From assembly GCA_022605405.1 (NCBI GenBank), contig JABYQQ010000002.1:2604001-2668000 (forward strand): a stretch of DNA of 64,000 nucleotides, given 5' to 3'. The notes under the pieces were generated by a model, which saw only the letters and a program-made list of their open reading frames with translations, searched no databases and was not told where the DNA came from. The position numbers and the translations under genes were made by a program. Positions 1 through 64,000 of the stretch are shown piece after piece. Position 1 is the stretch's first letter. Each line of letters starts with the position of its first letter. Origin of the DNA: Earliella scabrosa (taxonomy: Eukaryota; Basidiomycota; Agaricomycetes; Polyporales; Polyporaceae).

Positions 1-699
1 AGAGGTGACGAACCGGATGTACCGCAGCCGCATGTGGTTGCTCATGATCGCGTAGAGCACCACGATCCTATCCATCCCCGTGTTGAGGTACTTGTCTTGC
101 ACATCGCATGGCCGCACTTTGAGGAAAGGCGCTTTCACGTGCCAGAAGTGGGCCCGGAGTTCTTGGATGAGTTGCTCGCAGTTGTCTTCGCTCACGCACA
201 CCTCGAGGTCCTTCGTGAGCAGCCTGGGGTCGTCGAGGAAGAAGGCGAGCGCCGTTTCGGCGCTGATGACGGCGTTGAACCTGGACAGCGTGGAGAGAAC
301 AAAGTGCGCGTCCGGGACAAACTCGCCAATGAGCATGAGCATATGTGCCCTCCGCTCCACCTCGCGCTTGAGGAATTGGGACACGAAACGCCAGCGCAGG
401 AGGGTGAGGATGTCGCATTGCCACAATATCACGCAGACGACATCGATTGGGAGGCTGCGCCCAATGCAAGTTAAATTGAGGGCTCGTAGACTGCGGGCAA
501 GGTAATGGCTCACAATTTTTTCAGGGGTTGAAGCGACATCGTCGCGGACGAGTGGAAGGAGGAAGGAGCTGGCGGACAGGTTGAGAGCAGACACTCGTAC
601 CGCACAGGAAGTGCAAGTGTCGCGGGGATGGCGTACAGTCTCGTCGGTCTGCGCCGCACATTCAGACTGTTCACGGACAGTCCCGTGCTGATGGAAATT
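1..699 (-). CDS. F-box-like protein, partial (3' end beyond window)
   Basis: The minus strand has a continuous reading frame from an in-frame stop at 700-702 to the window edge. Near 453-372 it encodes an F-box-like stretch beginning LPIDVVCVILWQCDIL and followed by LTLLRWRFVSQFLKREVERR. After that come a hydrophobic helix region (LMLIGEFVPDAHFVLS) and the segment ETALAFFLDDPRLLTKDLEV, which resembles the nucleotidyltransferase-like part of many Agaricomycete hypothetical proteins. F-box proteins recruit substrates to SCF ubiquitin ligases, but the partner cannot be inferred here. No in-frame ATG precedes the F-box, so the true start must lie in an upstream exon I could not place. The 3' end lies outside the window. 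The F-box call is moderately supported; the second domain is an impression from family memory. Confidence 0.5.
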
Positions 700-2676
700 T
701 CATGTGGAGGCCTGGTGTCTCCACCCCATCCATGTGTCAGGCCGAGAGCGCATCACAGGCACGCTAGCAATCTCGTCCGTCCAAGCGTGACTGCAGAATC
801 CGTCCCGAGGGCCCCCTGAGGGCGGCACGCACACCGTCAGCAGCAAGCTTCGTCGCACCTCCGGCAACATTTTAAACAATGTGCCCGACCGCGACGAGTC
901 ACCCCAAGAGCCTCGAAGAAGCGGCGCCCGGGCTTTGGTAACAGTAAGATTCTTATCTTGCTACCAAGTTTGCCTGCGGACGAGCTGCAGGCGTCGCGCA
1001 GGACCATGCGGGAGACCTAGACGGTCGCAATCAGGGCAATCAGCGTGTCCGACTTCCACTGGATCACTGAAAACAGCCTGATATGTTTGCCCGCCCTTTG
1101 CGGCTCGAATCCCCCGGCCCAGTGCGGGCCGAGGGGCTGGGGTCAACACATCTACACCACGACGGCACGAACACGAGGGGTGCGACATACCGTGACGCGC
1201 CAACCGGCATCACATAGGCAGAATGTAACGGACCTGTGCCAATCTCAGGTCGAGCGTTGACGCAGTCATGGCTTTGCGGCTGGGGACTGAAGCGCGACGC
1301 TGCTGTGACTGCGGTCGGGGAAACGGGACTCATGGTTGCAAACCAAGATGGGACTCGGAGCCGCTTGGCACTACGGACTGCTCCATTGGATCACTTACCC
1401 AAAAAGGCAACATGGATGACGTAGCGTTCGCCCGACGTTGCGTCGCGCGACTTCATCGCTGGTCAGACATGCGGCACCCTGTTGCTCGGGCGAATACATG
1501 CACGAGAGCCTGAGTGCGCCCCACGATCAATCTAGGTCACAAATCCAACGACCACCAATCCCCATGAAAGAACTCATGCGAAGCATGGTGTCGCATGGTG
1601 CAGGTGGGCGACCAACAAGGAAACCAGAGCTCGATCCGCTCCATCAGCCGCGACCACCGAACTACATAGCCATCCATGCGCATAGGATACCCGCGCAACC
1701 AATCGGCCATATCACGGCCAGTTCGGGGTCGCCCGCCCCGGTCAATGATCGGCGGGCCACCGTCGGCGCGGGTGCGTCGACCCCAACTCCCGAGACTGCA
1801 TGTTTCCACCACGCGCGCCATGAGTGACTGATTGGACTCCATGGCCGCCCTGAATCGACGCAGAGAGGACTTCGACCGGACGGCCTGGAGAAAGGCGCCG
1901 GTGAGTGGCCGCCGGCTGCCGCACGGTAGCACTGATACACGAACCTGGCGAGATTCCACGTCGGCACCGCCTGTGAGGAGATGGAGAGAGAGATCGCCCA
2001 TCGCGAGGTCGGGCGAACCGCGCAAAGGTCTTCCCTCTGCTGGAACCACGATTTGAGGGCCACAAGGCAGGCGACCGGCACGGCATTCCCCAACCCCGAG
2101 GGTCGGGACCACATATCGTGTGAGGCCGCCCTGCTGACTGTCGCGAGCCTGACCCCGCGGAGGTGCTGGGACGACGACGCCAAAGAACGACTCGCAGCCT
2201 GCGAGATATCTGAATGAACGTGGGCGCGAGTCTGTAGGGCGTCCTGAGACTCACCACCGGTTGCGCGGAGCCCACGAAACTGTGCGCGCACGACCTGGGC
2301 CCGAGCTTTGCGAGTAGGCACGCAGATCAATTTGAGATGACGCCCCAGTCAGAGTCAGAGAAATCTTGCGGCGCAAGACTCACTTTGAGAGCGCGTTCGG
2401 ACCATGGGCGATGGTCGTCAGTTTGCGAATGCTCGAATGACTAGTAAGGAGGCGAAGGAGAACAAACGCACCCAGGGGTGTGCGCGCAGTACATAGACAG
2501 AGCGAGCCTGCGCGGTCAGCCGAAAGACATGTGCCTCGCGATCGCGCCGGAGACTCGGCGCAAGGTTTCCCAAATGGAAGCGGTGGAGGGATCAGCCTGA
2601 TATCAGCGCGTCGCCGACGGCTACATTCGAGGGGACATCCTGAGCTGCCCTGCTAACAAAATACATGCTGCCTGAT
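700..2676. other. Intergenic stretch without a supported gene
   Basis: Several overlapping open frames exist on both strands (notably minus strand 1537-2330), but none shows a recognisable domain, a consistent exon structure or a paralogue elsewhere in the window. I see no transposon ends here. Confidence 0.5.
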
Positions 2677-4990
2677 CTACAACGTATGCCGCGGCAGAGC
2701 CAGTTCCTCGCGTGGTACCAGAGTTGGCAGCGCCCCGCGAGCCGCCAAGACGCTCTCCTGCCACTCGTTGTGGATGATGATCATCTCGTCCAAGAAGAAG
2801 TTGTACTTGACTTCCCCCATTTCCCGCACAACGGCTAGAAACTGGCCAAACCAGACATTGGTCTGCTCGGCGGCGGAGGAGTTGAACACCCATTGATTGG
2901 AGGTGTTGTACAGTTCCGGGAAACCGGCCGGGTTGCAGTACACTTGACAGAAAGCGTCCGTCTCCTTGTGCTTGGTGATTGCGTGGAAGACGTCGACTGG
3001 GAGGCCGATGTCGGAGATCGCGCGGGAGCGCAACTCCTCGGACGCGCGGATATGCTTCAGCAAGCTGCAATTGTTGTCGAAGAAGCAGAAGGATGGCTGA
3101 GCGCGGGGCCAGGCCTCCGGGAAAGATTGCAGCAAGAATTCCTACAAGCCGATGAGACCGGAGCCCGACATAGCCTGCGGCAGAGAGACTCACAAACACG
3201 TTCGACATTGACTCCGCCTCGAAGAATGTCGCGCGTGCAATGATGATACCACAGCAGCGCACGATGAGCTGCTCGTTGTGGGTGAAACGACGGGTGATGG
3301 CTGACTTCTGCTTCTTGCGGGAGTTGGGCTTGCCTTCGCAGCTGGCCGCGTGTTGAACTTCTTCCTCTGTGGCCATCGCGGCAGCCACGTCCGGATCGTC
3401 GATCTGTTCGCAATGCCTAAGTAAAGGACGTACGTTAACCACGTTTGCAATGACTCGCCTCGAGGGAGCCGGCAGGCAGGTGGTCAGCATGAGACGAGTT
3501 GTGACCTTGTAGTCGCCGCTTGAGCCGGAAGATCGCTTTGCCCCGCTCACGCTTCTCAGTTTCGAACGCGCGGTGTGCCGGAGTTCTACAAGTCCTCATC
3601 CCGTCGGTGACCGGGAGGTCACATCCCGTCATGGCGCAGATGTTGTGCATGGGGTCGTGCAGAGGGCAGAACCGATCGCGAGGGCTTCTCAGGCGTTCGA
3701 CACAATGATCGACGTTGCATCGCGCGTGACCGATGCTGATCCCGTCCATCACGCAGGCGGACAGTCGAGCTGGTAAGATCCGTCAGCAAGGACCGCGTCC
3801 AGGTGAACGGAGGACGTACTGTAGGGCTCGTGATCTCCACCCGGAGGAATGAGCTTCTCGCACTCCTTGCACGCGTGGGCCCACATCGGTTGGCCCGTCC
3901 CGACCATGGCTGCGTTGCGGTCATCTAGGGCGGCCTCATAGCGCGACGCCTGGGGCCCGTGATGAGGGAGGAGTAGAGGGCGTTGACGACGAAGGCAATC
4001 CAAGAGGAGGGCGTGGATATAGAAGCTGTGCCAAACGGTGCGACCAGCGAGGGGATGCGGGAACTCCTTCGGAGTGAGGCTGGCGTTGTAGACACGGGCG
4101 ATCGTCTCGCCAGACGCACTACACCGATCGTTGGCATGCTTTCACGACCGGACATCCCCGCAATATGACTACTTACTGAGAAAATGCCATCATGGCCCTT
4201 GTCCATCGCGCAAAGTCCTGGTCGACGAATGAGCTCTCCGTGGCTTTGATGGCGTCAGGCATTCCACCATAGTACGTGCGGGTCGCGTCTTGCTTGCTCG
4301 GGGAGACGATGAAGTAGTTGGGCCGATAGGTCGTCGAGCATACTGCGGGTATGAAGAGCATCAGAGTCTGCGGGGGCATGGGAGGGCGTAGGGGGAGAAC
4401 CGCGCGGCGACGGAGAAGTGGAACGGAGTGGACGCACCGCGACAAGACAATGTGACGATCTGGACCGGCACGACTCCGCGACGCATGGTATACAGCTGCC
4501 CGAGGAAGACATTACGCTGAGCCCCCAATGCTTTCCCCTGATCGGGACAACCGTTCGCAATACAAGTGCGCACTGGAGGCATGACGACTTCCACACCTGG
4601 CAAACCGTCCATGATTGGAATGGCAAGACCAACCGCTGCGAAACCGGACGCACCTATTGACAGCACACTGCACAGAGGATTGAGAGCTCGGTCCACCGCG
4701 CCTTGTGGGTCGTTCTGATCGTGACCGATGGCGGCCAGAGCTAGGTCCCCAAGGACGCTCCAGAGATCGGCGACATCGACGAGGGACAGTTGGAGAATGC
4801 GACTGAGGGCCTCGCAAACGTTGACAGGCAGGGGAGGGAGACCGACAGTCCTTCGAGGGGCGACGAGGGTGATGAGAGGCTCCAGACGCTCCACCGATGC
4901 AAAGAACTGGGTGATTTGGGCGAGCTCGATCCGGGCATAGAGTGTGGGCAGACGCGCCAGTTGGGCGACAATCTCGCAGAACGGGAGCAT
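2677..4990 (-). CDS. KDZ transposase with CxC5/CxC6 cysteine clusters
   Basis: Six exons fit one open frame of about 659 aa: 4990-4438, 4342-4177, 4118-3820, 3769-3496, 3416-3194 and 3141-2677. The ATG at 4990 gives the N-terminus MLPFCEIVAQLARLPTLY, typical of CxC5-type KDZ proteins. The CxC5-like cysteine region spans RTCIANGCPDQ and LSCRVCSTTYRPNYF. The CxC6 region holds CVMDGISIGHARCNVDHC and CPLHDPMHNICAMTGCDLP. The C-terminus contains VRCCGIIIARATFF, CFFDNNCSLLKHI, LPVDVFHAITKHKETDAFC and FNSSAAEQTNVWFGQF, matching the nuclease-like core of this group. KDZ (Kyakuja-Dileera-Zisupton) proteins are DNA transposases that are abundant in Agaricomycetes. All exons are in frame without internal stops, so the gene may be functional. 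The exon 4 donor (GTCTCA at 3495) is weak and chosen to keep the frame. Confidence 0.85.
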
Positions 4991-5181
4991 GATGTCGGTG
5001 GCAGTTGGGATAGCGAGAGGGAACGGCGGCAGGGAGGCAGGGGAGAGAGCGTCGAGCGAGGCAGGAGGCAAGTATAAGAGACAGGAGGTGGCACCGTCGG
5101 TGGGGCGAGACCTGGGCGCCAACGGGCACGCCCCGGTGTCTGCGAGCAAGTGGGAGGCGAGGCTGGGCTGAGTTAGTACAG

Positions 5182-5422
5182 CCTTCAACAGTGGGCGTGA
5201 AGGCGGAAGGGGGGACGAGCGAAGCCGCGAGGAGGCCGGGGTGAGTTATGGCCTTCAACAGTTTGCGTGAAGGGCGAAGGGGGAACGAGCATGCGGAGTA
5301 CCTTCAACAGTTTGCGTGAAGGTGGAAGGGGGAACTGGCGTGCTGAGTTCCTTCAACAGTTTGCGTGAAGGTGCAAGAGGGACGAGCGTCCTGAGTTACA
5401 ACCTTCAACAGTTTGCGTGAAG
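5182..5422. repeat. Five-copy ~50 bp tandem repeat upstream of the KDZ gene
   Basis: The core CTTCAACAGTTTGCGTGAAG, or a close variant, occurs at about 5183, 5253, 5302, 5351 and 5403, giving intervals of 70, 49, 49 and 52 bp. The first copy is the most diverged (GTGGG in place of GTTTG). Each core has short inverted ends (CTTCA/TGAAG). It is followed by a partly conserved GGAAGGGGGAACGAGC-like stretch and GAGTT. The array begins about 190 bp upstream of the KDZ start codon. Subterminal repeats of this kind often bind transposases, but that role is inferred here. Confidence 0.8.
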
Positions 5423-6456
5423 CCGAGATGCGTCGTGCAGCTGATGTCTTCGCAAATGCCAATGAAGGTGTCCAGCATGTTCACGACAAGTGCCCTTCGG
5501 GCCGTTCATGCTCTAAGGACCACAGACCGACAGGCTGCGCAAAGATACAACTTCAGCAAATTCTCCCAAGAGAGCAGAAAATGCGACCACCTCTTGCAAA
5601 AACCGCAGGAAGAGTGCAGTCGTTCAACACATCCTGTTCAGGGATATAGTGGAAGACCCGAAGACCGGAGGAGGTCACCTGCGAGATATCAGATGAACCT
5701 AAGAAGAGCGCAAGGGTTGACTTGTGATTGTTCAGTGACCTTCGGGATGCAACTTTATATTCGGATGAAAGGGTGTGGGTGGGGTCAATCAGGTGGCTTA
5801 GAATGTGCAAAAAGCAGGAAGGAAGGAGATACACTAGCAGCACAAGGCGGAAGGCTTCCGTGGCGCACACATGAATCACTTCACCAACCAACTCGCACAT
5901 GGGCGCTACCTACTCTAAACCATCTCGCCCTTGGGCGCTAAACATCTCATAAGCAGATTGGGCGCCTATCATCCGCCGGAAAATGCACGACAATCGTCTT
6001 GTTCTCCATAAGACTTATGCTAGCGCAACGAAGCTGAGGATGGGTCGTCAGAGGAGGAGTTGAGCGCTGAACGCTGGCGAGGATGATAGACATCCTCGAG
6101 CCTCCACTGACGCAGTCATATGGCAAGTAACAAGTCCTATGTGTTGACCAGGAGAATATGCGAAATATTTGAGCGCGCGATATGCAGGACAATGAATGAA
6201 AAGCGTTTCAAGACAGATATGTGAGGGTCACTCGAAGAACGACCCTGCTATGTGACCATCCTCCCATTGCCTCCGCTCTCCACATCTCGCGGGCCACGAT
6301 GGGCATCATAGGATGCTCGCCCTTGTCGAGAGAACGTCTTGCGGCACCAACACCTGCCGAGATGCCTGGCAATGGTCTCTACCACAGATGTCAACCAATG
6401 ACGTGCACGTTTGGCGTGCCGCTTCTGGGGGATTTCGTTCGCTGAGGACACGATAA
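5423..6456. other. Intergenic stretch without a supported gene
   Basis: I found short overlapping frames only, with no domain, paralogue or splice-supported gene. It separates the KDZ repeat array from the 3' end of family A member A1. Confidence 0.5.
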
Positions 6457-7838
6457 TTAGACTCGTCTCCAGGAGACAACCGTGACACCTTGAATACCTT
6501 CTCGTTCTACCGGCATGTTGGCAATAGCTTGGACTTGGACCTCGTCCGAACCTGCCTTTTCGCTGCAAGTCAATAGCGATGGGATGTCACATGAAGTCTG
6601 CCTCGCCTGAGCCCACACAGGCTCAGACGCAGGCAGCATGTCTCGGTCGACTAGCTCGATGTCCAGAGGTGTGGTCGTGCTGCGCTGGCGGCACTCCAGC
6701 GATGCAGTACTCTGCGACACGGCAGCTAGGCGAGCCATTCTTCTTCGCTCAAGACCCTGTCTAATGATACTGAATAGATACGAGTCAGTTGATCATGCAG
6801 ATGAGGAAGGCGATATCTCAATGCTCACGACTCAATCTTGTCTCGTTCCTGATACAGTCCCGTGGGATCGGGTATGGTATCCGGGTTAAGATGTTCATCG
6901 AGCTCGAGCCAAAGGTCAACGAGCGGGATGAACTCGAATCTTGGGTCGGGATCCCAACCAAGGAGGTTCAGAGCAAGAATGTTCTTGACCTCGGAGGAGA
7001 CCGTCCCAGCATCGCTGTCGGAGTCGTTCGAGGTCACAGACCCGGAATCCGAGGAGGACTCGTCCATAACGATATCATCGTCGGTCTCGGGAGCGTCGAC
7101 GTTGACCTCGTACAGAGACCGGGATGACGGGAACATGGTGATTGGGCGATAGTACAGATTTCCCGGATGGCGGACCCGAGGAGCTGCATCGACGGCCTCA
7201 GCTGTCGTGCTTTCCAGAACCTCCTTTTGATGACGCTTGACGGCTGCGTCTAAACGCTCGCACTCCACATTCCAAGACCTACTCAACGTGACGTGCATCT
7301 TTGCGCTGAGCTTCACGCCACTTGACTCGTTGTACCCTGTGTCCTGGCGGCGAACGCGTAAGGACAGGTCGCTGAATATCCAGAAGAAACAGTTGTCGAA
7401 AGGGAACGATGGCTCTGTTGAGATTGGCTTTCGACCTTTGGCGTACTGTGTGTTGGGCGCAATGGGCATGACCATATCTGGCGCGACTCCTTGAACAGGA
7501 TACTCAGGGCGTAACCCCGTCGCCACAGGCTTCACGGAGTATCGGCACCATTGACTGTTGGGAAGTGGCAGGTCCTCGCCCTAATACCAGTGGGTTAGGT
7601 GCGCGAAGTCGACTCAACTGTGAACACTCACGATCGTCAAATACACTAGATACTTCTGTGGCCGCATAGCCTCGGCCTCAGCAATCGCCAGCTGGTCGAG
7701 TTTCAGGCGCCGAACCATTGCCACAGGATCCATGCGGACCACCGCAAAATTGGAAGGTATCGGGAATGGGAGAGGTGAGTACTCGACCGTGGTCTTTGGT
7801 GCGACTGCAGACGGGTGGGTCTGGTCATCCATATCCAT
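6457..7838 (-). CDS. Family A protein, copy A1 (unknown function)
   Basis: Three exons join in frame to 423 aa: 7838-7632, 7580-6829 and 6769-6457. The first exon carries the family signature FAVVRMDPVAMV ... AMRPQKYLVYL. Exon 2 has WCRYSVKPVA, GVAPDMVMPIAPN, FPFDNCFFWI and, after an acidic Asp/Glu/Ser-rich linker, FIPLVDLWLELDEHL and DTIPDPTGL. The introns fall at the same codon phases (0, then 2) as in the other copies. The function is not known to me. The conserved aromatic and cysteine core looks like a folded domain and the middle looks disordered. Its last exon differs from that of A2 and lacks a strongly basic tail. No divergent family B partner is present. Confidence 0.75.
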
Positions 7839-8227
7839 AGCTCGACTCGTATCAAGACTGGACTGTGGCGGTTGCAAATAACAGTGATAACAGGAGGAAA
7901 CGATGGGTTGAGACCGAGGTGAGACCAAACCTTGATAGTGGGCTCACGCGACTATGATAATGATGATGTGTTGATTCGTGTTTGTAGTAGCTGGCGCACA
8001 CTTCGCCACTTGCACACGAATCAAGTCAGAGCGGGTTGTCATGCGGCACCAGCGGGATAACGTGGAGCTATGTACAAGGGTTGCTAGCAACGGTAGTACA
8101 ATAGTCACGACTCAGAATACTGACACGAACCGCAAGTATGCAACTTTGCCGATGCGGAAAATGTGGTGTACATGAAGAACTACATCGATGTCTAGCATAG
8201 CCATGTGTTAGTACGTCATGACCAGTC

Positions 8228-9635
8228 TCACGCTCCTTCCCTCCCATGGGTGGATGACTTCTTCTTCTGCCTCTTCTTCCGTGGCTTCAAGGAACCTACG
8301 ATACGCATTGCCACCGACGGTTTGTTGGGGCTTGTCAGCTCCGTGATGCTCTCATTCCGAGACCGCTGGTCTATGTGGCGGGTCTTGATAATGTCCGAAA
8401 TGCTCTTCTCGAAGAGGCGAGTGATCTGGGTTTGGCGGCGTTTTGGAGCCCGGCCATCCAGTACTTCTGCGGCTGAAATTGAACGGGTATCGGTCAGACC
8501 AAGCTCAGCATCTCTCAGTGCATGATCTATATACCTGGTCTCTTCTCTCCCGCCTCAGGAGCCAGGGCGATCGGATCCGCTTCGAGAACCGAGCGAAGCG
8601 CTGCTGACTTCACTGGAATGGGTGTTCCCTTGCGCTCCAGGGCGCGCTTCACAATACTAAGGTAAGATCAGTGTCACATCTATCTCATGACGATACGTTA
8701 TGAATGCTCACGAAGCAATGAAATCTCTCTCTTTGAACATGTCCAATGGATCGGGGATGGTGTCTTCACTAAGGTGCTCCTCAAGTTCAAACCAAAGGTC
8801 AACAAGTGGGATGTACTCGACTGCAGGATCGTACTCCCACCCGAACGGGTTTAGATCGAGGATATCCTGTACGGACGTGTCGGTGGCATCGGAATGAGCG
8901 AGCGAGTGACGATCGTCGGATGTAGAATCATGAGCGTTCATTGAGTGTGCGCTCTCTACAATGACAGAAGAGTTCGACGAGGGAAGACCTGTGGATGTTC
9001 CGGCAGCTTCTTGTGGCAGCTCCGTTTTGTGTCGCTGTTGCTTCTCAAGAAGGTCTAGTGCTGCGTCGATGCGAGGATGCTCAGTCTTCCAGCATGTCAT
9101 GACATCGAAGTTAGAGCTCAGGCTGAGCTGGATGGCCCGAGTGTCGTCATATCCATCCGGTCTGCCAGGTATACGGACAGTCATCGCACTGTCAATCCAG
9201 AAGAAACAGTTCCGGAATGGAAAGGGCGTTTCGGGAGAGATGGGGTCGCGACCTTTGGCGTATTTGGTGTTCGGAGATATAGGCATGACCATGTCAGGTG
9301 CGAGACCACGAGCTGGTTCATAGGGGCGCAGAACCGTCGCCACGGGCTCCACCGAGTAGCGGCACCATAGACTATCTGGAAAGGGAAGGTCGTGGGGCTG
9401 ATGCAGATAGCAGGTGAGCTTTACTTGACCTGATATAGTGTGCATCAAACCGACTCACAGCGTAGAGATAAACTAAATATTTCTTGTTCCGCATTGAGCG
9501 CGCCGCGTCGAGTGCTTGCTGGTCTAGCTTCAGGTGCTCGATCATCGCCACAGGGTTGAGCCGTATGACGGCAAACCGTCTACGCTGGGGAAAGGGTAAG
9601 AGGTGTGGAGTTTCTGCTTTGGCATCTTGAGGCAT
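8228..9635 (-). CDS. Family A protein, copy A2 (unknown function)
   Basis: Four exons join to 409 aa: 9635-9459, 9397-8712, 8656-8535 and 8472-8228. Signature segments are FAVIRLNPVAMIEHL, KKYLVYLYA, LWCRYSVEPVATVL, GLAPDMVMPISPN, FPFRNCFFWIDSAMTVRI and YIPLVDLWFELEEHL. The C-terminus is strongly basic (SLKPRKKRQKKKSS), a probable nuclear localisation signal. The copy is closely related to A3 downstream on the same strand, and the two look like a recent tandem duplication. All splice junctions keep the frame and I see no lesion, so A2 is probably functional. No biochemical role can be assigned. Confidence 0.75.
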
Positions 9636-10313
9636 GTCGATTGTGGACAGCGACCTGGGGCAAGGAACGGTGCCAGACGCCGCGTGGTAGTGGCGACTCG
9701 GATCTTCGATTGCGGAGAACAGGAGTGTATATGTCGCCAGAAAATTGGAAGGCAAAACCAGATTGTGGCATGCGTTTTATAGGAGAAAACTCAGCGGGCA
9801 TGACGGGTGGCACTTGTATTTGTGTTGTGCAGGTAGTAGTGGTGCCGTGTCAAAGACCCGCGATTCGGTGTCCCGTCGCAACGTACCGCATACAATTGTG
9901 AGGCAATCACGACATCCAGAGACGCAATGCAAGCTTAGCCTTACCTTAGCGCGTATATATCGCAGGGCGGCGCTGACACCACGCGGATGCGGTGGCTTGA
10001 CGTCAGACCTTATTGTTCGGTGTTAGTTGTGTCGATTTACTACTCAGCGAGAACGGTGTCAATCACGTCCTGACTCGTTGAGAGAGTTATCTGTGATTGT
10101 AGTTGTATCCAAGAACATACCGTGTTCTAGCAACTACCACTGGTACCTGAGCGCGGTTGGAATCACCGCGAGGTAGAACGGAGGTACCATGACGCCGGCG
10201 GCGGCCTATATACTATTTGTGTGGCTACTTACGGTAGTACATAAGTTGTAGATACTAGCGCGAGTCGCGTGTACGTGGTATAGTCCTACGAACGAGGCGA
10301 AGTGCGAAGTAGC
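9636..10313. other. Spacer between A2 and the 3' end of A3
   Basis: No supported gene. It contains the 5' flank of A2 and the 3' flank of A3. I found no repeat ends or RNA gene here. Confidence 0.45.
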
Positions 10314-11817
10314 CTAAGGCTGTGCTTCCCTCCGAGTGGATGACCTCTTTTTCCTCGGCCTCTTCCTCCGTGGCTTCAACGAATCTAGGATACGCATTGC
10401 AACCGACGGCTTTTTTGCGCTCGTAAGCTCGGCCTCAGAACCCTGGGAGTCCGGCTGGCCTGCTTCAAAGGGACTAGATGCTGTGATTCCCGGGGAAGGC
10501 CCCATGATGCTCTTCTTGCGAGCCCGGTGGTCTGTGTTGCGGGTCTTGAGGATGTTCGAAATGAAAAAGGCGAGTGAGCTGAGCTCGGCGGCGTTTTGGA
10601 GCCCGGCCATCCGGTATTTCTGCGGCTGTAATTTACCGGGTATCAGTCAGACCAAGCTCAGCATGTCTAGGTGGATAATCAATGCACCTGGTCTCTTCTC
10701 GCCCGCCTCAGGCGACGGGGCAATCGGATCCATTTCTAGAACCGCGCGGAGCGCTGCTGATCTCACTGGGATGGGTGTGTCCTTGCGCTCCAGAGCACGC
10801 TTCACGATCCTGAGTTAGGATAAACAAGCGTCACATCTAACTCATGACGATGCGATATGAATACTCACGAAGCAATGAAACCTCTCTCTTTGAACATGTC
10901 CAAAGGATCGGGGATGGTGTCTTCGGTAAGGTGCTTCTCAAGCTCAAATCAGAGGTCAACAAGTGGGATGTACTCGACTGCAGGATCGTACTCCCATCCG
11001 AACGGGTTTAGATCGAGGATATCCTGCACGGCTGTGTCGGTAGCATTGGAATGAGCCAGGGAATGGTGATCGTTGTCGAATAGAGACTGGTGATCGTTCA
11101 TCGGGAGTGCATCCTCTGCAATGACAGGAGAGTTCGACGAGGGGAAACCTGTGGATGTTCCGCCAACAGCTTTGTCGTTCTTCTGTCTTTGTGGCGGCTC
11201 TAAATCCTGTTGCTGCTGCTTCTCCAGAAGGTCCATTGCTGCGTCAATGCGCGAATGCTCGACCTCCCAGCAAGTGATGAAGTCGAAGTCAGAGCGTGGG
11301 CTGAGCCGGATGGCCCGTGTATCGTCATATCCATCGGGTCTGACGGGGATACGGACAGTCATCGCACTGTCAATCCAGAAGAAACAGTTCCGGAATGGAA
11401 ACTGTGTTTCAGGAGATATGGGCTCGCGGCCTTTCGAATATCTGGTGTTCGGAAATATAGGCATGACCATGTCAGGTGTGAGTCCGCGGGCTGGTTCATT
11501 GAGGCGCAGAACCGTCGCCACTGGCTCGACCGAGTAGCGGCACCATAGACTATCTGGAAAGGGGAGATCGTGGGGCTGATGCATATAGCAGATGAGCTTG
11601 ACTTAATCTGATGATTGTGCATGGTATTATCGAGCCGACTCACAGCATAGAGATAAACCAAATGTTTCTTGTTCCGCATTGAGCGCGCTGCATCGAGTGC
11701 TTGCTGGTCTAGCTTCAGGTGTTCGATCATCGCCACAGGGTTGAGCCGTATGACAGCAAACCGTCTACACTCAGGAAAAGGTAGAAAGTCGACAGGTGCC
11801 GTTTGACCTTGGTCCAT
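10314..11817 (-). pseudogene. Family A copy A3, decayed tandem duplicate of A2
   Basis: The gene aligns with A2 through all four exons, with the start codon at 11817. Two lesions are visible. First, the tryptophan codon in the conserved YIPLVDLW motif is TGA (10951-10949) where A2 has TGG, which would truncate the protein inside exon 2. Second, in the last exon about 8 bases are missing relative to A2 after the codons for TRLF, shifting the frame so that the basic C-terminal tail is lost; the shifted frame meets a stop near 10471. The frame encoding the A2-like tail (SLKPRRKRPRKKRSS) is still present downstream to 10314. The rest of the domain is well preserved, so inactivation looks recent. 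Confidence 0.75.
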
Positions 11818-13128
11818 AGGAGACGATTATTGGAGGCACGAGACAGTCCGGGGTAGCTAGGAGCACCGACTGGAGATCTTGTGCTGAGGCAGTGAAAGTC
11901 AGTGGGGCGGGGAAGTCACAAAGGGCAGCCTAGGAGTTGTCGTTTGAAGATGGAGGTCAAAACGAGCTGTGATGCTGACAGTCGATGCTCTATGCAGACG
12001 AGAGTTCTGGGGACGGACAAGTCATAAGGGCACATATCCTATTTGTAAGTGTTTGTGTCGGTGTACACATATTCTCATCGGTGAGAACCGGCGAGATGTA
12101 TGAGCGGTATGAACATCAGGTGTTGGTGTGCACGTACATAGCCCCGCTGTTATGTGAAATGTGATAACAACACCGCTGGGGAGGTATCGACTTCTCTACC
12201 CCCGTTCAAAAGGACGTAGGGCCGGCGAGAGTAGAGGCGACCACATCTACTCAAGTCCTGCTTTGAGGAAAGCTACCGAGGACTCCAATGACCGCGAACC
12301 GGATGAGATGGTCGGATGTGATGCTGCAACTCAGGTATGACCCGCAATGGAACCCAACAGCAGTCGACGGAGAGTCAGAGACTGATCGGTTGCTAGATGG
12401 ACGTACACAATCGTCCCCAGTGCAACACCACAGAAGCAACTCAGATCATGTACGACGCGGAGTTTGTGAGTATCTGTTACATATGTCAGGTTGTCCATTC
12501 AAACAGTCAAAACTTCAGACGTACTCGAAGGGCAGTGCTGACCCCAAGGATCATGAGCACGTTATCCCTGAGCTGGAAAGTCAGGAGAGCCGTCAACATA
12601 AGAAGAGAAAGTGGACGAACTTGTTCTCTACGGCTGGCACCACAGTACCGAAGCAACGGAAGTAGATGACGAGGTATGTTAGTTCAACTACTAGTATCCG
12701 ATACTTGCTCATGACCTCGCATTGTTCAGTCATTGCCATTGTCAAGACGCAAGAATACTCACATTATATGGGAATGTTATGATGTATACTGACAACGTGA
12801 AAGAGGTTTAATCGGGAGGAGGTAGAGAACACCACGGCAGCGGTGGAGAGGAATAGCGGTGTCCAGAGTCGAGATGATTCCCATACCCGTCATACTTCTC
12901 CATCCAAGTATGGCTGTCCCAGTCAGACTCAGTCATGTTCTCAAAGTCGCTTAGAGTTCTCTGTCTTACACAGAGCAGAGAACGGGACAGGTGGTTCAAT
13001 GAAGGTTGAGACAAGGAGCAGTGACCGGCCGCCGCGAAGCCCCGCACTTGCAGTATAGACGCCCAATCAACAACGAGGCGCTCAGTGCCACGTCTTCTCC
13101 AAGTTCTCCTACTTTTCCTTCTGACTCT
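11818..13128. other. Intergenic stretch without a supported gene
   Basis: A plus-strand open frame at 12288-12665 (125 aa, basic C-terminus) is the longest candidate, but it has no family match or splice support. I would not call it a gene. Confidence 0.4.
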
Positions 13129-13137
13129 GTAGACTCC
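13129..13137. repeat. Left target-site duplication of the 1.42 kb element
   Basis: GTAGACTCC lies directly outside the left inverted repeat and is repeated at 14556-14564. Confidence 0.85.
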
Positions 13138-14555
13138 CAGGCTCCTACCCATCCGCCGCTCGAGTTGAGGGCAATATCCAGCGGGAGGGGGTACGAGTTG
13201 GATCGAGAGTAGCGTAGATCAGACTGTACCCGAATAAACGCCGGACAATGTTGGATCACGTGTATAGTTAGTTGGGCCCTCAACTCTGAGCGACGGCTGG
13301 CACCAAACACAAGTAAATACACGGAGCCCGGAGAACAGACGCCCTTGTCGCCTCCATTTGGAAGCCCATCAACCGTGAGCGCTTCCGTATATTCGATCCC
13401 GCCTCAGTATTACATAAGACCCCTCAGGCTTGTACCGTTCGACAGACTATGTAACTAGTCTCCGTTAGCACGGTGTTGCTCGCTACGCCCCCAGCATGGA
13501 TAGGCGCCTACGCCGGCGCTTGATCCTCAACCACGCCTACGAGGTAGTGAGTTCATAACTCAGCAGGTTCCAATCCATTCCCTCTCAAAGTTGCCACAGA
13601 GATTGAAAAAGTAATGACCGACCCATGTGCAAGATTTGAAGGGGATCGGAGGTCATATGCGTGCCCAGGATCTGTGGTGGCAGGAGGGGTTGCTACGGGC
13701 GCCTGTACCGTGAAATTTGTACTTGTTTGTCCCCGCGAAGTGCAATCAGTCACCTCCTAATGGGTATGCTCGCTTCGCTCGCAATTAGTGAGTACTTTCG
13801 GTCCAACATCTACAGAAACAAATCGTATTCATGGGATGCCAGTATGGGTGCACAGGCGCTGAGCTAATTACTCACAAGCAGGCGACCGTGACCCCCCCAC
13901 AGGCTGCTGCAATTCCGCGATGAGTCTTTCGCCGCTGAGCCTGTATTCAAGTCTGTTCAGACACAGCAGCTAGCTATTGGTTGTGAGTTGATCACACAGG
14001 TGTGTTGTAGATGAGTTTGAACAACCTATAGATGCTGGAGCCTGCACAAAAGGCGCAGGGAACTTTTTGAGTTGACGCAGTTAGCTGCTCACTATGAGTA
14101 CTTCTGGATTAGTAAGTAATGGTCTATCCTGTCCCAAGCCAAATACAACGGGGCTGTCATGCATATGCACTCTGAGCCTTGCTTGGAATATTGTTGGAGG
14201 CTCTTTCGAATGTTGGACGGGAACATTGAACTAGCAGTACTACTAGAGTTGTCGAACAGTACAAGCCTGAGGGGTCTTATGTAATACTGAGGCGGGATCG
14301 AATATACGGAAGCGCTCACGGTTGATGGGCTTCCAAATGGAGGCGACAAGGGCGTCTGTTCTCCGGGCTCCGTGTATTTACTTGTGTTTGGTGCCAGCCG
14401 TCGCTCAGAGTTGAGGGCCCAACTAACTATACACGTGATCCAACATTGTCCGGCGTCTATGATATGATAGGTTGTGTGCGCTACTTCCGATTTAACTTGA
14501 ACTCCCTCCCACTAGATATTGCCCTCAACTCGAGCGGCGGATGGGTAGGAGCCTG
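13138..14555. mobile_element. Non-autonomous DNA transposon with ~307 bp terminal inverted repeats
   Basis: The left end (13138-13444) and the reverse complement of the right end (14250-14555) are near-identical over long stretches. Both start with CAGGCTCCTACCCATCCG. A variable block of about 80 bp lies inside the first 45 bp, and the following ~190 bp are almost identical. The element is flanked by the direct repeat GTAGACTCC at 13129-13137 and 14556-14564, a 9 bp target-site duplication. The interior (~800 bp) has no transposase-like frame. Long inverted repeats with a 9 bp duplication fit a Mutator-like (MULE) non-autonomous element; hAT and KDZ elements usually make 8 bp duplications. 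Confidence 0.85.
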
Positions 14556-14564
14556 GTAGACTCC
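14556..14564. repeat. Right target-site duplication of the 1.42 kb element
   Basis: This is a second copy of GTAGACTCC, directly outside the right inverted repeat. Confidence 0.85.
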
Positions 14565-15049
14565 CAGCTTCTCGACCAATACCACATCTCTCGCTGCCTG
14601 TGACGGACCTCGGTCATATGTTGCCGATTTGAAGCGATCTTGTCGACTAGCCACAACAGCACACCTCAGATCTACGAGCCGGAAGTGCTTGAATGCGCAG
14701 GCAGACAACGCGATCTCACCGCCCGGCTACACACGGGTGGAGGGCCTCGAGCATCGTGTCCCATGCGGCGCTCTGAGACGCCTGTTATGAACGATATCAG
14801 TGGGAGAACATGGTATCTGCCTACAGTACGTCCACTGTCGATTCAGTCTTCTTCTACCTTCGATTCGTACATCTTTTCTTTCCTGCGCCGCTCCGCGATC
14901 CCTCCACCCGTTCTGCTATCTCCGCGCGGGAGGGCGCCGGCTCGCCTACCCCCTCCATTCGCTCTCTCGCGCCGCCACATGGACGTTGCCGTGTTGAGAT
15001 GCAGGCAGAGCGCAGATGTCGTGCCGTGCAATGAGACCATGTCGACCAT

Positions 15050-16485
15050 TCACTTCTTGCCCTTCTTGACCGTATCCGCGAATGAGAGCTTCGGCGGCTG
15101 CCCCTTCCCCTGCTGAGGCGGCTGCGACTGCCCTCGGATTAGGGGACGTCAGTCAAAGTCACGCACTCGTCGTCCAGGCAAGGCTGACGTACCGGAGAAG
15201 CGGTGGACGAGCCTCCCACTTGTGGGATGTTGGACGGTACGGCGGCTCTGCCCAGGCTGGCATTCCCGACTTGCTGGTTGGACGGTATCGTCGAAGCGGC
15301 CGGTGCTGTACTGGAGTCCGGCTTTTGGGCGGACGTCATCGGCCTTTGTTCCGACGATGCAGACTCGAGAGAGAGTTGCGCAAAGTTCAGAAAATCGCGG
15401 TTGTTTGAAGTCGAGGGTGAGGGACTGCCTCTGGCATTGTTCGGGGCGGTGCGTATACTGGAAGGCTGGGACGCTCCCCAGGCGCGCTGCCTATTCGGGG
15501 GGCTCGCGCCGTTGGCTCTTTGCTGTCGTAGTATCGTTTGGTTAGTATTCATTAATGATGAAACATGTTGATCACATGCCTGCGGAGCAGAAGGGTTCAA
15601 TGGAGACATTTGAGGAGACGCGGTGCCCCTTGTTTGTGCGGGCTGCAGGATCTCGACAGTCATTCTTTGCTGTACGGTGAGATTGCAAGGAAATGTTTCC
15701 AACCGTCGTCCTTCCACTTCCATTCTCGGACAAGACCCTACGATGGAACTCCTGATTGCACGTCGTGCAGCACGAATGATGAGTATATTCACGTTCCGTG
15801 CACACGATACAACTGCACTTACATAATAATTGCTCATGCATCTCTGCAAGTAGCTGGGATCGTTTTCACACAGCGTCTCCCACTGTTCCAACTTCTCCTC
15901 AACAGTGGCTAGCATGACCTCGCGGGTCTCAGGATCAATCCGGAAGGTCGACTGCGAGTCTTTCTCCGCACGGTTCGCGTTCCTCTACCTCCCACTTATC
16001 TTCCCCCGTGACGTGAATGGTAGCGCGATGAGCCACGCGTGCAAGTCGTCAGGGCTCGTCTTGCTGTTAGACCACTCGGGATGGGTGTGCAGATGGAACG
16101 TGTAGGGATCCGTCTCGATCTCGCTGTGCGGGTACACAGCGATGCAGAACATCTGGAGAACAAGCGGGAGAAGCTGCCGCAAGCGGTAGTCGCCCTTGTA
16201 TGTCGCGAACAAGAGGACCTGAGCCTCGTCCACGTCGTTCGATATCAAGCGACGCTCGAGGACGACTGCTGGACGCCCGCCCTTTTTGTCCCATTCGCGC
16301 GTCCTTGTCGATCTCGCGCTGGCGGTGGTCGAAGATCGGCGCGAACCGCCCCGGTTGAAAATGTCGCGGACGGGTCCGTGGACGGATTCCTGGATGCCGA
16401 CGATGTCGCCGACATTGTAGGCGTGGTCTTCGGTCGGAATGTGCTCGTCATCGATAAGTGACTGGCATCGCGCACATGCGCTCAT
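15050..16485 (-). pseudogene. Family B copy B1, interrupted by an in-frame amber stop
   Basis: The start codon is at 16485. The N-terminus has a CxxC (CARC), then VGDIVGIQESVHGPV, GGRPAVVLERRL, VLLFATYKG and CIAVYPHSEIE ... HTHPEW. A TAG at 15987-15985 interrupts the frame exactly where B2 and B3 have a conserved tryptophan (GRW or GPW). The same frame then continues with STFRIDPETREV and EEKLEQWETLC, as in the intact copies. The exon ends at 15823 with a good donor. The tail is Ser/Pro/Asn-rich. The last exon, after a GTACGT donor, ends PKLSFADTVKKGKK with the stop at 15050. The gene is divergent from A4 over 429 bp. It is either a recent pseudogene, a readthrough case or a sequence error. 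Confidence 0.7.
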
Positions 16486-16914
16486 GTCATAGAGGAATCT
16501 GAGGGACTAGGAAGATGGGGATGAGGACCAAGAGCGTGTCGGGGCTGTACCTTTGTCGCGATATATGAAGGACGCGACTTCAACCTTACGTGATAAAACG
16601 CGCGGAGCCGTTCCATTATGTACGAATGTCTTCTATGTTCCCAGGAGCTCGGAGTGGCACACGAGCACGAGACGAGAACGAAGTACATGACCGGGCGTTA
16701 ACCGCACCAGGAGTACAAACACGCACAAACACTGCCATAATCGGTCGTTGTCAGGAGCTGCCTCGGCTATTTCAGACGGTGGGAGCACGCTTGCTGTGCT
16801 ACCGCCACCACACCACAGCTTCGAATTCGAGTCAGCCAGATATCGCTCTCCCTGGGTACTTGACCCGCCTCGTCGCCGAGAGAACTCATCTCTCATCTTG
16901 ACCACGCCGTCGAC
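16486..16914. promoter_or_regulatory. Shared divergent promoter of B1 and A4
   Basis: These 429 bp separate the two start codons. A TATATA-like run near 16560-16566 lies 75 bp upstream of the B1 start. TTGTCAG at 16748-16754 also occurs in the other two A/B intergenic regions at a similar distance from the plus-strand gene. Confidence 0.5.
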
Positions 16915-19160
16915 ATGTCTGGGTGGCCTCGGAGAGCTGCACGGCTGCCCAAAGCCCGGCGGTTCGCCGTGGCCCGCATGGATCCCGCAGCGATGGTCGC
17001 ACACCTCGAGGATCCCGTTGCCCTGCGTGCAGCGAGAGCTATGAAGCCCAAGAAGTATCTCGTCTATCTCGAGTTCGTGAGTATTGTTCGCCACGGGCGT
17101 ATGAGCTGTCATTGACTCCCCGCTTAGCCACAGGACCTGGCGATGCCGGATAGCGAGTGGTGTCGCTATCGCATCAGTCCCGTCGCCTCCACCCCCCGCC
17201 CACCGGTCCCGGAGAAAGGAATCACGCCAGACATGGTCATTCCCATCTATCCCAACACAGACAATCCGAAGGGCAAAGGCCACGTCAGTGTCAGACCTAC
17301 GCCGACCTTCCCGTTCTCGAACTGCTGCTTCTGGATCGAGAGCCGCATGTCGCTGCGGGTGCGCGTGGACCGTGAGCGCGGATACGACAACGATCGAGCG
17401 TATCAGCTCGATCTCGCGCAGCACATCGCTTTCACAGATGGTTTCGAGCAAGACTTCGCTGCCATGAGTCGGTACCAAAGGAAGTTTGCCGAACGACCGA
17501 CCTCGTCTTCTAGGCGATTTCGTCCCCAGCGCCACAGCGCACAAGGGCCATGGGTCACTTCGTCCGTCGACGATATGGAGTCGGACGATGACTATGCTCT
17601 GGATGACTTGGAATCCGAGTCACAGTCGGATTCGGGCCGGCGCTGCGGTAGATCACCTAGCCCTACCATCCCGCCCTCGATCACCGACCTCCTCTCACTC
17701 AACCTGTTTGGGTGGGACGATGACCCTTCTTTCCAGTACATCCCTCTCGTCGATATCTGGTTAGATATCGCAGAACACCTGACAGAGGACACCATTCCCA
17801 GCCCCGCCGAGTTGTGGAAGGAGCAAGAAGAGATCTTCACGTGAGTCTATCCATGGATCAAGATTCCTGGGTCAACTCCTAACGCCCAGTCAGGATCATC
17901 GAGGACTCGGTCGAGCGACAGAAGCAAGAGAGATTGACAGCCTGGAGTCTGCTCTCCAGCGCAGTATCGCATACCGCGATCTCGTACCACTCGCACTCAC
18001 TTGTCGTTGATGTGAACGGCAACTACATCCATCATGGCGCCCATGCTGTCTCGTCATTGACACACATGTCTAAGTACGTCCTGACGCATCCTATGCACCA
18101 TGCGATTGACATTTAGTCCTCTCATTGTAGACATGCTCGTCCATCGACAAGTGAGGAGGATTCGACCTCCGGTCCTTTCGCCTTGACATACGCGCACCGC
18201 AGTTGGTCAGGCGACCTCCACTCTCACGAGATGGTTCCGCTCGTCGACACTGCCCGTGGTCCATCCCTCGAGAAGTCCAAACCACCTATGGCCCACGAAG
18301 CCGATCCTCTGAGCTACCTCACGCTGGCCTCGCCCCAACCACGGAAGCGACCGCTCCCTGAACTAACGTGGGGAGGTCAAGTTCCCTCTGCGCAGCCCAC
18401 ATCTCCACCGTATGAGCTCTTGGGTCTAACTGAGCTACGACCTCCCGCGATGGCGCAGATGCTGCCGCAGCCGCTCTCTAAGCCCGACCGTCCCCTCTCA
18501 GCGCTCCCAGTGTACAAGGAGAAGGCCACGCCACCGCCATCGTACGCTGACGTCGTGAAGAAGGACCCGCGGCCCAGCAGCGGCGCAAACGTCGTCGCCT
18601 GGCCGAGGCAGTCGTCTTCCACGAGTCTCGCCGGAAGCAGCACCATGTCGGTCCGCAGCACCGCCTGGCTCCGCCCTCCGTACTCGCTCCAGTCGGCCAC
18701 CCGGGCCTCAGTCTCGTACTCGTCGTCGTCGTACACGTACGAAGGGCGAGTGCAGACGGAAGAGGGCCGTTTCCACCGGGTGCTGCCCGTCACGGCGCAC
18801 AATGCTGCGCAGCAGCGGAAGATGGCCGAACACGCGCGCCGAGAGGCCGAGCGCATGCGCCTAGCGGCCGCACGGCAGCAGCACAGGAGGCGGAACGAGC
18901 CGGAGCCCGTGCTCGAGCTGGTGCAGCGCGTGGCGGCGTCGATACACGATGGGGCGTCCAAGGCGGGGAAACCGGAGCGCGAGGCGATGCGGAACATCGA
19001 GCAGGCTCCGAGTCGCGGCAAGGGGATGAAGACGCGGCGGGACAGTAAGCCGGTAGGTGGGAGACCGCCGCGGCGTGGAAGGAGCGGTCATGGAGGATCG
19101 AGTGGACGGGGTGGTCTAACGCCGCGGTCTCGAACGCGGCCTCTACCGATGCAGGTGTAG
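16915..19160 (+). CDS. Family A protein, copy A4 (unknown function, long C-terminus)
   Basis: Four exons join to 694 aa: 16915-17076, 17128-17840, 17894-18073 and 18131-19160. The conserved parts are FAVARMDPAAMVAHL, KKYLVYLEF, EWCRYRISPVAS, GITPDMVIPIYPN, FPFSNCCFWIESRMSLRV and YIPLVDIWLDIAEHL. Intron phases match the other family A genes. The last exon is unusually long, about 340 residues, and appears disordered: it has Pro/Ser-rich stretches, an Arg/Glu-rich helix near ARREAERMRLAAARQQHRR and an Arg/Gly-rich end (GRPPRRGRSGHGGSSGRGG) that resembles RNA-binding RGG tails. A4 is intact although its divergent partner B1 carries a stop. Function is unknown; the RNA-binding idea is inference only. 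Confidence 0.75.
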
Positions 19161-19407
19161 GATCATGATGTGGTGAGTCTACGACCTTGGTCATCTAAGA
19201 GTTGGAACATTCCCGCTGTTTGTCACTAGTCGCTATCTCATGCACTTGACATGCTACGTTAACCGCTCTCGCCGCCCCTTGTATCCTAGTTAATTTTCCA
19301 TGCCATCAATTTGTATGTTGCTGACTGTCGTTGGGATGTCAAGCACAGCAAGAGCAGGCATACGGAAAGGTCCTATTGCTGAGGTTCAAGTGGGTAACGC
19401 GAAGATA
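19161..19407. other. Short convergent intergenic region, left of the MITE
   Basis: It lies between the 3' ends of A4 (plus) and A5 (minus). No gene is present. Confidence 0.5.
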
Positions 19408-19409
19408 TA

Positions 19410-19567
19410 CAGTCATCCCCCGTTCAATGGGTCACCCCGGTCGATGGGTCACCTGCCTTGTAGGGCAACTTTTTGGCGGGAGGTGGCACCAGAACGCCAA
19501 CAAAGCGCTCAGCTGTGGTGCGAGGCGACCCACTGAACGGGGTGACCCATTCAGCGGGGGAAGACTG
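19410..19567. mobile_element. 158 bp MITE with TA target-site duplication
   Basis: The element starts CAGTCATCCCCCG and ends CGGGGGAAGACTG. The inverted repeats extend inward through AATGGGTCACCCC (left) and GGGGTGACCCATT (right), with a second partial GATGGGTCACC block, so they run about 37 bp. A TA dinucleotide flanks both ends (19408-19409 and 19568-19569), as for Tc1/mariner-type MITEs. There is no coding capacity. Confidence 0.75.
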
Positions 19568-19688
19568 TACATGCGAAAAGAACACATCCATAGTCAGGTA
19601 CGATACGTGGTATCTCACGGGGAGCGAGCTGTGTGCCTTATTCAATTCCAATGGGATCAGTCATGTGAGGCTGATACTCACCGCAGTG

Positions 19689-21274
19689 CTAGCAAGAGAA
19701 GAGCGTCTGGGCGAGCTTCTTCGCCCACTTCTGGATCTTTTGTCGGGGTTTGCGCCATCGTCTGGAAACATCTGTAGGCCCGACGTCAGTTTAGCTTCAT
19801 CTTTGCTTGACTAGACACAACAGCACAAGGCGTACCGTTCGGCGTGTGATGGGTCTGTGGCGTCATGTCACCCTCGAGGTCCCGCGACGACGCTTTGGAC
19901 TCCCGATCCGATGATAGAGCGACACAGCTTTCGTCCTGCGTCGAAGGTACGTGAGCAGATGCTGATGGACGACTCTCTTGTCCACGGGTCGGTGGTCCGC
20001 TGCTCTGTTCAGAGGATGTTGAATCACCGTCAGGTACGGAGGACGGCGGAGACTCGGTGCAATGGACAACGTGAGCGGTGCCCTCCTCCGATGCGAAAGC
20101 ATCGCTAGGGGGACTGACGAGTTTTTGCGCTATACGCCGACCCAGCATTCGACGCGCCACGCCACGCTTGATGATCCTACAAGACATGAGTGCTGTCCGA
20201 TCATGTGAAGAGTAGTAATATCTTCAACATACGAGACGATCATCTCTGCTTCTTGCTCGAGGTCTACCGGACTTGGGATCTTGTCAGCGGTGAGATGATT
20301 ATCGATGTCGAGCCACACGTCTACGAGTGGAAGGAGCCCAACTGTGACATCCGGGTTCCACCCAAAGATATCTGGCTCTACAGCAGTTGTGTCCGAACGT
20401 GCTGTGTCTCCGGAGTCGGTTCTCTGCGGTGGCCGGCGTGGCTCAGCACCCGGACAAGTGTCGGACGCCACAGGCGCATTGCTTGTGGGGTCGGATGAGG
20501 CATTGCCATGGTCGTCTTCCTCGGGAGGCATTGCCGTAGTCATACCGGTGGCAATCGCTATCTCCTCGAATGCCTGCGATAGTCGTTCATCGTCTATGGG
20601 CTCCTCGCCATCCGCGACATAGGAGCGGAGCTCGAAGTCCGCCTCTGTTGAGTGTGGCAAGTCGTATGAGCAAGTACCAGCCGGATGGAAGTTGTCTTGT
20701 TGAAAGTTAGGACAGGAACGATCTTCTACTAAGCTTTTCCTGATCCTAGCAAAGTCATCTGCGAATATGTCGTTTAGATGGAGATACTCAAGCGGGGGTA
20801 GACTGATGGCTCCATCATGTTCGTAGAAGTCGGGCTTGTTGTCTACCCGGACTGTCATGTGGTTGTCAATCCAATGGAAGCAGTTTGGAAAGGGGAAAGA
20901 GGGAGTCGGATGTAAGGGGCTGTAACCCCGAGCGTGCTGGGTGTTTGGGGCGATAGGAACAACCATATCGGGTGTGATCCCTGATTCGGCTTTTGAAGGA
21001 CGTAGTGTGGTTCCTATGGGCCATATCATGTAACGACACCATCGCCCAATAGGTAGTTGAGGGAGTTCCCCGGGCTACGGAGTATTAGATGCAACTTTGG
21101 ATACGATACTAGTCAGGAGCTCACCCAGAGTAGATACACCAGATACTTCTTCGTGGGCATTGCCCGTGCTTCTGCTAACGTCACTTCGTCCGTAAGACGT
21201 AGCTGTGTCACCATCTTTTCTGGCTTGATTTCTATGACAGCATAGTGCCCCGGAAGTGGGATCGAATACCGCAT
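19689..21274 (-). CDS. Family A protein, copy A5 (unknown function)
   Basis: Four exons join to 471 aa: 21274-21125, 21074-20233, 20176-19836 and 19771-19689. Exon 1 reads MRYSIPLPGHYAVIEIKPEK, then AMPTKKYLVYLLW. Exon 2 contains GRWCRYMIWPIG, GITPDMVVPIAPN, FPFPNCFHWIDNHMTVRV and LLPLVDVWLDIDNHL. The second intron has a strong GTATGT donor at 20232. The tail is basic and Trp-containing (SRRWRKPRQKIQKWAKK), resembling the tail of A7. The protein is diverged from A2/A4/A6 but keeps every intron position. It is transcribed divergently from B2 over 428 bp. No lesions were seen. Confidence 0.75.
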
Positions 21275-21702
21275 TACTGTGAGAGGATGTTGCCCAGGAT
21301 GGCCTCGCCGTCGACCACTGCCTTCAGGAGGACTGATTGCCTAGACGAGAGAAGAGCAAGACGAGTGGGGTGAAGATGGAAATGGGAGAGCTCCGCCCGT
21401 GGGGAAGTGGGGAATATGAAGCAGAGTCGTCGGACAGTGTCGGAGAGAGAGATATGTCGCCGTCCTGTTTACGTTTGTTGATTAATGTGGGTAGTTGAGC
21501 GCTGATCGTGAGTACGAACCACATGAGCGCACACTATAAGGAGATTGTCAGAGACTCCCTAACAGCGGACAAGCACGTATGGCTATACAGTATCATATGC
21601 GCGAAATACTAAAGACCTTCGGAGGGGATATAAAAACCTACGGCTCCCACGTCAACGCGACTGCCAGCACTTCACCCCTTCAGTCTTGCTGGTGCGACCG
21701 GG
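21275..21702. promoter_or_regulatory. Shared divergent promoter of A5 and B2
   Basis: These 428 bp lie between the start codons. A TATAAAA at 21629-21635, 74 bp before the B2 ATG, serves the plus strand. TTGTCAG at 21545-21551 is shared with the other A/B promoters. Confidence 0.55.
21629..21635 (+). promoter_or_regulatory. TATA box of B2
   Basis: TATAAAA, 74 bp upstream of the B2 start codon. Confidence 0.6.
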
Positions 21703-23709
21703 ATGGCTGCGACTCCTCCCTCAGCTTCGCCAAGCTCAGTCTCGAAATGCTCTACGTGCACCACACCACTCCGCAATCCCCACAAGCACTCCTTTTCCGA
21801 AGAAGGCACGCGCACTGGCGATATCATCCTTGTGCATGAGTCCGTCCATTCTCCAATGAATGTCGCGCTGTCGGGCAAACGGGAAGAAGGAACAAGCCCC
21901 ACCGGCGGAGAGTCGAAAGCTACCGCAGACCATCCCCAACGACCCGGTATAATCTGGTTGGCCACCAAGGACCTCCCAGGCTCTCATCCTCCGGGAACCG
22001 CCACTGCCAGTGGGCCGACCATGATGTGCCTTATGACATCCTACAGGGGGGTTTGTCGACACCGCCATCTACCCGAGGTACTCAAGTTATTTGCGATGCC
22101 AATTGCCCCGCATTGTGAGATTGAATCACAGGTGGAGCATGTCCACACGTCTCCTGAATGGCAAGAAGAAAATATATGGTGTATCGCATATCCATTCATG
22201 TCCGCCAGTCCGATCATCGGACGCTGGGACTGGCGAGATCAGCACGGTCGACGGCAAGATGATCTCTCTTTCAAGATAGAGCACAATGTCCTGGCTGAAC
22301 TATTCAAGACGTGTAACGAGAAGCTCGCTACATGGAATACTCGATGTAGCGATGGAGAATATCTGAAACGATGTCAGGCTGAATACAAGGTCAGAATATC
22401 TGTTGATACCAGATATTGCATCCCCAGATCATCCCACTACGACAGATATTCAAGAACCCAGAAGAATGGAAGAAAGTCATAGCAGTAAGACCTCGACACT
22501 CCCTTCACGTATATCTAATCAGCTCAACGGGGCATACAGGCGATGGAAGCCAAGAACACTTCCAAACCTGATGGTACAGCTGACAACCATGAGAAGATAC
22601 CCACGGAAGAACCTGAGGCCACGAGTGTCCCTGCGCGAGTCCCTGCCAGTGACTCCGAGCAATCTCAGACTGAGAACACCAAAAGCAGCTCAGACGGACG
22701 CAAACACTCTCAGCCGGCATCTGCTAAAGTATCAGCATGGGTACGTCCAAGGCCAACCTCGTCTACCATGTCGTTCCTGACACTCCTATCATACAGACCG
22801 CTGAGCGCTCTCATCATGCTCGAGTTCCTTCAATGTTATCGCTCAGCAGCGCAGATAGTGTGCCCTTCCACCGGAGAATCCCATCTCGGGAGGACTTTCC
22901 GGCTCTCACCAACATCAAGGCTGAGTCTGCCTCAGCGGGGAAGACTGAGCACCCCGTAGCAGTCAAGCCGAGCTTGGATAGCGTTCGCGGAGGATGCACA
23001 CCGTCCATGTCGTCAATGGCTTCCGTATGGGTGGGTTCCTGCATGTCTACCATCGACAGCTATGGGATGCTCACTGCAATAAGGTTAGGGTCCAGGACGA
23101 GCCGAGTTTGTGCATTCCCGAAGGTCGTCCTATCTGTCGTCCACGAGCCTGGACGGTACGAGATCACACAATCAGGTCCCATCACTGGACGACTTCCCGG
23201 CCCTGCCGAGTGGCAAAGAGTCAGCGATTGTAGTGGACAGAATTGAGTCGGGCGCAACTCTCGAAGTCGATGTGAACCACCAGGCCGCTTCTACTGGTTC
23301 ACATGAGCAAGACCGCCGCGAGAGAATGCATGCCAGAGACGGGATGCCGGGTCCATCCCTTGAGCCGGACCACTTAGAGCATATCAGTGTTACTGGGACC
23401 GGCCCGACAGGTGCACTGACGGCCAGTCCGACCGCAGTGTCCGGTGAATTGACGTCTCAGCCGACCGCTATGGTCAGTATCGGTGCCATGCCTGAGGAGC
23501 TCCCAGCAACATGGTCGTGTGCTTACGTCAATCTATCACAGCAGGAGAACAGATCTGCGGATAGTGGTTCTGGCAGGGTGCCTAGGAAGCTGAAGAAGAG
23601 AAGAACCCGGCCTCGGGGGCGCACGTTGTCATGGACAGCAACGATGACTGGGGGATTAAGCGAGCTCGTCGCTGGAAGATCCTTTGCAGATGCTGCGCAA
23701 GCACGCTGA
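21703..23709 (+). CDS. Family B protein, copy B2 (unknown function)
   Basis: Five exons join to 599 aa: 21703-22389, 22428-22484, 22540-22740, 22797-23030 and 23089-23709. The N-terminal domain has KCSTCTTP (CxxC), TGDIILVHESVHSPM, RPGIIWLATKDL, MMCLMTSYRG and IAPHCEIESQVEHVHTSPEW, then the conserved GRW that is a stop codon in B1. The long second half appears disordered and contains the motif DFPAL twice (SREDFPAL and SLDDFPAL). The C-terminus is basic (RKLKKRRTRPRGR) followed by GRSFADAAQAR, comparable with LSFADTVKK in B1. It shares a divergent promoter with A5. Molecular function is unknown; the core resembles PemK-type beta-barrels only in pattern. Confidence 0.75.
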
Positions 23710-23912
23710 GACCCGTGAGGTACGAGTTATAATCTGTTAGACCAGATTTGATGTACCACTCAAACAGCGCACAGGGTCACCGACTCATTCATGCTACCCG
23801 CAGTTACTCGGGGCTCCTTCATTACAAAAGAAACGCTGTTTACATTGTATAGTTTCCCATGAACTCCGTGTGCGCGAGACGAACCATCATATGGTCAAGC
23901 TATACCGTTGAG

Positions 23913-24179
23913 ATGGCACAGACCAACTTAAGGCTACTATGTCAAAGCGATCCCGCGGGCAAAGCGTTCACAGTAAGTACCCACGCATGCCGCTAACGAC
24001 TGTCATTCATCGCATTCTCTCTTGACTTCGAGTCGTGCTCTTCCATAACCTGCCATGTCCCAGAAGCCGGGTTTGCGATCCAACACGGCAACCAGTGCGC
24101 GTCATGCAATTTCAAACGCCGGGGCCACAGCGGAAGTTTTGCGTTCTCAGGAGCTGTGGCTATTCAGGCCACTCAATAA
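23913..24179 (+). CDS. Possible small two-exon gene, 68 aa, cysteine-containing
   Basis: Exons 23913-23972 and 24033-24179 join through a 60 bp intron with a GTAAGT donor, a GCTAAC branch-like site and an AG acceptor. The product begins MAQTNLRLLCQSDPAGKAFT and contains five cysteines, including NQCASCNFKRRG. It matches no family I know and has no signal peptide. The intron signals are better than chance, but a 68 aa product just downstream of B2 could also be a decayed fragment or part of a transcript end. Confidence 0.3.
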
Positions 24180-24747
24180 ACCACTCGGATGGCGTAGCCG
24201 GAGAGGGAAGGATACGGCTTCGGTATGATCACATCTTACGTGCAGCGTTATCAACGACATCTGCATGAGTCTTACTCGGACCCTACTAGGGTACACGAGG
24301 AATGGTGCCACATACCCACGCCGTCTGTCCCCGACCAAACCAGTACTCAGCGGTCTCCCACCCTTCGGAACCAGCCACGACGCCAGTGTTGCTGAAACCT
24401 CACGCCGATTCTTCCTCGGGCAACATTTCCCCTGCCAGTGTAGCAAACGCCACAAAAGCAGACATACAGAAGGGACAGTCCGGGCAGTCAGGATCCTATG
24501 TGAGTGTACGGGAGGCATACCAATACATCCGCAATACGACTGATATGATTATCACTGTGCTTTAGATCCAACACCGACTGGACAAGTCGCATGTCAGAAG
24601 CGAACTTCACCAAATCAACTCAGGCGGGACTCGTCAGCCCGAGCGATCGACCCTTATGCCAGCACAACGATAGGATTGAATGGCGGTCATGAAACCATCG
24701 AATTCAATTGATTTACATGGGTATCTAGTAATCTCCTCATAATGAAA
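24180..24747. other. Convergent intergenic stretch without a supported gene
   Basis: Short plus-strand frames exist (such as 24302-24565), but none has a domain or splice support. It lies before the 3' end of A6. Confidence 0.4.
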
Positions 24748-26219
24748 TCAGAGACTGTGACCACACTCGTCAAGATGCAGTACATAATGTCCCCACAATG
24801 ATCCAGCACTAATCGAGCGACGAGCACTGCACGTATCTAGACAGATGACTTACGCTCCGACTGTCGTCTCAGTCGGCGCAGACCCAGCCATATGTGTACC
24901 CTCAGTCGTATCAGCAATTGCCTCACAGGGCGAATCTCTACAAGCATCGGATTGCGCTCTGCAGACGATCTCATGAGTGATAGGACAATCTAGCTGTCTG
25001 ACCGGCTTACTGAGTGATGCTGAGCTCATGCCACCGCCACTCTGGGGAGTTCTATTGGTCTCTGGAATGGGAGTGCAAGACATGGGAATGTCGTCGAAGT
25101 ACCCTTCCGGAGCTACCTTGTAGTCTTGGGGAAAGGGACTCTGCTGGGACACTTGGACTGAACGTGTGGGCGTGATTGATTTTTTGGCAGCACGCCGTCT
25201 TATCAAGGACTCCTTGATGATACTGCAGTATAGTACATGTGTTAGTAAACCTCATACAGAGTACCTATGTGACTCCATACGACTCGCCTTTTGATCGTCT
25301 GCTGCTCCTGATACAGGTCTACTGGACTCGGTATGGAGTCAGCCACCAGATGCTGATCCAAGTCAAGCCACACGTCCACAAGGGGTATAAATTTGTTTGC
25401 TGAGTCGTGCTGCCAGCCAAAGATATTCATGGAATCCATGAGCTCGTATGAGTCAGTGTCTGGGGATGATTCTCTGCTCGGTGTGCGGCGAGGGTCTGAG
25501 GGGAGACGGTTGATGTCCTCGGGCTGGCATGTTTGTCCGTCGGTTGAGGAAGCGAGCGATGATGGTGTCGTGCAGCGGGACGAAATTGCATGGTGAAGGG
25601 AGAGAAAGATAGGAACAGCGGAGGTTTCAGGGTGGGGTGTGGCGGCGGCGGACATCTCTACATTGTCCTGTATCCGCTTGAAGTCGTCGTGCCAGCATTT
25701 GAGATGAGCCATGTATGGGTCCCTTCCCATTCTCACTGCGTGTTCCTCGTCATATCCTTCGGGCTTGACTCGAACGCGAACTTCGAGTGTACTCTCGATC
25801 CAGAAGAAGCAGTCGTTGAAAGGGAAGCATGGTTCCGGTCTAATCGGAGTACGACCGCGCAGATGTTCCTCGTTAGGATAGATGGGCATCACCATGTCAC
25901 CTGTGATTCCCATAGATGGATCTTCGGGGCGGAGGGTAGTCGCCACAGGATGAAGCAGATAGCGGCACCACTCGCTATCAGGCATAGGAAGATCCTCAGG
26001 CTAAGAACAACACGATAAATAGGCTATGAAGATTGTTCAAAGTGGAAATATAGTACTCACAAACTGGAGAAACACCAAATACTTCTTCGGAGTCATCGCT
26101 TGAGCAGCTTCCGTAGCTACTGGGTCCCGCAGCCGCTCCACCATCGCTACGGGGTCCATCCGTATAACAGCAAACTGGCGCGGTCTTGGAAAGGGAAGGA
26201 GATGCAGCGAGTGAGGCAT
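24748..26219 (-). CDS. Family A protein, copy A6 (unknown function; GC-AG intron)
   Basis: Four exons join to 439 aa: 26219-26061, 26000-25288, 25222-24854 and 24826-24748. Signature segments are FAVIRMDPVAMVERL, KKYLVFLQF, EWCRYLLHPVATTL, GITGDMVMPIYPN, FPFNDCFFWIESTLEVRV and FIPLVDVWLDLDQHL. The second intron sits at the same codon and phase as in the other copies but begins GC rather than GT (GCGAGT at 25287). The C-terminal half is Ser/Thr/Pro-rich and lacks the long basic tail of A2, with only RRRAAKK. The last exon is assigned by splice signals alone. The gene is divergent from B3 over 549 bp. Confidence 0.72.
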
Positions 26220-26768
26220 TGAACTCAGTTGTCCGCGGAATGGAGGTGTAGATGAATGGCGAGGGTGAAGGATGATCGGTACGATCTAGCAGTGGCAAGA
26301 AGCTAGCCTTTCCAGATGCAGAATCAATCGAGACGATCGCAGCTTAGTGGTAGCTGTGACTCGCTTACTGATAGACAGTACAAGGTGATGTGAGCCTGTG
26401 GGGGTTGGGGAGGAAAGGAGGAGTAAAGCTGTGAGGACGACAGCTCACGGGCCAACTCAATATGTTTGTGGGTATTTGTGCTTTGTGGGCGCAAGCTCTC
26501 AGGATGCATAGCTTCAATAGAACCCCCTTCAGCGCCGACAGAGGTCTTTCTCATGGGAAGCTGACACGTCCTCATGGGTCACTGATTGTCAGCACGAGGC
26601 TGCATTACCCTAATCAATTGGAAAAACAGTATCAAGGTCTCAGTACCTTGGCCTTATATCCGGCCGGTGTAGGCCAATGTCGTGACATCTCTCTCTCCTC
26701 GACCGAATCCGCTCTCTTCTCATCGCTGCAAGACTCCTGCTGCACTCATCCAATTGTCGCCCTGCGGG
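26220..26768. promoter_or_regulatory. Shared divergent promoter of A6 and B3
   Basis: These 549 bp lie between start codons. A TATAT run at 26655-26659 lies about 110 bp upstream of the B3 start. TTGTCAG at 26586-26592, 183 bp before the B3 ATG, matches the other pairs. Confidence 0.5.
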
Positions 26769-28591
26769 ATGGAGGATTGCGCCAGATGCAGCAACTTATC
26801 GGACACGCCCTACCTCATTCCCCCCAACAGCTCATCAATCTCCCCCGGGGACATCATATCCCTTAAGGATTCCGTTGACCGTGTCGTCTATAGCGACATC
26901 ATTGCCAAAACGGCTGCAAGCATGGGATTGATTGTCACCAGAACCCCCAAGCCCCACGAAGACACAAGTGGATTTGAAGGGCGTGGCAGTCACAATGGTC
27001 GACCAGCCATTGTGATGCAAGAGCGATGTTTGGGTCAAGGCAACGTGACGTTGGTCTGTTTGGTGGCCACTTTCAAAGGAACAGGGCTACGTAGCTTGCT
27101 TCCTCGCATTCTACGTGACTTTTGTGTTGCCATGTATCCCCACACAATGATCCCCGACGAACCTGGCGGGATGCATTTCCACACATCCCCGGAGTGGTAT
27201 GAACACCGTTGCGGGAGAGCAAACGCATGGGTTCTTCCCGTCCTTACGAAGTCCTTTGGAGACATTGTCGGCCCTTGGTACAATCGGGAACCCGTTCCGA
27301 GGAAGACGAACCAGAATGCGGAGGACGCGAAGGATGCGGAGGACGCGAAGGATGCGGAGGACGCGAAGGATGCGAAGGACACGGTGGACTCGGTTTCGAC
27401 GTTCAGGGTCGACGATGCCACGTACTGGTCTATTCTGGAGAGATCTACAGAAAAGTGGGAAGCCTGGATCACCGAATGCAAGAGAAACAAGGCGCATATC
27501 TGGGACGTCGCGTCAGAGTACAAGGTGCGATCGTATACTTCTAGCGATGTAGGTCAATTCGCAACCTCATGTCTGATTTCTTGCTAAGAAAAGGGCACTG
27601 GAGAGGGCTATGACGCAGGGCGGGTCTACCGTAGTGAGTACAACCTCCGTCACCTGTAGCCCTCAATCTCACAGCGTTGTAGAGCCCTGACTTTATCAGC
27701 ACTACGGGGGCGACGTCTATGTTCCAACTGAACACCTCTACCATTCCCCAAGTGAGTCTCAGTAACATAAAGCTCCTACAGTCGAAACCCCTTCTGATCA
27801 TTGAGGCAGAGCATTCAGATTGGCGGTTTTCATATCGCCCATCCCGGTCAAGTAGGTGTTCCTACCGTAGCTCATGCCCTATGCTCTCATACAAGCCACA
27901 TTTTGGTAACTCAGTCGAAGCAGACTCGGAGGTCGTCGACCAGTACTAACCCAACGTCCAAGAGCAAAAGCACTGGCAACCAGTTCAGCGTTCTGCAAGA
28001 CGAGATGTTTGACGAAGATAGGCAGGGAAGCGAGCGGTCAAAATCCCCGTCGACTTCTAGTCGCGAGCCGGCTGAGGAGACTTCAGCCCACACCATACCA
28101 AGAGGCTCGTTATCTCTATGCAACGCTGTCGACCTTCAGACCGAGGCATCGCCCGTTACCCCAGTCCCTGATTCATCATCCGCACAGTCTGACTCGGCAC
28201 GCACTCACGGGGTTCCCTCCATAGATATGATGACCGGAACCACCACCATCACGCGCAAGGTCAGTCTCCGTGGTATGTGTCTCGAGGCTGTCCCGTAGCC
28301 AACATGTTGTCCCTTATAGGACCATATGGAACACAACCTTGGAACGCCTGGCGGGCAATGCCCAGGCGCTGGTCCGAGCACACTTACGACTGTGAGTACA
28401 TGATGTATATTGCTCTACTATGTTCTCATCATGATTCGTAGGAAACCATCGATCACGACGAGGGAGGACCCTGGATAGATACGACGCGCAAAAAGCCAAA
28501 GAAGAAGCCATTCGTCGAGGGGTGGTTCAGTGGGTGGCAAAAATCACGTACACCGGGGAACAAAGGGAAAGGGAAGGAGTCGAAGAAGTGA
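26769..28591 (+). CDS. Family B protein, copy B3 (unknown function)
   Basis: The ATG at 26769 gives MEDCARCSNLSD, keeping the N-terminal CxxC. The core has PGDIISLKDSVDRVVYSDI, NGRPAIVMQERCL, LVCLVATFKG, CVAMYPHTMIPDEP and HFHTSPEWYE, then IVGPWYNRE with the conserved tryptophan. A charged insert of AEDAKD repeats follows, then STFRVDDATYW and EKWEAWITEC. Exon 1 ends at 27524; small exons 27589-27633 and 27700-27751 follow. I could not resolve the splicing between 27752 and about 27950. The last part is Ser/Thr-rich and ends with basic RKKPKKKPFVEGW ... KGKESKK, stop at 28589-28591. It is the divergent partner of A6. Confidence 0.68.
27312..27384 (+). repeat. 18 bp in-frame tandem repeat in B3 (AEDAKD units)
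   Basis: Three full copies and one partial copy of an 18 bp unit encode alternating AED and AKD triplets, a highly charged insert that neither B1 nor B2 has. Confidence 0.8.
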
Positions 28592-29038
28592 CCGGAGTGA
28601 TCTGACAGTGGGTCGTCGCGCAACTACAGAAGGCGGCGTTGAGCCGACGAGGCAAAGGAGACTGCAATACATGTTAAAAAGTCGCACAGTGCTATATCTA
28701 TGCGACTCTCGAACGTGCTTGCCTGCATACTGGAGATCTCTCCTCAGCATCCTAGGTAGCCTGTGCAGTATTATGGTGGCGACAGGAGCCGCCGCACCGC
28801 CTCCAGGCGGCGGCACTGGCAAGGGTGGCGAGGATGTCGTAGCCCGCTACCAGCCTTTTGAGTTCCGACAAAAGAAGGGAGCGGCCTCAGGGCCGTCGAC
28901 GGCACCTTCGACGAAGTGGAAGCATGAGCACGTATATGGCACGAGACTGTTACTTGGATCTCAATGTCTTGTTCCTGCCTCGTTCAATTGCGTTCAGTGC
29001 CAATCCAGTACCAAATTCCAAACACCAGCCATATCACG

Positions 29039-29470
29039 ATGCCTGGCACCGACGCAGCATCCTCGCCCTCAGTCATTGAACCGGACCTCGATCTGAGCCA
29101 GGAGACGCTCCCTCCGTACCGCGAGGTCACTCCTACACATGCTCTTCTCGCACCTAGCACGACGAACTCGACAACAGGGGTGGACACCGAAAGACAGGCT
29201 TCCGAGTACTGGCTGTTGCGCAAGCCTCGAAAGCCCATCCATCGCGGTACACCCTCCAACCACACAGAGTCAATGCAGATGCGGAACCAAGTTCAGGTTC
29301 AGGATCGAACGGCAGGGAGTTCCCAGTCGAATGACCGAGGTCGCGTGAGTGGCAACCCCCCATCCCAGCCTTGCGAACCGACTGACGCGTGGACAGGGGA
29401 CACAGTCAACTATGGCGGCGCCCGGAAGCGGTCAAGCAGGATCAAAGAAGCTCATGAAGAGGCAGCCTGA
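29039..29470 (+). CDS. Hypothetical protein, 143 aa, disordered
   Basis: This frame begins MPGTDAASSPSVIEPDLD and contains a PPxY-like motif (ETLPPYREV), the type bound by WW domains of ubiquitin ligases. It has SEYWLLRKPRKPIHRG and a basic end (GGARKRSSRIKEAHEEAA). A second frame just upstream (28773-28931, starting MVATGAAAPPPGGGTG and containing ARYQPFEFRQKKG) may be a first exon, but joining the two puts the frames out of phase with the splice sites I can see. No family is recognised. The gene lies between B3 and A7. Confidence 0.35.
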   Translation: MPGTDAASSPSVIEPDLDLSQETLPPYREVTPTHALLAPSTTNSTTGVDTERQASEYWLLRKPRKPIHRGTPSNHTESMQMRNQVQVQDRTAGSSQSNDRGRVSGNPPSQPCEPTDAWTGDTVNYGGARKRSSRIKEAHEEAA

Positions 29471-29806
29471 GTCGCGCGGGATACGCAAGAGCCGGAGCCT
29501 AGGGGACATATGCGTGGTGTTGTAGAGAAGCGTGCTGGGATAACGCGGTGCCCGCACGCGGCACCCATGTCTCGCCGCTTCATCAGAAGACTCTGTTATC
29601 TCACTGTCAATATGTGCTAGTGTCACTCCTCGCCGCACAGCGGCCGATAGACTTACTAGATGTCTCCTATGCATCGCATACGAGCGACACCCCTCCGAGT
29701 TCTCGACCATGCTCTTAGAACTTTCTCCACCACGCGATTCGCGCGAGAGGGCGTGGCACATTCCGGCAGTATCTGGGGTCCTCGATGCAGCGCTGCCGTC
29801 CTGATC

Positions 29807-30695
29807 CTAACGAGAGTGCATCGTGAGCTTCACGACATAACGTAGCAACATGGCGGCGGCCTGGACCCACTTTTTGATCTTGGACCACTCAGCACAAAAC
29901 CCGCGCGGGTTAGGGAGACTGGAACGACCTTCGACCTTCGCCTCGGTCGCTCGAGCCAGAATTTCTTCTTTACTTGCGAGCCGCTTCTCGACTTTGGGAC
30001 CGTCGTCATCGAATCCATACGAGTCGTATGGCTCGCCAAGAGACGATGGTGGCCAAGGACATTCTTCGTATGCGTGTAGTGTCACCGTATTCGAGGGTGG
30101 ATCGTCCAATTGAGAGCTGATGTCTCCGTTTACCCCTGTACCGCATGTCTGTGACGGGTCGGAACTGCGTGGCTGCAAAGGAGACGATCCGCAAGACGGG
30201 AATCCAGCGATAGAGTTCGAGTGCGAGCTGCCACTGGTAAGGGTGGCGCCCTGATTTCTCCTCATGGCATCTTCCTGACGCTTGAGAATCAAGTACTGCT
30301 CCTCATCGAGCGACATGGCTTCGCCACAGTCATAGTGGGTGTCCTTTGCACGGATGTTAATCGTTATCTGGGAATGTAGTGAGAGGGAATAGGGGGGCGT
30401 CGTACGCGGCGTTCCGACGAGGGTGGTGCAGTCGGGTGCCACGGCGGCGACGAGGTAGGCGCGACATCGACACCATTCACACCCGAATTCGGGGTAGTCC
30501 ACAAGCTGCGGTGAGGTGAGTGACGAAGACAGAAGCGAGAACGAGAACGGCGCTTACATGATCTATCACGACGAGATATTCTTGCGGCTTCATAGCTAGT
30601 GCGGCCTCAAGGGCTTTAGTATCCGTCTGAAGGTGGTCCAGCGTCGCGACCGGGTCTAGCCGTATCCAAGCGAGGTGTGGTTGCATTATCATCAT
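29807..30695 (-). CDS. Family A protein, copy A7, short and diverged (unknown function)
   Basis: Two exons join to 278 aa: 30695-30558 and 30505-29807. Exon 1 keeps AWIRLDPVATLDHL and AMKPQEYLVVIDH. Exon 2 keeps EWCRCRAYLVAA but lacks the family's DMVxPIxPN and FPFxNCFFW segments, going almost directly to ITINIRAKDTHYDCGEAM, and it has no third exon. The tail KIKKWVQAAAMLLRYVV resembles the A5 tail (KIQKWAKK). The most likely history is internal deletion followed by divergence, or a specialised short form. No family B partner lies upstream. Confidence 0.6.
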
Positions 30696-31339
30696 CAAGG
30701 ACGGATGAGCACGATTCGAGCGTAGGGTGAGGCTTGAAGTGGTCTGGCAGCGTGATATACCATCACAGACGGAGGTGTTCTCATACGGGCAGTCTCCAAC
30801 GACAACCGAAGAAGATCCGACACAATACTAGATTGTCAGCTTGCAACGATTATGGAGGTCCATAGGACAATCAGAGAATGTAGGTGAGACGGAGCAGCAC
30901 GCACGTACTCATATCGGGGACCAGACAACAAGCCATCTCCGGGTATGAGTGTACGAATGAAGATCTACTAGAACACCAGTTTTGGATCAACACATGCAAT
31001 CTGAGAGCTGGCGAATGACATACCTTACGCATAGCTAGGACACCTGCCACGCAAGACACACGATGTCCTGCGCGTAATGGTCATGTAAGACAGGATGGTG
31101 ACTTACCCGAGCTACACATCGCCTACTGCGCTCCGTCACAGATGGAGGCCACACCTATCAGTCACGGTTAGCCAGAAGGGGCGACGTGCCGAAAGGAACA
31201 GAAGCAACAGTGATGCAATCGTCCATTGCGCGACCAACACCCATCAAGTACAAGCAACAGTAGGGTATTCCGGAGCACGACATCAGAGATATGGTGAAAC
31301 ATACGCGGGTAGCGCTGACGCGGAACGGAGAACAAGACC
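30696..31339. other. Intergenic stretch without a supported gene
   Basis: It holds the 5' flank of A7 and the 3' flank of the saccharopine-dehydrogenase-like gene. Only short overlapping frames are present. Confidence 0.45.
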
Positions 31340-33038
31340 TTACCGGTCTTTGCTGTTCTCCCCGTCTCCACGCACAATCTCGGTCTCGAAGTGCATCCGG
31401 CCGGTTGCCTCCAGACGGCGGATGGCAACGTCTCCGAGCGCCGTCGAGGGTGTGAGAATGCCACCGAACCTCGCGGTAACGGGGAGAGACGCGTCGTCCA
31501 GGAGAAGTCCCAGGGCGCACTCGGAGATCATGACTGTGGGCGCGGTCGGTGAGCGATCGAATGGCGGAGGGCGAGGGTGAGAGACTTACACGCAGTGAGG
31601 AGGTACCCGCCGTCGCCTTTCATGTGCATGACAGACTTGGCCTGAATGCTGGGATCGGTCGCGGACTGAGTGAAGTTCGTGATTTCCGCCCATCCTTTCT
31701 CCATCTCTCTGCAAGAGCACATACAGTCAACCCGCGTACGACGTGAATGGATGGGTCAACGTACTCGTCTGACGGGCCTTCTCCTGACTTAGGTACGAAA
31801 AGCCTCGCGATACCACGGACCTAACAGCATCGTCAGAAGTGAAGATGGGACCAGATGCGCGTACGGTCTGACCAGACTGCTATGCCACAACAGCTTGAGG
31901 AGAAGTGTGATGACGACACTGACGACGGCCGTACCGAGCCACGAGCTCCCGACGACCATGTACTCCGCATAGCGGAACTTCGGCCCATAAGTCAACGACT
32001 GGATCGCAGCTTCCTGCGCCTTGGCGTCCGCGGATCGGGACACGACGTGCGCTTTGGAGGCAAGGAATGCATTGAGTCCGAATGTACGCTGCACGATCCC
32101 GCGGTTGGTGCCGCCCTCGAACCAGAACCCGCCGTACAGGGAAGAGAAGGGCATGCGCATTACGAGGGCACGTTGAGGACTGGGGTGACCTTGCACTGCA
32201 TTCCGAAGGTTGGCTCGCTGCTCGGAACTAGTGGACTGTACATACCTAGACTGAGAGCGTAGTCTCTCTGGCCCAGCTTGTACCGTATACGTGGAACTTG
32301 CTCGATGTCGGACATCAGCGTCGCGACTGTCCCGCCCGAGGCGCCGCCCTTGAAGTGGCAGAACGTCTGTGAGAGACCAAGTTGTGCATCCGGTCCAAGG
32401 TGGCTCTTGAGTGTCCTGTTTGACAGGAATACGAGGAGGTCGGAGGGCAGGGAGACAAACCCGCATGCAGGGATAATGATCGCACCGGTTGTGCTCGCGA
32501 GATAGTCATAGCTGCGCGAATGGATGCATATACCCACTGCATTGAGTGCGGGCAAGACTCGCGAGGGAACCTGTCGACGTACCGCTGTATAATCTTGCGG
32601 ATGAAGTGCAGCTCGCCAGCTAGGTCGACATACCGCTTGCCGTGCACCGCGCACGCTCTGCATCGCGTTCAGCACGTCGATGGTGTACGACGCGTAGGAA
32701 AACTCACTTGACGACGTCTGTGCCCCATATCCAGTACGGTCCGACCACGTTGATGACCACCTTCACCTGCTTGACTGCTGCCTCCACATCGTCGTACCTT
32801 GACACGTCAACGAGCACTGTCTTGACGCTGTCGTCGATTCCCAGCTCCTTCTTGAGGGCCTCCCCTTTCGCATGCGAGCGGACAGCAAGCGCAAATGTGA
32901 ACGAGGAGCGTTGGGGGTGGTTGTAGAGATACTTGGTGATGAGCCGGCCAGTGAAACCTTAGGACGCCGTAAGCGCGAGCCCTGCACACAATCGCCCGTC
33001 CGCTGACCTGTAGCGCCAAGCACGAGGATATCGGCCAT
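31340..33038 (-). CDS. Saccharopine-dehydrogenase-like oxidoreductase
   Basis: Starting from MADILVLGATGFTGRLITKY, the first two exons form a Rossmann NAD(P)-binding motif (GATGFTG). Further exons give VVINVVGPYWIWGTDVVK, GKRYVDLAGELHFIRKII, DYLASTTGAIIIPACGFVSL, LGLSQTFCHFKGGASGGTVA and NRGIVQRTFGLNA. The C-terminal part has a hydrophobic segment (VVSVVITLLLKLLW), then LFVPKSGEGPSDE, GWAEITNFTQSA, VMISECALGLLLDD and the end RRLEATGRMHFETEIV. This order and spacing is that of the fungal saccharopine-dehydrogenase-like (trans-enoyl-reductase-like) family, usually about 430 aa and often membrane-associated, not the true lysine biosynthesis enzyme. At least six introns; outer ends are firm and some inner junctions approximate. 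Confidence 0.82.
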
Positions 33039-33635
33039 GACGTCGACGTCGACGACGAAGCTATTAGTGTAAGATATGAAGGGCACGCGAAAGGAGTGTG
33101 CAGAAGTTGGACGTTAGGAGGGATGTGGGTGAGCGAACGGCGTGGTATGTGGCCGCTCTGTATGCCACATGGATTCAATTTCATCTGAAATGGCGACTGC
33201 GTATAGATAGATCATCTCAGGGCCTTTTGGTGCAGATCTCTTGCGTCTTGCGCAGTGTGGTCATACGGAACATGGGAGAACACAAATGTAAGAAGCAGAG
33301 GCTTGCTCAGAGACGAACTACGATGCTGTGATGGTAGGTCTACATGGGATAGAGGTAGAGCTCCCAAGAAATGGAAGTGAGAACTCGCAACACAGGCTAC
33401 AGGAGGTCAGTGCTGTACACAAGTCGATCGAACTCGGGATGAAACACAGGAGGTCGACAGGGTAACGACGTACACCCTGTCATACTGGACTTGAACGTAG
33501 AACAGTAACCTCGAGGTATTCAAGTTGGCGCAGAGCACTGCATGGCAACAATGTGTTCGTGCGGCGAGCCACAGTGCATTTTGAGGGTACAGCCGAGATC
33601 GGTAGCATAACGTACAGCAGAGCAATACAGCAGCA

Positions 33636-34660
33636 TCACTACCAGAAGGGTTATCAGCATTCGCAATTGAAAGACGGCGAAATGGGCGTACCTTAATGAA
33701 CTTGGCCATGAATTTCCTACATGCATGTCAGCATCATCATGCGGAAATGGGGTCGTGCAACGCACTTGTGGAACTCTGTCCGCAGCAAGTCATTGACGAA
33801 CTGGGGCTCCTTGTCCTTGTCTCTCGTGTTCATGGCCTGGTTCTTGAATATGAGGTCTGAAAGTTGCGCTGCATGAGTAACCCCTGCTTCTGAGTTGCCC
33901 TGACCATGAACTCACCGTCGTCCCACCGCCGCTTCACAGCAAAGGTCCCAGGCTTGGTAGTGTTGACGCCATTTGGTGTCTGGCCTAGCGCAGCAGCGAG
34001 GTTCAATAGGGGGTTTGCTGTGGCAATCTCCGCCTCGCGTTCCGCCTCCTTCGAGGCAGACTGTTCACGCTCTTGCCGCTCCTTCTCCTCTGCCCGTTCC
34101 CGCTTGATCCGCTCCAGCTCGCGCAGAAGCTCCGCAGTATCATCTTCCTCTTCATCGTCGTCTTCATCTTCATCCCTACCACGCCAAACATAGCTGCGCG
34201 TGAGGTGTGTTTCGCGTTAGCAGAACAAAAGAAGCACGCACTCGTCCTCGTCCTCGTCCTTCTCGTCGTCATCGTCATCCTTGTCCAGTTCCAGCGCATC
34301 CTGAAGCAACTTCCTCCGCTTGTTCGACTCCTCGTCCTGTCCCTCCTTCGCTGCGGCACTCTCCACCGCCAACGCGGGCTTCCCTTCCGCCTTGCGTTTG
34401 CGATCGCGCGCCTCCGCCTCCGCCGCCAGGAGCTCCGCCCTCAAGTCGCGCTTAGCCACCTCGTCCTTGGACGTCTGACCAGGCTGCCTAAAGAACATGC
34501 ATGAGTCCCTCGCGTCACTCATTTATCACGTCGGTGTTCGTACGTACCGGAACTTGAGCTTGGTGTGGGCGGCCATGTCTCGCACCGAGAACTGCCGCGA
34601 GCCACCCTTGACATCCTTTGCTTGTGCCGGGTCCCATGTCGGTCTGTGTGCTGTGGACAT
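33636..34660 (-). CDS. CWC15: Pre-mRNA splicing factor CWC15
   Basis: Six exons join to 251 aa: 34660-34548, 34487-34242, 34193-33916, 33856-33766, 33716-33692 and 33638-33636. The N-terminus HRPTWDPAQAKDVKGGSRQF and the end DLIFKNQAMNTRDKDKEPQF ... KKFMAKFIK are diagnostic of Cwf15/Cwc15, a component of the Prp19-associated (NTC) part of the activated spliceosome. Between them lie QPGQTSKDEVAKRDLRAEL, an Arg/Lys/Glu helix and acidic runs of Asp/Glu, all usual for the family. The last intron (33691-33639) leaves only the TGA stop codon in the final exon. The gene is on the same strand as the saccharopine-dehydrogenase-like gene. Confidence 0.95.
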
Positions 34661-37600
34661 CGCGTAGGTGGTTCGATGGGCCGAGTCAGAGGACGGTCAG
34701 GCAAGCAGGAAGTGCAAGTTCGTGCTGCGTTGGTGCCACAACGAAGTCCAACAGCTTCATGGGCGCTACTCCGCCACGTGTGCCACGTGGCGTCTAGAGC
34801 TCGTTCCGAGCCTGCATCCACTTCTCCTACTGCAACCCAGCTCTGGCGAGGAATTGTCAGGTCTGGGACCCCATTAGCAGGTATATGCATGGTCACAACG
34901 TCTCAAGCGATGTTCTCTGGATACGCGCGCACAACAGACCTAGGCATCAACAACGGCGAAATAATCCCCCTGAAAAACTCACATGGTGCGGGTTCTTAAG
35001 CTTGCAACAAATGAAATAAGTAGACCTCGCGGTATGTTCTTGCGGTCGTGATAGTTGATGTCAGTAGGCACTGACGATCTTCCTACTTTCCCAGCTATAA
35101 TCCATCCCCGGGTCCGTTTGAGTGTCTGCATGAAAAGCACCGCGACTGAGGCGCGTTCGCAACTGAGCCAAAGCATTTGCGAAAGGCGTTGCGAAGCGCG
35201 TGCAGAATGTACGTTCTCGTTCTGTTAGAAACCTCGTATTTCATGACAGGTATTGCTCCGCTTGTGACCATGTTATATCCGACCGTCTAATCGCTGGAAC
35301 AACATTGCTCACAGAGCATATAATCCATGTGCATCTCATCGGAGCATTCACAGATCTCCGGTGTATCTCTCCACTGTGAAGGTGAGGCACACTTCAGCGT
35401 CTTTCTGGTTGTAGTAAACTCTCACCAGATGCTATGTACGGTGCATACACGACCGCCGCACAGCGCCGAGAATGTTTCGGACTACGCAATATGTTGCTAG
35501 TCCAGAACAGGTACAACCGTGCCCTGGCATGACACATCCGATCCTTCACTTCATTTGTCTCAATTGAATCTCGGGATACTCATTCCAGTATCCAGGATAG
35601 GTTGAGCACTGCCGCTGACCGTGACGTGCCGACATGATGAAGACACCTCGGCCGACATCGCTAATTCGCAAGGTAAGCACGCGGATCTTAGTCCGCCCCA
35701 GTAGGTTGACTCTGAGTAGACTGACAGCTGCGCCTCAATCCTGCTCGGTGTCATCGGCAACTTGTCTATTCGAGGAGACCCAATGCGGATCGGCAATTAG
35801 AAGCGGTCGTCGGAAGTCCTGTCCCTTCCCAACAGTCCTCTAGGCAGCATATGTGCCTGATCAGCCATTCATAACATAAAATATACGCATACAGTCACTG
35901 AGCGACCTGACGAGGTATGCTTCCTGAACTTGAAGGCTGAATTGTCGCTGAAGACCTCCACAGGCGCCAAGGAAGTGCACAGCCTTTGTCAAGCCTCAGT
36001 CAGCCATGTCGACCACTTGTCAGGGTTCATGGAACGGTCGGGAGTGTCACCTATGCTACGTGCTAAGAGACATGCGCAGGCTTGAGTGAGGTGGGGCTCA
36101 ATAGCTTGTCCCCGATCCTCGGGAGGGACCGCTGACGATCATCGCGCCCGGACCGCGGACTTGAAGCACGAAAACCGAGGGGACGAAAACTCCGTTCTCG
36201 TAAGTCATCAGCTAACCCTATCGGTCTTCATCCTGTGACGTTCCGGAGTTCCCAACACTAGCGGAGCTCAAGACCTGGCCATCGGAGTGATGGTGGATAC
36301 TGGCGCTAAAGTTACATTCCATACAAGGCGCTCCTTTTCGAGACCAACCTCGTGCCAGAGGACCGCCAGCACGAAGCTTCCTTTGATCGTCAAAGGCGAC
36401 CACTCAACGAAGAGCATGGGGCGTGCCTTGTACCTGGGAAGATTGCTCGAAGAATCAGACGGTCCGCCCGAACAAGCTACATGTTGCCCTCAGCACCATG
36501 GCGACAGGAAGCTCTGGGCAGCACGCTACTGAACTTCTGTTGTTTGCATCTAGCCATCCGTCACCGGGGAACGTAAGTGACAGTGATATGTCGGCATTCC
36601 ACTCGATGTTCCGGAGTGTCGACTAATACGAGTGTTGTTCTCCAGATACAAGGGCGTTGTCGCTCGGCTCCAGCCCCGTTGGAGTATTTGTACGTATCCT
36701 GCGTCAGCTCTGTCTCGACTACGTTCTGACCCTTCACCTCCATATGCTGATAGCTGTGTTCCGGCACTTTGTGTGAATTCAAGCGGTGACGTTCATTGAC
36801 AGTCCAGTGATGGCTTTACTTCTGACTTGAGCGGCACTGCCTGGCCGCCCATCTAGAGACTTCTTGGCCCTAATGGGATCGAAGGCGCCAAGGGGACTTC
36901 TTCGCAACCGAGCACACATGGCTGGCAGGTGAGAATACGCGCACGCTCTGTATGCCGAGGCGGTCACTTATGCTCATGCGGCCGCCTGGCGGGGGACAGA
37001 CGAACATAGCTCAGTAATATTTGTCGCAATGGCGATTAAATCACGATGGCTCTATCCCGTGGCTTCGCTCGGACGGTATGTGCTGCGCTCCGGCAGCCGC
37101 TCCATCTCCATCACTAACTCTGTCGCACCGCTCGGTGCACTATCATGATTCTGTATTCGCCGTGAAGAACGAGGAAGCCTGTTTGTGATTCACCATCACG
37201 CATTCTGATATGAAGGAGAGGGGCGAAAGCATCGCCAGGAGTCGTAAGATGGCTGTTCGTCCCTGGCTACCGTCGTGGCGGCTGTACAAGGCGCACTTGC
37301 AGCAGCTTCTCCCTTTGTCACGAACGTCGCACGTGCTGTCTGAACATATCTATTTGCAGGCGCCTGCGACCGGTCAGTAACGCTTCTTGTTCCAAGATCC
37401 ACCACAAGGGTGAGGCTGAGGCATGCGGCGATTAGTTGCTCACCCCACAAATAGCTTAAATCCAGTGCCCACCACGAGCGAACGAACACCTCTCCAAGCG
37501 CTCCCGTCGACGCTTCCTGTCATCGGTCCGTTCATTGTGTTCACTAGTCATCCTTGTGCCGCTCCGCGCCCCAGTTCCCGAAGGCCCGCGGCGTCATCCA

Positions 37601-39156
37601 ACACGGCTTACGAGTGGGATTCAGTTTGGCTCCATTTGGTGTATGTTCTAGGCCCCTCTCGTCATTCGTTCATACAGAGTAACTCTAGTATACAGGACGT
37701 GCTGCGTGGGCCTCCTACGCCAGCGCCGCATCTTGCGCCATACAGGCTTCTGCTAAGCCTTCCAGTCCGCGGCTTCCGATTTCCCTAGTGCGTCCTGTGT
37801 TCCCATCGATCGCATGATAACAATCTACGTGTGGGAACAAACTCCCGTTCATGCATCTTTGAGCGGAGGTATGGATTGGGCCTCTCCGTTCTGAGCCTGC
37901 TCTCGGGGTCGGCGGGAAGACGCGAAGACGCGGGACAATGTCCGGTCTCTTTACCACTGTCCACAGATCCCACGGACGTCGGCGATGGCACCGGAAATAC
38001 CACAATGTCGCCATGCAGTGACTGTGGCCTGTGTGATGGAAGCGGGGAGCGGGCGACGGAGTGGAAGGGGAAGACGGTGCGTCCTGAGCCTCTTCGCTTG
38101 CGAACGTCGTTGCTGAACGGTTTATGGGTCACCGCACAGGACGGGTGCTGTGCCGCAGGTGCATGCCTGGACGCGCCAGGCGTCAGAGCACCCCCTCGCG
38201 GTGATTCCGAGCACTCCCCTCTGCATCGCGAACTGGGACGTGCGGGTCCGAACACCGCGCAATAGCCGACGTGGGCCCGGCTCGCTCCTCAGGCTCTTCT
38301 GCTCCCAGGGCACTCCCGGCACGCGCTGTCGCATGACACGAGAGAGGCTCAGCCTCCGCGCTGGAGCTTGTCGCGGGCTGCCACGACGCCAATGAGCACG
38401 CTGCTGACGTACGGACGCGCTTCCTTTCTTCTTATCGATGTCCTCCTCTTGCATTGTTGCAGGTCTGGTCCGCGCGCCCGTTCCATCCAGATTCTCCCGA
38501 GAGATTGCCTTTCCCTCGCCCGACCTCACGGCTGGGGCATGCGCGGGGAAATGGGGGCCCGTCACGCTCGGGCTGCGGCTCTGGGCCGCGCTGCATCCCC
38601 CCCGTCCTGAATCGGCGTGGTGGGAAGCGGCCGTGCTCGGGCTGTGTGCACGATGGCGAGCACGTCCGCGACCACGACGGCGAGGTGTGTGTGGCTGCCC
38701 GTCGTGTGTCAACGCGAGGCGGCGAGCCGGACCCTGACGCGACCTGGAGGCGGTCCGCCGCGTCACACCGTGGCCGATGAGATTAGCGGGAAGCGGGAGG
38801 GCGCAGGAGAGCATGCTGTCTGGCGAACAAGGCGATCTGGAGGCGATGGCGAGATCCCGAACACAGCGTCGATCCGAGGTTCTGTGACAATATTCAAGGC
38901 ATCCGAGTTAATGAGAATGGTTCCGCGCGCCAAAGTCGCCGTCTCGCATCTGCCAGATTCGGCCGGTGTCCGTTTTCCCATTCACCGGCGGATGCCGTGA
39001 AGCTCCCCTGATCCCTAACCGCCACTATGTCTCCTCCTGGCACTGCCCGACTTCCACCACAAGAGGCTATTTTCTTTATGTGCGGGGCTAATTTATCTCC
39101 TTTAACTGGTTGCTGGGCTCTGGGAACCGCTTACTCTAGAACTTTGGATCGAAACA
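34661..39156. other. 4.5 kb intergenic region without a supported gene
   Basis: Many overlapping frames occur, especially in the GC-rich part at 38120-38820, but they appear on both strands at once, have biased Arg/Pro/Ser composition and show no domain. I found no terminal inverted repeats or RNA genes. A short plus-strand frame at 36287 with VDTGA is too little to call a retropepsin. Confidence 0.45.
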
Positions 39157-39163
39157 TATAAAA
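39157..39163 (+). promoter_or_regulatory. TATA box of the cysteine-desulfurase-like gene
   Basis: TATAAAA, 95 bp upstream of the ATG at 39252, at a normal distance for a transcript start followed by a short leader. Confidence 0.6.
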
Positions 39164-39251
39164 GACCTGCGCTGGCACCGTCTAGGACTAGGACTCTGGC
39201 TCACTCGTCAACTCGCTACACTCTGCAAGCGTCACCTCGGCAGCTATACTC

Positions 39252-41426
39252 ATGGGCAACTCTCACTCACACGCACCCTCCTCTGCGGGACTGGACATGC
39301 ACCATGCGCCTGCCAGCAAGACTCTCACCGTCCGCAGGAAGCGCTCGCAGGCTGCCTTCTCTGCTCTCACCCTCGGCTGCGCACCCACCTCATACGCTCC
39401 GTCTGTCCCCAGCTACCGTGAATACCCCGTGCGGGAAGATGCCTCATTCAGCGACCGTGACGAGAAGCGGAGCGCCAGCTTCGACCCCCCTCCGGTCTAC
39501 GCCCTGTCGCGATCAACAAGCCCCGACTCGCTCGAGGACGCCGCCGCCATCGCGTACAAGGCGTTCCTCAAGGAGTATCCGCAGTATCAACTAACGTGGA
39601 TTCTGGACGCGCTTCGACGGACAGATTTCGGGAGGCTCGACCGACCTGGCGAAACCTACGTGGACTACATGGGTGGCTCGCTCTACCCGGAGAGTCTCAT
39701 CCGGGTGCACTCGGCGTTCCTGCAGCGAAGCATCCTTGGGAACACGCACTCGGTCAGCAACTCGTGAGTCGCGCGTCCGCTCCTCGTGCTATCCTCTTAG
39801 GCGACAGCCTTTCGCGCTGTTCGCGCCCATAATACCCTCGCCGTTCTAAAAACCCCGGTCCGACCGGAATTGGCAAGGACTCGGCACCGAGTGCCGCGAT
39901 TTCCTTCTGCACATCGCTTCGAGCCATGCACGCGTCCGATTTCTGACTGCTGTCCCTTTTTGTGCCCAGATCCATGCTGTCCGCAGCGTGTGCGAACGAG
40001 GCACGACAGGCCGTTCTGTCCTTCTTTCGCGCGCCGCCAGGCTACACGGTCGTCTTCACCGCCAACGCCACAGGCGCATTGAAGCTAGTGGGCGAGTCCT
40101 TCCCGTTCGCGGACGGCAGCTCGTACGTGCTCGGCGCGGACTCGCACAACAGCGTGCACGGCATCCGCAAGTTCGCCACTGCGCGCGGGGCGGATGTGCG
40201 CTACATCGAGGCGACGAACTTCGGTGGGGTCGACGTTTCCAATGCGAAGGTGCGTGCGCTCGCCGCGTCCTGCAGACTCTGGGTCCGCACCAGCTGACTT
40301 GTCTCCCTGTCGCGATAGGCGGTCCTAGCCCAGCACCGGCCACGCGGCGAGCGAGCGGCGCCATGCCTGTTCGCGATGACCGGCCAATCAAACATCTCGA
40401 ACTCGAAGAACCCCCTGTCGCTCATTGAGTTCGCGGCGTCACAAGGCTACTCCACGTTGCTCGATGCGGCCGCGCTGGCGCCGACGTCGTGCATCTCGCT
40501 CACGGACACGCCGGTGGACGCGATGGCGATCAGCTTCTACAAGATGTTCGGATTCCCGACGGGCGTCGGCGCGCTCGTGGTCAAGGAGTCGTTCCTCGCG
40601 CGCCTCGAGCGCCCGTGGTTCGCCGGGGGCACGGTCGACGTGGTGCAGGCTCCAGGGTCGATCGTGACGATGACGGAACATCTGCACGAGCGGTTCGAGG
40701 TCAGTACTTAATTGAAAGCTCCCGCGCCACTGATGGCTGAACATGCGCGTGTGTCTGACGTCCCTTGCGCTTTGCTCGTCCAGGATGGCACGATCAACTA
40801 CCTGAACCTACCTGCAATCACCGACGGACTCCGCTTCCTCTCAGCGTTCCTCCCCTTCCTCCCCCTCCGCCTCTCTTCACTCACGCGCCACCTCATTGCG
40901 TCACTCTCTGAGCTCCGCCACGACACCAACGGCGCGCCTGTCGTCCAGATACTCTCCCGTCGGCCGAGCAAGGACGTCAGGGCCATCGGCGAGCAGTCCG
41001 ACACGGGCTCGGTCGTCGCGCTCCTCTTCCTCTTCGTAAGTCCCGATCTAGTTCCGCGCAGCTACCATACCTAACGCTTATCTTCTGCAGCCGTCCGGGC
41101 AGATGATCCCCAACTCGTTCATCGAGTACGCCGCCTCGAAACACAACATCTCCCTGCGCACGGGCTGCATGTGCAATCCGGGCGGCGCCGCAGCGATGCT
41201 CGGGCTGCGCCAGGCGATGGCGGAGCTCCCGACAGACGCAACCCTGCGCGCGTTCGAGCAGCACATGGGCCGTGAGCTCGGCGTCGTGCGGATAAGCCTG
41301 GGGCTCGCAAGCGACTTCCGGGACGTGTGGCGCGTGATCCAGTTCGCGAGGGCCATGGCGAGCGAGCACGCCCGGAGCGCGCTCTGGGACGAGTGGCTCG
41401 CCGACAAAACGGGTGTCGCGCTCTAG
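39252..41426 (+). CDS. PLP-dependent cysteine desulfurase / MOCOS-like aminotransferase class V
   Basis: Five exons join to 586 aa: 39252-39763, 39970-40249, 40319-40699, 40784-41035 and 41091-41426. After a Ser-rich N-terminus of about 100 residues come YVDYMGGSLYPESLIRVHS and the aminotransferase class V fold: VVFTANATGALKLVGESF, GADSHNSVHGIRKFA, LLDAAALAPT and ISFYKMFGFPTGVGAL, where K is the expected pyridoxal-phosphate lysine. FAGGTVDVVQAPG and the C-terminal catalytic loop RTGCMCNPGGAA follow. This is the layout of the N-terminal domain of molybdenum cofactor sulfurase. The MOSC domain that completes MOCOS is absent; the protein ends soon after the desulfurase domain. It may donate sulfur to another acceptor or work with a separate MOSC protein. 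Confidence 0.88.
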
Positions 41427-43583
41427 CTTCGCGCGCGCGCAGCCTAGATGGCAGATCTCTCGGACTTGGACCAGCCAAAGCTGGCAGGCGAACGTTAGTA
41501 CTATCTCGGACTTGGGTCTGGAATTCCTCTTCTGCACTCTCGCTCTCTCGCATCTCGCATCTCATGCCGCAGCTCGCTATCGATGTCGCGTTTCCCATGC
41601 ATTCCTCCCCACTCCTGCCTTCTGTTTTGGATATTTATCTCCTACGCTTTTTCTCTGATCCGCTTATGTCGCGAAATACAGCATGTGTATTATACTGCGC
41701 ATTGTACCCACTGTCTCGTTCCGCTGTCTCTAGTCGAGTAGTATGCATCCCGCCTTGTAGCATCTAACTGTGCATGTAGATCCGTATATAGTTCTCAATG
41801 ATACGAGTTATCTGTCGATCTCCTCCCTCGCCAAGTCGTTCGCCATCAAGGGACGTTGGAGCACTGCTCAGTCCAAAGTGTCTCGCCTGCTAGTGTGTCT
41901 TCCATACACCCCAAAGGGGGTCATGGGGCAGCGCGATAGTGTGCGGGGTCTCGCAAAGTTGGGCCGAGAAGGCAAACATCAGACGCGTTTCTGCACGCAC
42001 AGTCCTGACAAATGTCTGTCAGCATCTGAATTGCCGTGCTAGTGGCCGTGCGGAGAGCAGTAGACGTAGTCTCGGGCGGGGTGCTCCCAAGCCCCACATA
42101 CATCATGTCCCCCGATGTCGCGATGTCGCCGAGTCCACCGCGGCCTGTGGGATCGAGCGCTGTAAGCGCACAACTCTCACTCTTGCTCGCTCCCGTTCTC
42201 GGCGACGTTGAGTAGCCACGTGTGGCGCACTCGCCCATTTCGGAGCTCGGCACCTTGGCCGTTCGCGTCTTCTAGCCTTCAAAGTTCACGCGTGCGCGGC
42301 AATGCGCCGCCTTCGCCCAGATCCTCAGGCGATCGAGCGCACGCGGGATCCCGCCAGACAGCAGTGAGATGTGGCGGGATCTGTTCATTCTCGGGTCCAA
42401 CGTCCCGCAGCGTAATCGGAGGGCGGCTCGGAACCATGGAGGACGTGTGGGATTTGGAAGGAGGGTGCGGCTAGGATGGCGGGCCCGAGCGATCGAGGGT
42501 GTCGAGCGGTCGCTCCCTGGTCGCTCGGAGTAGCGCGCCCGACAGGAGCGCGAGAAGGCCAAGCGGTCTGCGTCATGGGTGAACGCTCTGCTGCTGGACG
42601 ATGATCGTCGGTGCGGTTCTGGTTCCAGTCGGCGCGATTGTGTCCAGGAGGAGTGTGGGGCGGGAGACGCGTTTCAGATGGTCACAGTGATATCTAGCCA
42701 TGAATGCCCCACGTCGACAGGAGCTAGCTACGGGCGTGATCGAGCTCTCATCTGTCGTCTTGTGATCGTGGGTGGTGCTCGGAGCGCTTCAGAGCAACTT
42801 GGCTGGAGGGATCGTTGAGCAGTGCGATCGACTTTTGCAGAAGCCGCGGGAGTAGCTCACTCGTGAGCCGAGAACGAAGAGAAGTCGCTCGTCTGACGAC
42901 ATACCTCTGGCAGATGTGCACGACGATCGAACACAACAGATCGAGCGTACCAAAAGTCCGTGACCCGAGGACGCCGCGCTGTGTGTTCGAGATGTTTCCG
43001 CTGAAGCCTGTTACGGGGAACTAGAGTCAGGAAGCCTGAGGAGGTAACTTTGGCCTGATAGGCTGGCTTCGCGCCACGGGCATTCTATCGAAGACGGCAA
43101 AGGCCTAATGTGCACTGCAGTACCTGCTCGAGAACTCCTGACACTGTTACACACTACACAGGCCCTGTCAGAGTCAGAGAGGATTAATATCAAACTAAGT
43201 AGGCATCCGAGAGTCGCAAGTTCGCAGGCTTGGGAACTTGAACTTATCAATGTACTTACTTACCACGAGGAGGTCCAGCATAGCCTGAACCCGGGTGAGC
43301 ATGTCATATCTGATTTAAGTACTTCTCAGATATCGCGAACATAGCAGATTAACTAGTATCCGAATACTAGGTGAAGTGTCCCGCTAGTCGTCAGTCTGAG
43401 TGAGAACGTTCATTCCGTCATTCCGAGGGTCTGAGAGCGCCTAATGACTTCGCGGTCCGGCCTAGCCGGTGATCTCAGCCACGTGGCAAGTCTCGTCCAC
43501 GTGGTCCCGCGCGTCGTCATTGCCGCCGAAGTGCACGTTGAGCACGACCTCTTCCTCGTCGCCGACGACAGCGAGCACGGCCC
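41427..43583. other. 2.2 kb intergenic region without a supported gene
   Basis: It contains the 3' flank of the cysteine-desulfurase-like gene and the 5' flank of USO1. Only short frames without domain or splice support are present. Confidence 0.45.
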
Positions 43584-46500
43584 ATGGACTTCTTCTCTCA
43601 AATCAACATCGCGCTCCGCGGACCGACAGGCCAACCACAATCTGCTGCCGACACCATCGCCCGCCTTGCTGATCGACTCTCACCATCGACTCTTCTCGCC
43701 GACCGCCGTGCTGCGGTGCTCGCACTCAAGGGCCTCGCTCGGGACTGGAAAGCCGACGTCGGCGAGCTAACCCTCTCAGGTCTCGTAGATGTTCTGCAGA
43801 ACGATGCGGAGGTGGACGCGGACATCGGAAAGGCGGTCCTGGAGACGCTGATCGTCCTCTGCGAGGTCGACGAGAGCGCGCCTCCGACGGCGCGCGAGCT
43901 CGGCTACAAGCACACGGACGCGGTCCTCGCGGACGAGAAGGTCGCACAGAAGTGCTTCACGCTGCTGGCGGACCACGCGTTCTACCTCAGGTACTCGGCG
44001 CTCCAGTTCCTGTCGGTGCTGTTGCAGAACCGGAGGCAGGTCGTGCAGGCGTACTTCTTGAAGGCACCCGTCGGCGTGACGAGCCTCATTGCTCTGCTCG
44101 AGGACAAGAGGGAGATCATCCGGAATGGTGCGTGTCTCTCCCCCCCTTCATCTCTGTTGGGAATGCTTTGTCGTGCTACCAGACGGGGACCATTCGAGAC
44201 AATACTGTGTGACTATATGCGACTCTGTCTCGGTCAATGAAGTGACCCTACACCTCGGGGTCTTGCCTCTGTGACCCTCTATGCATCTTCTCGTTGAGCT
44301 CGCGAGAGGTGCTCAACGTGGCGTCTGGACAGCATCTTGCGTCGGGTTTCGTAATGCGCGGCCATGATGCGGCACATGAAACAATCTCCACCAGTCGGCG
44401 GTTTGCAACCGTGCGTGCGCGGACACGCGCGATCCTTGGGGGTGAATTCCTCGGTTATCTCCTTTTGGTGAAGACTCACTAGAAGTCCGATGTGGTTTCG
44501 GTCCACCTTCACATGATTCACATGCAATTGAAACTGACTGCTTCACAGAGGCTATCTTTACGATCCAGTCTCTCATATCGCAGAGCCCAGAGATTCAAAA
44601 GATCATGGCGTTCGAGGGCGCATTCGAAAAGCTGTTCAACGTCATCGTGAACGAGCAGGGCATAGAAGGAGGTGTCGTAGTCCAAGATGCGCTGACCTGT
44701 ATAGACGGCTTACTCCGCTTCAACCAATCCAACCAAGTACGATTGTCGTCCATGTCTTGCATATGCTCCCGCCCTGACGAGCTTTCCATGCGTGGGTCGT
44801 GATGTGGTAACGGTCGATTTCCCAGAGTTATTTCCGCGGATCTTCTCTCCCACCTGTCCTCCTCTCCCTCGTCGGCTTCCCAGCCGCACTGCCGTTCAAC
44901 ACCCCCACCCCACAGCAGTTCGCCCTCCAACTGTGGGACGTTCCACAGAAACGCGCAAATGTCTCGCTTGTCGTCGGCATCGTCGGCCTCCTCGCTCGTC
45001 ATGCGGGTGTGAGTACGCTGTCTGTCATGTACGCGTCACCGGCACTGACCATGCATTCTCTCTCAAGCCGCCCGATGGGCTCTCGATCGCCTGCACACGG
45101 TGCCTGACCGAGTTGGGTCTGTGTTCAAATGCACCAACCAGTATCAAGACGCAGGTGGGTGGTGTCGCATTGCATTGTGCCCGAAATGCCAGGAGGTGAC
45201 ACTGACTGTCGAGTAGGCTCTGCGTTTAGTCCCTTCGAATCTCTCGGCGCTGCCATTGGCCGAGATGATCGTCACGCCATACATGCCTGTCCCAGACTCG
45301 AATGGCGAGGAGTGGGACCGCCTTGAGCCCACCTCTGCGCTGGACGCCCTTGTTGAGCTGATCCTCAACGGCGAGTACAATGCCATCATTGACGGCGAGA
45401 GGCGCACTAAGGATGGGATGGAGCTCCGGGGAGCGGCACTCGTAGTCTTCCAGGTACGTCACGCGTGACCGAGGCGAGTACAACGCTCACCCTGTCGGAT
45501 CGGACAGAACTTTGTGCAGAAGGAAGAGATCTGTGAGGCGATCGTCCAAGCCATGGTTTCTCAGCCAGGTTGGTGCATCCCCTGCCCTCTCCGTAGGCGC
45601 CGTGCTGAGTTCTGCTACAGGGTCCCAGGCGCCTGTCACGCCGCTGCTGTACGCGCTGACGACGGTGCCGGTCTCGCCGCTGAACATTCCCTCGACCACG
45701 TCGACGCACTTTGCCACGCTTCTTTTCGCGCACCTCCTTCGGCACTCTCCCCGTGCCAAGACGCTCGCGCGTTCCATCGTCCCACAAGCCGGCGGAGGCG
45801 CGCAGAACAGCGGCGCGTTCTTCGTACCTGCGGACGGCGGCGCTCCGCCGCCGGAGGTGGATCCTGCTGAGGACGCAGACGAGCCACCGCAGACACTACT
45901 ACAGATCCTGAGCGAGCACCTGTCTTTGGCTCTGCTGTCGAGAGCGCGCGCCGACATGCCCGATCGCGAGGCACGCGAATGGGACCGGCTCGCTGTCGGG
46001 TACTTGTGTCTACTTGTGCAATGGCTGTGGGAGGACCCGGCCGCTGTGAGAGATTTCTTGGAGGCGGGTGCGCTGGGCATGGTGAGTTTTGCGTAGGGAA
46101 CGTGGAGCTCAGAAAGGCGACCGTGCTGACGCGACTCCTGCCGGCCAGTTGGTAGAGCCGATTAACCAGACCGCGGAGGAAGACGGGATGATCCCGGGTC
46201 TGTGTGCGCTCCTTCTGGGCGTGTGCTACGAGTTCAACCGCGAGCCGGGCGAAGTCACTCGGTACGTGTGTTCAGTGCGATGACACCCCGTTGAATTGTG
46301 GTTCTGATAGTGCACAGGTCAACAATATACCCGATCCTCACCCGCCTCGGCATCGACATGCTCGCGGGGCGGATCGTGCACCTGCGGGACGATGACCGGT
46401 TCAAGGCGGTCGGGCCGGACAACGCCGTCTTTGCTGCTCCTACCGTCCACGCACCGTCACATCTCCCGCACCAGGGTCCCCCGTCTGCTGGAGCGCCCAG

Positions 46501-47163
46501 GCCAGAGGTCGAGGAGGGCGAGATCTGGTTCGACTGGGCGTTTGTTGACTTTTGGAAGTCGAACTACTGTGAGTTTCATTTCTATCGGTTTTTGGTGGAG
46601 CAGCTGTGCGATGTTCATAATTTTCGCCCGCAGACACGATACAGAAGGCTATCGCTGTCGACCCCAACTCGCTTGCGTCAGCCGCTGGTACGTCCATTCC
46701 GAGCGTACTGATATAGTGAGCGGTATTAACGCAAAGTCGTGTGGTGCAGGGCAAGAGAGCGCGATGTTGATCGCTTCCTTGCGGGACGTCATCCGGAACC
46801 AGGCCGCGGAGATAGAGAAGCTGCAGAGCCAGCTCAAGTCGCTCTCGGCTGCATCAAGCGAGGTGCGTGCCCGTGTCCTCGCGTCTCTCGGACTCTCCTG
46901 TGCACACAACGAGCCGGTATCTGACTGTCATTGTGTTCGAGCAGCAAGACGCGCTGCGCGCGCAGGTCTCGGCGCTCAGCGAGCAGCTCAAGACCAGCGA
47001 CGAGCGGAAGCGCGACGTGGAGAAGGAGCAGGAGGACCTGCTCGTGCTTCTTGATGAGCTCAACAGCAAGCGCCGGCGGGACAAGGAACGGATGCGGCAG
47101 GCGGGGATGGACGTGTCGGAGGACGAGGAGGAAGACGATGACGAGGATGAGGATGAGGAGTGA
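43584..47163 (+). CDS. USO1: General vesicular transport factor Uso1/p115
   Basis: Twelve exons join to 836 aa: 43584-44127, 44549-44736, 44826-45008, 45068-45154, 45217-45453, 45508-45568, 45621-46081, 46149-46261, 46318-46568, 46634-46687, 46750-46862 and 46945-47163. The start MDFFSQINIALRGPTGQPQS and the armadillo-like head (YSALQFLSVLLQNRRQVVQ, VVQDALTCIDGLLRFNQSNQ, MIVTPYMPVPDSNGEEWDRL, FDWAFVDFWKSNYYTIQKA) are typical of the Uso1/p115 head. The coiled coil that follows is short (about 100 residues, with QVSALSEQLKTSDERKRD), and the protein ends in an acidic tail (DEEEDDDEDEDEE) like that of p115. It tethers COPII vesicles to the Golgi with Rab1/Ypt1 and SNAREs. The coiled coil is much shorter than in yeast Uso1 and nearer animal p115. 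Confidence 0.93.
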
Positions 47164-50100
47164 TTCTTGGTTGTATGAGTGCTCGTTTCGAGCTGGTATC
47201 CGTGAGGACTTCTGCGTATGTATTTTTGGTCTTTACTTGTAGTGCTCATGTCGGGCGACGACGTCCGCGGCGCCATATGCAAGCCTAAGGTATACGTAGG
47301 TAGGTTGGACGCTTCCGATGATCTGGACAATATGTGGTGCGTTGCCAGCTTGCTCGTGATGAAGACCATGCTCACGGTATTCCCACAAGGATGTCTATCC
47401 ACAGTCGTTCATGATGAATGATCGCCGCGTTGGTCGTAGACAACAGGCTACCACCTAACTCAGCATATGACCTGAAATCGACGGTCAGATGTCCCGCGAT
47501 ATGTGCAAGGTATCGGTATTCAGCCTATGAGTGCTGACCAGGGATAAACATCAAGGTCAAAGTCATCGTGACTGACCGCTCCAACGCGTTGACCATCCGC
47601 GGTGCGATTTAGGTGAGTGTTCGATCTCGATATCAAGTCCTGAAGAGCACGACGCTCACACTGATAGATTGTGCTTCAGTGGGCTGGTGCTACGGAAACG
47701 CTCTTCCGTCGGCGCGATCCTGGAGTTGATCATAGTACTCCCGGGATAGTTCTCACTTCGGCTTCTCTGTTCTTGCATGGCGCGTGTCTTTCTTGAATGG
47801 CCCCATGACTATGACTGACGCGCATCATCTTTTCAGTCGTTGGCGTATGGAGGTCGTTGCGGAACCAAGAGCATTTTATCTTCGACCGGCCCGCGCTGAT
47901 AGCGGCAGAAAGCGAGCCTCTTCGGGCCGTCGGACGAGGTATTCTTGGGATATCTGAAGATTGGGACGACCTGGCCAACGATGAGATGAGATTTGTCGCA
48001 CAATTGAGGATAATTGTCTGACTGCTTCAAAGGTAATGCTTTCTTGAGGATAATTCGAACACATCCCAGCATATCCAGGTTCCAAAGTCATGCCTCCACA
48101 GACAGCGTCCACACACCATACTTCTCTCCGATAGCGCTTTCAATTCCGGCGTCGATGCACTGTCAACTGGACATTGACGTAGTGGTCCTTGCATGTCGTG
48201 CATCGTATAGGTTTTGACCTTACGACAGACGCGTGACGTCGCGCGTCTATCACGCCCTCATTGAGAAGAGGTAACTCAAGGCGAGGCAACCTACGGGGAT
48301 TTCACGTTAAGGTAGCCACACTTCCAGATGCCCAGGAGTCCGCAGTCGACATGCGGTCGGACTAAGTAGATCGCTGCACAGTATCGCATTACCTCATGCC
48401 CTCACACCTGACCTGGATGACTTACAGTCTTACGTCTTTCTCTCTCCGTTAATTCAGGAAATTATTCCAGAAAATCCCTCACACATATAGAGGGACAACC
48501 TTTCGGTGCACGCCACTTCTTGCCACTGTAAACTCGGACCGTGTAACACCGAGAACATCATATCATGTTCCAGGGGAAAACATAGGGAAAACATTGAGAT
48601 AAACGATCGGAGTTTGCCTCCATGTTTCTCGGGAATGATTTGAGGTAACATAGGGGAATCATGCTGAATGGCATTTCCCGACTTTCAGGATGCTCCTGAC
48701 GTGAATAAATGAGAAAGTTTTTGACTCATTACGCAATGCTATTTCCACATGTTCTCGGAGCCAGCATGCGAGAAGGAATGTAAATGTTTTCATCGATCTC
48801 TCGAGAGGACACGAGGATAACATGCGGGACACAATCAAGATGTTCGGCTGGGTAACAAATTGACATCTCGCCAAATGTTGTTTGCATTTACAACCCGTGG
48901 ATATGGAGATAGCCGTCGAAATATTGATTTGAGGATTCCCCATTTGGGACTTGGAAGAACATACAGAAAGACATTCTATTTACTTCTCCTGTGCTCGAGG
49001 ACGAGAAATGTTCGGAAACATTTTGGAAGCATTCACAAAATTCTAACAATGCTCTCATATATTTCACCCAGTCAACATCAGTAGGAAATTCAATCTCCTC
49101 AGCACAGTGGAACCAAAAATCTGACAACGGGAACATTTTGAAAACATCTCATGCGTGACATGCGAGTCGTGTGACCGCCTCGTCAACGAGTCAGCAGCGT
49201 GACTCGCGACACGTCTCGGCCGACGACGTCGGGCGGCGCATGGACATGTACGACATCCGTGTCGCGATGTCAATCGACGCGCGTGTCGGGACCGCGATCC
49301 TCTGTGATGATTCGTGAGCCATGTCTTGGATAGGAGGAAGCTGAACGATGCGGCGAGTCGTCAGCGCTGGGGGGACGCGGTAAGACTGGGGATGAAGGGA
49401 CATACAGGGGACTCCAACAGGGGGGGTGCGGCGGTCCTGAAGACCATGCTCCATGGATCGCACCAGTTGGACTTGGGGTGCATGGAACCGATGCGTCAGA
49501 CGAAGGACGCACCCTGAGGCTAAGGCCACTAACCTTGAACGGCTTCTCTGCGAGCTGTCTCCACATTCTTGGCCTGCCCAAGCAGCCCACCCTGCTTCTG
49601 CGCCTTCCCCTCGCCCCCTCCGGGCGTGCACAGGGTCAAGCGGGCGGTCGATCGTGCACGTCACGAGCCGTTCAGCGTACACGATGAGCCGGTGCACTAG
49701 AGGGCGACGATCGCGTCCGACACGACGAAGCGGTAACATGGACGGTGGGTGGACGATTATCCCAACAAGTAGTTATGTGCCTGCTCGCGCAGCATGCTGA
49801 AATGTCTTGTATAGGAAATCCCTAGGAATGCGTCGGTGCAAGTCAGCAAACAGTCAAGATGGAGTTGCGGAAAGAGCAGGCTGGAATTCTGATGTCCACC
49901 TGCTGGATCACCGCAACAGCTTGCAAGTTGATTGCGCATCTGCAGTTGGGGTCGAGTCGGTGTTGGACAATTGGTTAGCCTGGAGCTACTTCGGCGTCGT
50001 CGCGCGAGCTGTCAAGAACGGTCAAACGGAGGAAGCCGCGTGCCATGCACTCACCTCTCGGAACTGCAATCGCACCATCTACGAGGCCAGCAGCGCAGAA

Positions 50101-51172
50101 TTGACTTCCTGTATCGTCGCTCACTAACGTTCGGGTCCCCTACAGAGTGTCCACACATCCAAGATTCGGCCTGATGGGGGATGCCCCGAAGACGCGTCCC
50201 AATCGAGTTCGGGACGACTAAGCCACGTGGTTGCGCTTTAGGGCAGGTGCCGACACCTTCGATTCGGCCCGGGAGCGCTTATTATGCTATGTGTGCGTCG
50301 ACGAACTCGAATACTGAGTACGCCATGTTGACTAACACACGAATACATCCAGAGCGAGCGGCTACAGAATCCCTGGATCAGACTCACTAGCATGGGTCGG
50401 AGCCTGGCGCAACCAGCCGGTATGGCCTCTCGAGCTGTCGCTTGGGGCCTGACAGGTGTACAGGTGAGCTGGCTCGGACACTAGAGCCCATACGTCCATC
50501 CGACGCCTCGGCGTTTTGACAGCTCTACCAGAATGTTGAAATTGCACCTCGAGATTCCTCGACCCCGCATACCGAAAGCGCTCGACAGTGTCTCACCCGA
50601 CACGACACCGATCCCTCTCGACTACCACCCTACAACTCCCTATTTGACCCCCCTCACAACGACCGTACTTCGCACCGACGCCGCTCCCAGTCGCCGTACG
50701 ACAGCTCCGACTCCTGAAGGCTCTCGTCTCCCCGACAGCCCTCAAACCCGAACTCGATAGCTCCGAACGACTCCCCGCTGGACCTCGACAGCGCATTGGC
50801 CCGACAGCTCATCACGCCGACATCCACGGTACCGACAGCTAACCAGCCCTCGAATAGACAGCGCTCGACCCCGACATTAGCGGTCCACTGGACCCCCACA
50901 GCTGGGCACGCCGATACCGACAGCTCAGGTTCCCATCACCGATATCCGACTGCCCGTATCTGATGACACCGCCCGACCGCGCCGGCTAGCTCACGACTAC
51001 CACGACACCATCGACCTCGGTAGCACCCAATCCTGACGTCTCACTATGGGTAGTAACTTCTGCTGAGCTCGTTGAATGATCGGAACATGGATAGTAGTAG
51101 TGCGATATATGTAAACATGTTACTTTTGAAACATACGCAGTACGACCTAGTTCTCCGCGGCCTGCTTCCGTC
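47164..51172. other. 4 kb intergenic region without a supported gene
   Basis: No domain-bearing frame was found. The part from about 48430 to 49150 is visibly A+T-richer than its surroundings and has recurring aaacat/ttttgaaa strings, but I found no paired ends. The part at 50690-50950 has a degenerate short repeat (listed separately). Confidence 0.45.
50690..50950. repeat. Degenerate CGACAGCTC-type short repeat
   Basis: CGACAGCTC and one-mismatch variants (CGACAGCGC, CGACAGCCC, CGACAGCTA) occur about eight times at irregular spacing, along with ACCCCGACA strings. It looks like an old simple repeat that spread by slippage. Confidence 0.45.
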
Positions 51173-54100
51173 TTAATCCTTCTTGCTGAAGAGACGGTTA
51201 TACTTACATAGAAGATGTTCAGTCATCACCGGATCGAATGTGATGATCTTTTTTTCGGCCGCCGTGAGCTTGTCGGAAAGGAAGCGGTGGGCACAGATGA
51301 ATGCGTCGACTACTTGTTCGTTCGATGCCGGTTCAACGATGAGCTTGGCAGTGACCAATCCGCGGAACGATCCCTTTCGATGCTTTGCGACACGTTGTGC
51401 GATCTCCGTGGCTGTCGGTTTGGTGATGCGCCCAGAGTAGCTCAAGTCCGCAGCAACAAGGTACTGCGTCAATGTGCCGAACTGAGGCAAACCGATCTTG
51501 GAAAACCACTCCAGGCAGTCGACAAAAGGTATCTTGCGCCTGCCGTACCCTTTGCAGAACGTTGTCCAGTCGTCTTCCGCTTCGAAGAACCGTTCGATCG
51601 CCTTCGGGGTCGTGAGCAGAACTTCTCTGCCAGGTTGGTACGGACCGTAGCATGTCGGGTTGACGAAATGTGTCGCGGGGAGATTTGATGAAGTGAATGG
51701 GACTATCGCCTGCCGCCACCGAGAGGCGTCCTCGAAAAAGCCCACAGAGTCGTTGCGGATGAATGGAGTGTCGAAGTGAAGAACGCGTGAGAGGATGCAG
51801 CTAGCGAGTGCCCCCTTACTCTTGATGTTCTTCGGGTGCCCAGGACCAGGAAGGGACGCGAGTCGCTGTCTAGTCGGCGCATGTTCGCGGAATGGTAGAA
51901 GGAAATCCATGCGTTCCCAAACCCGCCTTTGGATGCTGGTTGATGCGGTAGGGATGCCATGCTGAACTAACGGAATTAATTCCCGCACAAGCGATAGAAG
52001 GGTCTTGTGTCCAGCCACGGGTTCCAACGAATCGGAGGCGGAGGCACGGTTCTTGCTACCCGAATGAACGGTCCGTGCTAGGCTGGCATGAACGGGCAGG
52101 AAGAGCGGGTAGTTTTCCGGGAGGATACCTCCGGAGATCGCGGCGATATCGCACGGGGCTTCCACAAAGCACGCAGCGACTGCCTGGGAGAAGCGGGTCA
52201 TGAGACGACGACCGTCCGAACCCTCGACAGCCAAATCCGTGGAGGCAAGCGCGTGCAGAAACGGCGTGAGCATGTCGAGGGAAAGGCTTGTGTGCCGAGC
52301 TCGACCTTCTCCGAGAATGCGGGTCTTGATCGCTCGGAAGGTGTTCCACACACCGTCTAATAACAGCACGTCCAAGGTTCCACTGGCCCTGATGAGGCGC
52401 ATGACGAATTGAGCTCCGAGGAGATCCGTCTGATGAGGGAAGTCCAGCCATTGCCGGAGGGCCCGTATCACTTCCCAGCAAACGCGCTCTTCGAGGTGCA
52501 CGATGGTGCCAGATATGGAGGAGATTTTGAAGGACGGGGCGCGGGGAGCAAAGGATGGTGTTGTCGACGACGCAGGAAAGTACGACTGTGCATAGAGCGT
52601 TCCACCTTTCTTGGAACGGACGATTGAGTAGGTGTCCCCGACGAGGCGACATAGCCAGTCCGCCTGTTCAGTCGCAACCTCGTCTCGGGGACTATTCGAG
52701 TCGGCCGTGGAGCCCATCGCGAGCGCATGAGCGATCGATCGCGCGCGGACCGCACACTCTTGCCCCAGCCAGTGCCAAGACGCTGCGCTTGATAGCATGA
52801 GGGTGCGGCGCACTTGCGCGAGAGTCAGGAGGGACAACTCGGTGACTTTCGTGCGTCGCTCGACTGCGGGCCATACTTTGGACACCTTGACGGCGAAATC
52901 CGCAGATTGTCGTTTATCTTGGTGGAACGCTCCCACAAAGTCTCCGACTACCGCTTCGTCGTCGTCTTCAAGGTTCGACTGCGCCTGCTTCGCGATGGTG
53001 ACAGCGCGCTCCATGCGATGAAGCTGATCCTTGATCGGGCCGCTTCGGAAGAGGCGCAACACTGGTTCGAAATCTGGCCATGCATCAGCAAATTAGCCTT
53101 CGCCTGCAGCGAAAATGTCCAACCTTGATCGGATTGCGCAACAACTTGATAATTTCCGGTTACAAGGTCGGTTGCGGCGACTGCAGCCACTCCTTCCTGC
53201 GATGGAGACCTTGGCTGCAATAGCTGTCGAGCTTGACGTGTCGGCGCAGGCTCCTCGATGGCACGGCGGTCCTCCTTGAGGAGTCCTGATCATCAAGTGA
53301 GTCCGTGTTGAATACACTACAGAATCAATGGCCGAACCTAACTGTGTGGCATCCCAACTAATGTCAGATGTATGTTCCATGTCGCCATCGACAGTAGATA
53401 TAGATTCGCCCTCGTGGCACTCCATAGTGTCATGGTCTTGATCGCGTTCCCCGGTATCCCAACTGTAATTGCCATCGTCCTCACCGCTATCGATACTGCT
53501 CGCATAGCCGGTGGTAGTTTTCCCGCCGTGGCTGAGGGCAGATTGGTCTAGGTCCTCGTCGCCAGAGAGATGCTGCGTCCTCAGAATCTCCCTGTCGCTG
53601 GTATTGAGCTCGCTGCTTGAATTGAGCCGGTGGAGCGTAATTTCCATTTCGGCTGTGGGAATCGCCTGGCGGTTACATTCAAATTGCTCACCATGATGCG
53701 TGGCTAAAATCTCACCATCAGCATCGCCAGAATCACCACACGACGAGGCTGCGTGGTTCACGTTGGCGTGGACTTTGTTCCAACCGTTGCGGAGGGCCAT
53801 TTCGACCTCGTCGGCCTCGCCAGCCTCGCCAGCGCTGATGGACTCGTCTGCGTCCGCGCCGGTGGACTCGGACTCGCCTGCGTCCGCGCCGGTGGACTCG
53901 TCGTCCACGCCCGCGCCAGTCTCGTCGTCTTCGCCTGCGTCGGTGGACTCGTCGACCTCGCATGCGCCATTGGGCTCGTCGTCCTCGCCCGCGCCAGTGG
54001 ACTCGTCGACCTCGCCAGTGCTGATGGACTCGTCTGCGTCCGCGCCGGTGGACTCGTCGTCCACGCCCGCGCCAGTCTCGTCGTCCTCGCCTGCGTCGGT

Positions 54101-54622
54101 GGACTCGTCGACCTCGCATGCGCCATTGGGCTCGTCGTCCTCGCCCGCGCCAGTGGGCTCGTCGTCCTCGCCTGCGTCGGTGGACTCATTGTCCTCGCCT
54201 ACATCGGTGGAATCGTTGTCCTCGCCCGCGCCAGTGGACTCGTCGTCCTCGCCTGTGTCGGTGGACTCGTCGTCCTCACCCGCGTCGGTGGGCTCATCGT
54301 CTGCATCGGCGCCGGTGGCCTCGAAGTGCGGTTCCGAATCGGTATTGGTGCGCCCGACATCCATGTCTGTGTCTGATTCGTCAGCCCAGCCGAAAGTTGG
54401 ACCTTCCAAACGCAGACATGCGTCGATACCGTCCCGACGCAGCGCTCGCGTCGACGCTGAGCTGCTTCCCTCGCGATGCGCGGATGATTGAGCGGGTTGA
54501 TGACCACTCGTCCATCCGTCAAGATCGTCCCTGTCACGCTGAAAGTCGGAGTCTGACTCGGAATCGGCGGCGGGTACATCGATCGGGGTGCAACGCGATA
54601 GTGACGGCGAAGCCGCGGCCAT
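51173..54622 (-). CDS. Large protein of unknown function with acidic repeat N-terminus
   Basis: From the ATG at 54622 (MAAASPSLSRCTPIDVP) the frame runs to a TAA at 53095-53093. The same frame then continues without another stop to 51173, so an intron over the TAA is likely, ending at the CAG at about 53078 (before FEPVLRLFRSGPIKD); the donor is unclear. The N-terminal half (about 510 aa) is very acidic, with repeated 9-residue units such as ESTDAGEDD. The C-terminal half (about 630 aa) looks folded: RRVWERMDFLLPFREH, THFVNPTCYGPYQPGRE, FGTLTQYLVAADLSYSG and EHLLCKYNRLFSKKD. It resembles Agaricomycete hypothetical proteins I have seen, but I know no function. It begins 90 bp after the end of the TET/JBP-like gene on the same strand, suggesting a linked pair. 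Confidence 0.6.
53805..54330 (-). repeat. 27 bp-type tandem repeat encoding acidic nonapeptides
   Basis: Units of about 27 bp encode variants of ESTDAGEDD. A larger duplication is superimposed: a block of about 130 bp encoding GAGEDDEPNGACEVDE through DDESTGADA occurs twice, near 53870-54000 and 54030-54160. Confidence 0.8.
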
Positions 54623-54711
54623 AGCAAAAGTGATGGTGGAAAACGTGTCTATACAAGTGATATTCACACCGTAGAGTCAATACGCGGAGGCGCTGATGAT
54701 TTGTCCCTCCC

Positions 54712-57336
54712 CTACGCACCGCGCCGAGACATTTGGCTTATGTCCATTTTGCGCTTCTTGGTCGAAGCATTCGCAGTGCTTTGCTCCAGGTCACTCTGCA
54801 TGTCTAAGTAATGGTCAGATTTATCTGCATGAGCGGACAGGTAAACTTACCGTGCTTGCGTTTCTTCGGAGTCCGCATGCGATCGTCTTGAGTCTTCCCC
54901 GACGCGACTACGGCGTCATGAGTGAATGGCACAATATGCCAGAAGGGAAGGAACTGACCACGTTTACGCTTGTGTAGTAGAGGTATGAACTTCGTTTGCC
55001 TGTCCTTGTGTTCCTTCCAGAGCTGTACTGTCTCAGCCCGAGTACATTGGAATCTCGTCGAGCGCAGTGTTGATCCAGGATAGAAATCCCATGGCGCAGC
55101 CTCGATGCGCCTGCCCCGATCGACCACGGAGAAGCATCGGCTGAGTTGGCGGTAGTCGACCTGGAGCTGGACGGAAGGGGGGACCTGCCGTGCGAAGAAG
55201 CCAATTTGCTGACACCATAGACGATACCACCACTGCAGATACGCGTCCGGAGGACTGAGCCATGCTCCCTCGTTGAACCAAGTCGCGCACCCGGACACGC
55301 TTGGGATTTGATCGTATCTGGGGGCACCGTCAGCCGAATTGTTAGGTCTAGACGAAGCCGACTGAGAACTCACTGGGGTTGAACGGCTTCCGGGGGTACA
55401 ATCCAGGCTTCCCCAATCGCCGTCGCCCCCACCGCTAGTCGAGTGGCCCCATCTAGAGCGCCAGCTGGTGGGTACATGATCCCGGTGATACGAGTCGAAG
55501 ACGCATCCGGCGTAACGTTTGGGGGCGCGATTGGAGGAAAGCCGCCGTGGTGACGAAGCCCGGAGAAGCAAGCGATGACTAGGCCTTCCTGTTCTGTTCA
55601 TGACGCTCTTCAGAAATGGCATGCAGACAACGCTCCTAGGACAAACCTATAGCCACGCCCAGTTCACCAATAAGGAAGAATCCGGGGTGTACGCCTTCGG
55701 AGAGATGGTTGGACGTCACCATGCAGGTAACGCCCCCTGGGGAATCTTTGCGATCGATATGTTTCCCAGCAAATGCGCCGAGGTCTACTTTGAATGCATT
55801 GACTATTCGCTCTTTAGCACGGCGATAAGGAGGTGAGGGCTCATGTTGACTTACCTGGGCAATCATCGCGCCGCTGCGTAGCGGACACATTGAGCTGCAT
55901 GTTAGGGAAAGCATAGTTGTTGATATGTCCGATACGCGGCAAATTTATGGCTTCCGCCTGCCGCTCTAGCGGCAGGGTAAGACAGCGCGGCAAGTGGCCA
56001 AGGGCATACACTCCAAGAGCTGCGCATGCCTGCCGACTCGCGTTCAGCAGGTCCCCAGCGAGCGAAGGAGGCACACTCACTTCAACAAAATGTTGCCGCA
56101 ATTCTTGATGCCAGCGTTCGCCATTGTGGAGTTTAATGCCCGGAGCGGGCGAACTGAGGTTGCGTTGAGCTTGAAAGGATTGAACCAGCGTGTAACAACG
56201 CTCAGCCTTGTGAATATTCTTCGCGCGATCGCTCCGTTCCCAGCGAATGCCACCCTTCCAGGTACCGCGAACTTTTTGAGCCTTCGACGAGCTGCATTGA
56301 GCGGGTGGCCCAATGAGCTCCTTACTGGCAGCGCGCATTTGCTGCGCGAGACGCTTGGGTAGTGCGTCCCTGCGGGTCGCAGCATAATTAGGATCGTTCC
56401 GTCAAGCCCAGATGGAGCGAGCTTACTGAGGCACAACACAGACTTGGAGTTGGTCTTTCATGGCGTCCCCATCACCCCACATATCGCGGGAGAAGACGTA
56501 GACACCGCTGCCAGCGACGATGAAACCTGCCAGCCGTCAAGTCGCGTCAACAAATCGTGAACGCTGTACTTACCGGCTGCCCGAAGAGCTGATGCAGTAC
56601 CGTCCGGAAATACTTGAGATTTGCAGAACTGCCAATACTCTTTCATTGCCTTAGGGCTAGTGTCTTGAAGAGCGATTATGACGTCAGTTACGCCAACTAT
56701 ACCTTCCAACTGAGGGTGGATAGGCTTGCGAAGACGATACAGATCGGGTAAGAGAGGGTGCCGTCCGGGCAGAGAGATCCTCTCGCCATCTGGACAAGGG
56801 GCACGCAAGCGCGATTGGACTGCAAAATAGGTAAGCCTGGGCCCTAGTCGGAATGTTGGAGGATACACGTACTAGGCATACTGGAAGTTGGCGGGTTGAC
56901 TTGTGTTGCGAATGTGTGCTGTGGTAGTGGGAGATCCTAGAGGGCAATCGGTATAAGTACGCTGAGACAGCCCCTTTCCAGCTCCACAGCGGAGTGAGGG
57001 CGACAGGCGGCAATTCAGCCTTAATCAACAACTCGCGCGGGACAACAAATTGAGTGCCGAACGGCACCTGTTCATCCGCGCGGATGCAGGAGTCGAGCCA
57101 CGAGCGATGCTGCATTCTTGTCTTAGCCAATCACAGCTCTTGGGAAGGATGTCGATGCAAGTGACATCGACATTTGCAGCGTCGTCATAGACCCTCCCGC
57201 AATGGTTGCCCGCAATGGTTGCGGATGACGCGGATAGGGCGGACGAGCTCACAAGGGACGACGGAAAGAGTAAACGGAGCTCGTTCCCGATGGAAAGGGG
57301 CGAAGTGGCGGATATGATGGATACGGAGCTGCGCAT
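54712..57336 (-). CDS. TET/JBP-family 2-oxoglutarate/Fe(II) dioxygenase
   Basis: Several exons encode the fungal TET/JBP core. RIGHINNYAFPNMQLNVSAT is followed by LGAFAGKHIDRKDSPGG, holding the HxD iron ligands (H and D of HID). Next come GFFLIGELGVAIGLVIACF and SGLRHHGGFPPIAPPN with the second iron histidine, then STRITGIMYPPAG, where R may bind 2-oxoglutarate. The C-terminal part has WFNEGAWLSPPDAYLQWWYR and FFARQVPPSVQLQVDYRQL, and ends basic (MRTPKKRKHDMQ, STKKRKMDISQ). This family oxidises 5-methylcytosine or thymine bases; fungal members are expanded in Agaricomycetes. Stop at 54712. The 5' end is uncertain: an ATG at 57336 starts an open frame, but the junction to the next exon (near 57115) is unresolved. 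Confidence 0.75.
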
Positions 57337-58879
57337 CGCGCGGCTATCGCCCGTTCAGCCGCACACAACCCCTGCGACAAGCGGAATGCATCTTTGGGGA
57401 TGCGGCTCCTGTCATCCCTTGTCTTGAAGTGTGGAGACAGCTCACTCACTGAAATATGTGCTCATTGGGCACTCGATGAACGAAACGAAGGATAATAATG
57501 GTTGTATTACAGGCTTCAGAATAGATAACCACAGGATTGAAGGTCACAACTTCTTGTTAGGTTCGACGACGCTCGTCAGGGATGAATCACAAGCGCCGAG
57601 CCGCCTGCAACGTATATTAGTTTCGGTACTCCAAGGATGACAAGGGAGCACTCATACCGAGTGCGCGCCGTGTGCGCGATTCCCGATTCCTCAACGATGA
57701 GACACCCGACACAGACTACAGCGTCGGCGACATCTTGGGTGGGGGCAGACAAGATGCACGCTCAGCGCGCACGCTTCCGGGCATTCATCCCTACCTCCCA
57801 TCTCGACACGCGTGCGTCTCGTTCTCTTGACTTCTTATTCGTCTGTCTGGGGCGCGGCCGAGTTCGGGGACTCCGGTAGTGGCTCAGGCGGGACCAAGGA
57901 GTCGGATGATCCGACACGGGCTGATCCCGCGCGAACGTGGACGGCGAGGAGGACCCGAACCGGGGGCGACGTGAACGGTGCCGGGGGACGCTGCCAACGC
58001 GCAGGCTCGTGCACGTTGAGAGACTGAGTCATGGGGGTGACTTATGCGGGTTCAAGTATAGGATACTGCGAATTCCCAAGTGAGTGTGAGTGCGGACGCG
58101 AGTGTGCACGGGGGATGGATGGCAGATGCATGGATCGAGGGTGAGCGGCGCTACCGTTGGCGAGTGATAGTCGCTAGGACCGGCAGGGGGAAGTGTCGGG
58201 GCAGTAGGCACAAATACCGTTGCTCTGTTGAGTGCAACATCGTCCGATTGTCCAGGTATGAAGCGTCTGAGGTCGACGAACAACGCTTGCGTGTACGGTG
58301 GAGGAAGACTCATGTGAGCGATGTCCATGTTGAATCCGTCCCAGATCCGGCTCGGGGTTATCTGCAAGGACGCGATGATGTGAGTATAGGCACCTGCAGG
58401 CAGAATGGCAGTAACATACCGGGATACTTGACACGTACTACTCAGTACAAATAGACCCTGCTCTTCCTTACACAGCACAGCAGGCACATGGAGTGAGCCT
58501 GCGTGTCAATCTCGACCAGGAAGAACACACATCCACCATGGTAAAGTGCATGCCTCCGCGCTGGCATCGGCGAGTCCCTGATGCAGAGAACAAACAACAC
58601 CTTTGGACGAGGCGGCGAGGCGAACTGGATCCGTACAGCTTGCGTAGTGACGGACCCGCGGGATAACCTCGACGCGCTGCTTCGCCGGCTGCTGCAGGAA
58701 CGAGGTGAACTGACCGACCGACGCTGGACAGGCAGTCGCCACGATGCACGGTGATCGCAGCTGCTCCCACTCCTCCGAGCAGTTCTTCGTCATGTCGGGG
58801 GCCTGCAACTTCATCGTCGGTAGGTAGCAGAAGTACCAGCCGCGCTCAGGCGTGTGAATCATGCCGTTCAAGTGAGGGT
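57337..58879. other. Stretch without a supported gene
   Basis: Minus-strand frames at 58029-58487 (containing AYTHIIASLQITPSRIWDG and LPPPYTQALFVDL) and 58506-59030 (with CPFCDHPHLNGMIHTPERGW) are open and could be parts of decayed genes. I recognise neither, and neither has a clear start or exon structure. Confidence 0.35.
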
Positions 58880-58949
58880 GATCACAGAAAGGACACGAGG
58901 TGCCGCGCAGACCCCGTGGGTACAGGGCAGTATAGGCCAACGAAGACGA

Positions 58950-61900
58950 TACCACCTCTCGCACGATCGCATGAAGTCGTGAAAGTGCGACGAGTGGACG
59001 AGCCTGACACCCAGGGGCCAGCTTGGTCAAGGCAGCTCGAGTTTAGCTTGAACGGGTCGTCCCGCCGATCCGACATCTCCTTCGCGAGGCTCTTGAACAG
59101 ATGCAGTCACGAGAAGAGAAGAACATCTATCATGAGTATCGGTAGCTGTCGACAGCATTCACGAGAAAGGCACCACGTACCTTGAGACTTGAGTACCCGC
59201 GACAGAACGAATAAGGCTGCCCCGTCGTCGCGTCGCAGATTGATTGTCTGCATCGCTTTCAAAGGCGCTAGGAGTGCCAAGCGCGACGGTGTAGGGATGC
59301 CGCTTCCGCCTTTCGTTCTTGTACAAGTCTCCGGCATTGCTCCCGCCGCCCCTTGTGTTCCCCAACCTCGAAGTGGTGCTCCCGTTCCCGCTCCTCATGT
59401 CGACATCCTCGCTCTCCATCGCCCCAGTCCCGTGATGCGGAACGAAGGCGTTGTAACCCTGGAATCGAACAGGGAGAAGAGAGGGGCCAAGGACCAGGGC
59501 AACATTTCGGTCTTCATCCGGTTAAGTAGCGAAATTCGGCTCTTCGAGCTGGCGACTCGGCTTCGTGCGCGCCAAAAAGGGGCCGACGAGCGACGCACGC
59601 GTGACGCCCTGCTCGTCGCGCACGGCCTCGACCTGCGTCACGAAGCCCTTCTGCGTGATCGCCTTCGTGTCCGTTGCCGCCTGGTTGTCTAGCGACTTGT
59701 GGCAATTGCGCGCGTCGATCCCGCGCCAGACCTTGTCCCACTCGCGCTCCGCTCTCCGGTTTGAGTGCCTGAGTGAATTCCTGTACGTGATTCCACGATC
59801 AGCGACATACAGACAGGATGACATTCAACTGGGGACCAACTTGCCGAACGCGAGGTGGGTGATAGACGCATCTTCCAACGTGATGTTGAACTGTCCTGCA
59901 CGTTTTCACGAATGAAGGAATGACACCTGTCCGCGCGGTCAAGCCCTGGCCCTCGGGCAGAGACACACGGGATTGCACGCACCACTTCGCGCTGCGTGAT
60001 CACGTCAGCCGCGTCAACAATGCTCTTCAGCACTTCAGTTCCAATTGAACGCAACACCCTCCCGTCGTAGTCCAAACCGAGGCTCTGGTAGATTCTTGGG
60101 AGGTGGTCGATGTCCGGTCGTGAGTGCACACGGAGGTAGATGTTCTGAACGGGCTTTGAGCACCTGAGAGACTCGAGCAACGAGATTTGGGCTCACCCTG
60201 GACTTGATGCGGCAGTCATAGAGGATGGCCATTTGAAGCCAAGGCACGAGGAAGTGAGTGCCCTGAACGCGTCCAGTATAAGATAGGTGGCTAGGGAGAC
60301 ACTACGATATCACGCACCTTGTCCTTCACCCCTGAGAACTTGTCAAGCATCACTGCTCTGTAACCTCCCGGAACGTCGTAGATGCTGGCCTGGAAGGCCG
60401 CTGCCGCGACAGCGACCGGCACTGCGAGAATCTCGTCAGTATCACTCCAGCGCAAGAAGGCTACCATTGGAGTTGCCAACCTATGACACGGTCGGCCAGC
60501 TGCGCGGAAGACATGAGGGAACGAAAGAGGACAGCAAGGAGAGAGCCAGGATCAAGAAAAGTGGAAAGGCGCACTCTCGGCTTCTCCCACGTGGACCCGA
60601 TTCGGATCTGCCGAACTTGGTAGTCCCGACTCGGCACTTTGAACATCCCTGGTCTTACGTGTCATGTTGCCAAACGACGAGCTATCATGGTGTCTACATC
60701 TTCGAGTGAACTAGGACAGCTGAAGGAGGACTACACCAACGTTGGTCATCTATTCGTGTCGACTGTTAGATAGGAATAAATCGCCCTTCTATCCCCGTCT
60801 CGAGCCATGTTGGCCGAATGGCTTCCAGATTGCATCGCTCTATTCTTCTACAGCACCGAGTTCCTACGAGACCGAATTTCCGTGCCGCCAGTCGTAACAG
60901 CAGCTTCCCTCCCACCCCCACCTCTGAGAGATGTACCGGCAGTTGCGCCAGGAAGTTGACAACCGAAAGCGACAGAAATGGATGTCTCGTTTCCTCGCCC
61001 CAGGATGAAATCACGCGATCATCTCCGCCCATATTTCTCGTCGGTTTGAGGTCTATCTCTAGTCGAAGCTTGTATGTATATAGCTCGTCAGTGACCTAGA
61101 GCAGGATTGCGAAACATACTTCATCGATCACGGTCATTGTGCGTGGTTCTGCTTTAGCCAGACGAACACTCACAAGATCGTGACCGCAGACACCTCCATG
61201 ACATTCCAGACACCAATGCCGATGTCACGCCAGTAGATCTTTTTGATGACATGCTGGTGGATCGCCTTCCCTACTCCGCCGATGTTGGGATTCAGCTTGA
61301 CGTTCGCGTGATCCTCTTGCGACAGCTGCGCGATCGTTTGGTTCAACGGCTCGAGCACCTGAATGGCGCGGGAAGTCTTACTCGTATCGTTCTTCTTCGT
61401 TCCGATGCAGCGCCTCCTCGCAGACGTTCTTCCTGTGTGCTTGAGCCCAGCCTCCTCGCTCGCGAAGGTTGGTTGGGAGTTCAGCACGGCGTTGCACATT
61501 TGCTAGAACACTGGACATTGAAGATACATGAGTAGATCACCAACCCATTTGGTATGATACGTACATAGGCGGGCAGCTTCCGACAGCGAGTGTGAAGCTG
61601 GTTGCGATTCGGGCGGTCCAGTACACCCATAGCCCGCATCCATGACTCCTCCAACGCTGACGTCTGCTCCTCCGTCAGATCACGTCGGAAGATCTCCTTG
61701 AACTATGTCATGAGTTTGCCGAGAGCTCGCCCTCTCCGAGGAAAGACTTACGCCCACAAGGATTTGTCGTGACCTGAGTATAAGTCGACGAGCTTGAGGG
61801 ACTCGTTTTAGGGCTCGCGACTATCTAAAGCGTGTTTGACACCATCGAAGGAATGCACCTCATCGTTCGAGCGCATGGGATCAGAGAGCTGGATAGGAAC

Positions 61901-62835
61901 TGGAATGGACGGCGACGTACAAGTCGTTGATGTTCACGAGGTGAAGAATTAAAGGTCTGTTGGGGCAGTTGCGGGAGTGCGCGAAGGGGTGATGGAGGGG
62001 TAGCTGCTGCTTGACGTTGAGCCAGTGTCGGAGATAAGGCTTCGCTCAATGCACGAGTTTGCGCCTTCTGCTTCCCCGACTTAGCGCATGAGACATGGCT
62101 ACTCACCTTGGTCAAGGTTGCCTTAAAGTGCTGGATCCTTCTTCTCCTCGTGCTCCACAGTTTTCTGCTTCACTCTTCTGCGAGACTGCAGCAGCGAACT
62201 AGGCCTTCTTCAACGACCTCGCCGAGCGCGTTGCCTCCAATTTCGTGACGCGCGAGGGCTCTTCCCGCGGCATGGATTCAGCTGGTAGAAACTGCACGAA
62301 CTCATGTCCTGCGTGAGATGAAGAGGCTCCCGATTTGCGTCAATGACTCCTGACTATCGATACTGTGCACAGAGGGGGAGCGAGTTAATCATTGTAGGCG
62401 ATCGAGAAAGGATGGGTTACAGTAACAAGTGCATGCACCGCCGTAAAGGAGGAGTAAGAGGGAGGAACACTCACATCCGGCTCTTGAGGTCCTTGATATA
62501 TGTGAGAAGTTATTGTACACCTCCGGCTGCTCCGCCAACTGCAGTTTGACCAAGTCGAGGTAGCTGAGCGCGTCGCTCCGAACATTAAGCTGTCGGTCCA
62601 GGACCCCAGCGGACTGCTGCGAAGATGCAGCTCCAGAAGGATCCCAAGGATGCGCGGTCTCTCTGAGAGTCGACTGGGAAAATCGGAGTCCAAGGCTGGC
62701 GTAGTAGGCGGGAGGCGAGGAGATGCTTAACTGTAAGTAGTCTGTAGCGCAAGACGCCAGAGACATTCTAGATCTCACATCCGGCCCGTGGGCGTCAATG
62801 AGAGCAGTCCGGTCCGCCCGGTCTGCAGAACGCAA
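58950..62835 (-). pseudogene. SIN3: SIN3 transcriptional corepressor, broken into fragments
   Basis: Pieces of SIN3 occur in the correct order on the minus strand. PAH1 is at about 62590-62470 (DALSYLDLVKLQLAEQPEVY). Near 61500-61400 is the start of the histone-deacetylase-interacting region (MCNAVLN, PTFASEEAG, AHRKNVCEEALHRNEEERYE), and near 61370-61170 IQVLEPLNQTIAQLSQE and [35 protein letters not shown] lies at about 59755-59660, and C-terminal LFKSLAKEMSDRRDDPFKLN and HFHDFMRSCER near 59100-58970. It is broken: a missing base after EVYNNF in PAH1 shifts the frame, the AHRKN segment is out of frame with its flanks and ends in TAA, and PAH2 was not found. PHB1 sequence lies inside it. A functional SIN3 should exist elsewhere in the genome. 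Confidence 0.75.
59766..60425 (-). pseudogene. PHB1: Prohibitin PHB1 copy, decayed, inside the SIN3 pseudogene
   Basis: The sequence reads AVPVAVAAAAFQASIYDVPG, GGYRAVMLDKFSGVKDK, then (after an intron) [96 protein letters not shown] and FGKEFTQA. This is mitochondrial prohibitin-1 from near its N-terminus to roughly residue 180. Introns separate the blocks, so the copy came from genomic DNA, not from a spliced RNA. Several residues are lost (for example QFDAAEL is reduced to DAAD) and the coiled-coil C-terminus is absent. Directly after FTQA the reading switches to SIN3 sequence at about 59765. It cannot encode a normal prohibitin. Confidence 0.8.
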
Positions 62836-63407
62836 CTAAAGTTAAGCCGCAGCCGCAAACACCGTCGCTCCTGAGCTACCATCGTACAAGCGTACTCGCC
62901 GGTGTTGAAGCAGCCCGACGCGCACTCGCCGTCGTGAGCGCAGGTTGGGGTTGCAATATCTAGAGGCTAGAGCCATCGCCGCGGGGATACATAGGCCACA
63001 GGCGCGGCAACAGCTTCGCGACGAAAGACACGGACGATGTGATCGTTGGGTGTAGTGAAGGCTGTCACTCGACGCCTATGTCAATTCGCTCCCACACCGA
63101 GGCCTTTGGAGTGCTGACTAGGTTACAATAGTACATAACAACAGACTCGGAGGTGGAACGGAGACAATACACTCGGCATTCTCCGATATCGTCTTGTATC
63201 TCCTTGATCTTCCGCTCCTATAGCTAACGTAGGATGAGGTAGTGAGCAGAGAGTCACAGGCATAGGGGATTCGAAAGGCACTAGTACGAACCGCGCAATT
63301 CCGTAGTATATGTCAATTGTAGTTGAACGTCGATCTAGAATGCGAGGGGCTTGAGGATAGGATCTTCCAGGCAGAATAGTCACTATGCAATCACTCACTA
63401 TGTCTCT
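62836..63407. other. Intergenic stretch without a supported gene
   Basis: It holds the 5' flank of the SIN3 pseudogene and the 3' flank of the gene at 63408-63983. No supported coding sequence. Confidence 0.4.
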
Positions 63408-63983
63408 CTACTCAATGAGAGTCTCGTCATCTGCCTGGCATGCAACATCGGCATACTCGGTTGCGAGGTCCGACGAGGAATCCGACAGAGTCGGCTCTGT
63501 TTGAATGGCGACATCGACTACTTCGTAGTATATAGAGGCGTTGTCATCCAAGTCCAGGTCTTGCACAATGGCGTCCTTGTCGAACGCATCAACGCGTGAC
63601 GCATAGCCAAGGCAAGATTGCGCCAAATCAATGGATAACCCGTCCTCGTTGGATTCATCAGCACGGACGCAATGTTGGACAGGATTCGAGTCCACGACTG
63701 CCGGGCGACGGGAATACAGCGGCACGAATAGCTGGACCAGTGCGAGGAGAGAGCGTGAGGGGAGAACTTGAAATAGGGCGTTGTGAGCCCCAAGACCGAT
63801 GATGGGATGAGTTATGAGAGTGCGCATATTGGGAATTGGATCCGGAGACATTGGGAAGATAAGAGGGTCGCTACAGATTTGGGCAGGGATGGTTTCCTGG
63901 TCAGGCTGGTCTGCGAGTGTGGTGATACCCGAGCCCGTTTCCTGCCATCTGGCATCGTTATTACACGAGTCTGGCATGAACAT
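63408..63983 (-). CDS. Hypothetical acidic protein, 191 aa
   Basis: An uninterrupted frame runs from the ATG at 63983 (MFMPDSCNNDARWQ) to a TAG at 63408. It has a hydrophobic middle (ITHPIIGLGAHNALFQVL, SLLALVQLFVPLYSRR) and an acidic C-terminus in which DVAIQTEP and DVACQADD form a weak internal repeat. I recognise no family. It may be one exon of a larger gene, since the window ends just upstream, but the start codon and uninterrupted length make a small gene possible. Confidence 0.4.
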   Translation of the reverse strand: MFMPDSCNNDARWQETGSGITTLADQPDQETIPAQICSDPLIFPMSPDPIPNMRTLITHPIIGLGAHNALFQVLPSRSLLALVQLFVPLYSRRPAVVDSNPVQHCVRADESNEDGLSIDLAQSCLGYASRVDAFDKDAIVQDLDLDDNASIYYEVVDVAIQTEPTLSDSSSDLATEYADVACQADDETLIE

Positions 63984-64000
63984 GATGAGAGATGAGGTTG

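Follow-up and report, generated by a model that had tools for sequence, protein, structure and literature searches.

Homeodomain mating loci may hold several paralogous HD1/HD2 gene pairs side by side. In the parts of two reports on basidiomycetes consulted here, the HD1 and HD2 homeodomain genes of the mating locus are described as divergent partner pairs (PMC4915694, PMC8305134). The two gene families of Earliella scabrosa considered here, A and B, share with them the adjacency and divergent transcription of the partners, seen for 13 of 13 B genes, but the A and B members scanned gave no homeodomain match and they lie on a different contig from the homeodomain match. For the het-B locus of Podospora, the consulted part of the source describes the adjacent genes Bh and Bp, which belong to different families and whose products interact in allorecognition (PMC10890737). 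Two adjacent genes with different products, which form a recognition pair in het-B, are thus found in both cases, whereas the het-B products are HET/lectin-fold and PII-like proteins of an ascomycete, and no such Pfam match was obtained for the scanned A and B proteins. In the wtf family of fission yeast, one gene encodes both poison and antidote, in contrast to the two separate genes described here. The wtf genes nevertheless form a diverging multi-copy family, and their antidote-only members, as presented in the portion of the source consulted, would be paralleled by the solo A genes (PMC6283613). As far as the literature was covered, including that on Polyporales, no described relative of such divergent paired families was found. 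To our knowledge, the genes behind mushroom vegetative incompatibility are largely unidentified, which makes a diversified two-gene array a concrete candidate.

The window, that is, the whole stretch of 64,000 nucleotides analyzed (contig C2, positions 2604001 to 2668000), is part of a genome of 51.7 Mb in 48 contigs. Using tblastn and a translated self-comparison, A cores were located at six places in the window and B genes at three. An earlier note on this DNA had described three head-to-head pairs (B1/A4, A5/B2, and A6/B3), whose positions and strands were confirmed; the intergenic lengths it gave were reproduced as distances from ATG to ATG, and B1/A4 is indeed inverted relative to the other two pairs. 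The features are as follows.

6822 to 7775, minus strand: A1, a solo A gene; core 6834-7577; no B within 1,480 bases upstream
8714 to 9605, minus strand: A2, a solo A gene; core 8717-9397
10847 to 11787, minus strand: A3, a solo A gene and close duplicate of A2; core 10883-11575
10949 to 10951, minus strand: in-frame TGA of A3, within the conserved core
15052 to 16485, minus strand: B1 gene; conserved domain 15826-16485; 3' end approximate
15985 to 15987, minus strand: in-frame TAG of B1; relatives tend to have Trp there
16486 to 16914: common 5' intergenic region of B1 and A4, 429 bp
16915 to 19160, plus strand: A4 gene; exon 1 16915-17076, core exon about 17128-17841
18117 to 19160, plus strand: open reading frame of the A4 tail; exon borders unsettled, a trial join met stops
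19700 to 21274, minus strand: A5 gene, its 3' end approximate; first exon approximately 21128-21274 and core exon 20232-21074
21275 to 21702: common 5' intergenic region of A5 and B2, 428 bp
21703 to 23709, plus strand: B2 gene; domain exon 21703-22389, followed by a long tail of low complexity with inferred exon borders
24850 to 26219, minus strand: A6 gene; first exon approximately 26061-26219 and core exon 25242-26000, of which tblastn matched 25293-26000; tail with inferred borders
26220 to 26768: common 5' intergenic region of A6 and B3, 549 bp
26769 to 28591, plus strand: B3 gene; domain exon 26769-27524; tail exons inferred
about 29807 to 30671, minus strand: A7, a degraded seventh A copy; recognizable exon 1 30564-30671, core diverged

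The stop codons within B1 and A3 each differ from TGG by a single base; they may be genuine defects, lie in an intron that escaped notice, or be altered by editing. Of the B genes, B1 alone has its domain interrupted by a nonsense codon, and the core exon of its partner A4 is open. In A7, exon 1 alone scores with the profile of A exon 1 (E = 3.4e-10). The domain exon of B3 contains a 9-nt repeat (encoding EDAKDA..). Promoter words common to the intergenic regions were not obtained, the best k-mers lying within the maxima of shuffled sequences.

Searches with five B queries detected 13 B genes in the genome, all of them within the interval 2.440-2.840 Mb of C2. With three A queries and the exon 1 profile, 36 A genes were counted by grouping of exon matches, of which 28 are located on C2 (counting the degraded A7) and eight on six other contigs, namely C3, C6 (two copies, one of them weak with a best E of 4e-4), C7, C8, C10, and C13 (two copies). 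As counts of large families, both numbers are lower bounds (at least 36 A and at least 13 B). Every B and its neighboring A are on opposite strands, their 5' ends toward each other, which extends to the genome the earlier observation that each B of the window (3/3) has an A partner; since the pairs are copied as blocks, however, the 13 adjacent pairings are not independent trials. The B gene is to the left of A in seven pairs and to the right in six, and the notion that the pair rather than its orientation is the conserved unit was borne out in this way. The start codons of partners are 268-665 bp apart, with a median gap of 429 bp.

When each B gene was left out in turn, the remaining profile still recovered it in all 13 cases, with E no worse than 3e-26; the full profile detected all of them with a worst best-fragment E of 1.5e-48. 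In the 286,655 bases profiled, no fourteenth B was detected, the next match having an E of 0.16; weak B matches, with E 0.44 on C16 and E 0.19 on C5, were taken as chance. None of the 13 B genes found is a lone B. For 23 of the 36 A genes, on the other hand, no B was found. The flanks of 16 of these 23 were inspected, the contiguous sequence 5' of each extending over 1.48 kb or more, and the other seven are covered by the genome-wide single-protein searches. No B was present within 1,480 bases 5' of the core exon in any of the 16 (0/16 vs. 13/13 for paired A), and B remnants beside them were not seen with all B proteins as queries (best tblastn E 0.15). Farther upstream of the solo A genes at 2543417 and 2575398, a B does occur, but it is turned toward a different A that lies closer to it. 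A sub-threshold B match upstream of the solo A on C3 (E 9) received no support from tblastn of the flank and was dismissed.

The copies are strongly diverged. Over the 78 comparisons among the 13 pairs, the median identity of the A partners is 37% (26-82%), and that of the B copies is 22% (15-56%), with B below A in all 78 cases. These low identities rule out one recent segmental duplication as the origin of the layout, which the earlier note had named as the outcome that would speak against its proposal. The other outcome it had named, A and B being mostly unlinked, likewise turned out in favor of the pairing within this genome. The distance matrices of A and B are correlated (Mantel r = 0.766, 0 of 20,000 permutations as high), and the correlation persists (r = 0.68, 0 of 20,000) once the two closest sets are each reduced by one member. 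Distance correlates with contig position at 0.31 for A and 0.51 for B. Matched A and B distances are expected under co-evolution and under plain block copying alike.

Three groups are common to the A and B trees: the pairs at 2.822 and 2.838 Mb, those at 2.447 and 2.525 together with 2.534 Mb, and those at 2.549 and 2.564 Mb, to which the A tree adds solo copies. In the B tree, of which only 2 of 10 inner branches are well supported, B1 to B3 and the B at 2.572 Mb form one group; their A partners fall into one larger group with weak support. In the A tree, paired genes are interspersed with solo ones and with A genes of other species. P0006 from Fomes groups with A5 (support 100/98), and A4 together with two solo copies forms a group with P0003 to P0005 from Lentinus and Fomes (95/86); for two pairs or more, the A lineage is therefore older than the split from these species. 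The dispersed solo A on C6 (C6:2056798) also groups with A4 (97/87), and the solo A on C3 groups with the paired A genes at 2.82/2.84 Mb (100/100).

Six dN/dS comparisons could be computed, a seventh, between B genes, being saturated. The ratio was 0.17 for A and 0.29 for B in the pairs at 2.82/2.84 Mb, so that constraint is weaker in B than in A in the one pair computable for both; it was 0.29 for A2/A3 and 0.14-0.21 in three more A comparisons, some of them at high dS (up to 2.2). For the comparisons that could be computed, these codon ratios indicate purifying selection.

No consistent Pfam match was obtained for seven A and B proteins of the window, 12 B members, or 12 of the 36 A members, five of these 12 being from the window. 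The Pfam-A scan of B was run with E up to 10, a setting at which the HMMER filters drop most matches above 0.1. Weak matches of single members (SKICH with E 0.0065, Josephin, HVO_2248) were taken as chance, as was one weak match each of B to NCBIfam PRK01103 (E 0.049) and PADLOC DruK (E 0.002). Profile searches revealed no PDB relative for the A or B members scanned. The motif order of B, GD[IV]...RPa[IV], loosely resembles that of PemK/MazF toxins, but a PemK/MazF identity was rejected because the 12 B members gave no Pfam match and NCBIfam and PADLOC lent no support. The structure predictions were poor for B (pLDDT 51.8) and failed for A (pLDDT 38.6), and the fold search with the poor B model yielded nothing below E 1. 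A CxxC cysteine pair is present in 12 of the 13 B proteins and HxH in all 13; together, these residues could form a zinc site.

Relatives of A are present in Polyporus, Lentinus, Fomes, Trametes, and Ganoderma. For B, single-sequence and profile searches of other species matched only P0009, a B protein of E. scabrosa itself, residues 1-252 of which match C2 to 100%; the profile search, carried out on the best 7,996 candidates by word sharing, recovered just one of the 13 B proteins of E. scabrosa and is therefore weak for B. Viral contigs gave 129 pattern matches to A, among which there were no true relatives.

One segment is similar in both families. Using hhalign, columns 116-149 of B were aligned with columns 81-114 of A with a score of 32.9, the maxima being 25.2 in 400 shuffles of the A columns and 24.0 in 600 shuffles of the B columns (fitted P approximately 2e-5); the probability assigned by hhalign itself is 48%. 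These 34 columns are among the best conserved stretches of both families. The same stretch of A was aligned by subsets of the sequences, i.e., paired A (33.5), A of other species (31.5), and the two halves of B (31.1 and 30.4), and the subset of solo A scored 26.3, barely over the shuffle maxima. A and B may be very distant paralogues, judging from this segment; full-length homology was rejected, as there is no signal in the sequence before or after it, and a common descent is for this reason a lead rather than a result.

The findings point to an undescribed two-protein system. The lack of a lone B, the frequency of lone A genes, the matched divergence, and the kept orientation are best read as a dependence of B on A. 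We consider it quite plausible, though by no means assured, that A and B constitute an ancient unit of two proteins working together, with B dependent on A and a fit specific to each pair. Both genes would use one common 5' region and the partners would be jointly expressed and in physical contact, possibly via the segment common to both families. The activity would reside in B, which its own A would restrain or guide, and the large number of diverged pairs would be explained by recognition specific to each pair. The unit would have been copied and inverted repeatedly in one chromosomal region, the copies diverging in step, and A copies would additionally have spread alone. B may act as a subunit of a complex, as a guarded effector, or as a poison, and the asymmetric dependence, with B not found apart from A, predicts which protein needs the other, whatever the role. 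A role in self/non-self recognition or in element control, as raised in the earlier note, is speculative. Provided that A and B are true partners, a single mushroom genome contains 13 or more copies of a two-protein system that has no described relative in the literature covered. A doubtful, albeit conceivable, elaboration is a new recognition or killer system, in which A and B would be distant paralogues pairing via the core segment with private specificities, each B restrained only by its own A and solo A genes serving as extra immunity.

The asymmetry between the families (0 of 13 B without A, 23 of 36 A without a B found, 16 of these flank-checked) would also fit a poison-antidote or effector-immunity system comparable to fungal spore-killer families, with a harmful B, a matching antidote A, and solo A genes as orphan antidotes or suppressors. 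The nonsense-bearing B1 retains A4 with its open core exon, the dispersed solo A copies on C6 (2056798) and C3 group with paired A, and, for the wtf family, the part of the source consulted names both mimicry of the antidote and members that make the antidote only (PMC6283613). This antidote-only pattern holds only if A is the antidote, and other models yield the same pattern. None of the 12 scanned B proteins consistently matches PemK/MazF or any other Pfam toxin profile, and the age and constraint of the pairs are not specific to selfish drive; we regard this explanation as rather unlikely. Passive linkage is in our estimation similarly improbable. An ancestral A-B block would have been recopied, with B sometimes lost and the two products in unrelated roles, and the layout would be kept because breaks in the promoter are harmful. 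Block copying yields correlated trees and the layout without any interaction, but eight A copies lie on six other contigs without a B found and no B lies apart from an A, and the pairing was kept in both orientations down to approximately 20% identity of B.

Heterodimeric regulators of the homeodomain type, with A and B binding DNA or working in the nucleus as partners in self/non-self recognition, as at the mushroom A mating locus, appear very unlikely. They would match the divergent partner genes and the array of several pairs, and basic tails rich in Lys and Arg can be read in the sequences of A2, A3, B2, and B3. A nuclear location is putative, and the scanned members gave no homeodomain match, in agreement with the earlier note. 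The likeness to homeodomain mating loci suggested there stands for the architecture and fails for the location: PF05920, the sole homeobox model searched, was reported from one place in the genome, on C36, and the 23 matches to STE3 receptors are distributed over C20 and C22 with none on C2, so that a mating-type locus was rejected by position. With regard to allelic diversity, the analysis covered one genome, and a separate contig of 2,085 bases (P0001) carries a fragment 99% identical to A6. Least credible of all is that the A-B units are moved about as cargo of a transposable element. A cysteine cluster associated with CxC5/KDZ (4361-5245) adjoins the A/B cluster, and a palindromic MITE-like repeat (19405-19572) recurs in at least 15 further places in the genome; yet a scan of 14000-31500 revealed no repeat of at least 20 nt shared by the flanks of the three pairs, and the pairs found are confined to one contig, with A alone dispersed.

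The in-frame stop codons of B1 (the B gene paired with A4) and A3 (a solo A gene, a close duplicate of A2) lie at positions where relatives tend to have tryptophan:

10949-10951, in-frame TGA of A3
15985-15987, in-frame TAG of B1

A single A-to-G step would turn either stop into TGG, and both may represent a defect, an intron or RNA editing.

Further features of the window are the following:

4361-5245 (-), ORF with a CxC5 match, left of the A array
19405-19572, MITE-like palindromic element between A4 and A5
27304-27393, 9-nt tandem repeat encoding EDAKDA, within the domain exon of B3 (the B gene paired with A6)
45446-46096 (+), Uso1/p115 head-domain gene, an ordinary housekeeping neighbour
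51173-54676 (-), two long ORFs next to each other, the first of 639 aa and the second of 527 aa

The MITE-like element, whose 50-nt arms are 84% complementary, was found at no fewer than 15 further places across the genome, seven of them with 96-98% identity. CxC5 is a cysteine cluster associated with KDZ transposases. For both long adjacent ORFs, no Pfam match was found; TDAGEDDE-like repeats are abundant in the second (527 aa).
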